Position numbers and translations under genes: made by a program. A stretch of DNA of 64,000 nt from contig SPDT01000004.1 in assembly GCA_008477525.1 (NCBI GenBank), forward strand, positions 2,790,001-2,854,000. Reading direction: 5' to 3'. The stretch comes from Hypomyces perniciosus (Eukaryota > Ascomycota > Sordariomycetes > Hypocreales > Hypocreaceae). The notes beneath the pieces were generated by a model that searched no databases, was not told where the DNA came from, and saw nothing but the letters and a program-made list of their open reading frames with translations. This document shows positions 1-64,000 of the stretch, in pieces. Position 1 is the first letter of the stretch, and each line of letters begins with the position of its first letter.

Positions 1-3000
1 ATTAAAAATATTTAAAAGGAAGTTAAAAAAAGGAAATTATTTTAATAACTTAAATTAAAGGTTAAAAAAATAAAAAAGATTATTAGCTAGGTTAATTTAA
101 TAAAAATAGCCTTTTTAATAAAGGTTAAAAGCAATTATAATAAGAATTAGTATTTTTTATATTTATTAGTAATCTTAAATTTAAAAGTATTAATATACAT
201 TTTTAATAACCTAGCTTAATTTAAAATTTTAAAAAAAGTAAAATTAAATAAATATATCATTATACAAGATTTATATATAACTATAAAAAAATATAAATAA
301 GTCTATATTTAAATAATAAAGCTTAATAAAATTAAAGGGATATTATAAATTAATAGAGTATAATATTACTTAATGTTTATAATAAATATAATATTCTATT
401 ATTTTCTTTATAATAACAGAGTTAAATAAAATATATTAATAAATTTAATAACTTTTAAATATAAAAATAAAAGGAGAATCTAGATTATAAAATAATAATA
501 TTATTAATAGGTATTAAATTATAAACTATTAAAAGAATAGAGTTTAAAAATAATATTCTTTATTATATAAAAAAAAGAGGAAAAAATAAACTTTAAAAGA
601 TTTAAAAATATTAATTATTAAATAAAGAACTTTAATATACTAGGCTAAGTTATTTAAGATTAAAGAGCCTATATTATATTAGTTTAAATTACTTAAACGC
701 TTAAATTTAAGGTTTAAAGACAGTTAAATGCATTTACTATTATTTAAAAAAAATACATTATTAAATTTTTTAAAAGAAGCTAAATTAAAAGTATAATGAA
801 CTATTCTATAAAATTTAAATTAACTAATTTAACTTTTTTTAAAAAAAACTATAAAAACTATATTAAAGTTATATTTATTATAAATATATTTTTAAAAACA
901 GTTTTTCTTTACTTTATAAAAATTTATAATATATTAATTAAAAATTAGTAAATTCTTTAAAATTTTATTAATTTAATAAAAAAAAAGGATAGCCTTAAAG
1001 TAAAGGTTATTTAATTAAATAGTAAACTCTTTAAAAGAAAAGTTAAATAATAAATAAATTAAAAGAAAATATTAAAAAGAAAGTTAGCATTAAATATTTA
1101 AATATAAAATAACAGTATTAAATAGTTAAAGGGTATAATTATTGAAAAGTTAAAGGTAATAAAAATAATAGTAAATCTTCTTTATAATTTATAGAAAATT
1201 ATAATAAAAATAATATACTACATAAAGAATTAAACGCTTAAAGAAAAAAGAAATAAAAAAGTTTATTTAAGTATATATTTAAAAAGAAACTTTAAATAGG
1301 TTATTTTAAAGTATATAGCTGTAAAGTATATACTATCACTTTAAATGCCTAGTTTAAGAAAAGAAAGTTAAGAAATGAAAGCTAAAAGCTTAAATCGGCT
1401 ACTTTATTAAATATAAATCTATAAATATCCTTAAAATCTAAATTCTTTATAAAAGAAAAATTATTTTAATTTATAAAATTATTTTTAATAAAAATATATT
1501 CTTTAATAAAAAGAAAACACTGATTAAGTTATTAATATTAATTAATTAGTTAGTTATTAAAGTAAAGATTTTAAAGGATTAAATAGAAAATAAAGTTATT
1601 TTTAATAATAAAATTAATTAAAATTTAAAGAAAAAGAGTAAGGATAAAGAAAAAGAAATGATTTTTAATAACATAATTGTTAATATAAGCTACTATTTCC
1701 TTAAATAAAGGCAAATTAAATAATTAAATAAAAAATAAAGTAATAAAGGTAATAAAGTTAATAAAGTTAATAAAATTAAGAAATTAATAGATAAAAAAAA
1801 AGCTAAAGCGCTAAAGGAAACTAGGTTAATATTATTAGCAGAACTAAATAATAATTATTTAAAGGAAGTCTTTATAGCTATTTTTCCTATTTAATTTAAA
1901 AGGGTAAAGAAAATAAAAAATACAGCTTTTATAGCCTTTAATATATAATATATATATCTTAAATTATTTAATTAATTAAATTAAAAAAAGAAAAGAAAAA
2001 ATAAATATTTAAAGATTAATATTATAATTCTAAGCTAATATATATAAAAACAGCAGTTTATAGTATATTTATAACAGTAATAAGGTTTTATATAAAGATA
2101 TATAAAAGAGATTTACTAGAAATATTAAAAATAGTAAAAGACCTTTATAACTATATATTTAAAAAGGAATTTAAAAAAGTATAGAAAGATTACTTAACTT
2201 AATATAATTAATAAAGGGTATTTATTAAAGTAAAATAGAAAAAGATATAAAAAAGCTAGGTTCTCGGCTATATATAGGTTTTTATATATAAAATAAATAA
2301 ATATAGCTTTTTATTAAATATAAAGCGCGCTTAGTTATATATAAAAATTAATAAATATTAAGAGATTTGCTTATAAAGGCTATAACTTTAGCTAGAATAT
2401 TATTTAAAGTATTAATAGTAATAGTAATAAAATATAACTTTAAACTTAAATAAATAAATACTATTAATATATTTATTAACTATAAATTAAATAAAATTAT
2501 TGATACAAAGATATTACTTAGCTTTAAAAAATAAAGGAAAGTATTAAAATTAAAGAAAGCATTATATAGACTATAAAGATTACTATTATTATAGCAGAAA
2601 TACTTTATATAAATATTTAAGGAATTAAAGTTTAAAATAATTCTTTAAAAACCCTATATTATAATTAAAGAAAAAGTAACTATCTTTTTTTATATTAATA
2701 ATATTATTGAAGTGTATTAATAATAAAATATAAATAAAGCGAAAAAGGCTATTAAAGGTCTTAAATTAAGATATAAAATAAATTTTATAAATAAGCCTAA
2801 ATAGTTTTTTAGCATTTATATACTATAAAATTAAAGGGAGAGAGTTATTTGGCTAGTTTAAGATATATATATATATTAATAAAATTATATATAAATTTAG
2901 AATTAATATTTAAAAGAAGCTGCTTAAAACTTTAATAAGTTAAGAAAAGTTAAAGCTATTATTAGGAACTACTATAAAAGTATTAATTAAATTATTTTAA

Positions 3001-3441
3001 TAGAAAGTTAGCTCTATATAGTTTATAGCTATTTTAATAAAACCTAATATTATATTTATTACCTTTTAATTATTAAGATTCCTTTTAAACTTTAATAATT
3101 TATATTATAGAGCAGTAAATTATTTAATTAAGTATCTTTTTTATATATAAATACTTATATTTTAGCTTAATAGGTTAAATTTTATTAATATATTTATATA
3201 TTTAAATAATTCTTTATTTATTAATAATATAATTAATTAAAAAAGCTTTTAAAGATATATAATAAAAGTATATAAGGGAATAATTATATCAAAAATATTA
3301 AAATAGGCTATTATTATAATATTAAATATAAAAACCAAACTTTTTATTATTTTAAAAGCAGTTAACGAAACTATTTTTACTAAAAAACTTTTAAAGGTAT
3401 TAAAGATCTAGTTAAATAAGCCTTTTAAAATAAAATATAAT
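1..3441 (+). mobile_element. RIP-degraded Ty1/copia retrotransposon, pol region (partial)
   Basis: The block is extremely A+T-rich and has no open frame, but ignoring stops, copia pol can be followed on the + strand. An integrase C-terminal stretch lies at about 1120-1250, a reverse transcriptase segment resembling KALYGL at about 2545-2600, and the catalytic YVDD box reads YINN at 2691-2702. An RNase H stretch resembling HHRAVNYLIKYL lies at about 3080-3140. Integrase before reverse transcriptase is the copia order. Asp-to-Asn and Val-to-Ile changes are what G-to-A RIP mutation produces. Positions 1 to about 520 match the second copy at about 8420-8930. The copy is cut off by the window start and at 3441 by an LTR, in the middle of RNase H. 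It cannot encode a working protein. Confidence 0.85.
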
Positions 3442-3978
3442 TGTGATGGGCGTAGCCTCTTACAGTAACTGATGATAGGGCGCCGTAGAATTGTCTATTC
3501 AAAGCTAAGGAGCGAGGGAATAGGAAGGGGGACTATCTAGCTATATATATATCGATCTATAGTGCAGTGGTGTATGTGCGCGTAGGTGTCAGAGACCCTC
3601 TTTGGGGCAGACGGATCGGGCGAGGGGCTGCGACCCTAGGGAAGAGTAGAGGAGGTTGAAGAGCAGTCACTTGGAGGAGAGATAGATGCTAACAAGCAGG
3701 TAACAAGCCAGAAACTAGTAGTTAGGTGTAGCAGCAGTAGTTTACTGGTCTCTGAAGTTCTATATCTTCGGGGACCACAGTTGCTCTTATATATGCATTC
3801 CGGCCCATGTGATATCATGAGAGCTCCGGAGCTTCCGGTCTCCTGACAGTAGGCCTAGGGCTTGTACGCGGTGCCTGATGTGTATATATCTGCATTAGCT
3901 GGTCCGGGAGATGTGGGGAATTGTAGTGCCGGGCTCGGCATAGCCGAGGTCCTTCCTAATTGGGTCTAACCCGTGACA
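3442..3978. mobile_element. LTR (family A) carrying a nested insertion
   Basis: It starts TGTGATGGGCG and ends CCCGTGACA, so it has TG...CA LTR ends. It is nearly identical to 9294-9561 apart from a 267-bp extra segment (a 262-bp insert plus a 5-bp duplication) and a 2-bp change in a TA run. Flanking pentamers (ATAAT and GAAAG) do not match, so no target-site duplication survives. The left flank is inside copia RNase H and the right flank is next to a copia LTR. This could reflect recombination between two insertions that removed what lay between. It is far less A+T-rich than its surroundings, so it is either younger than the RIP damage or too short to attract RIP. Confidence 0.8.
3587..3848. 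mobile_element. Nested solo LTR (family B), 262 bp, with 5-bp TSD
   Basis: The insert begins TGTCAGAGACC and ends GGTCTCCTGACA, an imperfect terminal inverted repeat with TG...CA ends. It is flanked by GTAGG at 3582-3586 and 3849-3853. The sister LTR at 9294-9561 has the uninterrupted site with a single GTAGG, so both insertion and duplication are shown directly. A 5-bp duplication and TG...CA ends fit an LTR retrotransposon reduced to one LTR. No protein is encoded. Confidence 0.85.
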
Positions 3979-3991
3979 GAAAGCTCTATTA

Positions 3992-4224
3992 AAGTTAAAA
4001 TAAAGGAAATTGCGATATAGAACTTAAGGAGGAGCTAAAAGATATAGACTAAAATGCAATGTATTCCAGATACACTATAAAATGGCTGGCTAGGAAACTA
4101 TCAGTAATCAGGACATAGTCCCGCAGATATTAGCGGGAGAGATGAATAGAAATGGAATTCAGGTGCCATTTGATCCCTACAGAGTGAGATGACTGCTGAC
4201 TACACGAGCCCGCTATACGCGACA
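3992..4224 (+). mobile_element. Copia-type LTR (family C) abutting the chitinase gene
   Basis: About 233 bp that align with the LTR at 6432-6655 (shared stretches include AAAGGAAATTGC, CAGATACACTATAAAATGGC and CTGCTGACTACACGA). The right end is CGCGACA, at 4224. The left end is altered (AGTTAAAA against TGTTGAAA), partly by G-to-A/C-to-T changes. About 15 bp upstream (AGAAAGC-CTATTAA) is also shared with the other copy, so both copies probably carry the end of the internal region next to a 3' LTR. Its right end interrupts the 3' part of the chitinase gene. Confidence 0.75.
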
Positions 4225-5364
4225 GGATAATGTCGTGGTCGAAGACGTCGTCGTAGTTGGTTCGATCGAAGTAGTCGTTGACGTCGTTGAAGTGGTCGTA
4301 GGGGCAGCCGTTGTGCTCGTCGAGGTTGGAACAGGGTTGCAACCGTGCTTGAGAGCATCCAAAGCGTGCTGGTTGTAAGTCTTACCGTTGATGACATTGG
4401 TGAGACCACGAGACAGATCCCACAGCGAAATACCGCCAAAGTGTGGTCGATCCTTGTACTTGCAAACGAGATCCTTCAGAGTCTCAGGTTGAATGTAGCC
4501 AGTACCGGTTGAATCAGGATCAGCGGGAAGACCGATGTAAAGCTTGGCTGTCTTGCTCTTTGCGCTCTTGGAAACAATGTCCTCCCAGTCGTCAAAGTTG
4601 AACTTGGAGCCGATCACGAATGGGTTGGAGATGACCTCACACGCGGGGTTGTTGTAGAACTGGATGAAGAGCTTATCGAATGCGGCCTGTTGGATCATAT
4701 CCTTCATGTAGAACCAGAGTGGGCTGGTAGGGCACTCGGGAGCACCAGTGATCCAGAGAGAAGGATCAAGCGAACGGAACCTGTTGATCATGGCGATATA
4801 CGGCTTGTTGGCTAAAGTTGAACATCAGCACTGTAACTGTTAGAGATCACCACACAAGCGTAACCCACGGAAATTAGCCTCAATGTCAAAGTCGAAGCCA
4901 TCAACGCAGGTATGTTCCGTTTCAGTGTCGAAGGGACGAGGCCCAGTCCAGTCGGGGCGGTAGGGACCAAAGGAGCGATAGAGGAAGTCGGCGAAGCTTT
5001 CACCATTCTCCTCGGTAGAGACCCAGTAGTCAGAGTTGATATTGTACTCTCCACCAATGCTCAAGATTATCTTGACGCCCCTAGCTTTACAGTAAGGGAT
5101 GTCTTGCTTGATTGTCATGCATTCGCTCGACAGGCGTGATGGCACGCCTTCGGTGTTGTTGTATGTTCCCGCCCAGCAATGAGGCCCAAAGTTAGACGCG
5201 GGATAAGTTGAGATCTCATTCTCAGGAGCTACGTTGATGAATCCCACAGTGATAGAGTCGACGCCGCTGTCACAGTGGTCTCGCAGGCTCTCAACACCAG
5301 CTTGTCCCCAATAGCCATTGAGGGCACCAAAGGCACCGGCCGCACCTGCCAATGAAAGGGCCAT
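4213..5364 (-). CDS. Class III (GH18) chitinase, 3' end replaced by an LTR
   Basis: Two exons, 5364-4869 and 4811-4213, joined across a 57-bp intron (donor GTGGGT, CTAAC branch site, TTTAG acceptor), give 364 residues. The product is a glycoside hydrolase 18 enzyme that cleaves beta-1,4-N-acetylglucosamine chains. The N-terminus is a short hydrophobic segment, then NGYWGQ, and the catalytic signature DGFDFDIE at about residues 155-162 with Glu162 as proton donor. The barrel ends with FGGISLWDLSRG. A Ser/Thr-rich linker follows, and in this family usually leads to a chitin-binding or anchoring tail. Here it stops after about 30 residues: the final Cys-Arg-Val and the TAG come from the LTR ending at 4224. 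The catalytic domain looks intact. The hydrophobic leader is short for a signal peptide, so the start at 5364 is less sure. Confidence 0.85.
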
Positions 5365-5950
5365 GGTGATTATTAATTGGCGAGAAAAGAAAGAGTGTAA
5401 GATGGCCGAAACCAATAGTAATGAGTGTGGTGATACTAGGATCAAAGAAAGGACGCAAACGAAACCGTCTGCAAGTGGCCTAGGACCGAGCCGTCTCTGA
5501 AGCTTGACAGAGAGAGAGTTGATGAGAGCAGAAAGGAAACGAACGAGAGGATAATGGCAGCAGCCCTCTCCATTTTGACTGCCCACACACACACTCGGCC
5601 CCAGGCACTCTCACGAACTCTAGGTATCTGTGGATTCGGCGGTTTCACTTCTCGGCCTACGCAGAGCCTCAACTCGAGGACTCTGCCTAGCACATATCGC
5701 TTGCACCATGCCCATACTCGTAGGGCTAGGTACGGTTTCGTGTTAATCTCGCAATAGGCCATGCCTGCAGCAATACATAGAGGAGGGCGGGTCCAGTTCG
5801 CTAGACATGGATGGGGGAGGAGTCACACACGCTGAGGCGTTCAGGAACAGGCATAGCGTTCTGTGACAACGGGCGCCCTGCATTCAGCCGGCAACCAAAG
5901 TCATCAAATAAAGCTATCAAAGCAACACTCAAATCGAGGCCATCCTAATA
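5365..5950. other. Upstream region of the chitinase, normal base composition
   Basis: No gene is supported. This GC-normal stretch holds the probable 5' UTR and promoter of the minus-strand chitinase. Open frames over it start at non-ATG codons and overlap the leader. It ends abruptly near 5950, where A+T-rich RIP-type sequence resumes. Confidence 0.6.
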
Positions 5951-6431
5951 AGCCAAATAGTCAAATGCATTAGGCCTTGGATTTAATAAATTTAATTAAG
6001 TGTATAAAGTAGGATTTTAGCCTAAATTAATATTTTCCTATCTAGATTAGTATTTTTTCCGGCGGAATTATATTCTTTTAATAAGAAAATATTCTTAATA
6101 AGCATTATTCAGTTATATAATAGCCGGCTTTAATATTAATAATATATAGTTAATTAAACCATTATCTTACCCTTTAATATTATAGCCACTTTAATATAAT
6201 AAGTTTTACTACTTTTAGCATTTTGTGCCCTCTTAATATAGTAGTATAGGTTACAGCTATATTAAAAAAATATTAGTATTATCTAGCTACTACCCTAGCC
6301 TTAATAATATAGTAAACCTGCTATTTGTAATATAGTATAGCTAAAGCTGTATTGCTAAGAAAATAATTTTAAAGAAGGGTGTAAAAGGCTATATGTATTG
6401 GATTATGTGGATTGGTAGAAAGCGCTATTAA
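5951..6431. repeat. A+T-rich RIP-type degenerate repeat
   Basis: This is strongly A+T-biased sequence without coding potential. The last 15-20 bp before 6432 match the sequence upstream of the copia LTR at 3992, so its right end is probably the internal 3' end of a copia copy. I cannot place the remainder in a family. Confidence 0.6.
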
Positions 6432-6655
6432 TGTTGAAACAAAGGAAATTGCAATGTGGAACTCGAGGAGGAGCTAAAGATATAGACTAGAGGAACGCGA
6501 CGCGTTCCAGATACACTATAAAATGGCTGGCCGGGAAACTATTAGCGATTAGAGGGGGAAGGAACAATAAAAATAAAGAGAGATAGAATTTAAGTGCTAT
6601 TTAATCCCTATAATATAAAAGAACTGCTGACTACACGATTCCTTTATATGTAATA
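6432..6655 (+). mobile_element. Copia-type LTR (family C), second copy
   Basis: It starts TGTTGAAACAAAGG and ends near GTAATA, the RIP-altered form of the CGCGACA end seen at 4224. Immediately downstream is GTTATAAGCCC, which may be a decayed primer-binding site, and then copia gag-like sequence. It thus serves as the 5' LTR of the element at 6656-8930. Its right half has more transitions than the copy at 3992-4224. Confidence 0.75.
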
Positions 6656-8940
6656 GTTATAAGCCCGGATATATATATAAAGGCCCCTGCAGATATAAAA
6701 AATAAATGTTTTCCATTATTTTTAAAAATATTAAAAGTAATTATAATAACCTTTATTATTTAGAACTTTAAATATATAACCTACCATTCTATAACGCAAT
6801 ATAATAATCCCTTAAGCAACTATAGTGCCTAAAAAGATTAGTATTATCTTTAATAGTAAAGAGGACTAAGATAACTAGCTAATTAATATTGAAAATAATA
6901 TACTATTTATACTTTAGAAAGCTATTAATTTATTTAATTAAACTATAGTATTAATAAAGAAATTAGCTAAACCTAATATATTAAACTTTAATAATAGTAT
7001 TAATAACTATATAGCCTTAAAACCAATTAAATATATAGGCTATAACTAAGCTATTATTATATAGAAAAAAGTAAATAAAAAGTATAAGAAATAGACCTGT
7101 AATATAGATAAAGTATATACCTTTATCTATAACTATATTTTATTAACTTTTTAATACTATCTTTAAAACAAGAATTTATTTATTTAATAGATAAACTACC
7201 TATAAAGTTAATATAAGTTAAAGGAAAGGTTTATACTAAACTAAATAAAATCTTAATATTAATTAGTTTTTTAATCCTTTAAAGGCAATAAAAATTTAGT
7301 TATTTAGCTAGGGAATTAAAAGATAATAGTTAATAAAAGAGCTAAATATAATTTTTTTAAGCTTTAAAAAGGTTATTAGTTATTTTATTAGGGGTAACTA
7401 ATATACCTAATACACCTATATTTTTTTTTATTAAGCTTACTTAAAAAAAGTCAGCTATTTATTTAAATAGTTATTAGATTAAAAAAGTATAAAAGTATAA
7501 AAATATATAAATAAACCTAGTTTAATATATATTAACCTTTTTCTATTTTCTATATATAACCTTACCTATAAATATATAGCCGCTAAGGCGTATAAAGGTA
7601 ACTATTAATTGCTTTTAACTGCTGGCATTATAATTGAATGATCTGCAGTATCTTTTAGACCTTATATTACTTAATCGCCGCTTTGTGGTTCTGTTAGGAG
7701 CGCAGTCCCCGCGCTCGATACTAGTCGTTATGTGTGGGTGTATGTATATTGTGTATGTGTTTTGGAGTGCTAATTCCCCCTCGACTAATTATTTAATTTT
7801 GCAAATTTGCTGGAACTAGTCTACTAAACCTATATAACTACCTTTTAAGATATAGCGAGGAAGATTAACAAAGAATAATAATAATTAAAAAAGAAAACTT
7901 TAAAAGCTATTTAGTTTATAAAGGATATTAAGATAAATAGGCATTATTGTATTTTAATAGGAATCGAAACTAAAAAAGTAAAAGAGGCAATATAATTAGT
8001 AATTAAGATTAATTTAAAAAGGCAAGAACTCCTTTCTATTAAAACTAATAATTAATTAATTAAAAGGTATTAAGGAATTAACAGAATAGGTTAAAGATTA
8101 TTACCTAGTAATATAATAAGTAGTTTATTAAAGTTAAATATTCTTTAGCAATACTTTTAAAAAAGAAATTAATAAACTAAACAAAAAGCTTTAAAAAAAT
8201 AGCCTAAAAGATAATAATAAAGCAAATACTAAAAATTAAATAAAAGAATAGCATTAACTTATAAAGTTTATAGATAAATTGACTATTATATAATTAATTA
8301 CTAGGCAGTAATCCTAGAATTTAAATTAAAAGGAATATTTATTTACTTTAATAAAAAAAAGGCAGTTAAAGAAGCTATTTATAATAATACTAGGCTAAAA
8401 ATAAAAATTAAAAACTTTTAAAAAAAGTAAAGAAAAAGAAAGTATTTTAATAATTTAAATTAAAGGCTAAAAAAATAAAAAGGATTATTAATTAAATAAG
8501 TTTAGTAAAAGTAGCCTTTTTAGTAAAAGTTAAAAGTAATTATTATAAAGATTAGTATTTTTTATATCTATTAATAATTTTAAACTTAAAAGTAATAGTA
8601 TATATTATTAATAACTTAGCTTAATTTAAATCCTTTAAAAAAGTCAAATTAAATAAATATATTATTATAAGAGATTTATATATAACTATAAAAGGATATA
8701 AATCAATTTAAGTTTAAGGAATAAAGCTTTATAAAACTAAAAAGATATTAAGGATTAAAAAAGCGCTATATTATTTAATATTTGCAATAAATATAGTCTT
8801 TTGTTATTTTCTTTATAATAAAAAAGTTAAATAACATATATTAATAAATCTAATAATATTTAAATATAAAAGTAAAAGGAAGATTTATATAACAAAATAA
8901 TAATACTTTATTAAAGGGGAATTAGTACTTTAAAATATAT
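6656..8940 (+). mobile_element. RIP-degraded copia retrotransposon, gag to integrase region
   Basis: A+T-rich sequence follows the LTR at 6432. Read through its stops, the first part (about 6800-7150) looks like the gag of fungal copia elements. The part from about 8420 to 8930 is homologous to positions 1-520 of the first copy. Homology ends near 8930, so the 3' half with reverse transcriptase is missing. Like the first copy it has no usable frame and should be read as a fossil. A GC-richer patch interrupts it near 7625-7815. Confidence 0.75.
7625..7815. other. GC-richer island inside the RIP-degraded copia
   Basis: About 190 bp of near-normal base composition, containing undamaged CpG-rich words such as GCGCAGTCCCCGCGCTCG, sits in the middle of heavily mutated sequence. 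The edges are approximate. It is most simply a later insertion. I see no clear terminal repeats or target duplication, and the 61-codon frame across it does not look like protein. Confidence 0.5.
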
Positions 8941-9293
8941 ATATAATATATATATATACCTATATATAATAACCGGTATCGAGTATAAGGACCGCGCTCC
9001 TAATAGAACTATAAAACAGTAATTAAGTAATATAAAGTCTAAAAGATACTGTAAATTATTTAATTATTATTACGGCACCGACCGTAACGCGATATTGACG
9101 CCCTGTCACGTAAGCCCCGGTCATGTAACCAGGCACTAACGCGTTCCTAGCTATAGCTTTCCGTAAAGCCTTAGGGCTTTCTCGCTCTCTATAGTATAAT
9201 AATAATATTTACCTTAACCTGCCTTTCCATACTGTAATAATTTATACTATCCCTTAATTTAGCTACGCTATCGCAAAGCATATACTTAACTAA
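8941..9293. repeat. Mixed-composition segment, possible gypsy LTR remnant
   Basis: After a TA-rich run (8940-8965) comes a stretch with a GC-richer core at about 9070-9190, containing TGTCACGTAAGCCCCGGTC. That core resembles the LTRs of fungal gypsy elements, and it precedes gypsy gag-pol remains. I could not define LTR ends, so this is a suggestion from position and composition. No gene is present. Confidence 0.4.
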
Positions 9294-9561
9294 TGTAATG
9301 GGCGTAGCCTCTTACAGTAACTGATGATAGGGCGCCGTAGAATTGTCTATTCAAAGCTAAGGAGCGAGGGAATAGGAAGGGGGACTATCTAGCTATATAT
9401 ATCGATCTATAGTGCAGTGGTGTTTGTGCGCGTAGGCCTAGGGCTTGTACGCGGTGCCTGATGTGTATATATCTGCATTAGCTGGTCCGGGAGATGTAGG
9501 GAATTGTAGTGCCGGGCTCGGCATAGCCGAGGTCCTTCCTAATTGGGTTTAACCCGTGACA
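9294..9561. mobile_element. Solo LTR (family A), 268 bp, with 5-bp TSD
   Basis: It begins TGTAATGGGCG and ends CCCGTGACA. It is flanked by ACTAA at 9289-9293 and 9562-9566, the expected duplication for a single insertion that later lost its internal part. It nearly matches 3442-3978 without the nested 262-bp insert, so it preserves the empty site of that insertion. It lies inside A+T-rich sequence but shows little RIP damage. Confidence 0.85.
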
Positions 9562-12500
9562 ACTAATTATAAATTCCCCTAAATCCCCCTTTATTCCCAA
9601 ACCTATAATAACACCTTTACAGCCTAGCCTTTATCCCTTAAACCCTATATCTATAGGAAACCAATTATAAGTAAAATAAATATAAATGCCTTAAACCTTG
9701 CCCTGCAGCCTAACTTAGCCTAATAGACTATAATTTTAATTATAAAGCTAGCGCTGTTCCTTTTTCTCTTTAAACCCTATAAAAATCTAGTATTAATAGC
9801 GACTATATATATTTAATAAATGCAATTATTAAAGATAATAACTTTTATTACTAATTTTATCTTTTTAGTTAAATAATAGAAAAAGGCTTAATTTAATAAA
9901 AAAAATAAAAATAAACCTTTAAATAGGAAATTTTAAAGTAGGCAGTTAAAAACTAAAACTTTAAAGTATAAATTAAAGTTTAGGTTAAAGCTTTAAACGC
10001 AGCTTTGCTATTAAACTTTAAAAATAATAATTTACTTAGCTGCTATTAAATTAAAAACCTTAAATAATTTAATAGTAAATAAAAAGATATTATTAAATGT
10101 TAATAAAAATATATTAATTAGTATTCCTAGATTAATATTACCTTTATAAGTAATTAATTAATCTTTTTAATTAAACTTAAAAGATCCTGTATATTATAGG
10201 TTTTTTAAAGGGAAATATATATTAACTGCAATAAAAAAACTTTAATACTATTATTAAAAATCTTAATAACCTTACTTAATAGCATTAAAAGATTAATATA
10301 GAACTTTTTATTAATTTTAATAAGCAATATAAAATAATTAACCTATTTTAAAAAGTATTGTAATCTTTTAATAACTTATATATATTAAATAAACCCTTTT
10401 AGAATTTTATAGTAATATTATCTACATTAAATAATAAATATAGTAAAACCGCTAAATAGATAATAAAGGCTTTAAAGATAAAGGTCTTTTAAAAGCTTAC
10501 TAATACTATAAAAATTTAAGTAATTAAGCTAAATAAGTCTAACTTTACTAAATAATATTAACTTTACCAGATTATCTATAACAGGCTCTAAAAATGCATT
10601 TATTATAACGCCCTCTATACTGCTTAAATAGGCTAGCATTAATAAAGCAATTAATAATAGTAGTATTAGCACTAACAGTAATATTATTAACGCTAATAAA
10701 ATAATTAAGCCGCTACCTTAATGCTAGCTAGTAACCTAATATAGCTAAATACTATATATACCCTATTACCTTGCCTTTAAATCTTTTATAAAAAATATAT
10801 CGTTAAAGGACTCTACTTTTATTATAAAAAAGCAGGCTATATATAGCCTTAATAAATATAATAAAAAAAGGAATTTAATATATATTAAAGAAACTTATAT
10901 TAAATATAAAACTAAAATCGCTAAGTTTAGCTATATTAGCTATACTTTAACTTAACAGTACTTTAAAGCTAATAATAAAATAGTTTAATAAAGTATAATA
11001 ATTAGACTTTAACAGTATATTAATATTACTTATAATGCCTAATTAACTTATAAATCTAGGCCTTAAATAATATACTTTTTTTAAATATTAATAAAGATAA
11101 TAATAGTAGTGCTATTTTATTAACTTTTAATCTACTTTAATTTAACTAGCTTTACCTATTAAAAACTTAAACCTAACTCGCGAATTAGGGAAAAGATTAA
11201 CCTTTACTAAAAGTTATAAATAAAGGTTAACTGTAAATAAAATTATTATCCTAAAATAAATCTACTGCTATTTTTTTTAATTAAAAACCCTTTAAATTTA
11301 AATTAATAAATAATAAATCCCTTATAATATAAACTATACTATTCCTTGTATATAATATTTATATTAATATAAAAGCTTTAATAAATAGTAGCTATATACT
11401 TTAAGCTTTTATTAACTATACTTTTATTAAGCAATTTAATATTATTATTTAATAACTATTATTTATTAAAAACTTTTTATTTATTAATAAAAGTATAGTT
11501 AATTAAATTTTAAACTTTTTTATTATATAAACTATAATTAGCTCCTATAAAAAACTCTGCCTTTTCTTTATTATAAATATCTTTAATAATATATTTATAA
11601 TCTTTAGCCTTTTATAGGTAAAAAAATATAACTTTAATATTAACTAAGAAAAGTTAATTATTACTTTTAAATCCTATTACTATTATAATTATTATCTTTT
11701 AAAAAGTATAGCCAGTTTTATATAAATTTTAATAGTAATTAAAATAAAAAATAACTTTATTAAAGTTAATATAAAAAATATATATTATTAGTAATTAATA
11801 ATTAAAGATACCTTAAATAAAGTAAAGCTTAATTTAATTAAATAAAAAACTATACTATATTAATAACTATTAATTAAAAATACTTTAAAAGAAATAAACT
11901 ATAACCTAATTAAAAAGGGAGCCTTTAAATTATATATTTTATAAACCTTAATACTAAACCGAGATTACTATATAACCTGCAGGTATAGTAGAATTAATAA
12001 TAAAGAAATATAAGTATAAATAATCCTAAACTAGGTATATATAAAGCTACTGCCTGCTTTTATAATTTGCAGTTAATAATAAAAAGGAAAACTTTTATTA
12101 AAGCTATTACTATTACTTTTTAATATACTACTTTTATAAAACTAAATTAAACTTTAAAATTAAAAAGTATACCTAAATATAGTAGATATATAAATAATAA
12201 TAGCTATAAACTTTATTACTTTTTATCGCTAACTATATATCTATATAATAAAAGTAATTTAAAAGGAGATTAACTAAGTTATTAAAATTAAAGAACTAGC
12301 GCCTATTACTTTACTTAAACTTTTAAATAAGTTTTTCCGATAAATATTTATAAAATAAAGAAACTATATTAAAGTAAAATAGTGTTATTAAAAGAAATAT
12401 ATAACTTTATTAATAAATACTACTCCTTAATATAATTAAAAAAAATTATAGCTGCTAATATAAAGAAATTTATAATAGGGAAACTTAAACTTAATAAACT

Positions 12501-12705
12501 AAATATTTTAAAAAAAACTGCTATTTTAACTATATAACCTATATAATACTTTCCTGCTAAAAATAGTAAATAAGCTTCCTTTATAATAGGCCTAGGACTA
12601 TAAAATTAAAATATTGCTAAAAAAATCCTTTATATTAAAAGAATAGGCTATTTTTACCTAATAAACTATAAGTAATAAAAAAATAGTTAAATAATAATTT
12701 AGCGA
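9562..12705 (+). mobile_element. RIP-degraded Ty3/gypsy retrotransposon, gag to start of RT
   Basis: No frame is open, but the + strand keeps gypsy landmarks. A gag-like region covers about 9800-11000. An aspartic protease site expected as Asp-Ser-Gly-Cys reads Asn-Ser-Ser-Tyr at 11384-11395, each change being a G-to-A transition. The approach to the reverse transcriptase domain lies at about 12280-12705, ending in a stretch like LDDNLAKG (now LNNNLAIQG). The element stops there, so RT, RNase H, integrase and the 3' LTR are absent. The break is about 45 bp from the end of the pirin gene. Confidence 0.7.
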
Positions 12706-12749
12706 TCCAAGGCATGTTATAGAACTACACTCTAAATTCAAAACGCTCT

Positions 12750-13784
12750 TCAAGCAGTGTCCAGTACAACCACCTCAGCTTCGGCCTCTCCAATACTTTC
12801 CACTACCAACTTGTCCCCAATATTTACTCCTTCAATAAATGCACCGTCGCCCTCAAGGAGCTCTGCGTCCTCCCGCCCATCAAGCCGGATCTTAGCCTTT
12901 CCATTCTTTGTCATGGGCAAGTGTACATAGACCTTCCTCTTGGTCTGTATTGCCGCATCCCCTCCTATTTTCCATTCAAACTTGCCCTCGGGTGCAATTA
13001 TGCCAGCACCCATGACTAAGTCAGCGTGGATAGGAATGGTGTTTGGAATCACAGGTTCCGCAGCAGCTTCTTCTTGCTTCGTGGCGTCCTCGCCGGCCTT
13101 TAGCGGACTCAGGATCTTGACGAAATCCTTCCGTTTGTCGTCATCTGAGAAATTTTGCGTGTGGTACCGTGGGGCCAAGCCCTTCTTCCATGGGAAGGCC
13201 CAGATCTGCAGGAAGTGAACCGTGTCCGTTTTGTGTTCGTTCATTTCCGAGTGGGCAATGCCAGTGCCGCCCGTAGTGAACTGCACATCTCCGCGATGCA
13301 TCCTGTAGAACTTATCCGACTGCCCCCCCTCATTGCCCCTGGCAAGCATAGAGTCTCGGTGGGTCAGTTCACCAGACAGGATGTAGCTGAAAATTTCAAA
13401 GTCCCGATGAGGATGAGTAGGGAAGCCACTCATAGCTTTCACACGGTCCTCGTTCAAGACTCGTAAAGATCCGAAATGGCTGAACCTTGGGTCGTACCAA
13501 TCGGAGAAAGAGAAGCTGTGGTAGGTGTTGAGCCAGCCATGATCAGAGTGGCCCCTGGTGGCCGAGCGATGAGGGGTGATTTTGGCCTGACGAAGGACTG
13601 ATTTCGACATGTTTGCAGCAGACTTGATCATGAGTGGATTAGGAGATGTGGAATTTGTTGTATTTACGCTGCTGGTGGTGGTTTCGTAGAGCAGTGATAT
13701 ATATTTTGTTAGTGGTGGATAGGTGATGAGAAGGATGGAAATTGAAGCAATAAAGATTGCAGACACAAGAGTGAAGCGCGTCAT
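12750..13784 (-). CDS. Pirin-family protein with N-terminal membrane/signal segment
   Basis: Single exon, 344 residues from the first ATG at 13784; the open frame continues upstream only from a GTG. Pirins are bicupin metal proteins; some are quercetin dioxygenases and others nuclear cofactors. The metal site is visible: HPHRDFE gives His124 and His126, and GIAHSEMNE gives His178 and Glu180. The conserved HSFSFSDWYDPRF precedes it. The C-terminal cupin half follows an Ala/Glu-rich spacer. Unusually, residues 5-25 form a hydrophobic segment before a Ser/Thr/Asn-rich stretch, so the protein may be membrane-bound or enter the secretory or mitochondrial route. A later ATG (about residue 52) would give a soluble form of usual pirin length. 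The gene is the first beyond the transposon block. Confidence 0.88.
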   Translation of the reverse strand: MTRFTLVSAIFIASISILLITYPPLTKYISLLYETTTSSVNTTNSTSPNPLMIKSAANMSKSVLRQAKITPHRSATRGHSDHGWLNTYHSFSFSDWYDPRFSHFGSLRVLNEDRVKAMSGFPTHPHRDFEIFSYILSGELTHRDSMLARGNEGGQSDKFYRMHRGDVQFTTGGTGIAHSEMNEHKTDTVHFLQIWAFPWKKGLAPRYHTQNFSDDDKRKDFVKILSPLKAGEDATKQEEAAAEPVIPNTIPIHADLVMGAGIIAPEGKFEWKIGGDAAIQTKRKVYVHLPMTKNGKAKIRLDGREDAELLEGDGAFIEGVNIGDKLVVESIGEAEAEVVVLDTA

Positions 13785-15110
13785 ATATACTTGTTTACGG
13801 AGAAAGGACCAGAATGTTCGCACTTTGGAAAAGAATAGTAATACATGAGTGATGATGAGTTTTTGAAACCTTTTGAAACCTTTTGAGGCAGTTCTTGTGC
13901 CTTACCAAACCATTCCTCAGCATAGGATAATGTTGGCCACAGTCGGATTACATGATGCTTACGAACTACCTACAGAGAGGTACATATGTAACCCCGCCTG
14001 CTGAGAAATTCCACCTTGGCCGATTGGCCTGGGAGAGAGTCACATGCGTAGTCACGTGGATAGAAAGAGGCTTAGAATCTAGATACTACTTCATAATGCC
14101 GGCGATATTCCGAGAAGCTACTTCGTACAAGCATTTAGTAGCAGGCATTGCTGGTGCCTACTAAAAATAAAATAAAAGAGTACAGAATACGAAGCAAATG
14201 AAACTTTTATCGATAATAGTCTCCTACTTCTCACGTTCAGGTATCCCGTATTCGCCGACTAGGGCTGAGCGTTGCGCAAATCAAAATTGAACAACTCAGA
14301 GTACGGAGTACTACTACAAGGACTGGTGTGCTAGTTGGCTGGGCTGATGACGACTATTGATGCTTGCTGGCAGTTCTAGTGGGCCAACAAATAAATTCGC
14401 GGCCAGCAGGGGGAAAGAGAAAAATAAATTTCTCTCTCACATTATTATTCATGCCTTTCTCAATACCCTTTTCTCTTCTTATACGGAGTATTATTATATT
14501 ATGTAGACACTGGAAGCTTCTTTACGTGACAGGTCCGTGAGTCGTGGTTGGCTCAGACACCGAACCCTGGTTCCCCCAGCCACCCGTTTCTGCGGGGCGT
14601 TCGGCCGTCTGCGCCACCCGTTTGTCCACTGAAGCTTCAGCCCCATGTCCGAATCAGAACGTCCAGCATTGAGCCCAAAGGTCCAAAGGGTCAGGCCGCA
14701 ACACTCAACACAACTGCTTTTCAAGGAATTCTCCCTTTGCAAGTTCGGTCTTACCAACTTCATTGTATTCATTGTGACTATGTGAATTGTCTCAAGGTAA
14801 GTCAGCGATTTCTCGCCTGTTTCTAGTTCTCTAGTGGGTCAATCCCTGTGCAAGCTCCCGTGTGGGAACTATCGCAGGGCCCTGGTGGCTGGGAGGCTTC
14901 ACACCCAACCTTCCACTATCCACGACTTCATCCTTCATCCCAGCCTCATGTTTAAAAAAAAAAAAAAAAAGAACAAGGCCAACCATATTTCACGACTCAG
15001 TCTCCTATCATGCACCTTCTCCCCTCTTGCATCACGTTCTGCAGAATCAATTGGCCGACCTTTTCTACTAGTCGAATTGGCTTGTCTGCATTACATAGAA
15101 CGCTGCGAGA
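13785..15110. other. Divergent intergenic region
   Basis: This is the promoter space between pirin (-) and the DUF3433 gene (+). It holds three 9-mers of the dispersed TAC(GG/TT/GA)AGTA-type repeat (14119-14127, 14302-14310, 14482-14490) and an A run at about 14953-14970. A good donor at 14796 (GTAAGTCAG) and a CTGCAG acceptor near 15044 could bound a 5' UTR intron of the downstream gene. Short frames here have no protein features. Confidence 0.5.
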
Positions 15111-17618
15111 ATGAACTTCCAAAACCTCAACTTTGATCATGTGGAGGCTCCTCCAAACCATCTGACAGAAAATCCAGCCCTCGCATCTTCCACAATACGT
15201 CAGCAACCCCGACAGAGTGGCCACCAGGCTCACGGCTCATCATCAACTCACCAGTCTCTCGCCACCCAGCCCACTGGTGCACCACAAAGGCCTTCAGTTC
15301 ACTCACACTCACATTCACATTCACATTCTACCTCAACAACTTCTGATCTGTACGGCCCGGATCGACTGTTTGCAAATCCGCCCCTGCAGCAGCCCGCAGG
15401 GTATCACGCCGCAAGGCCATCAGACGGCTCGGTACACTTCGACGAGGCTCAGTTAGCAATGTTCGCCGCCGACAACGCTGCCCGGATGGCCAGCATCAAG
15501 GATGAGTTGACCATTGCGGCGGGCAAGGTCACACCAGGCGTTGATGACACACCCTACATTCAGTATGCTCTGGAAGCTCTCGTTGGACGCCACGGCGGCT
15601 CAGTTCCACAACACCTTGTTTCTGGCTCTTCTGGTACCGTCCCAGAGAGATATCAGCAACTACCTCGGAGAGTGGCGGATGAGGAGATGGGCTACCCGCA
15701 AGTCGCTCAGCCTGAGTTCGCTCATGTCCATGATCCTCCAGCCCAGACGGACAGACCTGTCCAAACACCCCGTGTCACAACCCCCCCTCAACCCCCCAGG
15801 CCAACCTCTGCCTACCTTGACCCAAACATCCAAACATCAGATCGCTGGGTGCCCGTCACAAAGGACATGCTACAGAGCATCGACCCGCGAGGGAGGACAT
15901 ATCAACCTCTCACCTTCAAGCCACGAATCCTACGGCCATTCTCCATGATCATTCTGATGACCTTCTGCTTGTTGATGACGGCTGCTCTCATCTTCTCCGC
16001 CAGATACTCATATGAGCATTCTGGATTAACGCCATATCCGGGAAGTATATACTCCGGCCAATACTTCTTATTCCGCATCCTGCCACAACTCCTCGCGGCC
16101 ATCATCTTCATTTTCGCTCAGAGCATTGTTTCAGCTTCTCTTCGAGTGCTTCCATTTACCTCCTTGGCAAATGAAGACCCCCGTGAGAGGTACATGGCAT
16201 TGTTTCAAAACTTATACCCTGTGTCGTTTCTGTTGCCTCAACTTGTTGGGCCGTGGCAGCTCAAGGTGTTTGGTGTCGCGACCTGGTTGACGATTTTCAC
16301 GATTCCCCTGCAGAGCTCGGCGTTTACGTGCATTTACTTCCATGAGCACTGGATTTGGGCACCAGTCCAAGGCGTGGTATGGGCCTTGGTTGCTTTGTAC
16401 ATTATTTTGTTTCTCGCAACGGCCATCTTGATGGTCTATTGGTTCGGTCAGTGGACTGGCCTTGTTTGGGACGTCCGATCGATAGGAGACCTTCTTCCCC
16501 TACTGAACCGCAGCAATGGCACGGAAACCTATGGACGCAGCGAGCTTGCTGAAAACCGCAGTCACTTCAAAGATCAGCTGCGGGAGCGTTGGTTTGATCG
16601 GCTCGGATATTGGCGAACAGAGGACATGATCACCGGTGGCATCTGGTACACCATTGGTGCCTCTGGCACCGAGCAAGAGCCGAAGGTGACAACGGAGATG
16701 ATTGGCAGGAAGACAAGCAACGACCCGTCCTTCGATTCTCGAGATATTGCTCCGGTCTCCACCTTCGATCGTGCTCGTGGCAAGTATCTTCCCTGGAGTC
16801 TTCGTGATGGCCCGATTTTGGGTTTCGTTGCGGTAACTACTCTGTTGCTGCTGGCCCTTCTCGTCATCTCTTTCCTGCCACAGACACGCATCGACTCGGG
16901 ATTTTTCCCAGGACTGACGGCCAAGCCTGACGAATCTGCCTTCTCCGCCGCCAACTTTGTCTTCAGCTTCGTGCCATCTTTTCTGGGCATGATTCTCTTC
17001 TTGTGCTTCCAGAGCATCGATCTGACATTGCGAACCCTTCAGCCCTGGGCGGATCTGTATCACGTCAGCGGTTCACCGGCTCGGCGATCTCTCTTGGCTG
17101 ACTATGCCGCCTGTTTGCCCCTGCAGTCGACCTGGAGGGCCGCCAGGAACGGACACTGGAGAGTGGCAGTTATATCACTCCTGGCAACGTTGTTTGTTTT
17201 CATACCTGTTCTGGCTGGCGGGCTCTTCATGGCACTCACTAGTCCTGATGATCAAGTCCGGATGTATCCGAGCATGCCAGTCTTTGGCGTCTTGCTTGCA
17301 TGCCTGTTCCTCTATGTCGGCGGGCTGTCTCTGATGGTACCTCATCGGAGACAATTCCTGCTTCCCCGACCTGTCACGTCCATTGCCGACATCATTAGCT
17401 TCTGCTCTGCTACGGAGCTCACGCAAGATGCGGCTTTCCGATCAGTTCGCGGACGAGACGATCTCGAAGGCCGACTAGGTGCCACGCGGGCGGATTCCCG
17501 CGATGAGAGCATGTGGTTCTTTGGCATTGTACCGGGCAAGGATGAGCACCGGATGAGCGTACGGCGCATGAATCGGTTTACGGAAAAGAAAGCCCGATCT
17601 ATTCGATCTATGGTTTAA
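15111..17618 (+). CDS. DUF3433-domain multi-pass membrane protein
   Basis: Intronless, 835 residues from an ATG at 15111. Residues 1 to about 260 are disordered, rich in Pro, Gln and Ser, with a His-Ser repeat near 63-72. Then come two copies of the fungal DUF3433 membrane module, each a hydrophobic pair around an RxLPF/TLQP-type loop. The first (about 268-450) has SIVSASLRVLPF and WQLKVFG; the second (about 563-770) has QSIDLTLRTLQPWADLY and LPLQSTWRAARNGHW. About eight or nine membrane segments are visible. Its function is not established; it is probably a plasma- or vacuolar-membrane protein. The C-terminus is basic and short. It runs toward the minus-strand gene at 18500. Confidence 0.85.
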   Translation: MNFQNLNFDHVEAPPNHLTENPALASSTIRQQPRQSGHQAHGSSSTHQSLATQPTGAPQRPSVHSHSHSHSHSTSTTSDLYGPDRLFANPPLQQPAGYHAARPSDGSVHFDEAQLAMFAADNAARMASIKDELTIAAGKVTPGVDDTPYIQYALEALVGRHGGSVPQHLVSGSSGTVPERYQQLPRRVADEEMGYPQVAQPEFAHVHDPPAQTDRPVQTPRVTTPPQPPRPTSAYLDPNIQTSDRWVPVTKDMLQSIDPRGRTYQPLTFKPRILRPFSMIILMTFCLLMTAALIFSARYSYEHSGLTPYPGSIYSGQYFLFRILPQLLAAIIFIFAQSIVSASLRVLPFTSLANEDPRERYMALFQNLYPVSFLLPQLVGPWQLKVFGVATWLTIFTIPLQSSAFTCIYFHEHWIWAPVQGVVWALVALYIILFLATAILMVYWFGQWTGLVWDVRSIGDLLPLLNRSNGTETYGRSELAENRSHFKDQLRERWFDRLGYWRTEDMITGGIWYTIGASGTEQEPKVTTEMIGRKTSNDPSFDSRDIAPVSTFDRARGKYLPWSLRDGPILGFVAVTTLLLLALLVISFLPQTRIDSGFFPGLTAKPDESAFSAANFVFSFVPSFLGMILFLCFQSIDLTLRTLQPWADLYHVSGSPARRSLLADYAACLPLQSTWRAARNGHWRVAVISLLATLFVFIPVLAGGLFMALTSPDDQVRMYPSMPVFGVLLACLFLYVGGLSLMVPHRRQFLLPRPVTSIADIISFCSATELTQDAAFRSVRGRDDLEGRLGATRADSRDESMWFFGIVPGKDEHRMSVRRMNRFTEKKARSIRSMV

Positions 17619-18499
17619 TGCCTTCTTGGTAATATGGTATATTTTTAAGGATAGAGTGATCAACTTGATCTGGAAAAGGGGTCTTGGGCGTTGGGTTGTT
17701 TACACAAGCATTCTGAAGCCTAGCTAGCGTTGGAGTTTTCGGCACACTTAGGGGATTTGATGGTTTATGATGCTAAGCATGATTGCGATTATGATGTATG
17801 TATGTATGTGTATGTAGTAATGGGCGATGAGGAAATGTGTGGAATGTTAGATGACTGGAACTGGTATAGGTGTTGAACGGCATGTCAACACGATGCATAT
17901 TGGAGTTTTGTTTCTGAATCAATCATTCGGACCGGCGAAAATGTCTTGAACTCTTTTTTGCTTCTTCAACGTGGTAATACATACATACATGGTGCGTTGT
18001 AAACGTCACACAATTCCTTTCTTCATACATACATTTGTAACACATTCCCATTCAGTCTCGTTCATTGCCATCCCAACCATAGCTCTCTCTGGAATAAGCC
18101 TCGTTCTTCCCCCGCAATTTTTGCTCATGAACAATGTTTGAATTGTTGTTTTATTCTTGCCATCCTAGACCCACGGTGAGATGCTGTTATTCTCTCCAAC
18201 ACAGTAGGAAAAAAAAAGTAAGGAAAATATCCGATGCAGAATCGTGTAAGTCGTGCGCACATGTGAATCCCTCCCCCCTTTTATTGCGCCCACTCTTTTT
18301 TCACCATGCCTCCCCTATATCTTGTCTCTCATATGCATTCCCCCCGTAATACTCGTATGATTATGCAAATTAGACGAGAAGGAAAAATAGTGAATGTGTC
18401 TGTCTGTGTGTAGACTCCTTGAGCTGAAAGATTTGCGAGATTGTAGTAAAAAAGAAACAAGAAATAAGCCAGAAAAAAAAGGAAAAAGGAGAACGAATG
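17619..18499. other. Convergent 3' region
   Basis: Both neighbours end here, so it should hold two 3' UTRs. It contains ATGT/ATACAT microsatellite-like runs (about 17792-17815 and 17980-18035). No gene is seen; short frames lack coding features. Confidence 0.6.
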
Positions 18500-19612
18500 T
18501 CACCGGCTCCTTCGGCCGAGCATACGACTTAAAACGTCACTCTGTCGCAATGGAGGTGATGAAGAAACTCCTGCGCTTGAGCGTGTAGGTCGACGTCTGC
18601 GCTGTTGAGCAGCCGTAGCGGCGTTGACGGAGGATTGTGCTGCTGCTTTGGCTGCGGAGCGACGGCGGCGGTTATTCTGGTCGCTTTCTCCACGCTTGTG
18701 GAAGCGGAAGAAGGACAGGGTAGGAGAGCTTCCGTCGCAGTCTGAGTCGGAGTCGTCGTATTCGAAGACAGAGTGCGGCTCTGGTTGTGAAGGGGCTGGT
18801 GCAGTCTTGGCCTTCTGAGGTTGTGCTTGACCAGGGAGTGGTAAATGAGTAGCGGATCGAGATGCCCCTGAGTGTATGGATGGGATTGGCCTGTCAGTTG
18901 GTGAAGGGGGTTTTCGATCCATGGGACTTGTTGACCGAGATCCATGAGATGTAGCTGGACGTTGGGCCCGAGGACTTCTTGGCTGATGATATGTGGACGG
19001 AATGGATCGAGGAACAGTAAGGTGAGTGAGATGTTGCGGTTGTGGTGCGAGGAAGCCCTTTTCACAAGAGTCTGGTCGTTGAAGATTGAATGGTTGTCGT
19101 GAGCATGTCCGAGGCGGTATCACGACCTGCTTAGGGAAGGGAGAGTATTTTGGCGTAGGCTTTCGCTGTTGCTCAGGCTGCCCATCAGGCAGCGGCCATG
19201 CTTCGCTCTGTTGACGTCCCGGTCCTTGCGGATACCCCTTCATACGCTGAGAAGAGGGGACCAGAGCAGGGTATTGTTTCTTTGGGCTGATTTCAGGAGC
19301 CTTCTTTTGCTCATCGTGGTCATGGTGCCAGAAGGTATCCCACAGTTCAGATGCATGAGCATGATACTGATAGTCATCGTCCCCCGACGCTTCCGAGTCT
19401 GTTCGGTCGTCAATCAAGCCTGGGGGCGAAGACCCTTCAGAGCCCAGGGATGACCTGTCGTTCAAGTTGTTCGAGGACCTCCGGCTGTTGCATGGTGTAG
19501 GGGCGCCTTCATATCGAGGGTATGAGTAGTTGGCAACAGGATAATACTTGGACACAAGCGTAAGCTCGGCCAACCCGTTACGTCGCTCCATAATGTCGTA
19601 AGAAAGAAACAT
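18500..19612 (-). CDS. Hypothetical disordered protein
   Basis: The ATG at 19612 gives 370 residues; an ATG at 19591 starts MERRNGLAEL and is as plausible. The codon upstream that extends the frame to 19642 is TTG. I recognise no family. The N-terminal 35 residues (LVSKYYPVANYSYPRYEGAP) look the most structured. The remainder is low complexity: Ser/Pro/Gln-rich, an Asp/Ser acidic patch (DDSDSDCDGSSP, about residue 290), and basic Arg clusters near the end (NNRRRRSAAK, QQRRRRPTR) that could act as nuclear signals. The last residues, SDVLSRMLGRRSR, may form a short helix. The long uninterrupted frame and typical codon use support a real gene. An upstream non-coding exon is possible. Confidence 0.6.
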   Translation of the reverse strand: MFLSYDIMERRNGLAELTLVSKYYPVANYSYPRYEGAPTPCNSRRSSNNLNDRSSLGSEGSSPPGLIDDRTDSEASGDDDYQYHAHASELWDTFWHHDHDEQKKAPEISPKKQYPALVPSSQRMKGYPQGPGRQQSEAWPLPDGQPEQQRKPTPKYSPFPKQVVIPPRTCSRQPFNLQRPDSCEKGFLAPQPQHLTHLTVPRSIPSTYHQPRSPRAQRPATSHGSRSTSPMDRKPPSPTDRPIPSIHSGASRSATHLPLPGQAQPQKAKTAPAPSQPEPHSVFEYDDSDSDCDGSSPTLSFFRFHKRGESDQNNRRRRSAAKAAAQSSVNAATAAQQRRRRPTRSSAGVSSSPPLRQSDVLSRMLGRRSR

Positions 19613-22600
19613 CCAATATCTGTTAATGTAATTTCGCTGCAATCGTGAGAGTGCGGTTCATGGATGAGTCTAGTGAGGGAGAGGTGGGCGGAAGGCATGA
19701 TATACAAATATATGCAAGGCCCAACGCACATACTACATATGTCCGAAGAGAAACACAACAACACAGACATGCATACACATCAACTTTTGGCAGTTGAGAC
19801 ATACATACGTCTGTGGGGCAAACACCGCCTCTCCGGGGATAGCGTCGCAAATGTCTAGGATGGATGTTGATCAGATGAAGCGCCCTTGACATGGAAGCAT
19901 TCCTTTGGGCCCCCACAAACACGGCGACAAACTCCCACCCAACGGATCACCACCATCCTTTCCTCGTGTATGTAGGTAGCAGTAGTAGCAAGCAATCTCT
20001 AGAAGATCTCAAAACAGGCAGTAATATGACTTTCCGGGAGATGGCTGCCGGTGGCTTTGGATGCGCCGGCTTGGCTACCGATACGAATCCAGAAGTCATC
20101 TCCATGTCCCGTCTTGGATATATTGTGCAGTGGAGAAATAGAATAGATAACAAACGCCTCAAACTCACTCGACTGCAAAGACGGCCGTATCTTGAAGAAA
20201 AGCAAGCCGGTCAGCGAGCGACTCAGTGGGGAGGAAACGAGCTATTGAGAGAGACAATATCCTGCGTCGAAGCTAATAGCGCCTCACTCTGCAGGGCGAC
20301 GCCATCTCGTCACTTTCAATCCCTCGACATCCAAACTTTTCACCTTAGGATGGTTCATTCGGCATCGCCGTGGTATTCTAGAGGTACTGGAGAAAGCTGG
20401 TAAACCGTCCTTCGAGAAAGAAAAAAAGACTGTGCAGAAGGGCCGACATCAGACTCAACTGATCGTCATCTTCAGCTGGAGGTGGCAGCACAAAGCCTAT
20501 TCGGCCGAGCAAACAAAGCTGGGCTTCCTCCCTTGTGCTCCCTCAGTGCCAGAGGGCCGGAGATATGACCCCTGTCAAGCTCCCATCGTCCGATGTGAGG
20601 ATCGAGGTTTCTCCCCAATCGATCGGTTCCGCTCGATGCGGCGCGGGCTATGCAGACCGGGGGTTGGTTGATATGTGAGACCTGCAGGTCAGACCAGACC
20701 AGAGAGATGGGACCTCAACACACGGTTTTAGTGTAACTGCCGCGAAAGTCGCCGACACAAGGAGAGGCTAGTCTTGGACCATCTCCCCCTCCGGAAGGCT
20801 TGGATGTGAGCTGTCGATTTCTCTCTGTGGGTTTTGTTTGTGATGTGTAGAGGGCTGGATCCAGTCCCAGTCCGTAGTGCATCCGAGCCTTCTTTCTCAG
20901 CTTGCCTCGAATCAGTTTGCGCCTCGATGCACATCCGTGATTATGAGCGCCATCATAGTACTATTCTTCTGTTTGCAATTTTTTACTAATAGTACTCGTA
21001 CGGATACTGTCCTTGTTTGCTCTCTAGTTATCTAATACCAAGACCCGCCGTCCCGCTCCGCCAAAAAAAGAAGTCGAGATGAACCCAAGCCATGTCTTTC
21101 TATGGCACGATGAAGAAGGAAAATGTCCGGCCATTCCGATAGTCCTCGGCAGAGCAATGCGACTCCTGCTCCTCCGTATGTAAAAACAAACGCTCTGTAG
21201 CAACAGAATCCCACGGAATATGTGCGGATCCTCTGTTTGTTATCTCCTCTCTCCGACTAAATGTTAGTTCCCGCATTGAATCGACAGAGTCGGCCCATCA
21301 CCACGTGCCGCAAGAATGGAAAGCATGCCGTTAGGGGTTGATCACTGCAAAACTGACTTTGCATCTCCATGGCTACCTTTTTGTGCAATGTCGGTATTAA
21401 TCATCAATCTCGATGTATTAGAGAGCATACAGAAGCGGCAGAGACGTGTGATGTTTTTAGTCTTGAGTTCTCCCCACAGAAGTGACTTCCCTGTGGATGC
21501 ATGCCGCAGGCCTTGATCAAGATGATCAAAACCGAATCACTCACTTGTATATAGTAGTATGAAATTATGATTGACATGAGTCTGTTGGTTCTAATGCTTG
21601 CTTGCATACGAGGAAAAGGCTGCGACAAAGGCACGATGTAATTAGACAGCCAACAAAATTGGGCTCACAGTATTACTATGTGATAATGCTTGAGATACTA
21701 TTGTATAAGAAAGATTTCCCTCCTGATACACCATTCCAGTTTACTTTTTTTTTTACGTGATTTCCTGATTATATTTTCTTGTCTAATAAAGTTATTTGTC
21801 ATTCATCATCTGTCAAGGCGATTTTAAGATAGAACGAAATCTTGCTGGATGTGTTGTGATACACACAAACATCGGAGTCGAGCCGTCCGCCTGACGGTAT
21901 GGCCGGGGGACTTGTCTAATATACAAAACCACCATTACTATACGAAGTACAAGATATATATATAGGAATTCGTGATAGGACACTATGTACGAAGTAGTTC
22001 GTATTACCTACATGCATGTATTGCTTTCATCACGTCTTGATACCAGTTAACGTCATCCACCTACCCTACAACACAAATTGGGTGTCCATTAATAGCCGTC
22101 AAAGGATTGCCTGCATTTCATCCGCTTTCAAGATATCTTAACTTGTTATGTTTTTTGGTCCACATTTAATCCCCCCGCATGGATTTCAACAATTTTCACG
22201 CCATCTGTTCCTTCGAGTGCATGTTCAACCTTATTGTTACATTCATAGTTGTATACCTGTTGTGGATATGGCTGACGAAACCAATACTTCTCCGTAACTC
22301 TTATGCCCCTCGCGTTAAGACGAGGGAGCATGACGAATTATGAACACATATTCAAATACTAAAGGAGAAGGGACACGGCATTATGAAGTAGGGAGGCATA
22401 AGGAGCAAACGATGAATTATTAGCGCCAGTAGTGTCCACAAGGCGGCACATTGCCCTTTCTATGGTGAATACGAAGAATAATAGCCCAAGCCCAAGTCCA
22501 AGCCCATCTCCCATCATAATACTTGCAGCAAACGGTCGCTAGTTCACCGTTTGCTGGCATGCCGGATATAATAATACGACGGACTACGACAGGCTAAAGC

Positions 22601-24629
22601 AATTACAAGTACGGAGTAGTACTCTGTACTATGACGCCGTTCGGATGGTCCCAGAGATGGTGAGGAGCTTAATTCTGGGAGGTGTCAATACTCGACAATG
22701 ATTGGACGCACCATCACAATCAAGGGCCCGACCCGTTGGCTTCCGTCCCTCCCTTCCGGAAGCCTTTGCGCCCTAATTAAATAAATAAATTAAGGAAACG
22801 TGGTATAAAAATGCCGTTTGTCTATGGAGTTGCCCCGAAAGAAGTAATACTAGTGTGGAAATTTTGTGTAAGTGAATACGATGGATTCGCCTGTTTGCTG
22901 TGCTGTGCATCTGGAAGAATAAGCGACGCGACGCGTGTCAGCCAAAGGGATGGGGATGAAAGGGACGCGCCACAGTTAGGGGTGAGACGCAACTGTGGCG
23001 CACAGCTGTAGCTAGCTGTAGCTAGCTGCACATCAGCGGTCCCGGTACGAAGCCTGCCTCTATTGTCTGCATTGTTAAGCACGAATTCCTTGCTTATGCA
23101 GACGAATTGCGCAGCAGACAGCGGAGATCTGCCACTGCAACCAACATATGACTTGTATCCGTACTTTTGCTGCCATGCACAGTACCTCCGGTTTCGTCTG
23201 ACGGATGTGGCGCATTTGCGACGTGGTTGAACACAGACCGAGACATCACAACCACCTCACTGTGAGATAACCATTTGTTCAGATATAACAGCCCAATCCG
23301 CCTCATCATCTTGACCAGAAAGCAATGCCTCAGCCAGCCAGCAATGTCTTTATCAAACTCTTCAGGTTTGGCTGAGGAACCAGACCAGGCGACAGCTCGG
23401 ATGCCCCTGGAGGTTTAGTCCATATTATTCTACTCCGTACTACTATTACTATCAGCTGTTCCCAACTCGTGGCCTCACCGAATTCGTCCATCCTATCTCG
23501 TCCATCTTACAATGGATCCCTGGTTGTTCTTAGCGCCAGTATTACGGAGTACTTCGTACTTCGTAAGTCTCGTCTGCTTCCGGTGGATGTAGCGCAGCTG
23601 TCGAGTACCACGTATGACTGCATTTAGCCGCGTGGGCATGATGTACTTCTCCAGACCCAGTACAATGGACAGTAAGAGAGTGAGATTTGAGATTTGCCGA
23701 GCAACTGCTCCATTCACCTAAGCTCAATTCGTGTCGTGTCAGCTGTCGTTCCTCCACCATCCATCCCATAGATCCTTTCTTCACCTCTTACGCCTCTCAC
23801 TCAGAGTTCAACGGCACAGCCTGGCCTGTGGGATGACATCGCGGAAGACCGTCTAGACACCCTCTTTGGCCGGCATTGGGCCCCAATATGGTCCTGGCCG
23901 CCAGCTTGCAGCCCGAAGCTCCACCGATTTGTGCTTCGCTGGCCGTCGAGTGTTTCTGAACGCCTTTTTGGAGGGCATTCATTGCGCGGCTGCTGTGCGC
24001 GTCACCCAACCATTGGATCTCTCTTTTGTCGCGCGCAAAGGACGTGAGAGGGCTGTTGGGCCTCGGGGAACCAACCATTGGGAGGGGCTTTTACTTTCTT
24101 TTCCTTATTTAATTTTTTGCCCCCTTCTCGTTGGCATCGACTCCTCCTCCGTACACACAAGAGAGGCCGTGCTGGTGGCCAGTCTCCCAGGCGCCAATTG
24201 CGCGGATAAGGCCGTGGCGTTGCGCCGGGCTTCTCCAGCCCCCCATTTTCCAGCCTTTTCCCTGCCACCACATTTTGACATCACCGGGGGGGCACTTTGC
24301 GCTGTCTGTCGCTCCATCGCCCTGCGCTGCTGTGGCCAGAGCCCCCGTTCTTCCAACACCTCAACCAGGCATTGGGCCTACGCACCCTGATTTTCTCGCC
24401 CTGGAACGACTCTTACGTCTTGGTCCCCTTTCCTGCCTCCATTCCGTTTGGTGCAGCACACCACCAAATCTTGCTGTCTAAGCTCCAAGCTTGAGATACA
24501 AGATCCAAGTTCCTTGGGCGTTGTCGAAGCACACCGGATGCGACCTGGCCGTTCTCTCCGCTAGCAATCGCAAACGCTCTTCTTCTAACTGACATCACCA
24601 CCAGCCAGCTCTGGTGGTGATCTATCAAC
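19613..24629. other. 5-kb gene-poor interval
   Basis: No gene is supported over about 5 kb of otherwise normal composition. It includes the 5' region of the minus-strand gene and the promoter/5' UTR of the coiled-coil gene; the last 500 bp are C/T-rich like a fungal leader. Dispersed 9-mers (TACGAAGTA, TACGGAGTA, TACTTCGTA) cluster at 21941, 21988, 22610, 23431, 23543-23565. A 61-codon minus-strand frame from an ATG at 22331 reads somewhat like protein but stands alone. A long non-coding RNA or an intron-rich gene cannot be excluded. Confidence 0.5.
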
Positions 24630-26861
24630 TTGTCAACCTACCCCTCGACACCAGGCGGCGTCGCAGACCTGTCCCAACGACCTTCAGTTTTTAACGACCG
24701 CTACGAGATACACGAGCAAACGCCCTTACCCAAGCAACGCCAGCAGACGACGCTGCTGCATGCATCACAGGATCCCATCAGTAGACCCTCTACCTCGTCT
24801 TTCCAACAACGAGTCCTCCGTCGAACGCCGAACCTCGATACCTCCCCCAGCCCCGCGCCGCGCCGGGTGCACATTGCTGCAGCCTCAGCTGGCTTCTATC
24901 CCAGCATTGTATCTCTGGCCGACGCTTCTGAATCTTCTATCGCTGGGCTTGGACTGTCCTTGTTTGACGGAGCCCGAGATCAAGACGGTCGCCGGCGACA
25001 GTCGCATAATCCGACTGAGGCGCCCAACGCAGAGTCTTCTGACCCTATAAACCTCCAAAACCAGCCGAACACCACCGCGGCGCATTCTTCCAATCGCAAG
25101 GATCTGCCAGCGGCCCTCCGAATCTCCAAGCATACTCATAGCGCAATACTCTACACCCTTGAGGAGGCGCTGCGACATCCCTATCCCTTCACACCGGATT
25201 TCTTTGAGGAAAACGCAAGCATGTCTGACCTGATGACAGGTGGCATCCCTGCCACGTCGAATGGCACCGGCCCAGCAGCTCCTCGTCGCCCGACTGCTGC
25301 ACCCGCACCAACAAGTTCTCCCTCAGGCATTAGGGGTCCTAGGATGATCATGCAAGAGCGGGCAGCAAGAGAGGCACGGCAGAGAGCGGAGGCCGAACAG
25401 CAGGCATTGGAACGGACTCGTGCTGAACAGGAGGCGCGCCTGTTGGAAGAAGCGCGACGGAGGTCTGGGGAGCGTCGAGCTGCTGGCGTTGCTCCTGGGC
25501 AAGACATCACTACCGAGACACAGCAGCCCCTTAGTCCTCCTCGCCAGGGCCAAGGGGTTGCAGAAACATCACAGCCCCCGCGGGGCGCAACCACCCAAAC
25601 ACTACCAACACAACTGCCACATCAACAGCGGCCGTCGCACGCCACTGTCAGCCAGCATTCGCCTCCTCAGGTCTTCCAAGCCACAGGTTCGCAGCAACCA
25701 CAGCGGCCTACTTCCAGTCTTCGTCCTGGCGAGTCGGCGGGTCAAGGCATTGACCCGTCAAAACCGCGAAACTCCTTTCCTCATGCGTTCGAACGGTGGG
25801 AAACATTGTCGGCGCACTGGGAGGGATTGACCAGCTATTGGATCCGTAAGCTCGAGCAGAACAAGGATGAAATAAACCGTGATCCCCTGAGTCAGCAATT
25901 GGCTCGACAAGTCACCGATCTCTCCGCAGCAGGCGCCAACCTCTTCCACGCTGTGGTCGAGCTGCAGCGGCTCCGCGCCAGCTCTGAACGCAAGTTTCAA
26001 AGATGGTTCTTTGAGACGAGAGCCGAGCTTGAGCGCGCCCACGAAGTCAATGCGATGCTGGAGGCCGCTCTGGAGAAGGAGAGGAGAGACCGTGAGCAGG
26101 CTATTCGCGAGGCCGTTGACCACGAGCGAGGGGTGTCCAAGACTCAGAAGCAACTAGTGGAGATGCGAAAAGAACTTTCCATCTCAAAAGAGGAGGCGCG
26201 GCGAGCTTGGGAAGAACTCGGGCGGCGCGAGCAAGAGGAGCGTGATAGGACTTTTTCCCTCCAGTCAGGGCATCCTACTATTGTCGGTGGCGTTCAAGTA
26301 GTTCCGATGACACAGGGTCCCGGCCGTCACGGCAGCACTCGAGAACATGCACCCTATCAGGCTGACTATAGGCAACCTTATTCAATTGAGCAAGCCCAGG
26401 CGGCTCAGGCTCAGGCCCAGGCCTCGCCTACAGCCGGCTCTAGTAGCACTGGACAATACCAACCTGGCCATCAGGACACTAGCCGTCGTACGGGCGGTGG
26501 CTCTGAGGGCGGCTACAGCGAAGGTGAGTACGTTATCGATGCGCAAGGGAACTTCATCCTAGACGTGCACGGAAACAAGATTCCCTTCGCTGCACCGCCC
26601 TCTTCGTATACAGGTTCTGATGTGGATCTAGAAGATTATGACACGCCTGCCACGACCAATCCTAGCCAAGAGCCCTCATCATCTGCCCCCCAGGGGCAAT
26701 GGACTGGTGCTTACTCGCACCCTCAAGACTACACTGGCCAGGGCTATGGGACGCCAGGATGGGAGACAGTGCCACGGCATCATCACCCAACCCGACTGAG
26801 CGATGTCATCGAAGAGGAGGATGAGCGGAGTCGAACAAGCGCCAGTCAAGGTCGCATTTAG
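24630..26861 (+). CDS. Conserved-type coiled-coil protein, apparent TTG start
   Basis: Intronless frame of 743 residues. I place the start at the TTG at 24630 because a stop lies 9 bp upstream, the next in-frame ATG is about residue 198, and the context CAAC-TTG-TC is a strong fungal start context apart from its first base. Residues 1-230 are disordered and Pro/Ser-rich; about 235-290 form a charged Arg/Glu/Ala/Gln helix (EARQRAEAEQQALERTRAEQ); a second structured block from about 385 has FERWETLSAHWEGLTSYWIRKL and a long coiled coil to about 545. The tail is Gly/Gln/Tyr-rich and ends with an acidic patch. It looks like fungal proteins loosely named kinetoplast-associated (KAP); that name implies no function here. 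A scaffold or cytoskeletal role is a guess. Confidence 0.75.
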   Translation: MSTYPSTPGGVADLSQRPSVFNDRYEIHEQTPLPKQRQQTTLLHASQDPISRPSTSSFQQRVLRRTPNLDTSPSPAPRRVHIAAASAGFYPSIVSLADASESSIAGLGLSLFDGARDQDGRRRQSHNPTEAPNAESSDPINLQNQPNTTAAHSSNRKDLPAALRISKHTHSAILYTLEEALRHPYPFTPDFFEENASMSDLMTGGIPATSNGTGPAAPRRPTAAPAPTSSPSGIRGPRMIMQERAAREARQRAEAEQQALERTRAEQEARLLEEARRRSGERRAAGVAPGQDITTETQQPLSPPRQGQGVAETSQPPRGATTQTLPTQLPHQQRPSHATVSQHSPPQVFQATGSQQPQRPTSSLRPGESAGQGIDPSKPRNSFPHAFERWETLSAHWEGLTSYWIRKLEQNKDEINRDPLSQQLARQVTDLSAAGANLFHAVVELQRLRASSERKFQRWFFETRAELERAHEVNAMLEAALEKERRDREQAIREAVDHERGVSKTQKQLVEMRKELSISKEEARRAWEELGRREQEERDRTFSLQSGHPTIVGGVQVVPMTQGPGRHGSTREHAPYQADYRQPYSIEQAQAAQAQAQASPTAGSSSTGQYQPGHQDTSRRTGGGSEGGYSEGEYVIDAQGNFILDVHGNKIPFAAPPSSYTGSDVDLEDYDTPATTNPSQEPSSSAPQGQWTGAYSHPQDYTGQGYGTPGWETVPRHHHPTRLSDVIEEEDERSRTSASQGRI

Positions 26862-28112
26862 GAATCGGACTGATCCGTCGTTTCTTCAATGACTCCTGTA
26901 ATTATGAGTCCTTATCTTTCGTTTGGCACCAGATTGAGCTTATCCTGAACGAGCTGTGCTACATTGGGTGGGATTTTCTTGCAAAGCGCGGTGCCCGTTT
27001 ACGACATCATTTTCCTCCACGTTGATATTTCGACCATTCTGTTACATAGGGCTCGATGACCCGCTATGATTACGGCCCGTCGCACACAAATTGCATTTTG
27101 GAACAAAGGGGTTGTTGCTTGGCGCTGTGTTTTTGCTCCTCTTGACGTTTATGAGGCATAATAGGCTCGACAGAAGATATGTCGCAATTGTTCATGGACG
27201 CTTTCCCCCCCTTGGCGCAAGGAATGCGAGATAGACAGTTTCTTCTCGTGGGACATGACCTAGAAAAAGAAGGCATCAGAGGCTGTGGGTAGATAGATTG
27301 GCGATGAGCTGCATTGGCTGGCATGCGAGGTGTTTTTCTCCTTTTTTTTTGCCCAAGTTCCTTGTTTTCTTATGCATTGTTCATATTGTTTACGTTCGAT
27401 TCTGGTTGGCTTTCTTATAGCTCATTCTCACGACAAGCAGGAACGGAGGAGAGACCACACACTCATCAAGTTGTCTTATCCGTCTTTGGTAGTAGATCAA
27501 GCCTTGATGGTGCTTAATGTTTGCTGGTAAACTCGCTTGCTCAAGGAGGGCGTGTTATTTGCTCGCTAGCAGCGGGGAGTTTGGGGGGGGGATGAAGATG
27601 ACGAATTCCGTCGGGAGTCTGCGGGAAACAGGAGAGGGAGTTGGATGCAAGTTCTCACTCATGTGTATTCATGTAAAATGGCCTTAACGTTTATTCTAAC
27701 GGTATGATTTTGTTCCTTTTCGCGAACTGACACTTTCTTTTGGGGCTCTTGTTAGGGGTAAGGTGAAAATAGAAGATATACAGAATTCCGCTCCTAAAGG
27801 CAGTTAACATGTGGCAAAAAAAAACATATAATTGCCGGTGTTGACCAATAGTTACCTACTTGACTACTCATTTACGTTTTATTAGCATAATTGGAAAAAC
27901 GTAAATAAAGTCATATATTTGCTACAAATATAGCTATGAAGTCCGTTATTAAAAGTTTACGACTATTTGTAATACTATTATATAAATTATTTACTTTATT
28001 TTAAAGCTCTTATTATTTTAAAATAATACTTTCAGCTATGATACTTACATATATAAATACCCTGTCCCGATTACCGACTAAAGCAGTTCCATCTTCCTTA
28101 CTCATTCTGATC
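26862..28112. other. Intergenic region with A+T-rich patch
   Basis: No gene is seen. From about 27830 to 28045 the sequence becomes A+T-rich, resembling an old RIP-marked repeat or a TA-rich promoter; TATATAAATACC near 28050 could be a TATA element for the F-box gene. An in-frame ATG at 28038 would extend that gene by 25 residues into this patch. Confidence 0.5.
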
Positions 28113-29495
28113 ATGGAGATTAAGAGCTTCTCCACAGAAATCCTGAGCCTCATCATGGGCCATCTGCCCGAGCCTGATGACGATACAGATCCAGACACGG
28201 AGACCAATTTCCAGGACGTGTATAACGCTCGCCAGGTCTGCCAGCAATGGAACGAAGTCGCCAGTCAACATGTTTTCAAGACAGTCTCTCTGAGACACAC
28301 CGATGACGCCTTCACTGTCTGGAACGACATGCTAGATAATGAAATGATTAGAAACGTCGCTCAGCATGCCGTCCTTCACAGCGGTACGGATGACTTTCTG
28401 GAGCGTGATTACGAGGACTGGATGGTGTGGGAGCAGGGTGAATGGGAGGAATTCACTGATTCCATTGCTCGAATCTCAGAACTGAAGAACCTCAAGTCGC
28501 TGTATCTGCGCTTTTCCAAATACTGCTGGGGCGTGGAAAACAATGATGATTGGGATACTCATGTCGAGAAGATGGCACCGCGCCGATACTTCCTCGAAGC
28601 CGTTTTTAAGGCCATGATAGACCGTGCCTGCAACAAGGACTCTCGCACGATTCGATCTTTGACCATTGAGAACCTGCAGAATCTGCCCATACCAGACATG
28701 ATCGCTTCGGACTTGTTCAAGGAAGCGACCAAGGATATCGACCAGCTGAACCTCATGATCCAGGAAGAGTACAACGAGCATGGCCCCGATCGAGACTTGG
28801 AGCGTATTGAACGTCAGACCTTTGAGCCCTTTTTGCAAAACATCATGCTCCCTGCTTTCGCAGATCGGCTCACCTCGTTGACACTGTATTTTCAGACAAC
28901 GTGGGGTGTCGCGCCCGGCACATTTAATGGCCATGGTCTTGTCTTCCCCCATCTCAAGACATTGGCGTTGGGCAACTTTCTGATGGCACATCACAACCAA
29001 TTTGATTGGCTGCTGTCGTCAACTTTACTACGGTCACTGCGTCTAGACAACTGCTATATCTGCACTCACATTGAGGTGAACCATCAGTTGGTAGACGAAT
29101 GGAAGATCCCTATGCATGACTGGGTTCAGCAACCCGACGGGGCCTTCGGTGTCGGTCCCACAAACGGTTCTCCTTACACATTCTCCGGCACATGGGGACA
29201 GGTCTTGGATAAGATACGCACCTCGCTGCTGCACCTCGTAGACTTCTGTTTACATCACAGCGAATACGGCCTCACCTACAAGCGTCCGGAGTGGTTGACC
29301 AACGAGCTTTCGGAAGAACGCTATATCGCTGCGTGTATTGGGAACTCGCCTACTGGCTGTCGGATGGGTGACTTTGGGGGGAATGTGAATAGAGCTATCC
29401 GGATGATTGATCCCGCCAAAGACCACCTGGAGGATGATAGTCGGGCATTGAAGGAGTTGAATGAGGCAATTGCTGAGCGGAGAAGGCTGCTTTGA
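28113..29495 (+). CDS. F-box-like protein (leucine-rich-repeat-like body)
   Basis: Single exon, 460 residues from ATG 28113; the ATG at 28038 (485 residues) is the alternative. I prefer the later one because the F-box begins right after it: IKSFSTEILSLIMGHL, then a broken acidic insert (PEPDDDTDPDTET) and DVYNARQVCQQWNEVASQHVFKTV. F-box proteins bind Skp1 and bring substrates to SCF ubiquitin ligases. The rest has scattered Leu-rich segments (LKNLKSLYLRFSK, LTSLTLYFQTTWG, LKTLALGNF, LLRSLRLDNC) typical of the variable fungal F-box families that share this layout. The C-terminus (FGGNVNRAIRMID) is helical. The substrate is unknown. It is flanked by A+T-rich sequence upstream and a tRNA gene downstream. 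Confidence 0.75.
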   Translation: MEIKSFSTEILSLIMGHLPEPDDDTDPDTETNFQDVYNARQVCQQWNEVASQHVFKTVSLRHTDDAFTVWNDMLDNEMIRNVAQHAVLHSGTDDFLERDYEDWMVWEQGEWEEFTDSIARISELKNLKSLYLRFSKYCWGVENNDDWDTHVEKMAPRRYFLEAVFKAMIDRACNKDSRTIRSLTIENLQNLPIPDMIASDLFKEATKDIDQLNLMIQEEYNEHGPDRDLERIERQTFEPFLQNIMLPAFADRLTSLTLYFQTTWGVAPGTFNGHGLVFPHLKTLALGNFLMAHHNQFDWLLSSTLLRSLRLDNCYICTHIEVNHQLVDEWKIPMHDWVQQPDGAFGVGPTNGSPYTFSGTWGQVLDKIRTSLLHLVDFCLHHSEYGLTYKRPEWLTNELSEERYIAACIGNSPTGCRMGDFGGNVNRAIRMIDPAKDHLEDDSRALKELNEAIAERRRLL

Positions 29496-30055
29496 GACGT
29501 GTATTGGAAGCTCGCCGTTCACGAAAGCGGCCATATTTTTATATAGTATCGCAGATATTGCAGATATATAAAAGCCTTCTAAATGCTTAATAGTCGCTGT
29601 GTACTTCGTAGAGTACTGACTTTCCAACTCGGAGGGTCTGTGAAGCCATAAACGGACAATCGTAAGGCACCGTGGGACCAGAAGTGTACGGAATACGCTC
29701 TTTCAACATCGGCCTGCACTGCCCAAGTGTTTGTCGTAAAGGCAATGGTTTTAGTCAAATGCAATAATATTAAATATTAGGTATCTCAAAGAGTCAGGTT
29801 CGCGTTTATAGTTATTGGATATCGGATTGCTCATATAAAAACGTTAATACCGTTAATACCATTAAAATGGTATTACTATATGACTATAGTTTGTATGGCA
29901 AGTATATATCTAAACTGTTGGTTCAGTCACTTCTGAATGGAATCGCAAGACTCAAAAGATGGCAGACCCCGAACTACATTGACTCGCTTCATTGATTTAG
30001 GGAATGGAGATATATGTCATGGTAGGTAATCCCTTGGCATGAACAAGCAGTTGCA
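29496..30055. other. Intergenic region between F-box gene and tRNA-Glu
   Basis: About 560 bp with no gene. It contains a TACTTCGTA 9-mer at 29602-29610 and an A+T-rich stretch at about 29755-29925. Confidence 0.5.
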
Positions 30056-30134
30056 TCCGATATGGTGTAGTGGCTAACATCGCTCGCTCTCATCCAAGTG
30101 CCGAGCAGCCCTGGGTTCGATTCCCAGTATCGGA
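30056..30134 (+). tRNA. tRNA-Glu (anticodon CTC) with 8-nt intron
   Basis: A full cloverleaf folds: 7-bp acceptor stem TCCGATA/TATCGGA, D stem GTGT/ACAT, anticodon stem GCTCG/CGAGC, four-base variable region and T arm CTGGG-TTCGATT-CCCAG. The anticodon loop is 15 nt; removing TCCAAGTG after position 37 leaves CTCTCAC with anticodon CTC. TCCGATA is the usual fungal tRNA-Glu end. A T run (TTTCTCTTTTTG) follows as the RNA polymerase III terminator. Confidence 0.9.
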
Positions 30135-30495
30135 GCTCAATTTCTCTTTTTGCGTCTTGAATAATATCCATTCCTTTTTTTGTCATCATTTTTGCTTGCC
30201 GATGTTATTATGTATGGATGGATGGATGGATGTATGAAGAACAAGTTAGTGTGCGGTTCTGTTGGCAACGTTATCCACAAGGTGCTCAACTTGTGTACTC
30301 TTTCTAGCGTTGTATTTGTCCAGGAGATGGATAATCTCATGCAGTCAAGTGTATCAAGATGAATGAACATCGAGTAACAATTTTTTTTCCCCCAATTCCG
30401 CCAGAAATTCTTCAGTTTTTCTTATTCATCAATCTCATCCATATCAACAGCACATAAAAGACAAGGAGGCCCTCTAGTTCGCCGAGGATCACCTC
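30135..30495. other. Intergenic region with ATGG microsatellite
   Basis: It lies between the tRNA terminator and the 3' end of the lactone oxidase gene. A short (ATGG)n run occupies about 30212-30232. No gene is seen. Confidence 0.5.
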
Positions 30496-32043
30496 CTAGA
30501 TCTCCCCGTACGTTGTAATACCATCACTGACGGTCTTCTTCCTTGCCACCTCGATCTCTTCCAGCTTAAAGTCGGCACCCTCAGCCAGGATGCGGCTTCT
30601 GTGCCATGGTCCGACAAACATGCCCTCTGGATCAGCTCCGTCTCTGATCCTCCGGAAGTCATCGAGGTCCTGACCGTAGAATACCTCAATCTCTGGGCGG
30701 TGGGTTTCAAAATTCTTCGCCCAGTGGGGGCGTCCTCCCATGTCCTTCATGAGCCACTCAAAGGCCTCGTAGTACCGTGCTCGGCAAGGCGGGTCGCGCC
30801 AGTAAGGCCTGTACAGAGTGGCATTGAGGTAGAGCGTCGGCCCATCGTGGACGGTTGGGTCAAGGAAAGGACGGGCGTTGGAGGTGAGAGTCGTGTCGCT
30901 GACGCGGACTTCGACGGGGGCGTGGACATAGAGTCCCTCGGCAGAGAAGGGGATGTTATGGGGGACGTAGTCTGGGTCGTTGGGGGTGAGGTTATTGAGC
31001 CAGGAAGAGAGCCTGCGGAGGGCCTCGGGGCCTTTGTGCAAGGGGATGGCCCATTCGTTGACGAATTGGGAGTAGAGGCAGTTCATGAGGAGGGCTTTGC
31101 GACTTGGTTGGATAGCGGCTGTGGTTGAGCCGTTGGGGAAGCCGTATTGCATGCCGAAGACGAACCATTCGACCCAGGGTAGGATACGAGGGACATACTG
31201 TGCAAGGTATAGGAGGTTGTGGTAGACATAGTAGCCCAGAGAGCCATCATAGTAGCTCACGGGGGGATCGACGTGTGGTTCTGTGGTCTTTTCTGCTTGC
31301 CAGACGACAGCGCGACGAGTGTAGGGGAACCACCATACTCGAACAAACTCGCTTTGGGTCCAGAGGTCTTTTAACCAAGTGTCGAACACTTTAGTATCGG
31401 CGTCGATGGTTTGCTTCCACTTAAGGGTGAAAGCCGGCACACCGCGGAATGTGACCTCGGTGATGATGCCTAGAGCACCGAGTGAGAGGAGAGCAGCTCG
31501 GAATAGCTCGGGATTCTCATCCTTGGAGCAGGATTGGGTAGTGCCGTTGGCGAGAGTAATCTTCAGAGCGAGGATGTCCTCGGACATGAGACCATGGTAG
31601 AGAGTGCTACCGTGCGTGCCCGTTGATATGGCGCCGGCAATGGATTGCTGGTTTATACTGCCCAGATTCGGCATCGCAAGGCCATGCCGCTCCAGCTCCT
31701 CGCACAGGGCATACAGGCGGATGCCGCTCTGCATCACCACAACTCCAGTCTCTTTATCCACCGAGAGGATCTTGTTGTAGTTGTCCAGATTCACCAGCCA
31801 GCTCGAGGTACAGGTGATGTTGGACGGCGAGTGGCCGCACCCAGTGGTGGCGATGCGGCGGCGACATATCCGCGCCAGATTCACGGCCTTCTCCACTTCG
31901 GCAAGCGACTCGGGCTGAATATACAGCTCGGGGAGAGAGGAGAATGTGCGCGCCCAAGTGCGGTGGACATGATTTGTGCGTGCGCGGAAAGGAATATTGT
32001 CCTCGCTTTGGCCCTGGAGCTCAGCGGCCACGAGAGGATGCAT
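30496..32043 (-). CDS. ALO1: D-arabinono-1,4-lactone oxidase
   Basis: Single exon, 515 residues from ATG 32043 (upstream codons run on only from a TTG). The enzyme oxidises D-arabinono-1,4-lactone to D-erythroascorbate, the last step of the fungal ascorbate-like pathway, usually at the mitochondrial membrane. The FAD-binding domain opens with TWARTFSSLPELYIQPESLAEVE. GCGHSPS carries His71, the likely covalent FAD site, followed by CTSSWLVNLD. GAISTGTHGS is the FAD-contact loop. The C-terminal ALO domain has RPHWAKNFE and FVGPWHRSRIL. Yeast Alo1 is about 526 residues, so the length fits. The hydrophobic piece near residues 270-300 (YVYHNLLYLAQYVPRILPWVEWF) may mediate membrane contact. No defect is seen. 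Confidence 0.92.
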   Translation of the reverse strand: MHPLVAAELQGQSEDNIPFRARTNHVHRTWARTFSSLPELYIQPESLAEVEKAVNLARICRRRIATTGCGHSPSNITCTSSWLVNLDNYNKILSVDKETGVVVMQSGIRLYALCEELERHGLAMPNLGSINQQSIAGAISTGTHGSTLYHGLMSEDILALKITLANGTTQSCSKDENPELFRAALLSLGALGIITEVTFRGVPAFTLKWKQTIDADTKVFDTWLKDLWTQSEFVRVWWFPYTRRAVVWQAEKTTEPHVDPPVSYYDGSLGYYVYHNLLYLAQYVPRILPWVEWFVFGMQYGFPNGSTTAAIQPSRKALLMNCLYSQFVNEWAIPLHKGPEALRRLSSWLNNLTPNDPDYVPHNIPFSAEGLYVHAPVEVRVSDTTLTSNARPFLDPTVHDGPTLYLNATLYRPYWRDPPCRARYYEAFEWLMKDMGGRPHWAKNFETHRPEIEVFYGQDLDDFRRIRDGADPEGMFVGPWHRSRILAEGADFKLEEIEVARKKTVSDGITTYGEI

Positions 32044-33653
32044 GATGGTGATGCCCCTCGCTTCGATTTGCGGGACCTTTTTTCTTTCTTTTTTTTTTCC
32101 CTGAGGGGCACTGTATAAAAGCAATAGGTTGACAAGGCGGCTCTCTCAATGCTTCATATGGAACGCTCAACGTCTAGGCCATGGCTACCACGAGGAGTCA
32201 TTTTACTGGAAAGGAAAGAAAAAGTTGCGATATTGATTGATACAGATTGCGACATACTATCTAGCCATTGACGTCTAGATCTGATAAGGGCCTGCATCAG
32301 CGCTAGTTGTACAGATGGTCAAGCTAAGCCGTGTGCAGATTTGCGTCAAGATCAATTGCATGGAATGGTAAGTGGAAGAAATGCTTGAATTCGGGTGATC
32401 CTCCGTAAAGTTGTGTATGAACACCTTGGGGCAGAAAGGTAATAGAAAGAGCTTGAAGAAATGATTGAGTCTTGGTAAAGAGATCTCGGACCGAGAGTAC
32501 GAGTACTAGCCACAAAACCACCTGTGGCGTTGTCTCAACCCGGTTTAGTGGTTGACTCTCTAGGGTAGCTACCTGTATTAATACCTTGCAACACCTTTCA
32601 CTCTCAGATGATTGAGCTGTGCTATCTACGAGTAGTGCTGAAGTGCAGCGAACGGTGCTAAGGCACAAATTAATATTGATGAAAAATAATGTCGACATAA
32701 ACCTTGGAACGCCTTGCCCTGACAAATGACCTCAGCCCCTTTGAGTGCGAGCTGGGCTGAGACATGCAGACCCATTAAGCAGGCTGTCAAGAGACAGCTG
32801 CACAACCTAGCGACCTTTGTGGTTAAGAGTTAAGATGTCGACAACCTTACCCATTGGTATTACTAATTGAGGGATGAAGGGGAATGGAACACTGATCGGC
32901 AAGTATTGACATCCCAGATTGCCTAGCCCCTATTCCAATGTTACTGTGATGGCCCACGACTGGTCTTGACTAACTCCTTGCATGTAGGGTGATATAACAG
33001 TGCCCAAATAGGCCAGCGTATGTCTTTCCTCGGAGTTTATGCTCCAGTACAGTGGGGTATGTGGACGTGCAGTTTTTGGCGTCGACTAGATGTCTCACGC
33101 TCTTGTTGGAGATCGCCGATCAGCAGGGAGCTGGAAATTACTATACAGATATACGTGTGCTTCGTAGTTCGTAATTAAGCGGATTATACGTATATTGTGT
33201 TCTGGGCTGTATGAATTATCCGCTAAAGAGACAAGGAAAGATATCAGAGATATAGCCAGAGAGGTGAATAGGGCCGTAATCATCATGTCTGGAGTCCCCT
33301 ATGTTGTGTGATGTCCATTTCCTACACAACGCATTACGCGACACATCGACTACCATATATGTAAACATAACTATTTAGTTGCCCCTGCAGATTGTTTCAA
33401 AATGTACATCTACACTACTGCAGTTTAGCCACTTGTGTCTATACTTGCTTCTGATGGAGGAAAAGCGGTATCCGAATCGTCTCTCATTGTGTATGGCCTC
33501 ACCGCGAGTTTGGAATGAGATATGAGTATAAGTATTCATCTCATGCCCTTCAAATCTCAGATGATCCAACACACTCAACTCAGCACACTCAGCACACTCA
33601 ACACGCCTTGGACTCGTTTCACAGCCAGAGATTCCGATCACTAAATACCAACC
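32044..33653. other. Divergent intergenic region
   Basis: It separates the lactone oxidase (-) and the small secreted protein gene (+). Close to the latter lie TATAAGTA at about 33523 and a tandem repeat of CACACTCAG units at about 33570-33602, probably in its promoter/leader. A 133-codon minus frame at 32324-32725 has no family features. Confidence 0.5.
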
Positions 33654-34165
33654 ATGCGTTTCTTCACCATTCTGCCTTTCGCCTTTGCCATCTTGGCATC
33701 CGCTCAAGGAGATAGTGACCCAGTTCTGGTACTGCCAAATCTGTTCCGTCATATTGGTTCCATTTCTCGCTGACCGAGACTCAAAAACAAACAGGGCACT
33801 GTCTTTACCCATGAGGATTTCAAGGGAGGAGAGACCTACTTGACTGAGGAATGCACCTTACTTGACTTCATACACATGTAAGTACCGAGTTCTGGATGGG
33901 ATGGATTTCCCCACAAACTAACCATGTCAACAGTGGCTCTATCCTCCTGCCCCAGCCGCATGATGGGAACACTATTAAATGCTTCTTATACGAGTAAGTC
34001 TAATTGCTTGCACGCGTTTCTTGTCCGCGGTGACTAATTTCTTTTTTCCCTTTTTGAAGGGACGAAAACTGCAAGACGCTGGTGAAGTCTTATGATGCCA
34101 GCGACCCGAGGATCACAACCGAAATTGCGGATCAAGTTTTGTCGGGTGATTGTTCGTTTTTCTAA
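33654..34165 (+). CDS. Small secreted cysteine protein, beta/gamma-crystallin-like
   Basis: Four exons, 33654-33728, 33795-33877, 33934-33993 and 34060-34165, joined by GT-AG introns of 66, 56 and 66 bp with CTGAC/CTAAC/CTAAT branch sites, give 107 residues. The first 18 are a classic signal peptide (MRFFTILPFAFAILASAQ). The mature part contains two Greek-key-like halves, VFTHEDFKGGETYL and CFLYEDENCKTL, with SILLP between. This spacing recalls beta/gamma-crystallin-fold secreted fungal proteins. Four cysteines (TEEC, IKCF, ENCK, GDCS) could form two disulfides. The function is unknown; an effector or antimicrobial role is inference. All four exons keep frame, and a TATA element lies about 130 bp upstream, which supports a real gene. 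Confidence 0.75.
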
Positions 34166-35927
34166 TCATGAAAGCAACTCTTAAGGGAACATGAGTCGTT
34201 TAGTTAATGCCATTTTTGGTTAAAGATTAGAGACGGGGGTGGGTTCTCTTCTAGTTGTTACCTAGGCTTATCTACTTCAATGCAAAGTCATCAATATTGT
34301 ATCGCCACTAGCATTACCATTGGGACCGCCGGTATTAGGCTTGGATGTCTCTGCTACAGGGTATGGAGTTAGCCCAGTGCTGCCAAAACCGTTGTCAGTC
34401 ATCGTCCACGGGTTCGACTTCGTATATGTGATCCATCCAAGAGTGTCGTCATCGCCGCCTGACTCGACCTTCCTCTGTACCAGCTCTTGTATTCTCAGAA
34501 ACAACATATATCTAATACACAACAATCTGTTCCTTAATAAAGGATTGAATTGCTGACCAGGAATGAAAAAAAAGAATGAAAAGACTTCGGCCTACATATA
34601 CAGTATATACAGTAAGCCGGATTTCACTGGAAAGAGCGTTTCATTGTACAAGGATACATGTCTCCCTATTAGGCAAGGGGTCGGTTTCTCCCTGTGACTT
34701 TTTGGCAGCCGCCATATCACAGCCTGCAGTCAAACTAGGAACTCTCGATAGTAGCTCTATCAAAGTATTGTAGAGCAAAGGGGACGCCCTCAGATGCTTT
34801 CTGTATAAAGTACATATCCCCCCCCCTTTTTTTTTCACAGCGGTTCATTGAATCTGTTGATCGACTAGTTACTTTTCCGGTGGAGGGACACTGTCGTCTG
34901 AACGTGTTGGCAAGGTACGATAAAAGCCAAGCAAGTATCCCATCGCAAGTAGCGGATTTGGCTCGATTTGCCAAATGCTACTGTATTTACTAGGGTGAAT
35001 GCAAGGCTTAGCTTTGGAGAAGATTAACTGGGCAAATGATGGTGCTGGGCTGTTATGGATGGCAATCCGAGGCGAGGGCTTGATACATTCGATCCATGTA
35101 GCACCTACAATCAGTGCATCTGGCAAACAATGGAAGATCAATCACTATCTACCAAGTCTAGGAACCGACTCGAGTTGTATTCTCACGCAAAATACGTCGT
35201 AGTTTACTTAACAATTGATTATCAGCTTACAGCCACATGTAGGCAGGTATCTTATCAATGTCTTATTGTCAAATGTAATATAACCTGCACTATCAGCTAC
35301 AATTGCCGAGGTGTGCACTTCACTTTTTCCCGGCCTGGTATAGCGGTTTGACACTTATAAACTCTGACTGCTTAGAACATACACGGAGGCAGAAACCAGG
35401 CGGCGAACGCATCCGGCAGATCCGGGTCTTGCATGTGATCTCACTTGAGACATACTGGGATTCTTCAAATGCAATGGCCGAGCTGCTTCAAGATTCTGAG
35501 CCTCCTTGAAAAATATGTGGAGGTGGCAACTGTGGTGGAGCCCATACTTTAAGCTTGATTATCAAGGTTATTCCCACACAGATGAGGTTCAAAAAGGATC
35601 CTCAGAACCCCATAGCTCCGGCAGGCCCGTTGGGGTGTCAAATGGCTTTGTATTTGAGTAAGTTTCCGTTTGTCTGTCTCTTGGAAACAATTACGTTTTT
35701 TCTTTCTTTTTCCCCCGGTTACTACCAATTTGCCAATTGTGTGATTAGTGTTAGCCTTTTATAACCACCCGTGAAGCATGCAACCCAGTGGACATTGCCA
35801 CCAAAGCCAATTGGGTCTCTTGTTTCAGCTTTTTTTATGAAATAATGTCAATGGTATGCATTTCATTTCATCTGCTATTTGCTTGATAAGATGCAATAAA
35901 ATGGTCTCAGCCACTAACAAGCCACAA
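34166..35927. other. Intergenic region with possible gene remnant
   Basis: About 1.76 kb without a convincing gene. A minus-strand frame ending near 34277 (GWITYTKSNPWTMTDNGFG and onward) reads like a protein C-terminus but has no start or recognisable partner exons. Small TATACAG repeats lie near 34600. Nothing else is visible. Confidence 0.45.
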
Positions 35928-36008
35928 GCCCGCTTGGCTAAGCGGTATAGCGTGTCACTAGTAATTCCTGGACATGACAAGGTGATCAGTTCGACTCTGA
36001 TAGTGGGC
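35928..36008 (+). tRNA. tRNA-Thr (anticodon AGT) with 10-nt intron
   Basis: Acceptor stem GCCCGCT/AGTGGGC (one G-T pair), D arm GCTA-AGCGGTA-TAGC, anticodon stem TGTCA/TGACA, variable AGGTG, T arm ATCAG-TTCGACT-CTGAT. The anticodon loop is 17 nt; removing ATTCCTGGAC after position 37 leaves CTAGTAA, anticodon AGT. A CTCTTTTTG terminator follows. The fold is complete, so it should be functional. Confidence 0.88.
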
Positions 36009-36807
36009 ATTCTCTTTTTGCTAGTTGGGACTTCTGTCCTTTTTTCAGGATTTATTGTTAGTATGGTATAAAGCGGTTTATTCTATCTACCCCACGCAAT
36101 AGTAAGCACTATTGCGACCTATAGTTTTTCAACTCGGTAATGGATCCGTAGCCGGATCTGTCCTCAATCGGCTCTTATTCCAGCTAGTAGTAGCACTATT
36201 ATACTACCACGGCCAGATCCGTCAAAATCACAGATTGTTTTAGGTATCGATAGGTAATCATAGATCCTAGATCTGTGGCCAAAGTCCAACCTCTCGGGTC
36301 CGAGTGGGTCTTCGAGGGAGCCCTTCGGGTGGAATTTCAAGTCATCTCAAGATTTGTTGAGTGATGCACCATTTATGTTATACCTATGTATCTTTTATGT
36401 AAAGTACTGGGTTCACTGACTGTCTTTCTTTTTGCAAAACCTTCATTGCTTTTTCCCAAAGTAACCCGAAGTTACCACATTTAGTTAGATCCGAGAGGTT
36501 GGACTGGAATTAATGCCTAAAACTACATTCCCCAAACAGCAGCTATCTATCTGATTAGCAACCGCTTGTCAGCAGCCTGTCAGCAGCCTGTCAGCAAGAT
36601 TCCTTAATTCAGTCATTGCCATGGTTATATATACCCTCAAACTGCTGTTGTGTGATCAACATCTTTCTTTTCCACCTTGTCTTTATCTGCAAAATTATGA
36701 CGGGATGTATTTCTTGACTTGGAACTATTAACAATCTCACCTAATATACCCGATACCAATAATCAGTCCACCACCTATCACTCCCAAGACCGATTTGCTC
36801 CAACATC
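36009..36807. other. Intergenic region between tRNA-Thr and the bZIP gene
   Basis: It includes an inverted CGGATCTG...CAGATCCG pair at about 36153 and 36212, the MITE-like element at 36283-36505, and tandem GTCAGCAGCCT copies near 36570-36597. A TATATATACCC box near 36627 followed by CT-rich sequence looks like a + strand promoter, but no + strand gene follows it. Confidence 0.45.
36283..36505. mobile_element. MITE-like element with terminal inverted repeats
   Basis: AGTCCAACCTCTCGGGTC at 36283-36300 is matched in reverse by GATCCGAGAGGTTGGACT at 36488-36505, with one mismatch in 18. The 223-bp interior has no frame. Size and ends fit a non-autonomous DNA transposon, but I see no target-site duplication, so family and exact ends are open. 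Confidence 0.5.
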
Positions 36808-37935
36808 CTAGATTTCAACAACCAGAGGGTCCTCTCCCCGAAGGCTTCTCCAATTGTTGGCTGCAACAATGACATCTGAACACCCCTGTAGCAGAAACCC
36901 CCATTTACTCACAAACCTATCTGTAAGTTCCCACCCACTTACATCCCACGGATCTGACCAGGAAACGACACCCATTTCTCCCGACTTGATATATTCTTCT
37001 AATGCGGGGGTTCCATTGCCATCCGTGATCATGTTGCAAGTTTCCTCGTCAGCTGGGGTGCAATGGAAGTCCTCAAAGATGTTGCCAGTCAGATCCATTA
37101 GCAAGTCTTCCTCGTCGATGTTATATTCTTCCAGTGCCAATATGAGATTGTCTCGCATCTGCGCCGAGGGGAACAGGTCTATCCATGCAGGATGTGGCAC
37201 TTGTTCCTGTAGCTTTGTGGGTATGAGCGACGGCGGGAGAGCGAGAGTTCCATCGATATTTGATGGGACTACCGTGGCATTAGATAATGCCAAGGTGCGA
37301 CGGCCCGAGCAGCAGTCATCGGCAGGAGGAATGATGGTGCGTATTATCAAGTAGTTTGTGACAATGGCCCGGGAAACATTGAGCCCGATGATGTGAAGGA
37401 GCTGGTGATCGCGGGTCAAGGGGAAATGAGTGTCGTCCGAGCAAGTAGATAGAGCTGAGGAGGTAGAGGAGGCAGCTGAGCAGGGAGCTGCATAGATAGC
37501 TGCGGATGTGGTTGCATCGGGTTTGGATTGGATGGTCAACTGATGATGGAACTGAGCTGATGGTGGGAAAGAGCACGCCATCGACTCCGTTGATTCATCG
37601 TCGTCTTTCAGCTCTTGTTCTTTCATAAGACCAAGCCTTTGCCGCCGACCTGATGCATTCACGATTGGTCAGTCTCGAGACAGGATCTAAGCAGAGTCCG
37701 GAGGTAGATGTCATCTCTTACGCAACGCCCTCTGGTTTAGCCGGTTCTGTCTTCTCCTCCGTTCCTTGGAATCCTTGAGCCCTGTCCAGTCATCATTTTC
37801 ATCAATCTCCTGCGGGAACACAAGAACGTTCCGTTAGTATGCTTGCAATGCCTCGCAGATGCATGATCAAAAGGTGGGAGGGTGGCTGACCCCATCATTC
37901 TCGGGCACGAGCCGAAAGGTACGGAACGAGGCCAT
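36808..37935 (-). CDS. bZIP transcription factor with DUF3425 C-terminus
   Basis: Three exons, 37935-37891, 37809-37722 and 37649-36808 (introns 81 and 72 bp), give 324 residues. The basic region spans the second splice junction: KERRRRQNRLNQRALRRRQR, with Asn37 and Arg45 matching the bZIP N-x7-R rule. No clear leucine heptads follow, which is common in the fungal bZIP-DUF3425 group. The DUF3425 part is seen at PAWIDLFPSAQMRDNLILALEEYNIDEEDLLMDL and WDVSGWELTDRFVSKWGFLLQGC. The middle is Ser/Ala/Thr-rich. It should be a DNA-binding regulator; targets are unknown. It is head-to-head with the short-chain dehydrogenase at 38623, so regulation of that neighbour is possible. The short first exon starts MASFRTFRLVPEND. 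Confidence 0.85.
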
Positions 37936-38622
37936 AGCTGAAACCAATTGCAGATGCTTTTCCCAGTATTCCAGGGTATCACCCAACACAACGGTTTATG
38001 AATAGGTAGGAAAGCAAGTTGCGACTCTGGGATGAACATCTCTGGCTGACTGACTCTGGACTAATAGGGAAACTCGGCGGTGGAGTTCGGAGAAAGAAAG
38101 AAGCGACACTAATGTAGAGTGCTGACAGAACTAGGAAGCTTTGAGTATGGGCTGAGATGCAGCCACGGCAATTCGGGTCAATGCCGACAAGGTGCTGACG
38201 ATCGAATCCCGTCTCTGAATCCGTCTCTGAATCCGTCTCTGGATCCGTCTCTATGATGGCTGACAAGCCTAAACTTAAACGGGAGCCCGGCGATAGGAGA
38301 CAAAGAAAGGCTTCCTCCGCATTGGGCTTCAGTCAATAGAGTTTTGGGCCATTGCTGCTAATGTCTCAGTTTACATTCCAGTTGGCACGCAACGATGATA
38401 CTCTCCGCCGTCCGTCTCTGTTTTCGGACTCCTCCTCATACCGAACAGAATGCATATATATAATGACTACCGGCAGGGCCAAGAGCCAAGGAGGACTCAG
38501 CACTCTATTCATCGCCTATCCGAGTTTACAACAACCTGAGAACACACTTCGCCAAGAACACTCTGCCAAGACATAATATATATATATATACAGTATCTAT
38601 CCACTATCGAATCGACTTCAAA
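37936..38622. promoter_or_regulatory. Shared divergent promoter, bZIP / dehydrogenase
   Basis: 687 bp separate two divergent starts. A 12-bp tandem repeat (TCCGTCTCTGAA, about 3.5 copies) occupies about 38211-38254. A TATATATATATA run at about 38579-38590 lies 33 bp before the dehydrogenase ATG. A minus-strand frame over the repeat begins with TTG and is not credible as a gene. Confidence 0.5.
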
Positions 38623-39706
38623 ATGTCTGTCATTTGGGGCATGCTTCGAAACCGCTGGTCAGCTCCCAGCCTTAAAACCCTGCAAGCACTCCCCATAGCC
38701 GGCCGGACAGTCATCATCATCGGCGCCAGTGGTGGTCTCGGACTCGAAGCCGCTCGTCACTATGTCCGTCTCGGTGCTTCGCGCGTCATATTGGGTGTCC
38801 GATCGCAGAAGAAGGGCGACGATGCAAAGCGCTACATTCTCGACAACCTCCCCCAAGAGGAGACCAAGTCTTGCGTCATCGACGTCTGGATGATCGACCT
38901 CGCATCCTTCGAATCAGTTCAGGCGTTTGCAACCAAAGCTGTGAACGAACTACCAAGGATTGACATTGCCCTCCTCAATGCTGCCGTGTCCAAGGGTAAA
39001 TATGAAACCACAAAGGATGGTTGGGAGGAGAGCTTGCAAGTCAACGTGCTGTCTCCAACTCTCTTGGCCTTACTTCTTCTTCCCAAATTGAGGCAGTCAG
39101 CACGACCGGACTGGACACCCCGGCTGAACATTGTTGCATCAAGGCAGCATGCCGCAGTCTCAGAGGGAGAACCGTGGCAAACCTCGCCGAATATCATGAA
39201 GACGCTCAACAGAGAGGACGAATTCGGCAAGTTTGCTGATAGATATGGAGTCTCGAAGCTCCTGGTGATATATGCAGCCAGGGAGATTGCGAACCTGTCC
39301 GCGACGGCCGGGGGCAAACCCCAAGTCATCGTCAGCTACTCGTGCCCCGGAGCATGCATCTCTAATCTGGCCCAAGACTGGCAGACCCCAGTTCAGAAGG
39401 CTGCACTTGCGGTTACACAGGCCACCATCTGCAAAACAACGGAGGAGGGATCCAGAACGTTGGTGTATGCCACCGGTCTTGACAAAGAGAGCCACGGGCG
39501 ATTCGTTCACAGAGACAGACTTGCCGAGTAAGGATCACCCTGATCGCACCCATCATTCACGAATACTTGCTAACATGCACTACAGACCTGGCACCTTGGT
39601 AACAAATGCTGCGGGACGAAAGATGCAGGCCCAGGTTTGGAGCGAGATTCTGCAAACAATTTCGCCGTATGGAATCGATTTTGAAGCCCACAGCCGAAGG
39701 ATTTGA
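38623..39706 (+). CDS. Short-chain dehydrogenase/reductase (retinol-dehydrogenase-like)
   Basis: Two exons, 38623-39527 and 39586-39706, with a 58-bp intron (GTAAGG, CTAAC, TACAG), give 341 residues. The nucleotide-binding glycine motif is GASGGLG at residues 34-40. The structural motif NAAVSKG follows, and the catalytic Tyr208-x3-Lys212 is in DRYGVSKLL. An Arg after the second strand (GVRSQKKGDD) suggests NADP preference. The long N-terminus and the C-terminal FVHRDRLAE...TLVTNAAGRKMQAQVW match fungal SDRs often found beside secondary-metabolite genes, though no such cluster is visible here. The substrate is unknown. It diverges from the bZIP regulator, and the neighbour downstream is convergent. 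Confidence 0.88.
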
Positions 39707-40093
39707 TCCGGGGACTCATCAGGACCCAGTTGCAGGATGAGATGGCACTGGGCAGTTTTTAGACACTACTAGACTAATTTTCTCTTTGTTTTTGTTATTT
39801 TTCTTGTTTCTAAGATTGTTAGGGAAATGTGTTGACTTATCCTGGAACACTAATACTAGATACATGGTGTTGATTGGGAGCATTCTTCATATTTGGGTCT
39901 TGGATGGAACAGGCACACGTTTAAGACAATTCTACTTCGCTTGATTTAACACCATTGGCGCTATCGTTTTCTATTTTGACCGGGACCTTTTGAGTACTAA
40001 AGTGAAACACATTCTTGCAACATTGCACTGATCCGCTTACCTGTGACATATGAACCCCTGACCTCCATTCAACCTACCTGTTATCATCATCCT
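39707..40093. other. Convergent 3' region
   Basis: The 387 bp between two convergent genes hold their 3' UTRs. No further feature is seen. Confidence 0.6.
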
Positions 40094-41593
40094 TTAGTCC
40101 ATCTCCACTAGAGACACCTGGAGGATATCCTCATGCATATTTTCTTCGATCAGATTGACGATTTGCGCGTTTCCCCAGAGATGAGCGACGGCGAGTTGGT
40201 GGTTGGTTACTGACACTCTACCCGTGTGAAGAAGCAACTTCACTGAATCAATGTCTCCGCTCCGTATGGCGTAATCTATTGGAGTGTTGTCGCATCTGCT
40301 CCTCGCGTTTAAATCGACATGTTCACTAGTCACAAGCCGTGTGATGATGGTCATGGCCTCCTTCCTCCTGTCTGAGCTCGGCACGGACAAAGCAATCATT
40401 ACTGGCGTTATGCCCCATTGATCTTTCTCGTCTGGCTTGATGTTCTTCATCGATAGGAGTAATTCCGCCATTTTGAATGAACTGTCCCATATCAAGGCGA
40501 GATGGAGGGCCGTCTCGCCTCGTGCATTCGTCCGATTGGGGTCTACGCGACCCGAGTCCAACAACAACCTCGCAATGTTTACATAGGGTCCCATCACGGC
40601 CTCCATCAAGGGTGTATAATGTTGACTATTCTGACCGTTTAGGTCGACCCTGTCGTCATCCAGCAGAAGTCGCACGATCTCCTCGTGGCCGTTTTGTGCA
40701 GCGAGTGCTAGTGGTGTTTGTCGTCCGTCAATATGATAATCAGGCCTGGCACCATGAGCAAGCAATAGCCTCGCAACCTCAATGCCACCGTTCTCTGCGG
40801 CAATCTCGAGTGGTGTGCACCCAGCGGAACCTCGTACGTCTGCTTCTGCCCCATGAGAGAGCAACAGCTCAACCATTCGGGCACTACACAATTGTGCAGC
40901 GCCGTGCAACGCTGTGATGCCATCCCAATCAGCTGCGTTCGGGTCGACATGGTATTCAGTTAGCAGAAGTTTGGAGGCGTCAAAATGCCCCATTATAGTT
41001 GTTAGGATGAGTGGTGCATCGCCGCCACTGTGCCTTGCTTCTGGGTCTGCGCCATTGTCAATAAGAAGCCGTATCATGGCGACATCTCCAAACTCCGATG
41101 CCTGAAACAGAGCATGCTGGAGTTCGTTCCTCTCTATCATGTAGCTCCTGACATCCTCAAACTTGAGCATCCGCGCTACAAGACCTCTATAACAATGACG
41201 GACAGCAAAAGTGAGCACCTGGGACCATAGATACTCTGGTGCGTAAGATGTAATATTCCGTGGGATTGGCGAATCTTTTGCTATTTCAGCAGCGGTCTGT
41301 AAGATTTGATTTACCGTCTTTCGGTCGTTGCTTTGGGCGGCACACTCAAGTGCTGACAGTCCCCCGAACTTGATGTTATGCAAAATGCACCTATCTCGTA
41401 ATGGGCGAGAGAGGCGAAGCCGGTGCTTTCTGTCAACTGTGCGTAGTATTAGGCACTTGGGTTCTATAAGAAGTAAGTTGTAAATGTCTTGAGGCTCGAG
41501 CTGCTCTAGGATAATCATGAGAAGCTCGAATGGTAGTCCGAGGAGGGATTTGTCCGATTTCGTCCGCGAACCGGAGGGGAGAGTTGACAACAT
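40094..41593 (-). CDS. F-box protein with ankyrin repeats
   Basis: Intronless, 499 residues from ATG 41593. Residues 17-50 (LLGLPFELLMIILEQLEPQDIYNLLLIEP) form an F-box, predicted to bind Skp1. From about residue 150 to the end there are eight to nine ankyrin repeats, clear ones being DVAMIRLLIDNGADPEARHSG, GITALHGAAQLCSARMVELLLSHGAEAD, GCTPLEIAAENGGIEVARLLLAHGA and QTPLALAAQNGHEEIVRLLLDDD. The last repeats are more divergent. F-box plus ankyrin is a repeated theme in filamentous fungi and in some intracellular bacteria; here codon use is ordinary. It probably selects substrates for an SCF ubiquitin ligase; the substrate is unknown. Confidence 0.88.
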   Translation of the reverse strand: MLSTLPSGSRTKSDKSLLGLPFELLMIILEQLEPQDIYNLLLIEPKCLILRTVDRKHRLRLSRPLRDRCILHNIKFGGLSALECAAQSNDRKTVNQILQTAAEIAKDSPIPRNITSYAPEYLWSQVLTFAVRHCYRGLVARMLKFEDVRSYMIERNELQHALFQASEFGDVAMIRLLIDNGADPEARHSGGDAPLILTTIMGHFDASKLLLTEYHVDPNAADWDGITALHGAAQLCSARMVELLLSHGAEADVRGSAGCTPLEIAAENGGIEVARLLLAHGARPDYHIDGRQTPLALAAQNGHEEIVRLLLDDDRVDLNGQNSQHYTPLMEAVMGPYVNIARLLLDSGRVDPNRTNARGETALHLALIWDSSFKMAELLLSMKNIKPDEKDQWGITPVMIALSVPSSDRRKEAMTIITRLVTSEHVDLNARSRCDNTPIDYAIRSGDIDSVKLLLHTGRVSVTNHQLAVAHLWGNAQIVNLIEENMHEDILQVSLVEMD

Positions 41594-43277
41594 TTTGTTG
41601 CGTTCGTAGTAAATGGTTACAATGTAGGAAGAGTTCTTGCTGATGTTGTGGCTGTAATGTAATAAATGTGGGAGTTGTGCCTCGTTGTGTGTCTGTCTCA
41701 GATGTAGAGTGCTTGGTGGCCGGCTCCAACATTCTTCTTATACCTACTCCCCAAGAACTGTTCTTTGAACCGAAGAGTATTGCTTGGACATCTGTTCAGA
41801 CACCAAATCGGGTCTCAGCAAAACAATGTCCTTTGTCGTGAGACATAGCCATACTAATACCCCGAACAAGACTGCACATTGTGCAGCATCAATGGAGCCC
41901 GAGACTAGTATTGAACAACTCTGCTGCTGGAAATTTGTACAAAGTGTTAAACGGCCTCCAAGAAACCCCCTTCAAGGGATTGTTCTCATGGTTTAGATCA
42001 CACAAAGTCGGCGAGCCGTCATTCTGAAAGAACATAATAATGCCATTGTTCATTCTGGGCACCTTGTCTCCGTTGTTCAGCATCGAGCAGACCATGTTGA
42101 TCGAACCGCCTAAGTAACCAAATCCGGTTATGAGGCTGGCTTTATTTTATTCAGCATGTTTTTCTCAGCACCTTTCGCTTAGCCCCAGATTTTTCCCAAG
42201 CTCCTCGACATGAGGCGTGATCTTGTCGAATTGCCATGGCCAGTTTACCGCGTACTTTTAGGCCATTCATCAGTATGATATAAGGCACACGTCAAGGAGA
42301 GAAATGAGTCTCACGAAGAATGGCTGGTCGTCGTAACGAAGACCGTCAGGGCCATTAGCCAGCACTACGATATTAAGGAACTATCCACCAATTCGACTTG
42401 ACAGTTGGTGATGAAGGTGTTCAATGACACTCAAGCAAGGTGTTGATGGCTCCAAGAGTTGATGTGATCAGGTCCAAGAAGGTGCCCTCCAATGCACGTA
42501 AACTAGGGACGAATGAGTCCTGTACTTCTACAACACGCAATTAATAATACACAATGCATAAACAGGATAATCATCATCAACTACATGTGGACAATAGTCG
42601 GTCTCTTAGAAAAACCCGAGAGGCAGTGCAGGAAATGTATCGGATCAGGGTACCTCACCCGCCTAAGCCTCCGAGCAACGTCATCATCAGACATCATGGA
42701 TACGTCCTCAAGCTCGTATCCCATTAGAAAGTGAAGTAATATATACTTGATGGTTCTACGCGATCGGAGCCACGGAAAGCGTCTTGAGATGCAAAGTAGA
42801 AGACTTTTGGTTACCGAGGGAATGGTAACTGAAGCGCTACTGAACTACCTCTACAGGTGAGGGGCTCCTTACTAGGTGGGTAGTTTAATAGTCCGGGTAC
42901 TCCGTACTTCGTACCTTGTGGTGGATTTCCCCGCCGAATCGGCAAATGACTAAGCCACAGTTAGCCGTCTCTTTTGTTCCAGCGTGTCCGTGACCTTCGC
43001 GCGCTCTCTTGATTGGAGAAAAACGTCATTCGAGCTGAACCATTTCCATCTCTGAGAAGAGGCCAGCCATCCCGCTTCTCCACCTCTGTGATAACTTGGC
43101 CATATATCCTCCTTCTCTTCTTTGTCTTCTTCTTCGTCTTCTTCTTCGTCATCTGTCTTAATGTGTGTGCCGCCTTAGTCGTCGCTTCTTCGTTTCAATC
43201 CCTACTGCCATTGTCGAGATCTTCCTAGACAGCCTCCCAAGAGGAGGACACAGACCCCTCTCCGTTCAGTAATAGAA

Positions 43278-43321
<44 letters not shown>

Positions 43322-43350
43322 AAGCTGCAGAGCTGCATATGTAGCCCAAC
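41594..43350. other. Intergenic region with possible coding remnant
   Basis: No intact gene. On the minus strand at 41889-42130 a frame reads GFGYLGGSINMVCSMLNNGD onward and looks protein-like, and another piece near 42330-42360 reads ANGPDGLRYDDQPFF, but stops and frame changes separate them. I do not recognise the family; a decayed gene is possible. Two 9-mers TACTCCGTA/TACTTCGTA overlap at 42898-42913. The end is the Osh1 promoter. Confidence 0.4.
43281..43319. repeat. (GA)n microsatellite
   Basis: Nineteen uninterrupted GA units lie 31 bp upstream of the Osh1-type start codon, probably within its 5' leader or core promoter. Length variation here could affect expression; that is inference. 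Confidence 0.9.
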
Positions 43351-46300
43351 ATGTCAGACACGGGCGAGAGGTATGTCTTGCGCCATATGCTCTGCATTCT
43401 GAATGCCTCGGGATCTGTGTTTACAACGCTCGTGTTGGTGTCCAACTCTATCTGCGCACTAACAATCTGCCCAGCAACCACCACCATAGCCAACACAGGC
43501 GATCCAAATCCGCCGCCGCACTGTCGCTTCTTCGTCGCAAAGACGCTCGCGAGGACGAATCCGGATCCGAAGACGGTCGGGTGTCAGCCTCTGGGAGCCA
43601 TGCATCTCCTCCCAAGAGCGGCGCAAAACAATCGAGCCCCCCCTTATCGTATCAGCAGAGCGCACGCAGCCACAGCTCCCGGCTATCAACCCCATCGGCC
43701 GTCTTGAGCAGGACACCATCAAATCCAGCCAGCGCAAAACTGGCGCCCTCCCCTCTTCAGGATGCCAAGTCTGGGAGCCTAGAACAATCCGTCAGGAAAT
43801 TTAGAGTGGTGGAGGCGCTGAGAAGCGGAGACACGGCTTCCATTTCCAAGGCCATTCGTGAAACTGCAGACAATGGCCCACGTGCGAGCATATCGACATT
43901 GTCGGCTCTCAGCGGCGGAGCACTCGAGGACACCACAATTCTGCATCTTGCCATGCAGTGCGCCGAGTTCCCTGTCATTGAATACGTTCTATCAGATGGC
44001 CTTGGTAGCTTGGACGTCAATGCTCGAGACAAAGATGGCAACACTCCATTGCATATCGCCGCCATGAATGGCCGCACTACAGCGGTGAAGCTGCTGTTGG
44101 AGCAAAAGGACATAAACGACGCCATTGCGAATTCGCAGGGCAAGCTACCCATCGACTTGGCTCGAACTCCCGAAATCTTCCAGCTCTTGCAATTATCCCG
44201 CTCATTGTTCACAGATGCCAAGGTACAACAAGTTCAGGATCTCATTTTTAAGAATGATTATGATACCCTTGCCCAGGTCCTGGAAGAACCGCGATTGAAG
44301 ACGGTCCTTGATATCAACAGCCCCGAATTCGTATCTGACCCCGTCACCGCACAGGCGGGCGGCACCTTGCTTCATGAAGCAGCTAGAAAGAGGAACATTC
44401 AACTCATCCAAGTCCTCCTGCTCCATGGCGCCGATCCTTTCCGCCGCGACCGAAAAGGAAAACTGCCACAATCATTTACGAACGATGACGGCGTCAAGGC
44501 AATTCTCAAGAAATCGCCGGCAGCGGTGGCAGCTCAGAGGGGAATACAGGAGAAAGCTGTGCTTGGCCATGCCGCTTCCCAAGGCGCTGCCGCTGGAGGG
44601 CCGAGCGACCCCTTGGCTGGTCGTGAAGCCCGTGAGATGAAGGGCTACCTGAAGAAATGGACCAATTACCGCAAGGGCTACCAGTTGAGATGGTTCGTGC
44701 TTGAAGATGGAGTGTTGAGCTATTACAAGCACCAGGACGATGCCGGTTCGGCCTGTCGCGGTGCCATCAACATGAAGATTGCTCAGCTTCACATGAGCCC
44801 CGACGAAAAGACCAAGTTTGAGATTATTGGCAAATCCTCTGTCAAGTACACTCTCAAAGCAAACCATGAGGTTGAGGCAAAGCGCTGGTTCTGGGCTCTT
44901 AACAACTCCATCCAGTGGACCAAGGATCAAGCGAAAGAAGAGGAGCGACAGACCGCCCGCAACGCGGAGCTTCTCAGATTGGCCAAGGCTGACCAGAGCG
45001 GAAACCTCTCCGTACAAGACTCTCACAGTGAGAGCGCGAGTGTCTCTGATGTACGACGTCTCAGCACGCATGCACCGAGCCGTTCAGTCTCAGGCGCGAA
45101 GCTCCCGGCTCAGAAATCTGATATTGCCGTCACTAGCACCGTTGGCAGCGTTGACGATGATGAATTTGCGGATGGCTGTACTGACGCGGGCACATCGCGA
45201 ATCCATGATAATAATGGTGGAGTTCGCGACCCAGCCAACCCTACGGAGCCGGACGATGAAGACGACTATGGTGATGAGATGAGTGGCCACGAGGAGCCAC
45301 AGGCAACGAAGGATGCACTTAACATCACAGCTCAATCTGCCAAGCTGCAGCTTGAAACCATGTCCAATGTTCACGCGGCTCTTCTAGCAGAAGTCACTCG
45401 CAACCCCGCAACGCCTCTATCCGACATAAATGTAATACAGGCCTTCACTACCTACGACGCTGCTATTCGCAGCTTGACGGGCCTGGTGGGCGACCTGCTC
45501 CGGATCTCCAAGGACCGCGATGCTTTTTGGCAGTACCGCCTTGATCGGGAGTCTAATATGAGGCGTATGTGGGAGGAGAGCATGGCACAAGTGGCTCGTG
45601 AGCAGGAGATTCTCGAAGCACGCGTGGGCGAAGCAGAGATGAAGCGCAAGTTGGCCAAGAAAGCGTTGCGCGAGGTCATGGAAAGCGGTGGTATTACTCC
45701 GACCATCGAGAAGGCGCAAGAAGAAGTGGAGGATATCATCGTCGTCGCCAAGTCACCAAGTCGGAGTCTGGCGCGGAAACCTACAGCCCTTGAACAAATG
45801 GCCGAATTGTCTGATAGCGAGTCGGGTGGGGAGGATGAGTTCTTCGATGCTGTTGACGCCGGAGATGTGGAAGTGACTGAATTGCCACCAAGTGATACCA
45901 CGCAAGACAAGAAGGATATTGTCATCTCAGGCTTGGATATTAGCAGCTCATTCAAGGGATATGAAAACGGCATCAGAAACAAACTCAAAATGGACAATGA
46001 TGACCGTCCTAAGATCTCTCTCTGGGTATGGATCCCGCCTCCCTTTCTCTCCCTCCATGTTCATGACTGCTAACCTGAGGTAGGGTATTCTGAAGTCAAT
46101 GATTGGTAAGGACATGACCAGGATGACGCTTCCTGTGTCATTCAACGAGCCGACTTCACTCTTGTATCGGTGCGGTGAAGACATGGAATATGCGGACCTG
46201 CTTGACTTGGCGGCAGAGCGGTCGGACTCACTCGAGCGACTGATGTACGTAGCGGCCTTTGCGGCGAGCGAGTACGCATCCACCATTGGACGTGTAGCAA

Positions 46301-47310
46301 AGCCTTTCAACCCTCTGCTCGGCGAGACATTCGAATATGTCCGACCAGACAAGAATTATCGCTTCTTTATTGAGCAGGTCAGCCACCACCCGCCAATTGG
46401 TGCGGCGTGGGCAGAGGCGGCGAACTGGACTTACTGGGGTGAATCGCACGTCAAATCCAAATTCTATGGCAAATCATTTGATATCAACCCTCTCGGCACG
46501 TGGTTCCTGAGGCTCCGACCCACTGCCGGTGGCAAGGAGGATCTCTACACTTGGAAAAAGGTGACGTCGTCAGTCATTGGCATTATCACGGGAAACCCAA
46601 CAGTGGATAATTACGGACCTATGGAGATCAAGAACTGGACGACCGGAGAGGTGGCCCTCGTTGAATTTAAGCCGCGTGGGTGGAAGGCGTCGAGCGCTTA
46701 CCAGATTGCCGGAAAAGTGATGGATGCTACAGGCAACGTGCGGGTTAGCTTGGGAGGCCGTTGGAACTCGAGGCTGTATGCTCGGTTAACACCAGGCTAT
46801 GAGGCTACTGTCGATGAGCCCTCGACCAAGGAGAACGGACCAGTGCACCGGGGCAGTATTGCTGACCCAACTCGTGCATATCTCATTTGGGAGGCCAACC
46901 CCCGGCCAACGGACATTCCCTTTAACCTGACGCCATTCGTGTTGACGTTTAACCACATCGATGACCAGCTCAAGCCATGGATCGCCCCAACGGACTCTCG
47001 ACTAAGACCAGACCAGCGAGCTATGGAGGAAGGAGAGTACGACTTTGCGGCGACTGAGAAGAACCGTCTTGAAGAGAACCAGCGAGCACGTCGGCGAGCG
47101 CGCGAGGCGGCTGGGGAGGAATTTGTACCTGCGTGGTTTGCCAAGACTAGATGCGAAGTCACGGGCGAAGAGTACTGGAAATTCAACGGCAAGTACTGGG
47201 AGCAGCGAGCAAAGGCCGGGCCAGACGGCGACTTGAAGGCCGCGTGGGCAGGGCTGGAGCCTATATTCGATGATCCGACTCCGCAGGAAGAGACTCCAGT
47301 GGATGGCTAA
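43351..47310 (+). CDS. Osh1-type oxysterol-binding protein (ankyrin-PH-FFAT-ORD)
   Basis: Three exons, 43351-43370, 43475-46025 and 46084-47310, give 1265 residues. The 20-nt first exon carries the ATG; the long frame itself opens only at GTG. Intron 1 acceptor at 43474 follows a CTAAC branch site; CACAG at 43498 is a possible in-frame alternative adding or dropping eight residues. Ankyrin repeats lie at about 160-340 (GNTPLHIAAMNGRTTAVKLLLEQ), a PH domain at about 394-490 (MKGYLKKWTNYRKGYQLRWFVLEDG), an FFAT motif EDEFFDAVD near 792 for binding VAP at the ER, and the sterol-transfer domain from about 855 with the signature EQVSHHPPIGAA near 954. The order matches yeast Osh1/Swh1. It moves sterol or PI4P at membrane contacts. 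Confidence 0.93.
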
Positions 47311-48029
47311 TGGGTCCTTTGACCGAGGTCTGATGTTGGATGTCGCTTATGGGATGGCCGAGCTCTCAATCCGTGTGCCCTAACGTCATAAGACCTCTTG
47401 CAAGCATTGTTTAAAAGTAGGCCGTATACAACAGTAGTATATAAATATGGTTCTTTTGTGCCTCGTTTGAATGGACTGATGTGGGCAATGCACTTAATAG
47501 TACTTACACTGACTCCGTCGGCTTTGGATGGATAAGTAATCAACGTCTCGGCACGTATTTGTCGGGTTGAATGCCATGGTCTCAAATCAAAGTGGCTACG
47601 AGTATGGAGATGGAGACGGAGACGGAGTACGGAATATCGGAGGCAATTCGGGGCCGTGAGTGACGGGGCTAAAGGGGCCACTCGTTGAACCTCGGTAAAT
47701 ATGCTGGTGGCTTTATCCTGCCTCTATCATTGGTGTATACCAGGAGCAGTAAGTAAGACAATCCCCTTCATTCATCATCTCTTGGGTCTACATTCTTTTT
47801 TCTTTATTTGTTTTTGATCAAAGTTGATACCCAAAAGCGCCAATTATTGTTCATTGTTTCACAGCATAATCGACACTAAAAGAGCCTCGACCCGAGGTGT
47901 AGGACCCGGGAATCCCGCTCTAAGGTCAACACGCTTGGAGCCCGCGGACCCTGAATGCCGACTGGAAAAGAAAGCATAGAGATCTACAGGATTGAAAACT
48001 CAATCTAATCGCAGATAACCTGCAACGCA
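47311..48029. other. Intergenic region
   Basis: This holds the 3' UTR of the Osh1-type gene and the promoter of the thioesterase gene. GGAGAC/GGAGTACGGA repeats lie near 47605-47635. No gene is seen. Confidence 0.5.
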
Positions 48030-49249
48030 ATGAGCAACAACAACAACAGCAGCGATTCGTCAGACTCCAAAATGCCAGAGAAGCGAACAACACTGGTGAG
48101 GCCGCCGGATCCTGATCCAAGCAAGGCGCCAATCGAGAACACGGTCGAAGTGACAGCGCTCGACGTCATAGGACGTGTAAGCCACATCTCCCCTCCCTTT
48201 GAATCTTTGGAATCTCGAGGAGAGAAAGGACTGACGTGAACAGGACATCTTCACAAACACCCGCCAGCCATGGCTGCCACCCGGCGCAAGAGGCATCTTT
48301 GGCGGCGCCGTCATCGCGCAATGCCTCGCCACGGCGCAACGCACTGTTCCGGACGACTTCCTCGTGCACTCGTGCCACTGTTACTTCCTGCTCGCAGGCT
48401 CAAATACGATTCCCATCATGTACCACGTTGAGCGCGTGCGCGACGGTCGGTCGTTTGCTACGCGCACTGTTCAGGCGCGTCAAAAGGGCAGCTGTATCTT
48501 CACCACGACGATTAGTTTCGTGCGCGAGGGGAGCGGCGGGACGGATCAGGTTCGCCACGCTGCGTCGCTGCCGGAGGGATTGGAGATGCCGTCCGAGACG
48601 TGGGATGAGGAGGAGCCCCGGTGGGCGAGGTCAGGGCCGGTGCAGAGTAGGAAGGTTGAGGTGGTGGGTGTTCACGACCTCTCAGCCAGGCCGGACGAGC
48701 GCAAGTCAAGACAGTGGATACGCTGTCGGGGCAAGATCTCAGAAGAAGGGGGCCACCAGGCACATCTCAATGCGTTGGCGTACATGTCCGACAGCGACTT
48801 CATGTGGACGGTGTCGCGAATCCACCGACTGTGGAAGTATGGATTCTCCCCGGAAGAAGTAGCTTCGCTCCCTGAGGACACACAGCAACTGGTGCGAGCG
48901 ATGACGCAGCACGAAGGATTGGGGACGACACTGGAGGAGTGGACACAGAGACCGCGGGTTGGAATGCTGGTGAGCTTGGATCACAGTATTTACTTCCACG
49001 AGCCGAAGAGGGTGAAGGCAGATGAGTGGATGTTTACGGAGATGGAGAGCCCGTGGTCAGGGGATGGGAGGGGGGTGGTGATGTCGAGGATTTTTGCGAG
49101 GGATGGGACGTTGTTGGCGAGTTGCATTCAAGAGGTGAGTTTTTCGGGATGATGATGATGATTATCATCATTATGAGGTTGCTTGAGCTAACAATGTGTA
49201 GGGTGTTATACGATTACTGCCGGGGGAGGCTGACAAGGCAAAGCTTTAG
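48030..49249 (+). CDS. Peroxisomal acyl-CoA thioesterase II (TesB-like)
   Basis: Three exons, 48030-48176, 48244-49134 and 49202-49249 (introns 67 and 66 bp), give 361 residues. The enzyme hydrolyses acyl-CoA to free fatty acid and CoA. The N-terminal hotdog shows RGIFGGAVIAQCLATAQRTVP, HSCHCYFLLAG and GRSFATRTVQARQKG; the C-terminal hotdog has the active-site strand MLVSLDHSIYFHEP and SWxxxE-like positions. The last exon gives the conserved QEGVIRL and ends in Ala-Lys-Leu, a type 1 peroxisomal targeting signal, so it should act in beta-oxidation inside peroxisomes. Residues 1-40 are a polar extension. The exon boundaries are fixed by frame and by the conserved QEG. Confidence 0.92.
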
Positions 49250-50623
49250 TTATGGGAGAGATGGAAGCACCAGGACTACATTATTGGAGGATATAATATC
49301 AAAGTGTCTAGATAGAGGCGGGAGCCATTGGTCTGTTGTTGGATTCATATCTACAAATGTCCTAGATAATACTGATAGATACGAAACATCGACTGTATCG
49401 TAACTTGTGTTCAATGTTCGTTCATGCGAGGGTTCGTGTGTTGTGATGACGTTCTTCCTTGAGCAAGCCAATATCGGTGGCTGCGGCTGGAAGTCCAAAG
49501 TTACCTACTAGGTATGCTGAGTGTTGTTCAGCTGACTGGCAGGGCGTTTGATATTACTATTAGTATTGAGCAGATGAAAAGAGGCGTTGCAAAACGACCA
49601 GCCTCATTTATGCTTAAAAGAAATGATTGCAAGGTACGACGTATGAGGTAGTAGGACGTATGAGGTAGTAGGACGTACGAAGTAGTACCCTTTTAGTTTG
49701 GTGTTCACGAAAGTATACACTAATAACGGGTACTACGAAGTATTACTCCAGGTCGGTCAAGTGGTGCAACATACCTTCTAGGCGATCCGGAACGGAACCA
49801 ATGTTAATCCAGCATCACCATAGTACCTCCCTTCGGTATCGAAAACATCTTCTTCCCACGAGTCAGTGATGAACACCAAACCCACGTTTTTCTTTTCGGT
49901 TCCCTTTTCCATCGTTCGTTCTATTTTAGAGGGATCGTTTGTTCATTCCGACGGCCTTTTCTCCGCTAGCGCCTCGTCTAGCCATCATTCGGCGTGGCGC
50001 AGTGAGACAGAGCCAAAGAGCTCCAACTGCCAAGCCGTTGGGCTGCGTCAAAGGCTCCTTGTCTAACCTTGTCTAACCTCGTTCAACACCACTACGGACG
50101 CGCTTTTCGGACAGACTGCGGAGTACTCCGTACCACTTCGTACAAAGCATTACAATGGGTCCTTCGCTATTATGGAGTTCGCCCGTTGAGGGTGTTCTAG
50201 AGCCTCCAGTTGAGCCCCCATGACGCCCCATATGGTGTCATCGCCAAGCACACTCACTGCGAGGTTTGCGAGAGCAGAGCCGCCAACTGTCGATCCGCGC
50301 GCTCTTGGCCAGTACGATTACTATTGTCCTGTCCTCTGACTCTTCACCGAGGCCGGTAGGTGTTCCCCAGCTTGTTGATCCAAACCTTCTTCAGCCCCAA
50401 GCCTCGCTGGTCTCTTCTTCTATGTACTCGTAGGCGGTTTCTGCAGCCTCACGGCTATGGCTTAAATAGGCTTAAATAGCCTAAATACCACCCTGGCGGC
50501 TCTATCTCAAGCTCAATCTCATTCTCCATCTTTTTTATCATCTTTATCTCGGCGTCATCTTGTGTTTTGGTTTGTTTTTCTCTTCACACGAGATCCATCA
50601 GAGTCGCCTCTCCTCAGCCTCCG
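49250..50623. other. Intergenic region with 17-bp tandem repeat
   Basis: A 17-bp unit (ACGTATGAGGTAGTAGG) is repeated at 49639-49655 and 49656-49672, with a diverged third copy to about 49688. The 9-mers TACGAAGTA and TACTCCGTA occur at 49676, 49734 and 50124. The last 150 bp are the C/T-rich leader of the protease gene. No gene is seen. Confidence 0.55.
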
Positions 50624-52044
50624 ATGCGTTGCTCAACACTTCCGCTCGTCGGCCTCATCGCCGCCAGCAGCGTCTCAGCTGGTGTTGTCTCTGTTCCTTT
50701 TACACGGAGACACACGGCTGACGATGTGACGCACCCTTCGCTTGTCCGTCGCGACGGCACTCTCAACCTCGAGGCCATCAACAACATTACTGGTGGCGGC
50801 TATTACGCCGAAATTGGCGTTGGCACGCCTCCCCAGAAACTGAGCTTTCATCTCGACACGGGCAGCAGTGATACATGGGTCAATTCCGTCAACGCAAACG
50901 TCTGCAACAGCAGGTCGATTAGCTTTATGGGAGGCTTCTGTCAAACGCCGTGTAGGTAGAACCAGCTACTGTTCCTCCTATCCTCTCCTCTCCTCTATCA
51001 TACTCATCACCAAAAAAAACCCTAGTCAACCCGAATAAGAGCTCAACATATACCCTCGTCTCTCGCAGGGGTTTTGACATCACCTACCTCGACGGCCGCA
51101 ACATCCAGGGTGACTACTTCAATGACACCCTCTCCATCGCCGGCGCCACCATCAAAAACCAGCAGCTCGGTCTCGCCCTGACCTCAAGGCGTTCCACGGG
51201 TCTCATGGGCCTCGGTTTCAGCGAAAGCGTCTCTTCCAGAAAAAAGTACCCAACTGTCATCGACAACATGGTCTCCCAGGGCCTCATCCGCGCCCGGGCC
51301 TTTAGCCTGTACCTCAACGACCTGGACGCCAGCGCAGGCACCGTCCTTTTCGGTGGCGTCGACACGGCCAAGTTCACTGACGGCCTTGCCACTCTGCCCC
51401 TGGTGCCTCTGCCTCTCACCAAAACGCAGGAGATCGTCTCGTACAACGTCCACCTGAAAGGCTTCAGCGTCTCTGGCGTCAGCACCCCCAGCATCAATGC
51501 CAGCGCCATCCTCGACTCCGGCTCAACCATCAGTCTCCTCCCCGACAAGATCGCCCAGGAGGTCTGGAGCAACTTTGGCGTCAAAGCCATCCGCGGCTTC
51601 TCCGTGCCCTTCGTCGACTGCGCTCGTGCATCCCGAGCCAAGGACGTCACCTTTAGCTTCCAGTTCGACGGCAAGACCATCAAAGTGCCCATGGATGAGA
51701 TGGTCATCAACAGCTTCGCCGATATTCAGGAGAAAATCTTCGAGGAGCCGCAGCTGCGCACCTTCTTCCAGGGCTGGGAGAGCGTGTGCATGTTTGGCCT
51801 CGGGTCCACCGCCAAGGTCGGCATTTCGAATGAGAAATTTGCTCTCCTGGGAGACACCTTTCTGAGGTCGGCGTATGTGGTGTATGACATGGCCAATAAG
51901 CAGATTGGCATTGCCCAAGCGAAGCTGAACACCACGGCCACCGAGATTATTGAGTTTCAGGCCGGATCAAAGACCATTCCTGGTCCAGTTGCCCAAGGTG
52001 AGAGAAAAGCCCTGTTGAGCTACAGCTATGAATACGCGGAATAG
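50624..52044 (+). CDS. Secreted pepsin-like aspartic protease (candidapepsin/OpsB type)
   Basis: Two exons, 50624-50951 and 51026-52044, with a 74-bp intron (GTAGGT, CCTAG), give 448 residues. Residues 1-19 are a signal peptide. A propeptide ends at dibasic sites (Arg28-Arg29, Arg42-Arg43), as in yapsin/candidapepsin precursors. The catalytic aspartates are Asp78 in HLDTGSSDTW and about Asp273 in AILDSGSTISLLP. FNPNKSSTYTLVSRRG and ITYLDGRNIQGDY mark the flap region, and GDTFLRSAYVVYDMANKQIGIAQ the C-terminal lobe. The C-terminus is short and lacks a GPI-anchor tail, so it should be secreted freely. The first frame continues upstream only from TTG, so ATG 50624 is the start. Confidence 0.92.
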
Positions 52045-52650
52045 CTAATAATGATGTGATGGAGACAACGCTGGTGTTAGCTTCACACCTCCTTCCAGGA
52101 AGGCCGTTGTTGGCTCCCTCCTCACGGCTATGCTTACCATCATGACCGCTTTGTAAAAAATGCCTGCCGAGGAATGATTTTTTTTTTGGTTTGTTTATAA
52201 CTTTGTATCAGCGATTCTTTGTATATATATACCTATTTGACCATTTTGGCATGAATGCGGCATGGAACGGAGGGCATGATAATAGATGATGAGATAGATA
52301 TGTGATAGCATAGATTCCAGCGATGATAGGTCTTGTTTATACCCTCATCAAAATCAAAACGAACATCACGATTCTCCTTGATGTACCTCTCTCTCTTCCA
52401 TGAACTTCACCGTGAGCTAATTGTTTCATTTCGAATGTCGTTACATTAATAGTACAGATTTCCTAGACAAGTAAGCCACCAACCAACCAACCATCCTGTT
52501 GCTCAGTTTCCATTCATCCCCTGCATCAGAGCCATGCCAGCTCCAAATCTGAGCGCGCGCAGATTCCTAATCAACCGTCCAAAACACATTGTCCCCATGG
52601 CCAAAACACATGGCTCGTGCCCAGAAACTCAATTGACAGACAATCCCTCA
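52045..52650. other. Convergent 3' region
   Basis: 3' UTR space of the protease (+) and the RRM gene (-). No gene is seen; a T run and TATATATATACC lie near 52165-52230. Confidence 0.55.
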
Positions 52651-55416
52651 TCATGCCATCTTGTTATACCGCTCCCGCGCCTTGTCCTGCACAGTGTTCA
52701 AGTACTCAGCATAGCTGTTCCGCGTCTTCTTCTCCGCAATGTCCGCCGCGTCCCCAAGGTTACCACCTTCAGCTCCTAGGCCAACACCCTCTTGGTATGC
52801 ATTGGTCGCAATGGCATCTGTTCTACCGTCGCCATTAGCGCCAAGGCCAGAGCCTGAGGTCCAGCCCATCTTGGCCAGCATGCCGGCGCCTTTAGACTGA
52901 ACAGTCGGCTTGGCGGTGGCGGTGGGAGCAGCCACAGCCTTGCCCTCATCCTTCGCTCGAGGCTTGCTAGCCTCTGGCTTGGCCTTGTCGCCAAGCACGG
53001 AGGGCTTGTTAGGTTGGTTGTAGGCTTCCCGTCGTTCTTTGGCCCTGTCGCGGTACTGAGGGGCCTCGCCGTTTTCCTCGGCTTGCTTCTGCATTCGTTT
53101 GTCTCGAACGGCTAATCTGGGCAATGCTGCCTTGACGAGCTCGTCATTTTCCATCGCCGTCTTGTGATTCCGTGATTTCTCGTGGATATTCACTTCGTCG
53201 ACCGATTTATACTTGCGCATGCAGATCAAGCACATGAGCCGTTCTCGATCAACATATGACACAGGTGCAGGTGCACCTGCATCACTGGCATCCGGTGTGT
53301 CCTTGTCCGCTGAACGCATGCTGTCATTCTGCTTTTCTGCCACGCCTTCAGTACCAGGAGGAGCAGGTGGCGCTCCCAGCATCGTGACCCCCGACAGCGA
53401 AATCTTGATCTTCGACTCGGACTTCTGATACGAGCCATTGAAGGGCACTCGATTCGCAGCGCTCACGCTTGGATTGGGGGCAACTTCATTCTTCGAATTA
53501 CTGCCATGAATCTCATCGTGTTTCCGTTGCCACATCGCTATATGGCCAGCCATGGGAACTGACTTCTTAGCAGTAGAGGCACCTGAATTGCCCTCTGCTT
53601 TTCGCTTCTTCGCTTTCTTGCCATCGCCGGTTTGTTCGCTCTCTTGTGGTTTCGCCCCCGCATTGGCATTTTGGGGGGGTTCGACTGTCACGATGCTCTG
53701 GTTCGGATAGGCGCGCGCATCTCGATACTTCACACGTATCGAAGGATTGAATAGGGGTTTGAAGGACAACCGCTCGATCTCTGGCGCAAGTTCTCGGGTC
53801 TCAGGGATAAAGACCCCCAAGTGAATGTGAGATACTGTCACAGGAGAAGCTGCAACTGTGAAAGTGCGTGACAAACGGAATTTGGTCATAGCGGCCATGG
53901 CGTCTTCCAACGTCCAGAATTCCACAAACCCATACCTAATTGACTCGTTCGTCTTTGTGTCCCGCATCAGGAACACGCGGTGGACTGATCCTGGTCGGGC
54001 ACCATAACCAGAGGCATCTCCAGTTGGGGCAGTCGATTTCAGCCCCGAAGTAGTCTTGACTGTCTCTTTGGGTCGGTCAGATTTCTCAAGCTCTAGTCGC
54101 TTCATCTCGGTAGCGAGTATATTTTCCGTAACAAATGGCGGCAAAGGTTGTACCAGGAGAATCTGTGTTGGGCCATCACCTGTATCGGTGGCACCATTCA
54201 GGCTTGGCAGCGCAGGGGGGGCTGAATAGAAGTTAGTTATGGCAAAGTCTCAACTTGTCAATATATCAGACACACCTGACGGAACGCCACCGCAAATCTT
54301 GCATCTGTTGCGTGTGGAGTAGTTGGAGAACTCGCACTGTAAAATGTCAGATATGTCGCCAGACCGAGGTGAGGTGAAGAAGAGCCTTACAAGTGGGCAT
54401 GTCCAGTTTGCGCCGTTAGGCCCTCGTGTGTCCACATCCTCTCGGGGACGAGCATAGTGAATGAAGGTACTAAACCTGCCGTCTGGTGCTTCATCAGTAG
54501 TGTGCGGCAGATGGACGAGAAGCTGTGGGAAATGCTCTTTCATAAAGGCAATCGCATGCTCAATTTCTCCAAACTGAACGAATGCGCGGCGGTTCCCTTT
54601 GAGAAGTTAGCTTCCGAGATAAACACACTCTAAAGCAGAGTTGGTTATTGACAAAACTCACCATTGGATGAAGAGATGCGAACATCTATCGAGGGAAATT
54701 CGGCGGCAACGGAGTGGTTCAGCAAGCTGTCGCGAAGCTATGCCCGATTCCATTAGTTATCAATTCCTCCAACGCAATGCAAATTCATCAGATCCATAGC
54801 CTGGCTCAAAAATAAGAGCCAGTTCCCGAAAACATCAGGTGGGATCAGTTGTCAAACAGGTGGCCAAATAGATGCGGGCCAAGTGGTGTGTCCCCAATAC
54901 ACCGCATATGCAAGCAGTGCATGGCAGAGAGCCACTTCCAAAATATCGAGAAAAGCAATTCGACAGGGTACCAACCTCGCTAGTTGAAATGTTGAACGGT
55001 AGGCCTTCGAGGATGACCGTATCCGTGGGCTTTCCAGCGTCTCTTGTAGGGCTGCGATAGCTCCCTGCGGGTGAGCGAGATCTGTGGTCTCTTCTCTCGC
55101 GGCGGTTTGCATAGCTGTCATCGCGTCTGTTGCCTTCACGTCGTCCGCGGTGGTAATCATCGTCATACATGCCACCATGTTTGTCATATTCCCAATCATT
55201 GCGATGCCTTGGGCCGCGCGAACTACCGTCTCGCCCTGACTGCGTTTCATTGGCATTGCGGTGGCGGCCATCATGCTCCCTTTCGCGATACGTGCCGCGC
55301 GGATACCGACCATGTCTCTCCCGCGTTTCATCGTGGAAGTCGTGCCTGGCTGGAGATCTGGAAGAGTCTCGTCGTCCCGTGGGGAAGTTAGCCGTCAATC
55401 TCCATCTATTTGCCAT
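52651..55416 (-). CDS. RRM / RanBP2 zinc finger / C2H2 / G-patch RNA-binding protein (RBM5/10-like)
   Basis: Five exons, 55416-54976, 54737-54662, 54596-54391, 54336-54276 and 54221-52651, give 784 residues. Residues 1-125 are RS/Arg/Asp-rich. RRM1 spans the first introns (DTVILEGLPFNISTSE then LRDSLLNHSV and RRAFVQFGEIEHA). A RanBP2-type zinc finger is completed by splicing: NWTCPL joined to CEFSNYSTRNRCKICGG. RRM2 starts TQILLVQPLPP and includes RYGFVEFWTLEDAMAAM. A C2H2 finger (LMCLICMRKYKSVDEVNIHEKSRNH) lies near 590 and a G-patch (MLAKMGWTSGSGLGANGDG) near 705-745. This order is that of RBM5/RBM10 splicing regulators, so a nuclear role in pre-mRNA splicing is likely. The first donor is an unusual GTTGGT, required by frame and RRM sequence; its 238-bp intron is the longest in this gene. 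Confidence 0.9.
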
Positions 55417-56064
55417 GTTTTCTTGATTTCACGATGCTCTCAATCTCTTCTGAATACGCGGGCCGTGTCTTTACCCTGCCGCGATTGGTAGTAGTCGTCC
55501 TGTCTCCCTTCGAGGTCTCCTGTTTGGATCGCCTCGGAATCGCGATCCACCCCTCGCTCCGGGGATCGTGCGCGGTAGTCGTCGTGCATAACGGCGTCAA
55601 ACAGCACGATCGCTGTGGCAATAGAGGTGGAAGAAAGAATGTGACTTTGGCTGCCAGTCTACCTGGTGGTGAGTTTTGGTGGGATGAAAAAGTCAAGGGA
55701 GGTTGCTAGGTTGCCTTGTGGTGTTGCTAGGAGGAATAACTTGGGTTGACAGCTGTCGAGCGCTGACTCAGCAGCCTAAAAGATGGGAACTGAAATCTAC
55801 AGCAGCGATCGTCAACGCCACACCAATTACCCCCACGTACTTTATCTCAGTTCTTAAGACTACTACTACTAATACCTCCAAGTCAGGCTGGTTTCTCCTC
55901 ACTTATAACGAGTCGTAACTGAACTGGTATAATTTAATATCTGTATCGTTTCATTTAAGATATTCGTGGTCAACGGCACGAACTGAACAATACAATTGAG
56001 AGTGCTTCTGTTGGCGGGGTAGACGTGCGATAAAGTACCCTGAAATACTACTACTACTACTACC
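55417..56064. promoter_or_regulatory. Divergent promoter, RRM protein / MoaE
   Basis: 648 bp between two divergent starts. CTA trinucleotide runs lie just before the MoaE ATG (56047-56062) and near 55859-55870. Frames across it are not credible as genes. Confidence 0.5.
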
Positions 56065-56624
56065 ATGGAGACCTCCAAGGACGAGATATGGGAACTGGCT
56101 GAAGAAGGCTGCTATGTGGCTTTGACAAGCGACCATCTAAATGCCCAGGAAGTTATGGATAGAGTCCGCAGCCCATCAGCCGGGGCTATTGTGCTTTTCG
56201 CAGGTATGAACTTTCCAATCCCTCACATTCATCATGAAAATCATACCCTGACATTCCATTCCATTATACTATAGGCACGACACGGGATAATTTTGCTGGA
56301 AAGCCTGTCAAAGAGCTCCAATACACAGCATATAACAAACTGGCACTGCGAACAATGATGTCTATCACCAAGGACATATACACTAAGCACGCCCTCAAAG
56401 GCATCGCCATGATTCACCGGCTGGGGACTGTGCCCATCGGAGAGGAGAGCATTTTGATTGCCGTGTCATCGCCTCACCGACAGGCTGCATGGAGGGCGGG
56501 CGAGGAAGCCCTCGAAGAGTGCAAGGCAAAAGTGGAAGTATGGAAGAGGGAGGAGTTTGAGGGTGAAGAAGGCGTTTGGAAGGCAAATCGGGATGGCGCT
56601 ATAGGACAAAAGGTGGATTCATGA
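56065..56624 (+). CDS. Molybdopterin synthase catalytic subunit (MoaE / MOCS2B)
   Basis: Two exons, 56065-56203 and 56275-56624, with a 71-bp intron, give 162 residues. The large subunit of molybdopterin synthase converts precursor Z (cPMP) to molybdopterin with sulfur from the MoaD subunit, needed for nitrate reductase and xanthine dehydrogenase. Family motifs are GAIVLFAGTTRDNFAGKPVKEL (split by the intron), YTAYNKLALRTM, IHRLGTVPIGEESILIAVSSPHR and AWRAGEEALEECKAKVEVWKREEF, with the expected basic active-site residues. The length matches fungal homologues (A. nidulans cnxH). No MoaD-like partner is encoded nearby. The start is the first ATG after CTA repeats. Confidence 0.92.
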
Positions 56625-56874
56625 TCATGTAACGTTTCCATTCATCGTCTCTCATATAAAACCTCTGGGTACCAACTCTACTAACGCCTCTAGTCTAGGG
56701 AAATCTTGAGTGAAGCCGCCTCATTCGAACCATTCGTTCGTTGCATAGTGAAAGGTCTATCTCCCACCACAGGCCACATCTCCCCCACTCCAAAAGAAAA
56801 ATGCAATGCTTTATATAAACTCCAAGGAAACCAAAAACAACGTGTGCCAATGGGACTGCCGTTGCTCGTTATTC

Positions 56875-57423
56875 TCATTTCTCATAAACGGGAGGTGGTT
56901 CCCTGAGATACTGAAAAGGGCACGGTGGCGGGTGACAGGCATCGCATCTTCCAAACATGACTGTCGCATCGGTTGTCAGTAAAGTCACATAACGACTTCT
57001 TCTTCACAGGGGTTTGGCCAACGCACCTATATGACCATAGTATGCCTCGGTAAAGGTCACATCCACACCCAGGCCTTGGACCTCCACGTCTTCTGTCAAG
57101 GCAGACGGATAGACGACAATGCCATACTCCGAATGCAGCACACGCCAGAACTCAAATGGAAGCCTAAGTATCGCAAAACGTCAGCAATGAGAAATTTGAA
57201 AATGATACTTCTTATCAGACACGTACCTATACTGGCCATGTTTGATGCACGCGTGAACGAACAAGCAGACTGTTTCCAACACCAGGCGACCCTCCTTGAT
57301 GGCCACATCGAGTTGCGCATCCTCTAGGCTGTAGACTCGTTTTAATCTTTCCTTGGAATACTTCATCGCAATGGACCAGCCTTTGGCGATTTTGTCCAGG
57401 TCGCGTTCGTATATTTCGCTCAT
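56875..57423 (-). CDS. Hypothetical protein, 139 aa, three exons
   Basis: Exons 57423-57227, 57163-57027 and 56960-56875 (introns 63 and 66 bp) keep one frame and give 139 residues. An ATG at 57450 would add nine residues; GATTGCAG just upstream may be an acceptor from a 5' exon. I do not recognise the family. The first half is helical (MSEIYERDLDKIAKGWSIAM, then KERLKRVYSLEDAQLDVAIKEG and LETVCLFVHACIKHG). The second has LPFEFWRVLHSEYGIVVYPS and YYGHIVMFGRCDACH. The C-terminus is Pro/Cys-rich (CDACHPPPCPFQYLREPPP). There is no signal peptide or membrane segment. It lies tail-to-tail with MoaE. Consistent splice sites and non-repetitive sequence argue for a real gene. Confidence 0.6.
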
Positions 57424-58295
57424 CGTTGCTGGGGGTTCTGCAATCATCATAGAAGAAGCCAACAGGTGTATGCGATGAAATTCTCAATAGTCAACAGAGG
57501 ATTAATGAAGTTAGAAGGCACAAAGAGAGATGATTTGATATATTTTTCGAGGAGAATGTTAGGTATTCTACATGTAAGGGACATTGTGGGTTGAAGTACT
57601 TGGCCATGTTATCGAGATGATGGCCATCAAGGTGCATCCGAGCGCGCGAAAGCCGTCATGGACAGTTTACAAATCCGAATTCGTCATCCCGTGGTTCCAA
57701 TTAAGTCGAACAAGGGTACACTAAAATATTGGGAAAAGAAAATGGTCAATTCTGGTATGGAAGTTGCTAAGTCAAACAACGGGCTTTGTGCTACTGATGG
57801 CAGGAGTTCGAGGTTCATGAAAGCACAAAGCACAAAGTATTATTGGCCATGGAAATAGCAAGATAATGGCTGTTGACTCCGGATCCACCGGACTTCCGCC
57901 TCATTGGGTGTAAAATTCCTGGGAAAAATCTCATAAGCCAGGTGCTACTACTATTCGCCAGGATGATCGGATACCTTGATGGGGAATCAATGTCTTGTGA
58001 CCACATTTGAACCACCAAAGTCAATACTAAACCACGCAGAGACTTTTACAGGTAAAAGAAGTTTCCTATTGTGTATGCATCTATTCTAGATTGAATCGTG
58101 GCATCTAGATGCAACACTTCTCGCCGATCGAGTGACCACGACCCGCCCATACAAGAGGAAAAGGGAAAAACCCAAGTCTATATCCCCACACGAACCCGAT
58201 ACTATTTCTGTCCTCAACATGCGCTACCCAAACAGCAAGACTCTGTGAAAAGGCCATACGCGAATATACAACGTCATTCGATTTATTTTTGTTAC
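57424..58295. other. Intergenic region
   Basis: About 870 bp with no gene. It contains the upstream region of the 139-residue gene and the 3' UTR of the secreted peptide gene. Confidence 0.5.
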
Positions 58296-58581
58296 TTATT
58301 CAGCGCAGACGGTAGTAGGGAATCCTATGCGCTTGATGCACTTGCCAGAGCAGCACTGCTTAGCAATGAAGCACGAGACTGGTTGAACACAGATCTGTTA
58401 GAAGACATCACCCAACTTGTACTTGAAATCAAGTGGCCTTACCTAAAGCCGGGCGGCACTCCTCACGGGCGGAGATATCAGCGTCAGCACAGCCAGAACT
58501 GACAGAGGCATCCGGAGCGGGAGCGGCCAACGCAGGACCGACGATTGCAGAGACGGCAGCGAAGACGATAGCGAATCTCAT
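58296..58581 (-). CDS. Small secreted knottin-like cysteine peptide
   Basis: Exons 58581-58443 and 58378-58296, joined by a 64-bp intron (GTAAGG donor, CTAAC branch site, ACCAG acceptor), give 73 residues. Residues 1-20 form a signal peptide (MRFAIVFAAVSAIVGPALAA). The mature part has seven cysteines at 31, 42, 49, 55, 56, 60 and 71. The last six follow C-x6-C-x5-C-C-x3-C-x10-C, the inhibitor cystine knot pattern, with the core QCCSGKC. A TATA box (58732-58739) lies about 150 bp upstream. If the intron were retained the frame would end soon after Leu46 with only two cysteines. The peptide may be an effector, an antimicrobial or an enzyme/channel inhibitor; sequence alone does not decide. The seventh cysteine (31) may pair with a partner molecule. 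Confidence 0.75.
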
Positions 58582-60459
58582 TTTGTAGGTGTTTTCTTTT
58601 GTTGAAATGCGAACCAGCGCAGATGGAATTGCTGTATAATGAAAAGGCTGTTTTGTTTGTTCGGTGAGTGGTTGAGTATGAGTATGAGTGTGAGTGACGA
58701 TTCTCTTGGCCTCGGGGGGATGTAAGGTGCTCTTATATAGACGGAGAATCTCTAATGGAAGACTGGCTTAGTCCTACCTAGAAGATCATGAACAACGTGA
58801 AGATCTTCATCATCATATCACTCCTAACCCCGTCTCCCATGACCGGAGGACAGGGTTGGTAGCGCATGATGTCAGTTTCACGATCAGCTAGAAACCCGAT
58901 ATTGTGTGATGACTCGATACTCAGCTGTTTCTCTTCATAGCAGCTTGCTGATTGATGGTCACAAATGCCTATTCGTGCGGAATACCGCGGTGAAGAGTTG
59001 TGATAAGGCGTCACCTCTTCTCCCATCGAGACCTGGGGATGTGTCTTGCGTACTTGTTCGGTATCCGCATTTGGGTTCTGGCTTGGTATGGGGAAAGAAA
59101 GACGTGCATGGGTATGACCCACGTATGCATGAGCGTATGTAATGCATCTGGATGGAGATGTATCAGCTGGTCTGATTGGATAAGTGGAAGTGGATGTTCT
59201 TGAGGGCCTCGGGAGACAGATAAGTTAGACCGAATATCCACATACCTGATTGCCCGACTATTTAGGACGATGTGAAATTGTTGTCGGTCGGCCGCACTGA
59301 ATAATGCCGACTTCCGTATCGTTGTTTGTAGATCGCCATTGATAGTCCTAATTTGGGCTGTGTTAGAGGTTGTGAAACACCAGCGGCTTCAATGGCATGG
59401 AGAGCTACGTGGAATACGATGAAACATCATGCGTCATGACGTTCTCCGTAACCTAGATGTCAATTAGCCTTCGTGGAAAGGATCGAGTTTCCTATTGAGC
59501 GAAGCTCGAGTTAATCACAGGTCATCAACTGAAGCTAGCAGACGGACATTCCGGATCGACGGTAATATTATGTTGGACAACGGTCCCTCCGGCATAAAGA
59601 CAATTAAATTGCCCATTCAGAAACCGTAGCTTAATAATCCAAATTATCAAAGCATGGAAATTTTAAACATTTTATTGGCTCCAGATGTTGAGTCTTGACA
59701 TCCCGGGTAGGTGAGCAACACCAAGCGATGTAATGTTGCGGAGATCAGAAAGCACGTGTCGTGTCGACGATATTTATGGGTTTCTAGAAGCAAAGAGCCT
59801 TTTCGAAAAAAGACTTCATGGTAGTAGCTACATAAAAGAGCTATGGGGTAGCTATCGTTCGGTTCAGCAAATTCCAACGTAGAATCGGCTGAGTATAGAG
59901 TTAGCACTCAACTACTCCGTATTACTACTCTTATTTCCCATTTCGTTCATGATGGACAATTCAATCCATCTGTGGAGAAGCCTTGCAGTAATACTACATC
60001 GCTAGTCTATAAGTGATGAACAAGACTTAGTAAGATGTATGCACGATACACACGTCGATCCTTGCACGAGACAAAAAGCCAAACATTAAGCCAAAAACAA
60101 CCTGCATCTCCAACTCCACGACTCCGAAGAAATGTCATTTATTTCACTCGACAATGCAACATTTGCTATTACTACTTAACACCGGCGTGCCCTGATACCA
60201 ACTGCTATCTATTTTCTGAAACACCTCTCACACGGAGGATGTTCATGCTGGAGGGCCGACGCGCTTCCTTGAAGCATCATCTACTAAGCATCGCCCACAA
60301 GAGAGACTACAACGCTTCATTAGTAATTCAATTAAAATGTATAGACATCATATGGTATCCAATGGCTCAACAGCCAGGTCATAACGCTAATAACACATCA
60401 AGAAAGATCCGTTGCCGAGCGGTCTCTAATATGTACAATATGCACCCATGTGCCCGCCC
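58582..60459. other. Intergenic region upstream of the knottin-like gene
   Basis: About 1.9 kb without a gene. Near 58670-58700 GAGTATGAGT repeats lie between the TATA box and the start codon of the peptide gene. TACTCCGTA occurs at 59913-59921. A 145-codon + frame at 60035-60472 runs into the antisense of the reductase gene and shows no family features. Confidence 0.5.
58732..58739 (-). promoter_or_regulatory. TATA box of the knottin-like gene
   Basis: TATATAAG on the minus strand, 151 bp before the ATG at 58581. A clear TATA box suggests an inducible, strongly regulated promoter, as is common for secreted-peptide genes. Confidence 0.5.
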
Positions 60460-63051
60460 CTACAAGGCGTAGTTCTCCGTGTGCAGAAAGATCTCCTCCA
60501 GTTCATCATCTCCCCAGATCTCTGCCTGGAGTTTCGCCACGGTGTTTGCCACACCTACTCGCATTGCTGGTGGACCGCACACAAACACTGCCGTCCTCCG
60601 GCCCAAGATGCCTCTACCATCCGGGCCACCTGTCGCCCACTGCTTGAGCATGTAGCCAAGCTCTGGGCGGCCGTACTCGACGGTCCAGCCGCCGTCAATT
60701 TCCCGTGGTAGTGGGAATGCGGAGCGCATCAAGTTCTTTTGGAACTCTGTTGGTGTCTCTGGGAAGCCAAAGTCGAACCCGGCGGGTGGGCCGAGAGTTG
60801 ACACGGGACGCTCATTTGTGCCCGCAGCAACATTTGAAGTTCGTAGATAGGCGAGCTCGGGAGCTCGAACCGGGAGAGGATCTTGTGTAGGATGGGTTTC
60901 TGCGGGATTGTTGGGTGAGTGCGGCGCGTAGTTGAAGTGAGGGGCATTTTCTTTGTTGAGGGGTGGGAAATGGAATTCGGAACCGTTCTTCGAATCCGGG
61001 TCGGCATCAAGCTGCTTCTTATCTTCAGGGTATCCATTCCCTTCGAGTTGCTGAAGAGCATCCTCGGACGTTGCAAGCTGAGTCGATCTTGGTGGGTTCG
61101 GGGGAGGAGGTGGGTATTGATAAGGCTGCAAGAACATTTGTTGCGGGAGCGCAGTGATGCGGTCCTCGTTCTCGGCTCGTAGTTCGCGCTCTCGCTCTGG
61201 ATCTCCCTGTGCCTCAGCCTGGATGAAAGCCGAGTTGCGCTTTGAAGCGACTCCAGCGACGAAGCCATCGAGCTTGTCGTGGAACATGTGTGTCAAGGCT
61301 CGAGAGTTGCCGTTGATAGGGGCAGTCATCTCTTGTCCTCGGCGGTTTCGCACTGCGCCCGTGACGAAGAATTTGCAACTGACACTTTCAGGTGGTGCCG
61401 ACTCATGGCAGATACGCAACTCCTCACGGAACCACTCCATGGCTTCCAACCTTTTCATGGCCCAGACAACAACTACCTTTCTGGTAATGGCCTTTCCATC
61501 ACGCATTCGCTTGATTAAATTTAGTAACTGAGACATCAGCGATGTAATACCGCTTCCACCTGCAATGAGAATGCAGGTATCAAAGGCGGCTAGGTCTCGT
61601 CGCATGCCTCCATAGGGGCCATCCAAAAAGGCCCGGTAGGTATGGAATGGACCTTTCTCGATAGCAGTATCCAAGACCTTACGAGTGAAGCCCCGATAGG
61701 GCTTGAAAACCAGGATGCAGTCTCGGTACTTCTCACCATACTCCGAGGGAAAATCCTCACTGCAGAGGGACGAGATGGTAAATGGATGGTTTTCGAGCAA
61801 AGAGATGCCAGGCATGCGGAGGTATACATATTGGCCCGGCTTCCATCGCATCTGGGTGGGGATGGTGATTTTAATGGCATTCTCAGCCAGGAGAGAGATG
61901 GCAGCCTCATCACCAACCAGGAAGGAAAGGCGCCCAGGCCAGACCCAGTTCAGCTTGAACAGCCTCATCACGTAGCAGAACACCCAGATGCCTACAGTGG
62001 CATACAGGTAGTCCCAAGTCATGAGGTAGTTCTTCGTATGCCAGAACAAAAGTCCGACATAAACCATACCGACAGGCACGTGGAATAGGATGAAGATTTC
62101 GTATGCAACTCTTCGAATCCAGGGCAGAGAGGCAACACATAGCCAAATCAAAGGAACGATGCAGGCAATGCCAGTGCCATAGATGACTCCGCTGCCGGGA
62201 GGGAACAACTGGCCGAAGACGTCCATGCCGCCATCCTGCCAGACAGGCTGGACATAAAAGGGAATCATGTGAACCAAAGAGAGGAACAAGCACATGTAGC
62301 TGAGCCATCGATGGAAGACATTGAGTCGTTCAGGCCCAATACCGATGAGAAGGGTCATCACATTAGCCTTCATACTCGTCGCAATAATCCATGGTGTCAG
62401 GGCTACGGCAATCATGCCGGACCTAATGGCGAGAGGCGGCGAGCCAAACCGGATACTCTGCCAATAAAGGGGCTGCTGTAGGAAGCAGTAAAGGGTGACG
62501 AACACAACTGCAATGAAGGTAGTGGCCAGTACTGCGAGCGATGAGAAGGTGAAGCGATTTTTGCGCCAGACGATGTCTGGGATAGGTCGATAGAAGAGCC
62601 ATCGAAACAGCGCCATAGTATCGTTCACAACGCCGACAGAGGAGAAGTGCGCCTTGGGGCGGAACTGCTTGCTCGTGTGGGTGCCCTCCGGGAAGAATTC
62701 CTCAGCCTGACCGGTTCGAATTGCGGCCATGGCAAAGCTGGCGTCGACATTGTAAGTCTCCTGGTAATGCGCCTCGACCTGCTGCTTGTACAAGGCTTGT
62801 CGGATCTTGTCCTGCCAGAAGTGCCAGATTCGCATCACAAGAACGCTACCCGTGAGGGCCACCGCGAAGTACGTCCAGCCGAGCGCATATTTGCCTGACT
62901 GGGAGAACGGATCGACAACATTTGCCTGAACCAGACCTGGAGGGCTTGTAGGCGTTAGGGGAATGTTGATGCGCCTGACGAGTTTTGAGAGCGTTCTGGA
63001 GGCCTGGATAACAGCCTCACGGATGGCTGGCTGCATATCAGGTGGTGCCAT
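60460..63051 (-). CDS. Ferric-reductase-type transmembrane flavocytochrome (FRE family)
   Basis: Intronless, 863 residues from ATG 63051. Such proteins pass electrons from NADPH via FAD and two haems across the plasma membrane, usually to reduce Fe(III) or Cu(II). After a first membrane helix (about 55-75) there is a soluble loop, then a ferric-reductase transmembrane core at about 170-370 with haem-ligand candidates in FHRWLSYMCLFLSLVHMIPFY and FHVPVGMVYVGLLFWH. The FAD motif HPFTISS lies near 418, the NADPH glycine motif AGGSGIT near 497 and CGPP near 820. Between the last two is a long Pro/Gln/Asn-rich insertion (about 610-770), which makes the protein longer than most. No signal peptide is evident. 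Iron regulation cannot be judged from the promoter. Confidence 0.9.
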   Translation of the reverse strand: MAPPDMQPAIREAVIQASRTLSKLVRRINIPLTPTSPPGLVQANVVDPFSQSGKYALGWTYFAVALTGSVLVMRIWHFWQDKIRQALYKQQVEAHYQETYNVDASFAMAAIRTGQAEEFFPEGTHTSKQFRPKAHFSSVGVVNDTMALFRWLFYRPIPDIVWRKNRFTFSSLAVLATTFIAVVFVTLYCFLQQPLYWQSIRFGSPPLAIRSGMIAVALTPWIIATSMKANVMTLLIGIGPERLNVFHRWLSYMCLFLSLVHMIPFYVQPVWQDGGMDVFGQLFPPGSGVIYGTGIACIVPLIWLCVASLPWIRRVAYEIFILFHVPVGMVYVGLLFWHTKNYLMTWDYLYATVGIWVFCYVMRLFKLNWVWPGRLSFLVGDEAAISLLAENAIKITIPTQMRWKPGQYVYLRMPGISLLENHPFTISSLCSEDFPSEYGEKYRDCILVFKPYRGFTRKVLDTAIEKGPFHTYRAFLDGPYGGMRRDLAAFDTCILIAGGSGITSLMSQLLNLIKRMRDGKAITRKVVVVWAMKRLEAMEWFREELRICHESAPPESVSCKFFVTGAVRNRRGQEMTAPINGNSRALTHMFHDKLDGFVAGVASKRNSAFIQAEAQGDPERERELRAENEDRITALPQQMFLQPYQYPPPPPNPPRSTQLATSEDALQQLEGNGYPEDKKQLDADPDSKNGSEFHFPPLNKENAPHFNYAPHSPNNPAETHPTQDPLPVRAPELAYLRTSNVAAGTNERPVSTLGPPAGFDFGFPETPTEFQKNLMRSAFPLPREIDGGWTVEYGRPELGYMLKQWATGGPDGRGILGRRTAVFVCGPPAMRVGVANTVAKLQAEIWGDDELEEIFLHTENYAL

Positions 63052-64000
63052 TATGGCAGGCGATACAGCTCCGGCTGGTTCCCGGGAGTAGGTAGCGACG
63101 AGGCGCGATTGGTGATGCGTTTAGATCGACATGAACAAGGAGACACCGGTTTCGAACTGAATCAAGGCGAGCAAATGCTTTTTCTTCTTGCTGTCGCGTC
63201 ACCAGCGGCACGGCGCTTAAATCTACTGATCAGCCGGATATCCGATGTTGTCGCAAAGGCGCCTCCCGCTGTTAGTCTGCCGCAGCTCTCACAAGAAACG
63301 AGGAATGCCAGCTCCCTCGAATGAACAATGTAAGTGAACGAATAGGCAGAGGATCAACTACTGCAGGCCATGAACGAAGGGGCCGGGCGGTGGGAGGGCG
63401 AGAATGGTTCAAGACAACGGCAGTGGGGGCTAAACGAGGCAGCCAGCGAGCATATAAAGCACAAGATCTAATCTGTCTCTACTCGAACTAGGATTGGGGA
63501 CATGGGGACGGGGACAGGGCCAGGGCCAGGGTCAGGTCGGTGGATTTGAGAAACCGCAACTGCAAGAGATGGAGACGTTAAGTTAGTGACATGCCAGAAG
63601 GCGCTGCCATGTGGTGGGCGGGGTGTGAAACGGAGACGACGAAGGTGATGAAAGACACGATGGGTCAATCAAGAAGCGTGAATGACGAGGCCAGGATGGG
63701 CGGAGAACCGTGTCGACGATGTTCGGTAGAAGCGTCGGGTCAAGTAGAGTGATGTGATCAATCTCCCAGCCGCTGGTGGCTGGAATTATCATTTTGTGCA
63801 CCCGTTGGCTGGACGACTCACTGGGCGAATGGGCGCGTCCAGATGTGATGGTTGAGTGATGAGCGAGGCGACATGCAGACAGCCCATCGTCGTCTCCATC
63901 CTGCTAGTGGGCGGTGGGGCGCGGCAACTAGCGATCGATGCACTGAGGTTTCATCCATTCCGTCCATCTCACCAGTTCGAGAGGAATGGAGAAAGCCCTC
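63052..64000. other. Upstream region of the reductase, window end
   Basis: This is the promoter and leader of the reductase gene and then unassigned sequence. A short GGGACA/GGGCCA-type repeat lies at about 63495-63535. Frames here have no recognisable features; a gene may begin beyond the window. Confidence 0.45.

Follow-up and report, generated by a model that had tools for sequence, protein, structure and literature searches.

A two-exon gene for a candidate secreted knottin-like peptide in the mushroom parasite Hypomyces perniciosus

Hypomyces perniciosus, the wet-bubble fungus, is a member of the Hypocreaceae and a parasite of button mushrooms; its transcriptome across stages of infection has been described (PMC7829358). 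In a 64,000-nucleotide stretch of its genome (hereafter, the window), we identified a two-exon gene on the minus strand (58581-58296) whose spliced translation comprises 73 residues. The gene looks real, a chance origin being unlikely, and its product is likely a secreted knottin-like peptide, as judged from the translated sequence. We consider it probable that this genuine and apparently single-copy gene gives rise to a 54-residue exported peptide that forms an inhibitor cystine knot between C42 and C71 and probably acts outside the cell. The direct basis for this reading consists of the gene structure in the DNA, the codon bias, the cysteine spacing, and weak similarity to protein models that include knot families.

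A first-pass annotation of the window had proposed a spliced peptide gene at this place. We reproduced its coordinates, its 64-bp intron, its 73-residue product, and its cysteine pattern, and placed the gene on the minus strand, the strand being absent from that annotation. The textbook intron signals it had claimed were located as a GTAAGG donor, a CTAAC branch motif, and a CCAG acceptor (Table 1). The intron does lie between the first two knot cysteines, C42 (I) and C49 (II), as had been proposed. The further assertion that the knot exists only in the spliced message stands in that translation of the intron-retained reading ends after 50 residues, but such an outcome is ordinary for an intron-containing gene. 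A 134-codon frame on the plus strand over the same place (58098-58502) lacks an ATG start and was not accepted as a gene, and an Rfam search of positions 56000-60500 returned no match.

Table 1. Features of the peptide gene (positions in the window)
Feature	Position	Strand	Details
Exon 1: ATG start, predicted signal peptide (residues 1-19), N-terminal extension bearing C31, first knot cysteine (C42, I)	58443-58581	-	139 nt; translation, codon usage
Predicted signal peptide MRFAIVFAAVSAIVGPALA, cut predicted after A19	58525-58581	-	A at -3 and -1; translation
Intron GTAAGG...CTAAC...CCAG, phase 1	58379-58442	-	64 nt; donor context G/GTAAGG, acceptor CCAG/
Branch-point motif CTAAC	58397-58401	-	Consensus match only; A 19 nt before acceptor end
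Exon 2: knot cysteines II-VI (C49, C55, C56, C60, C71) and TAA	58296-58378	-	83 nt including stop
TATA box TATATA, within TATATAAG	58734-58739	-	Consensus match only; 158 nt before ATG
AATAAA, possible polyadenylation signal just after stop	58282-58287	-	Consensus match only

The DNA was scanned for gene models that combined an ATG, a hydrophobic start, and the knot cysteine pattern, an intron being allowed where donor, branch, and acceptor motifs accompanied it. No further model was found in the window, in the 20 loci (200 kb) of real DNA adjoining it, or at seven weak-match loci of the fungus's own genome; hits at four other loci were the same gene retrieved again. Random controls were generated by a third-order Markov model from 250 kb, consisting of the window from base 14,001 (with the gene included and the AT-rich end left out) and the 200 kb of adjoining DNA. 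Under loose criteria, hits arose in 4 of 120 random 250-kb sets and, when the run was repeated with different seeds, in 30 of 1,200. A stricter scan, which the real gene passes, additionally demanded a stronger hydrophobic core, a cleavage site that obeys a set rule, absence of early cysteines, and a knot that begins beyond residue 20. It gave hits in 2 of 1,200 random sets (300 million bases), a count that is somewhat flattering to the candidate because the criteria were fixed when it was already known.

Furthermore, the synonymous codon choice of the gene scored 0.162 per codon (z = 3.96), and none of 20,000 random recodings was as gene-like. This value resembles that of the codon reference, which was built from 12 long open reading frames in the window; its own value of 0.141 ± 0.105 over 77 pieces comes from these training frames themselves. 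All 1,474 overlapping intergenic stretches, drawn from approximately 2.4 kb of flanking DNA with stops skipped, scored lower than the gene (maximum, 0.147). The bias was greater in exon 2 (0.287 per codon) than in exon 1 (0.076).

The 73-residue precursor reads MRFAIVFAAVSAIVGPALA followed by APAPDASVSSGCADADISAREECRPALVSCFIAKQCCSGKCIKRIGFPTTVCAE, the latter being the predicted 54-residue mature peptide. The signal peptide claimed in the first-pass annotation is supported by sequence features, namely a hydrophobic core (score, 2.99) and alanines at -3 and -1, on which the call rests. The protein contains seven cysteines with spacings of 10, 6, 5, 0, 3, and 10. Its last six have the arrangement C-x6-C-x5-CC-x3-C-x10-C (C42-x6-C49-x5-C55-x0-C56-x3-C60-x10-C71); thus, six knot-spaced cysteines and one extra were found as described earlier, the extra one being C31. 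The calculated pI was 6.4 for the 54 mature residues and 8.9 for the 32-residue segment that begins at C42 and runs to the C-terminus. The last knot loop contains a Lys-Arg pair (residues 62-63; 58329-58334, minus strand) at which Kex2 might cut; cleavage there could open that loop, with the chains still joined by disulfides.

Two other cysteine-rich classes were considered and rejected. CS-alpha-beta defensins need a C-x-C pair, and none occurs among the spacings given above. Hydrophobins contain eight cysteines with two CC pairs, and the peptide has seven cysteines and one CC pair; for class II hydrophobins, the number of eight is also given in an extract of PMC10672791. The spacing rule for knots printed in the extract of PMC6889267 is C-x2-7-C-x3-10-C-x0-7-C-x1-17-C-x4-19-C, and the last six cysteines of the peptide fall within all of these ranges. 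We propose that the spliced mRNA would be translated into the 73-residue precursor and that signal peptidase would remove residues 1-19 to release the 54-residue peptide. An inhibitor cystine knot would be formed by the C-terminal 30 residues (C42-C71), with predicted disulfides C42-C56, C49-C60, and C55-C71; this is the I-IV, II-V, III-VI pairing that defines such a knot, in which the last bond threads the ring. C31 would not take part in the knot and would lie in a flexible extension at the N-terminus. Judging from the peptide type and the lifestyle of the fungus, our guess is that the exported, stable peptide would most likely have an extracellular target, either the mushroom host or microbes that compete with the fungus.

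Profile searches returned weak matches. The 73-residue form matched six Pfam models at E values up to 1, all below their curated cut-offs: UPF0506 (E 0.0004), Conotoxin (0.002), Stig1 (0.0045), NIP_1 (0.0046), scorpion calcine (0.007), and a nematode antimicrobial model (1). The trimmed peptide also matched the spider family Toxin_21, again below the cut-off. UPF0506 came nearest, with 21.2 bits for 73 residues, 22.1 for 54, and 23.0 for 36, against a cut-off of 23.2. No score above the curated cut-off was reached for Pfam UPF0506, Conotoxin, Toxin_27, or Toxin_21; these matches are partial, covering the C-x5/6-CC-x3-C core, and common descent is not claimed. Membership in the NIP1 necrosis-inducing proteins was likewise not indicated (Pfam NIP_1, 17.8 bits against a cut-off of 25), and a search of NCBIfam gave no relative. 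Searches of the Protein Data Bank (PDB) gave no significant match, the best E values being 0.27 (a nematode antibacterial peptide) and, in another PDB search, 0.31. The five weak matches of the latter search were a venom polypeptide (6px7), maurocalcin (1c6w), the pi-hexatoxins 8uwf and 2n8f, and a nematode peptide; three of them (the venom polypeptide, maurocalcin, and one pi-hexatoxin) align over the C-x6-C-x5-CC stretch. We take Conotoxin, calcine, and Toxin_21 to be cystine-knot families and 6px7, 8uwf, 2n8f, and 1c6w to be knots; Stig1, NIP_1, and the nematode antimicrobial model are presumably non-knots, as are two nematode peptides, and UPF0506 is of uncertain standing. When the non-cysteine residues were scrambled with the cysteines preserved, six of nine scrambles had no match at E values up to 1, and each of the other three hit one or two models; a single scramble matched a knot model (Conotoxin_I2, E 0.018).

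The fungus's own genome (23 contigs, 44,002,379 bases) was searched for paralogues using the whole protein and exon 2 alone as queries, and no second copy was found; these searches score the best candidates only and treat each exon separately, so that a paralogue that has diverged could escape. Besides the gene itself, seven weak places emerged, the best with E 0.07 and none of them exceeding a family cut-off, and four Pfam family searches of this genome also gave nothing over the cut-off. At the seven places, frames containing three or more cysteines were inspected by eye, and a scan of the loci yielded no secreted knot model. One place (L010, on contig C4, around 1311068-1311151) carries a 282-codon cysteine-rich frame with two similar cysteine-rich modules and a weak UPF0506 match, unlike the peptide described here. 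No relatives were found in the protein set, the bacterial and archaeal genomes, or the viral contigs. This lack is weak evidence, because the collections searched were of proteins, prokaryotes, and viruses, with no fungal genome collection among them, and because small intron-split genes are easily missed in protein sets. The protein set includes named Hypocreales, Cladobotryum mycophilum among them, and no identical protein was listed for either neighbouring gene tested. For the neighbouring oxysterol-binding protein, the best identity among the matches listed was 91% (7,988 candidates scored). For the ferric reductase gene upstream of the peptide gene (60460-63051), the closest named protein among the matches listed was from Cladobotryum mycophilum, at 81% (7,995 scored).

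The empty searches for relatives in protein, bacterial or archaeal, and viral collections would fit an open frame that had arisen by chance and were no gene. Such an origin is nevertheless judged very improbable, because comparable models are rare in random DNA, the codons are gene-like, and the sequence has a TATA box as well as splice and branch motifs. Use of the second possible donor, GTGAGG, as the main splice site appears only slightly less improbable. With the same acceptor it would define an 88-nt intron and a 65-residue product whose first loop is longer; the 73-residue form would then be minor or absent. The frame stays open, the cysteine count becomes even (six), and UPF0506 is still weakly matched (E 0.0011). 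However, the donor context is weaker (C at -1), the first loop of x9 exceeds the x2-7 range printed in the extract of PMC6889267, and the number of Pfam models matched at E values up to 1 falls from six to two.

A more serious competitor, although still rather unlikely in our estimation, is a real small secreted cysteine-rich protein without a cystine knot, which would have another three-disulfide arrangement or would include C31 in its fold. Several points speak against the knot: no family match reaches its cut-off, knot and non-knot models are mixed among the matches, with nematode antibacterial peptides among the weak ones, seven cysteines leave one unpaired, and a Lys-Arg pair lies in the last loop. 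On the other hand, the spacing fits the published rule in the extract of PMC6889267, the C-x-C pair of CS-alpha-beta defensins is lacking, and matches to knot models mostly vanish when the non-cysteine residues are scrambled, one of nine scrambles having touched such a model. The inhibitor cystine knot therefore remains our preferred reading.

The first-pass annotation had also described fungal knottins as rarely reported. This was overstated, given reports from several fungal groups, although few structures had been solved in 2019, to judge from the extract of PMC6889267. As described in extracts of the articles cited, 30 knottin transcripts are known from Histoplasma, alongside Avr9 and relatives from further fungi (PMC4503680), knottins have been predicted in Beauveria (PMC12099005), and a BAS3-centred cluster was annotated as scorpion-knottin-like (PMC8715435). 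Among the knottin-like candidates of Venturia, an intramolecular knot was predicted for one family member and one singleton, and several "knottin-like" families have no true knot in the models covered by the extract (PMC9632046). A Melampsora knottin from a 13-member family was solved by NMR; as far as its authors knew, no fungal protein had previously been shown with a knottin-like structure (PMC6889267, 2019).

Our peptide resembles this MLP124266/AvrP4-type knottin of Melampsora larici-populina in being putatively secreted, with a flexible N-terminal half containing extra cysteine(s) and a C-terminal six-cysteine knot spacing, a likeness drawn by description from the extract of PMC6889267. 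In contrast, MLP124266 belongs to a rust (a basidiomycete) and to a 13-member family, and its mature protein has 69 residues, eight cysteines, and an NMR-solved knot (PMC6889267). The Histoplasma KNOTTIN Fungi1 family, including Avr9 (extract of PMC4503680), is similar in that its members are small secreted proteins of ascomycetes and have a six-cysteine pattern at the C-terminus, but it is an expanded family found by the Fungi1 profile, whereas no second copy of the present gene was found. The spider-toxin-like knottins of Beauveria bassiana share the order Hypocreales and a predicted knot, and at least one is described as Beauveria-specific; they differ in coming from an insect pathogen and in having been identified by structure prediction, and they too are likened by description (extract of PMC12099005). 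No paper joining Hypomyces with knottin, or Hypomyces with cystine knot, was found in the open-licence literature searched.

The result is a good new gene model in a peptide type already known from fungi, and no new class is opened. If expressed, the gene would provide the wet-bubble parasite with a candidate secreted peptide and would indicate that small intron-split genes of the knottin type are legible from raw sequence. It is a doubtful, speculative idea that a specialist mushroom parasite uses a lineage-specific knottin against its fungal host, that is, fungus against fungus, as opposed to knottins aimed at plants or animals.

Several other features of the window were observed. Positions 1-12700 form an AT-rich block with a GC content of 0.20-0.23, a TpA/ApT ratio of 1.29-1.41, and a low (CA+TG)/(AC+GT) ratio of 0.49-0.55, a composition that we take to be the mark of repeat-induced point mutation (RIP). 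The block is interrupted by an island of normal composition (4201-5700), in which a gene resembling GH18 chitinases lies at 4840-5592 (PF00704, E 3.8e-6; 27.2 bits, the cut-off being 29.6). ARAGORN reported a tRNA at 30056-30136 with a four-base anticodon (ctca) and no amino acid assigned; the call may be spurious, or the tRNA may be an unusual one. An ankyrin-repeat protein is encoded at 40094-41593 (Ank_2, E 9e-54), together with a sub-threshold F-box match.
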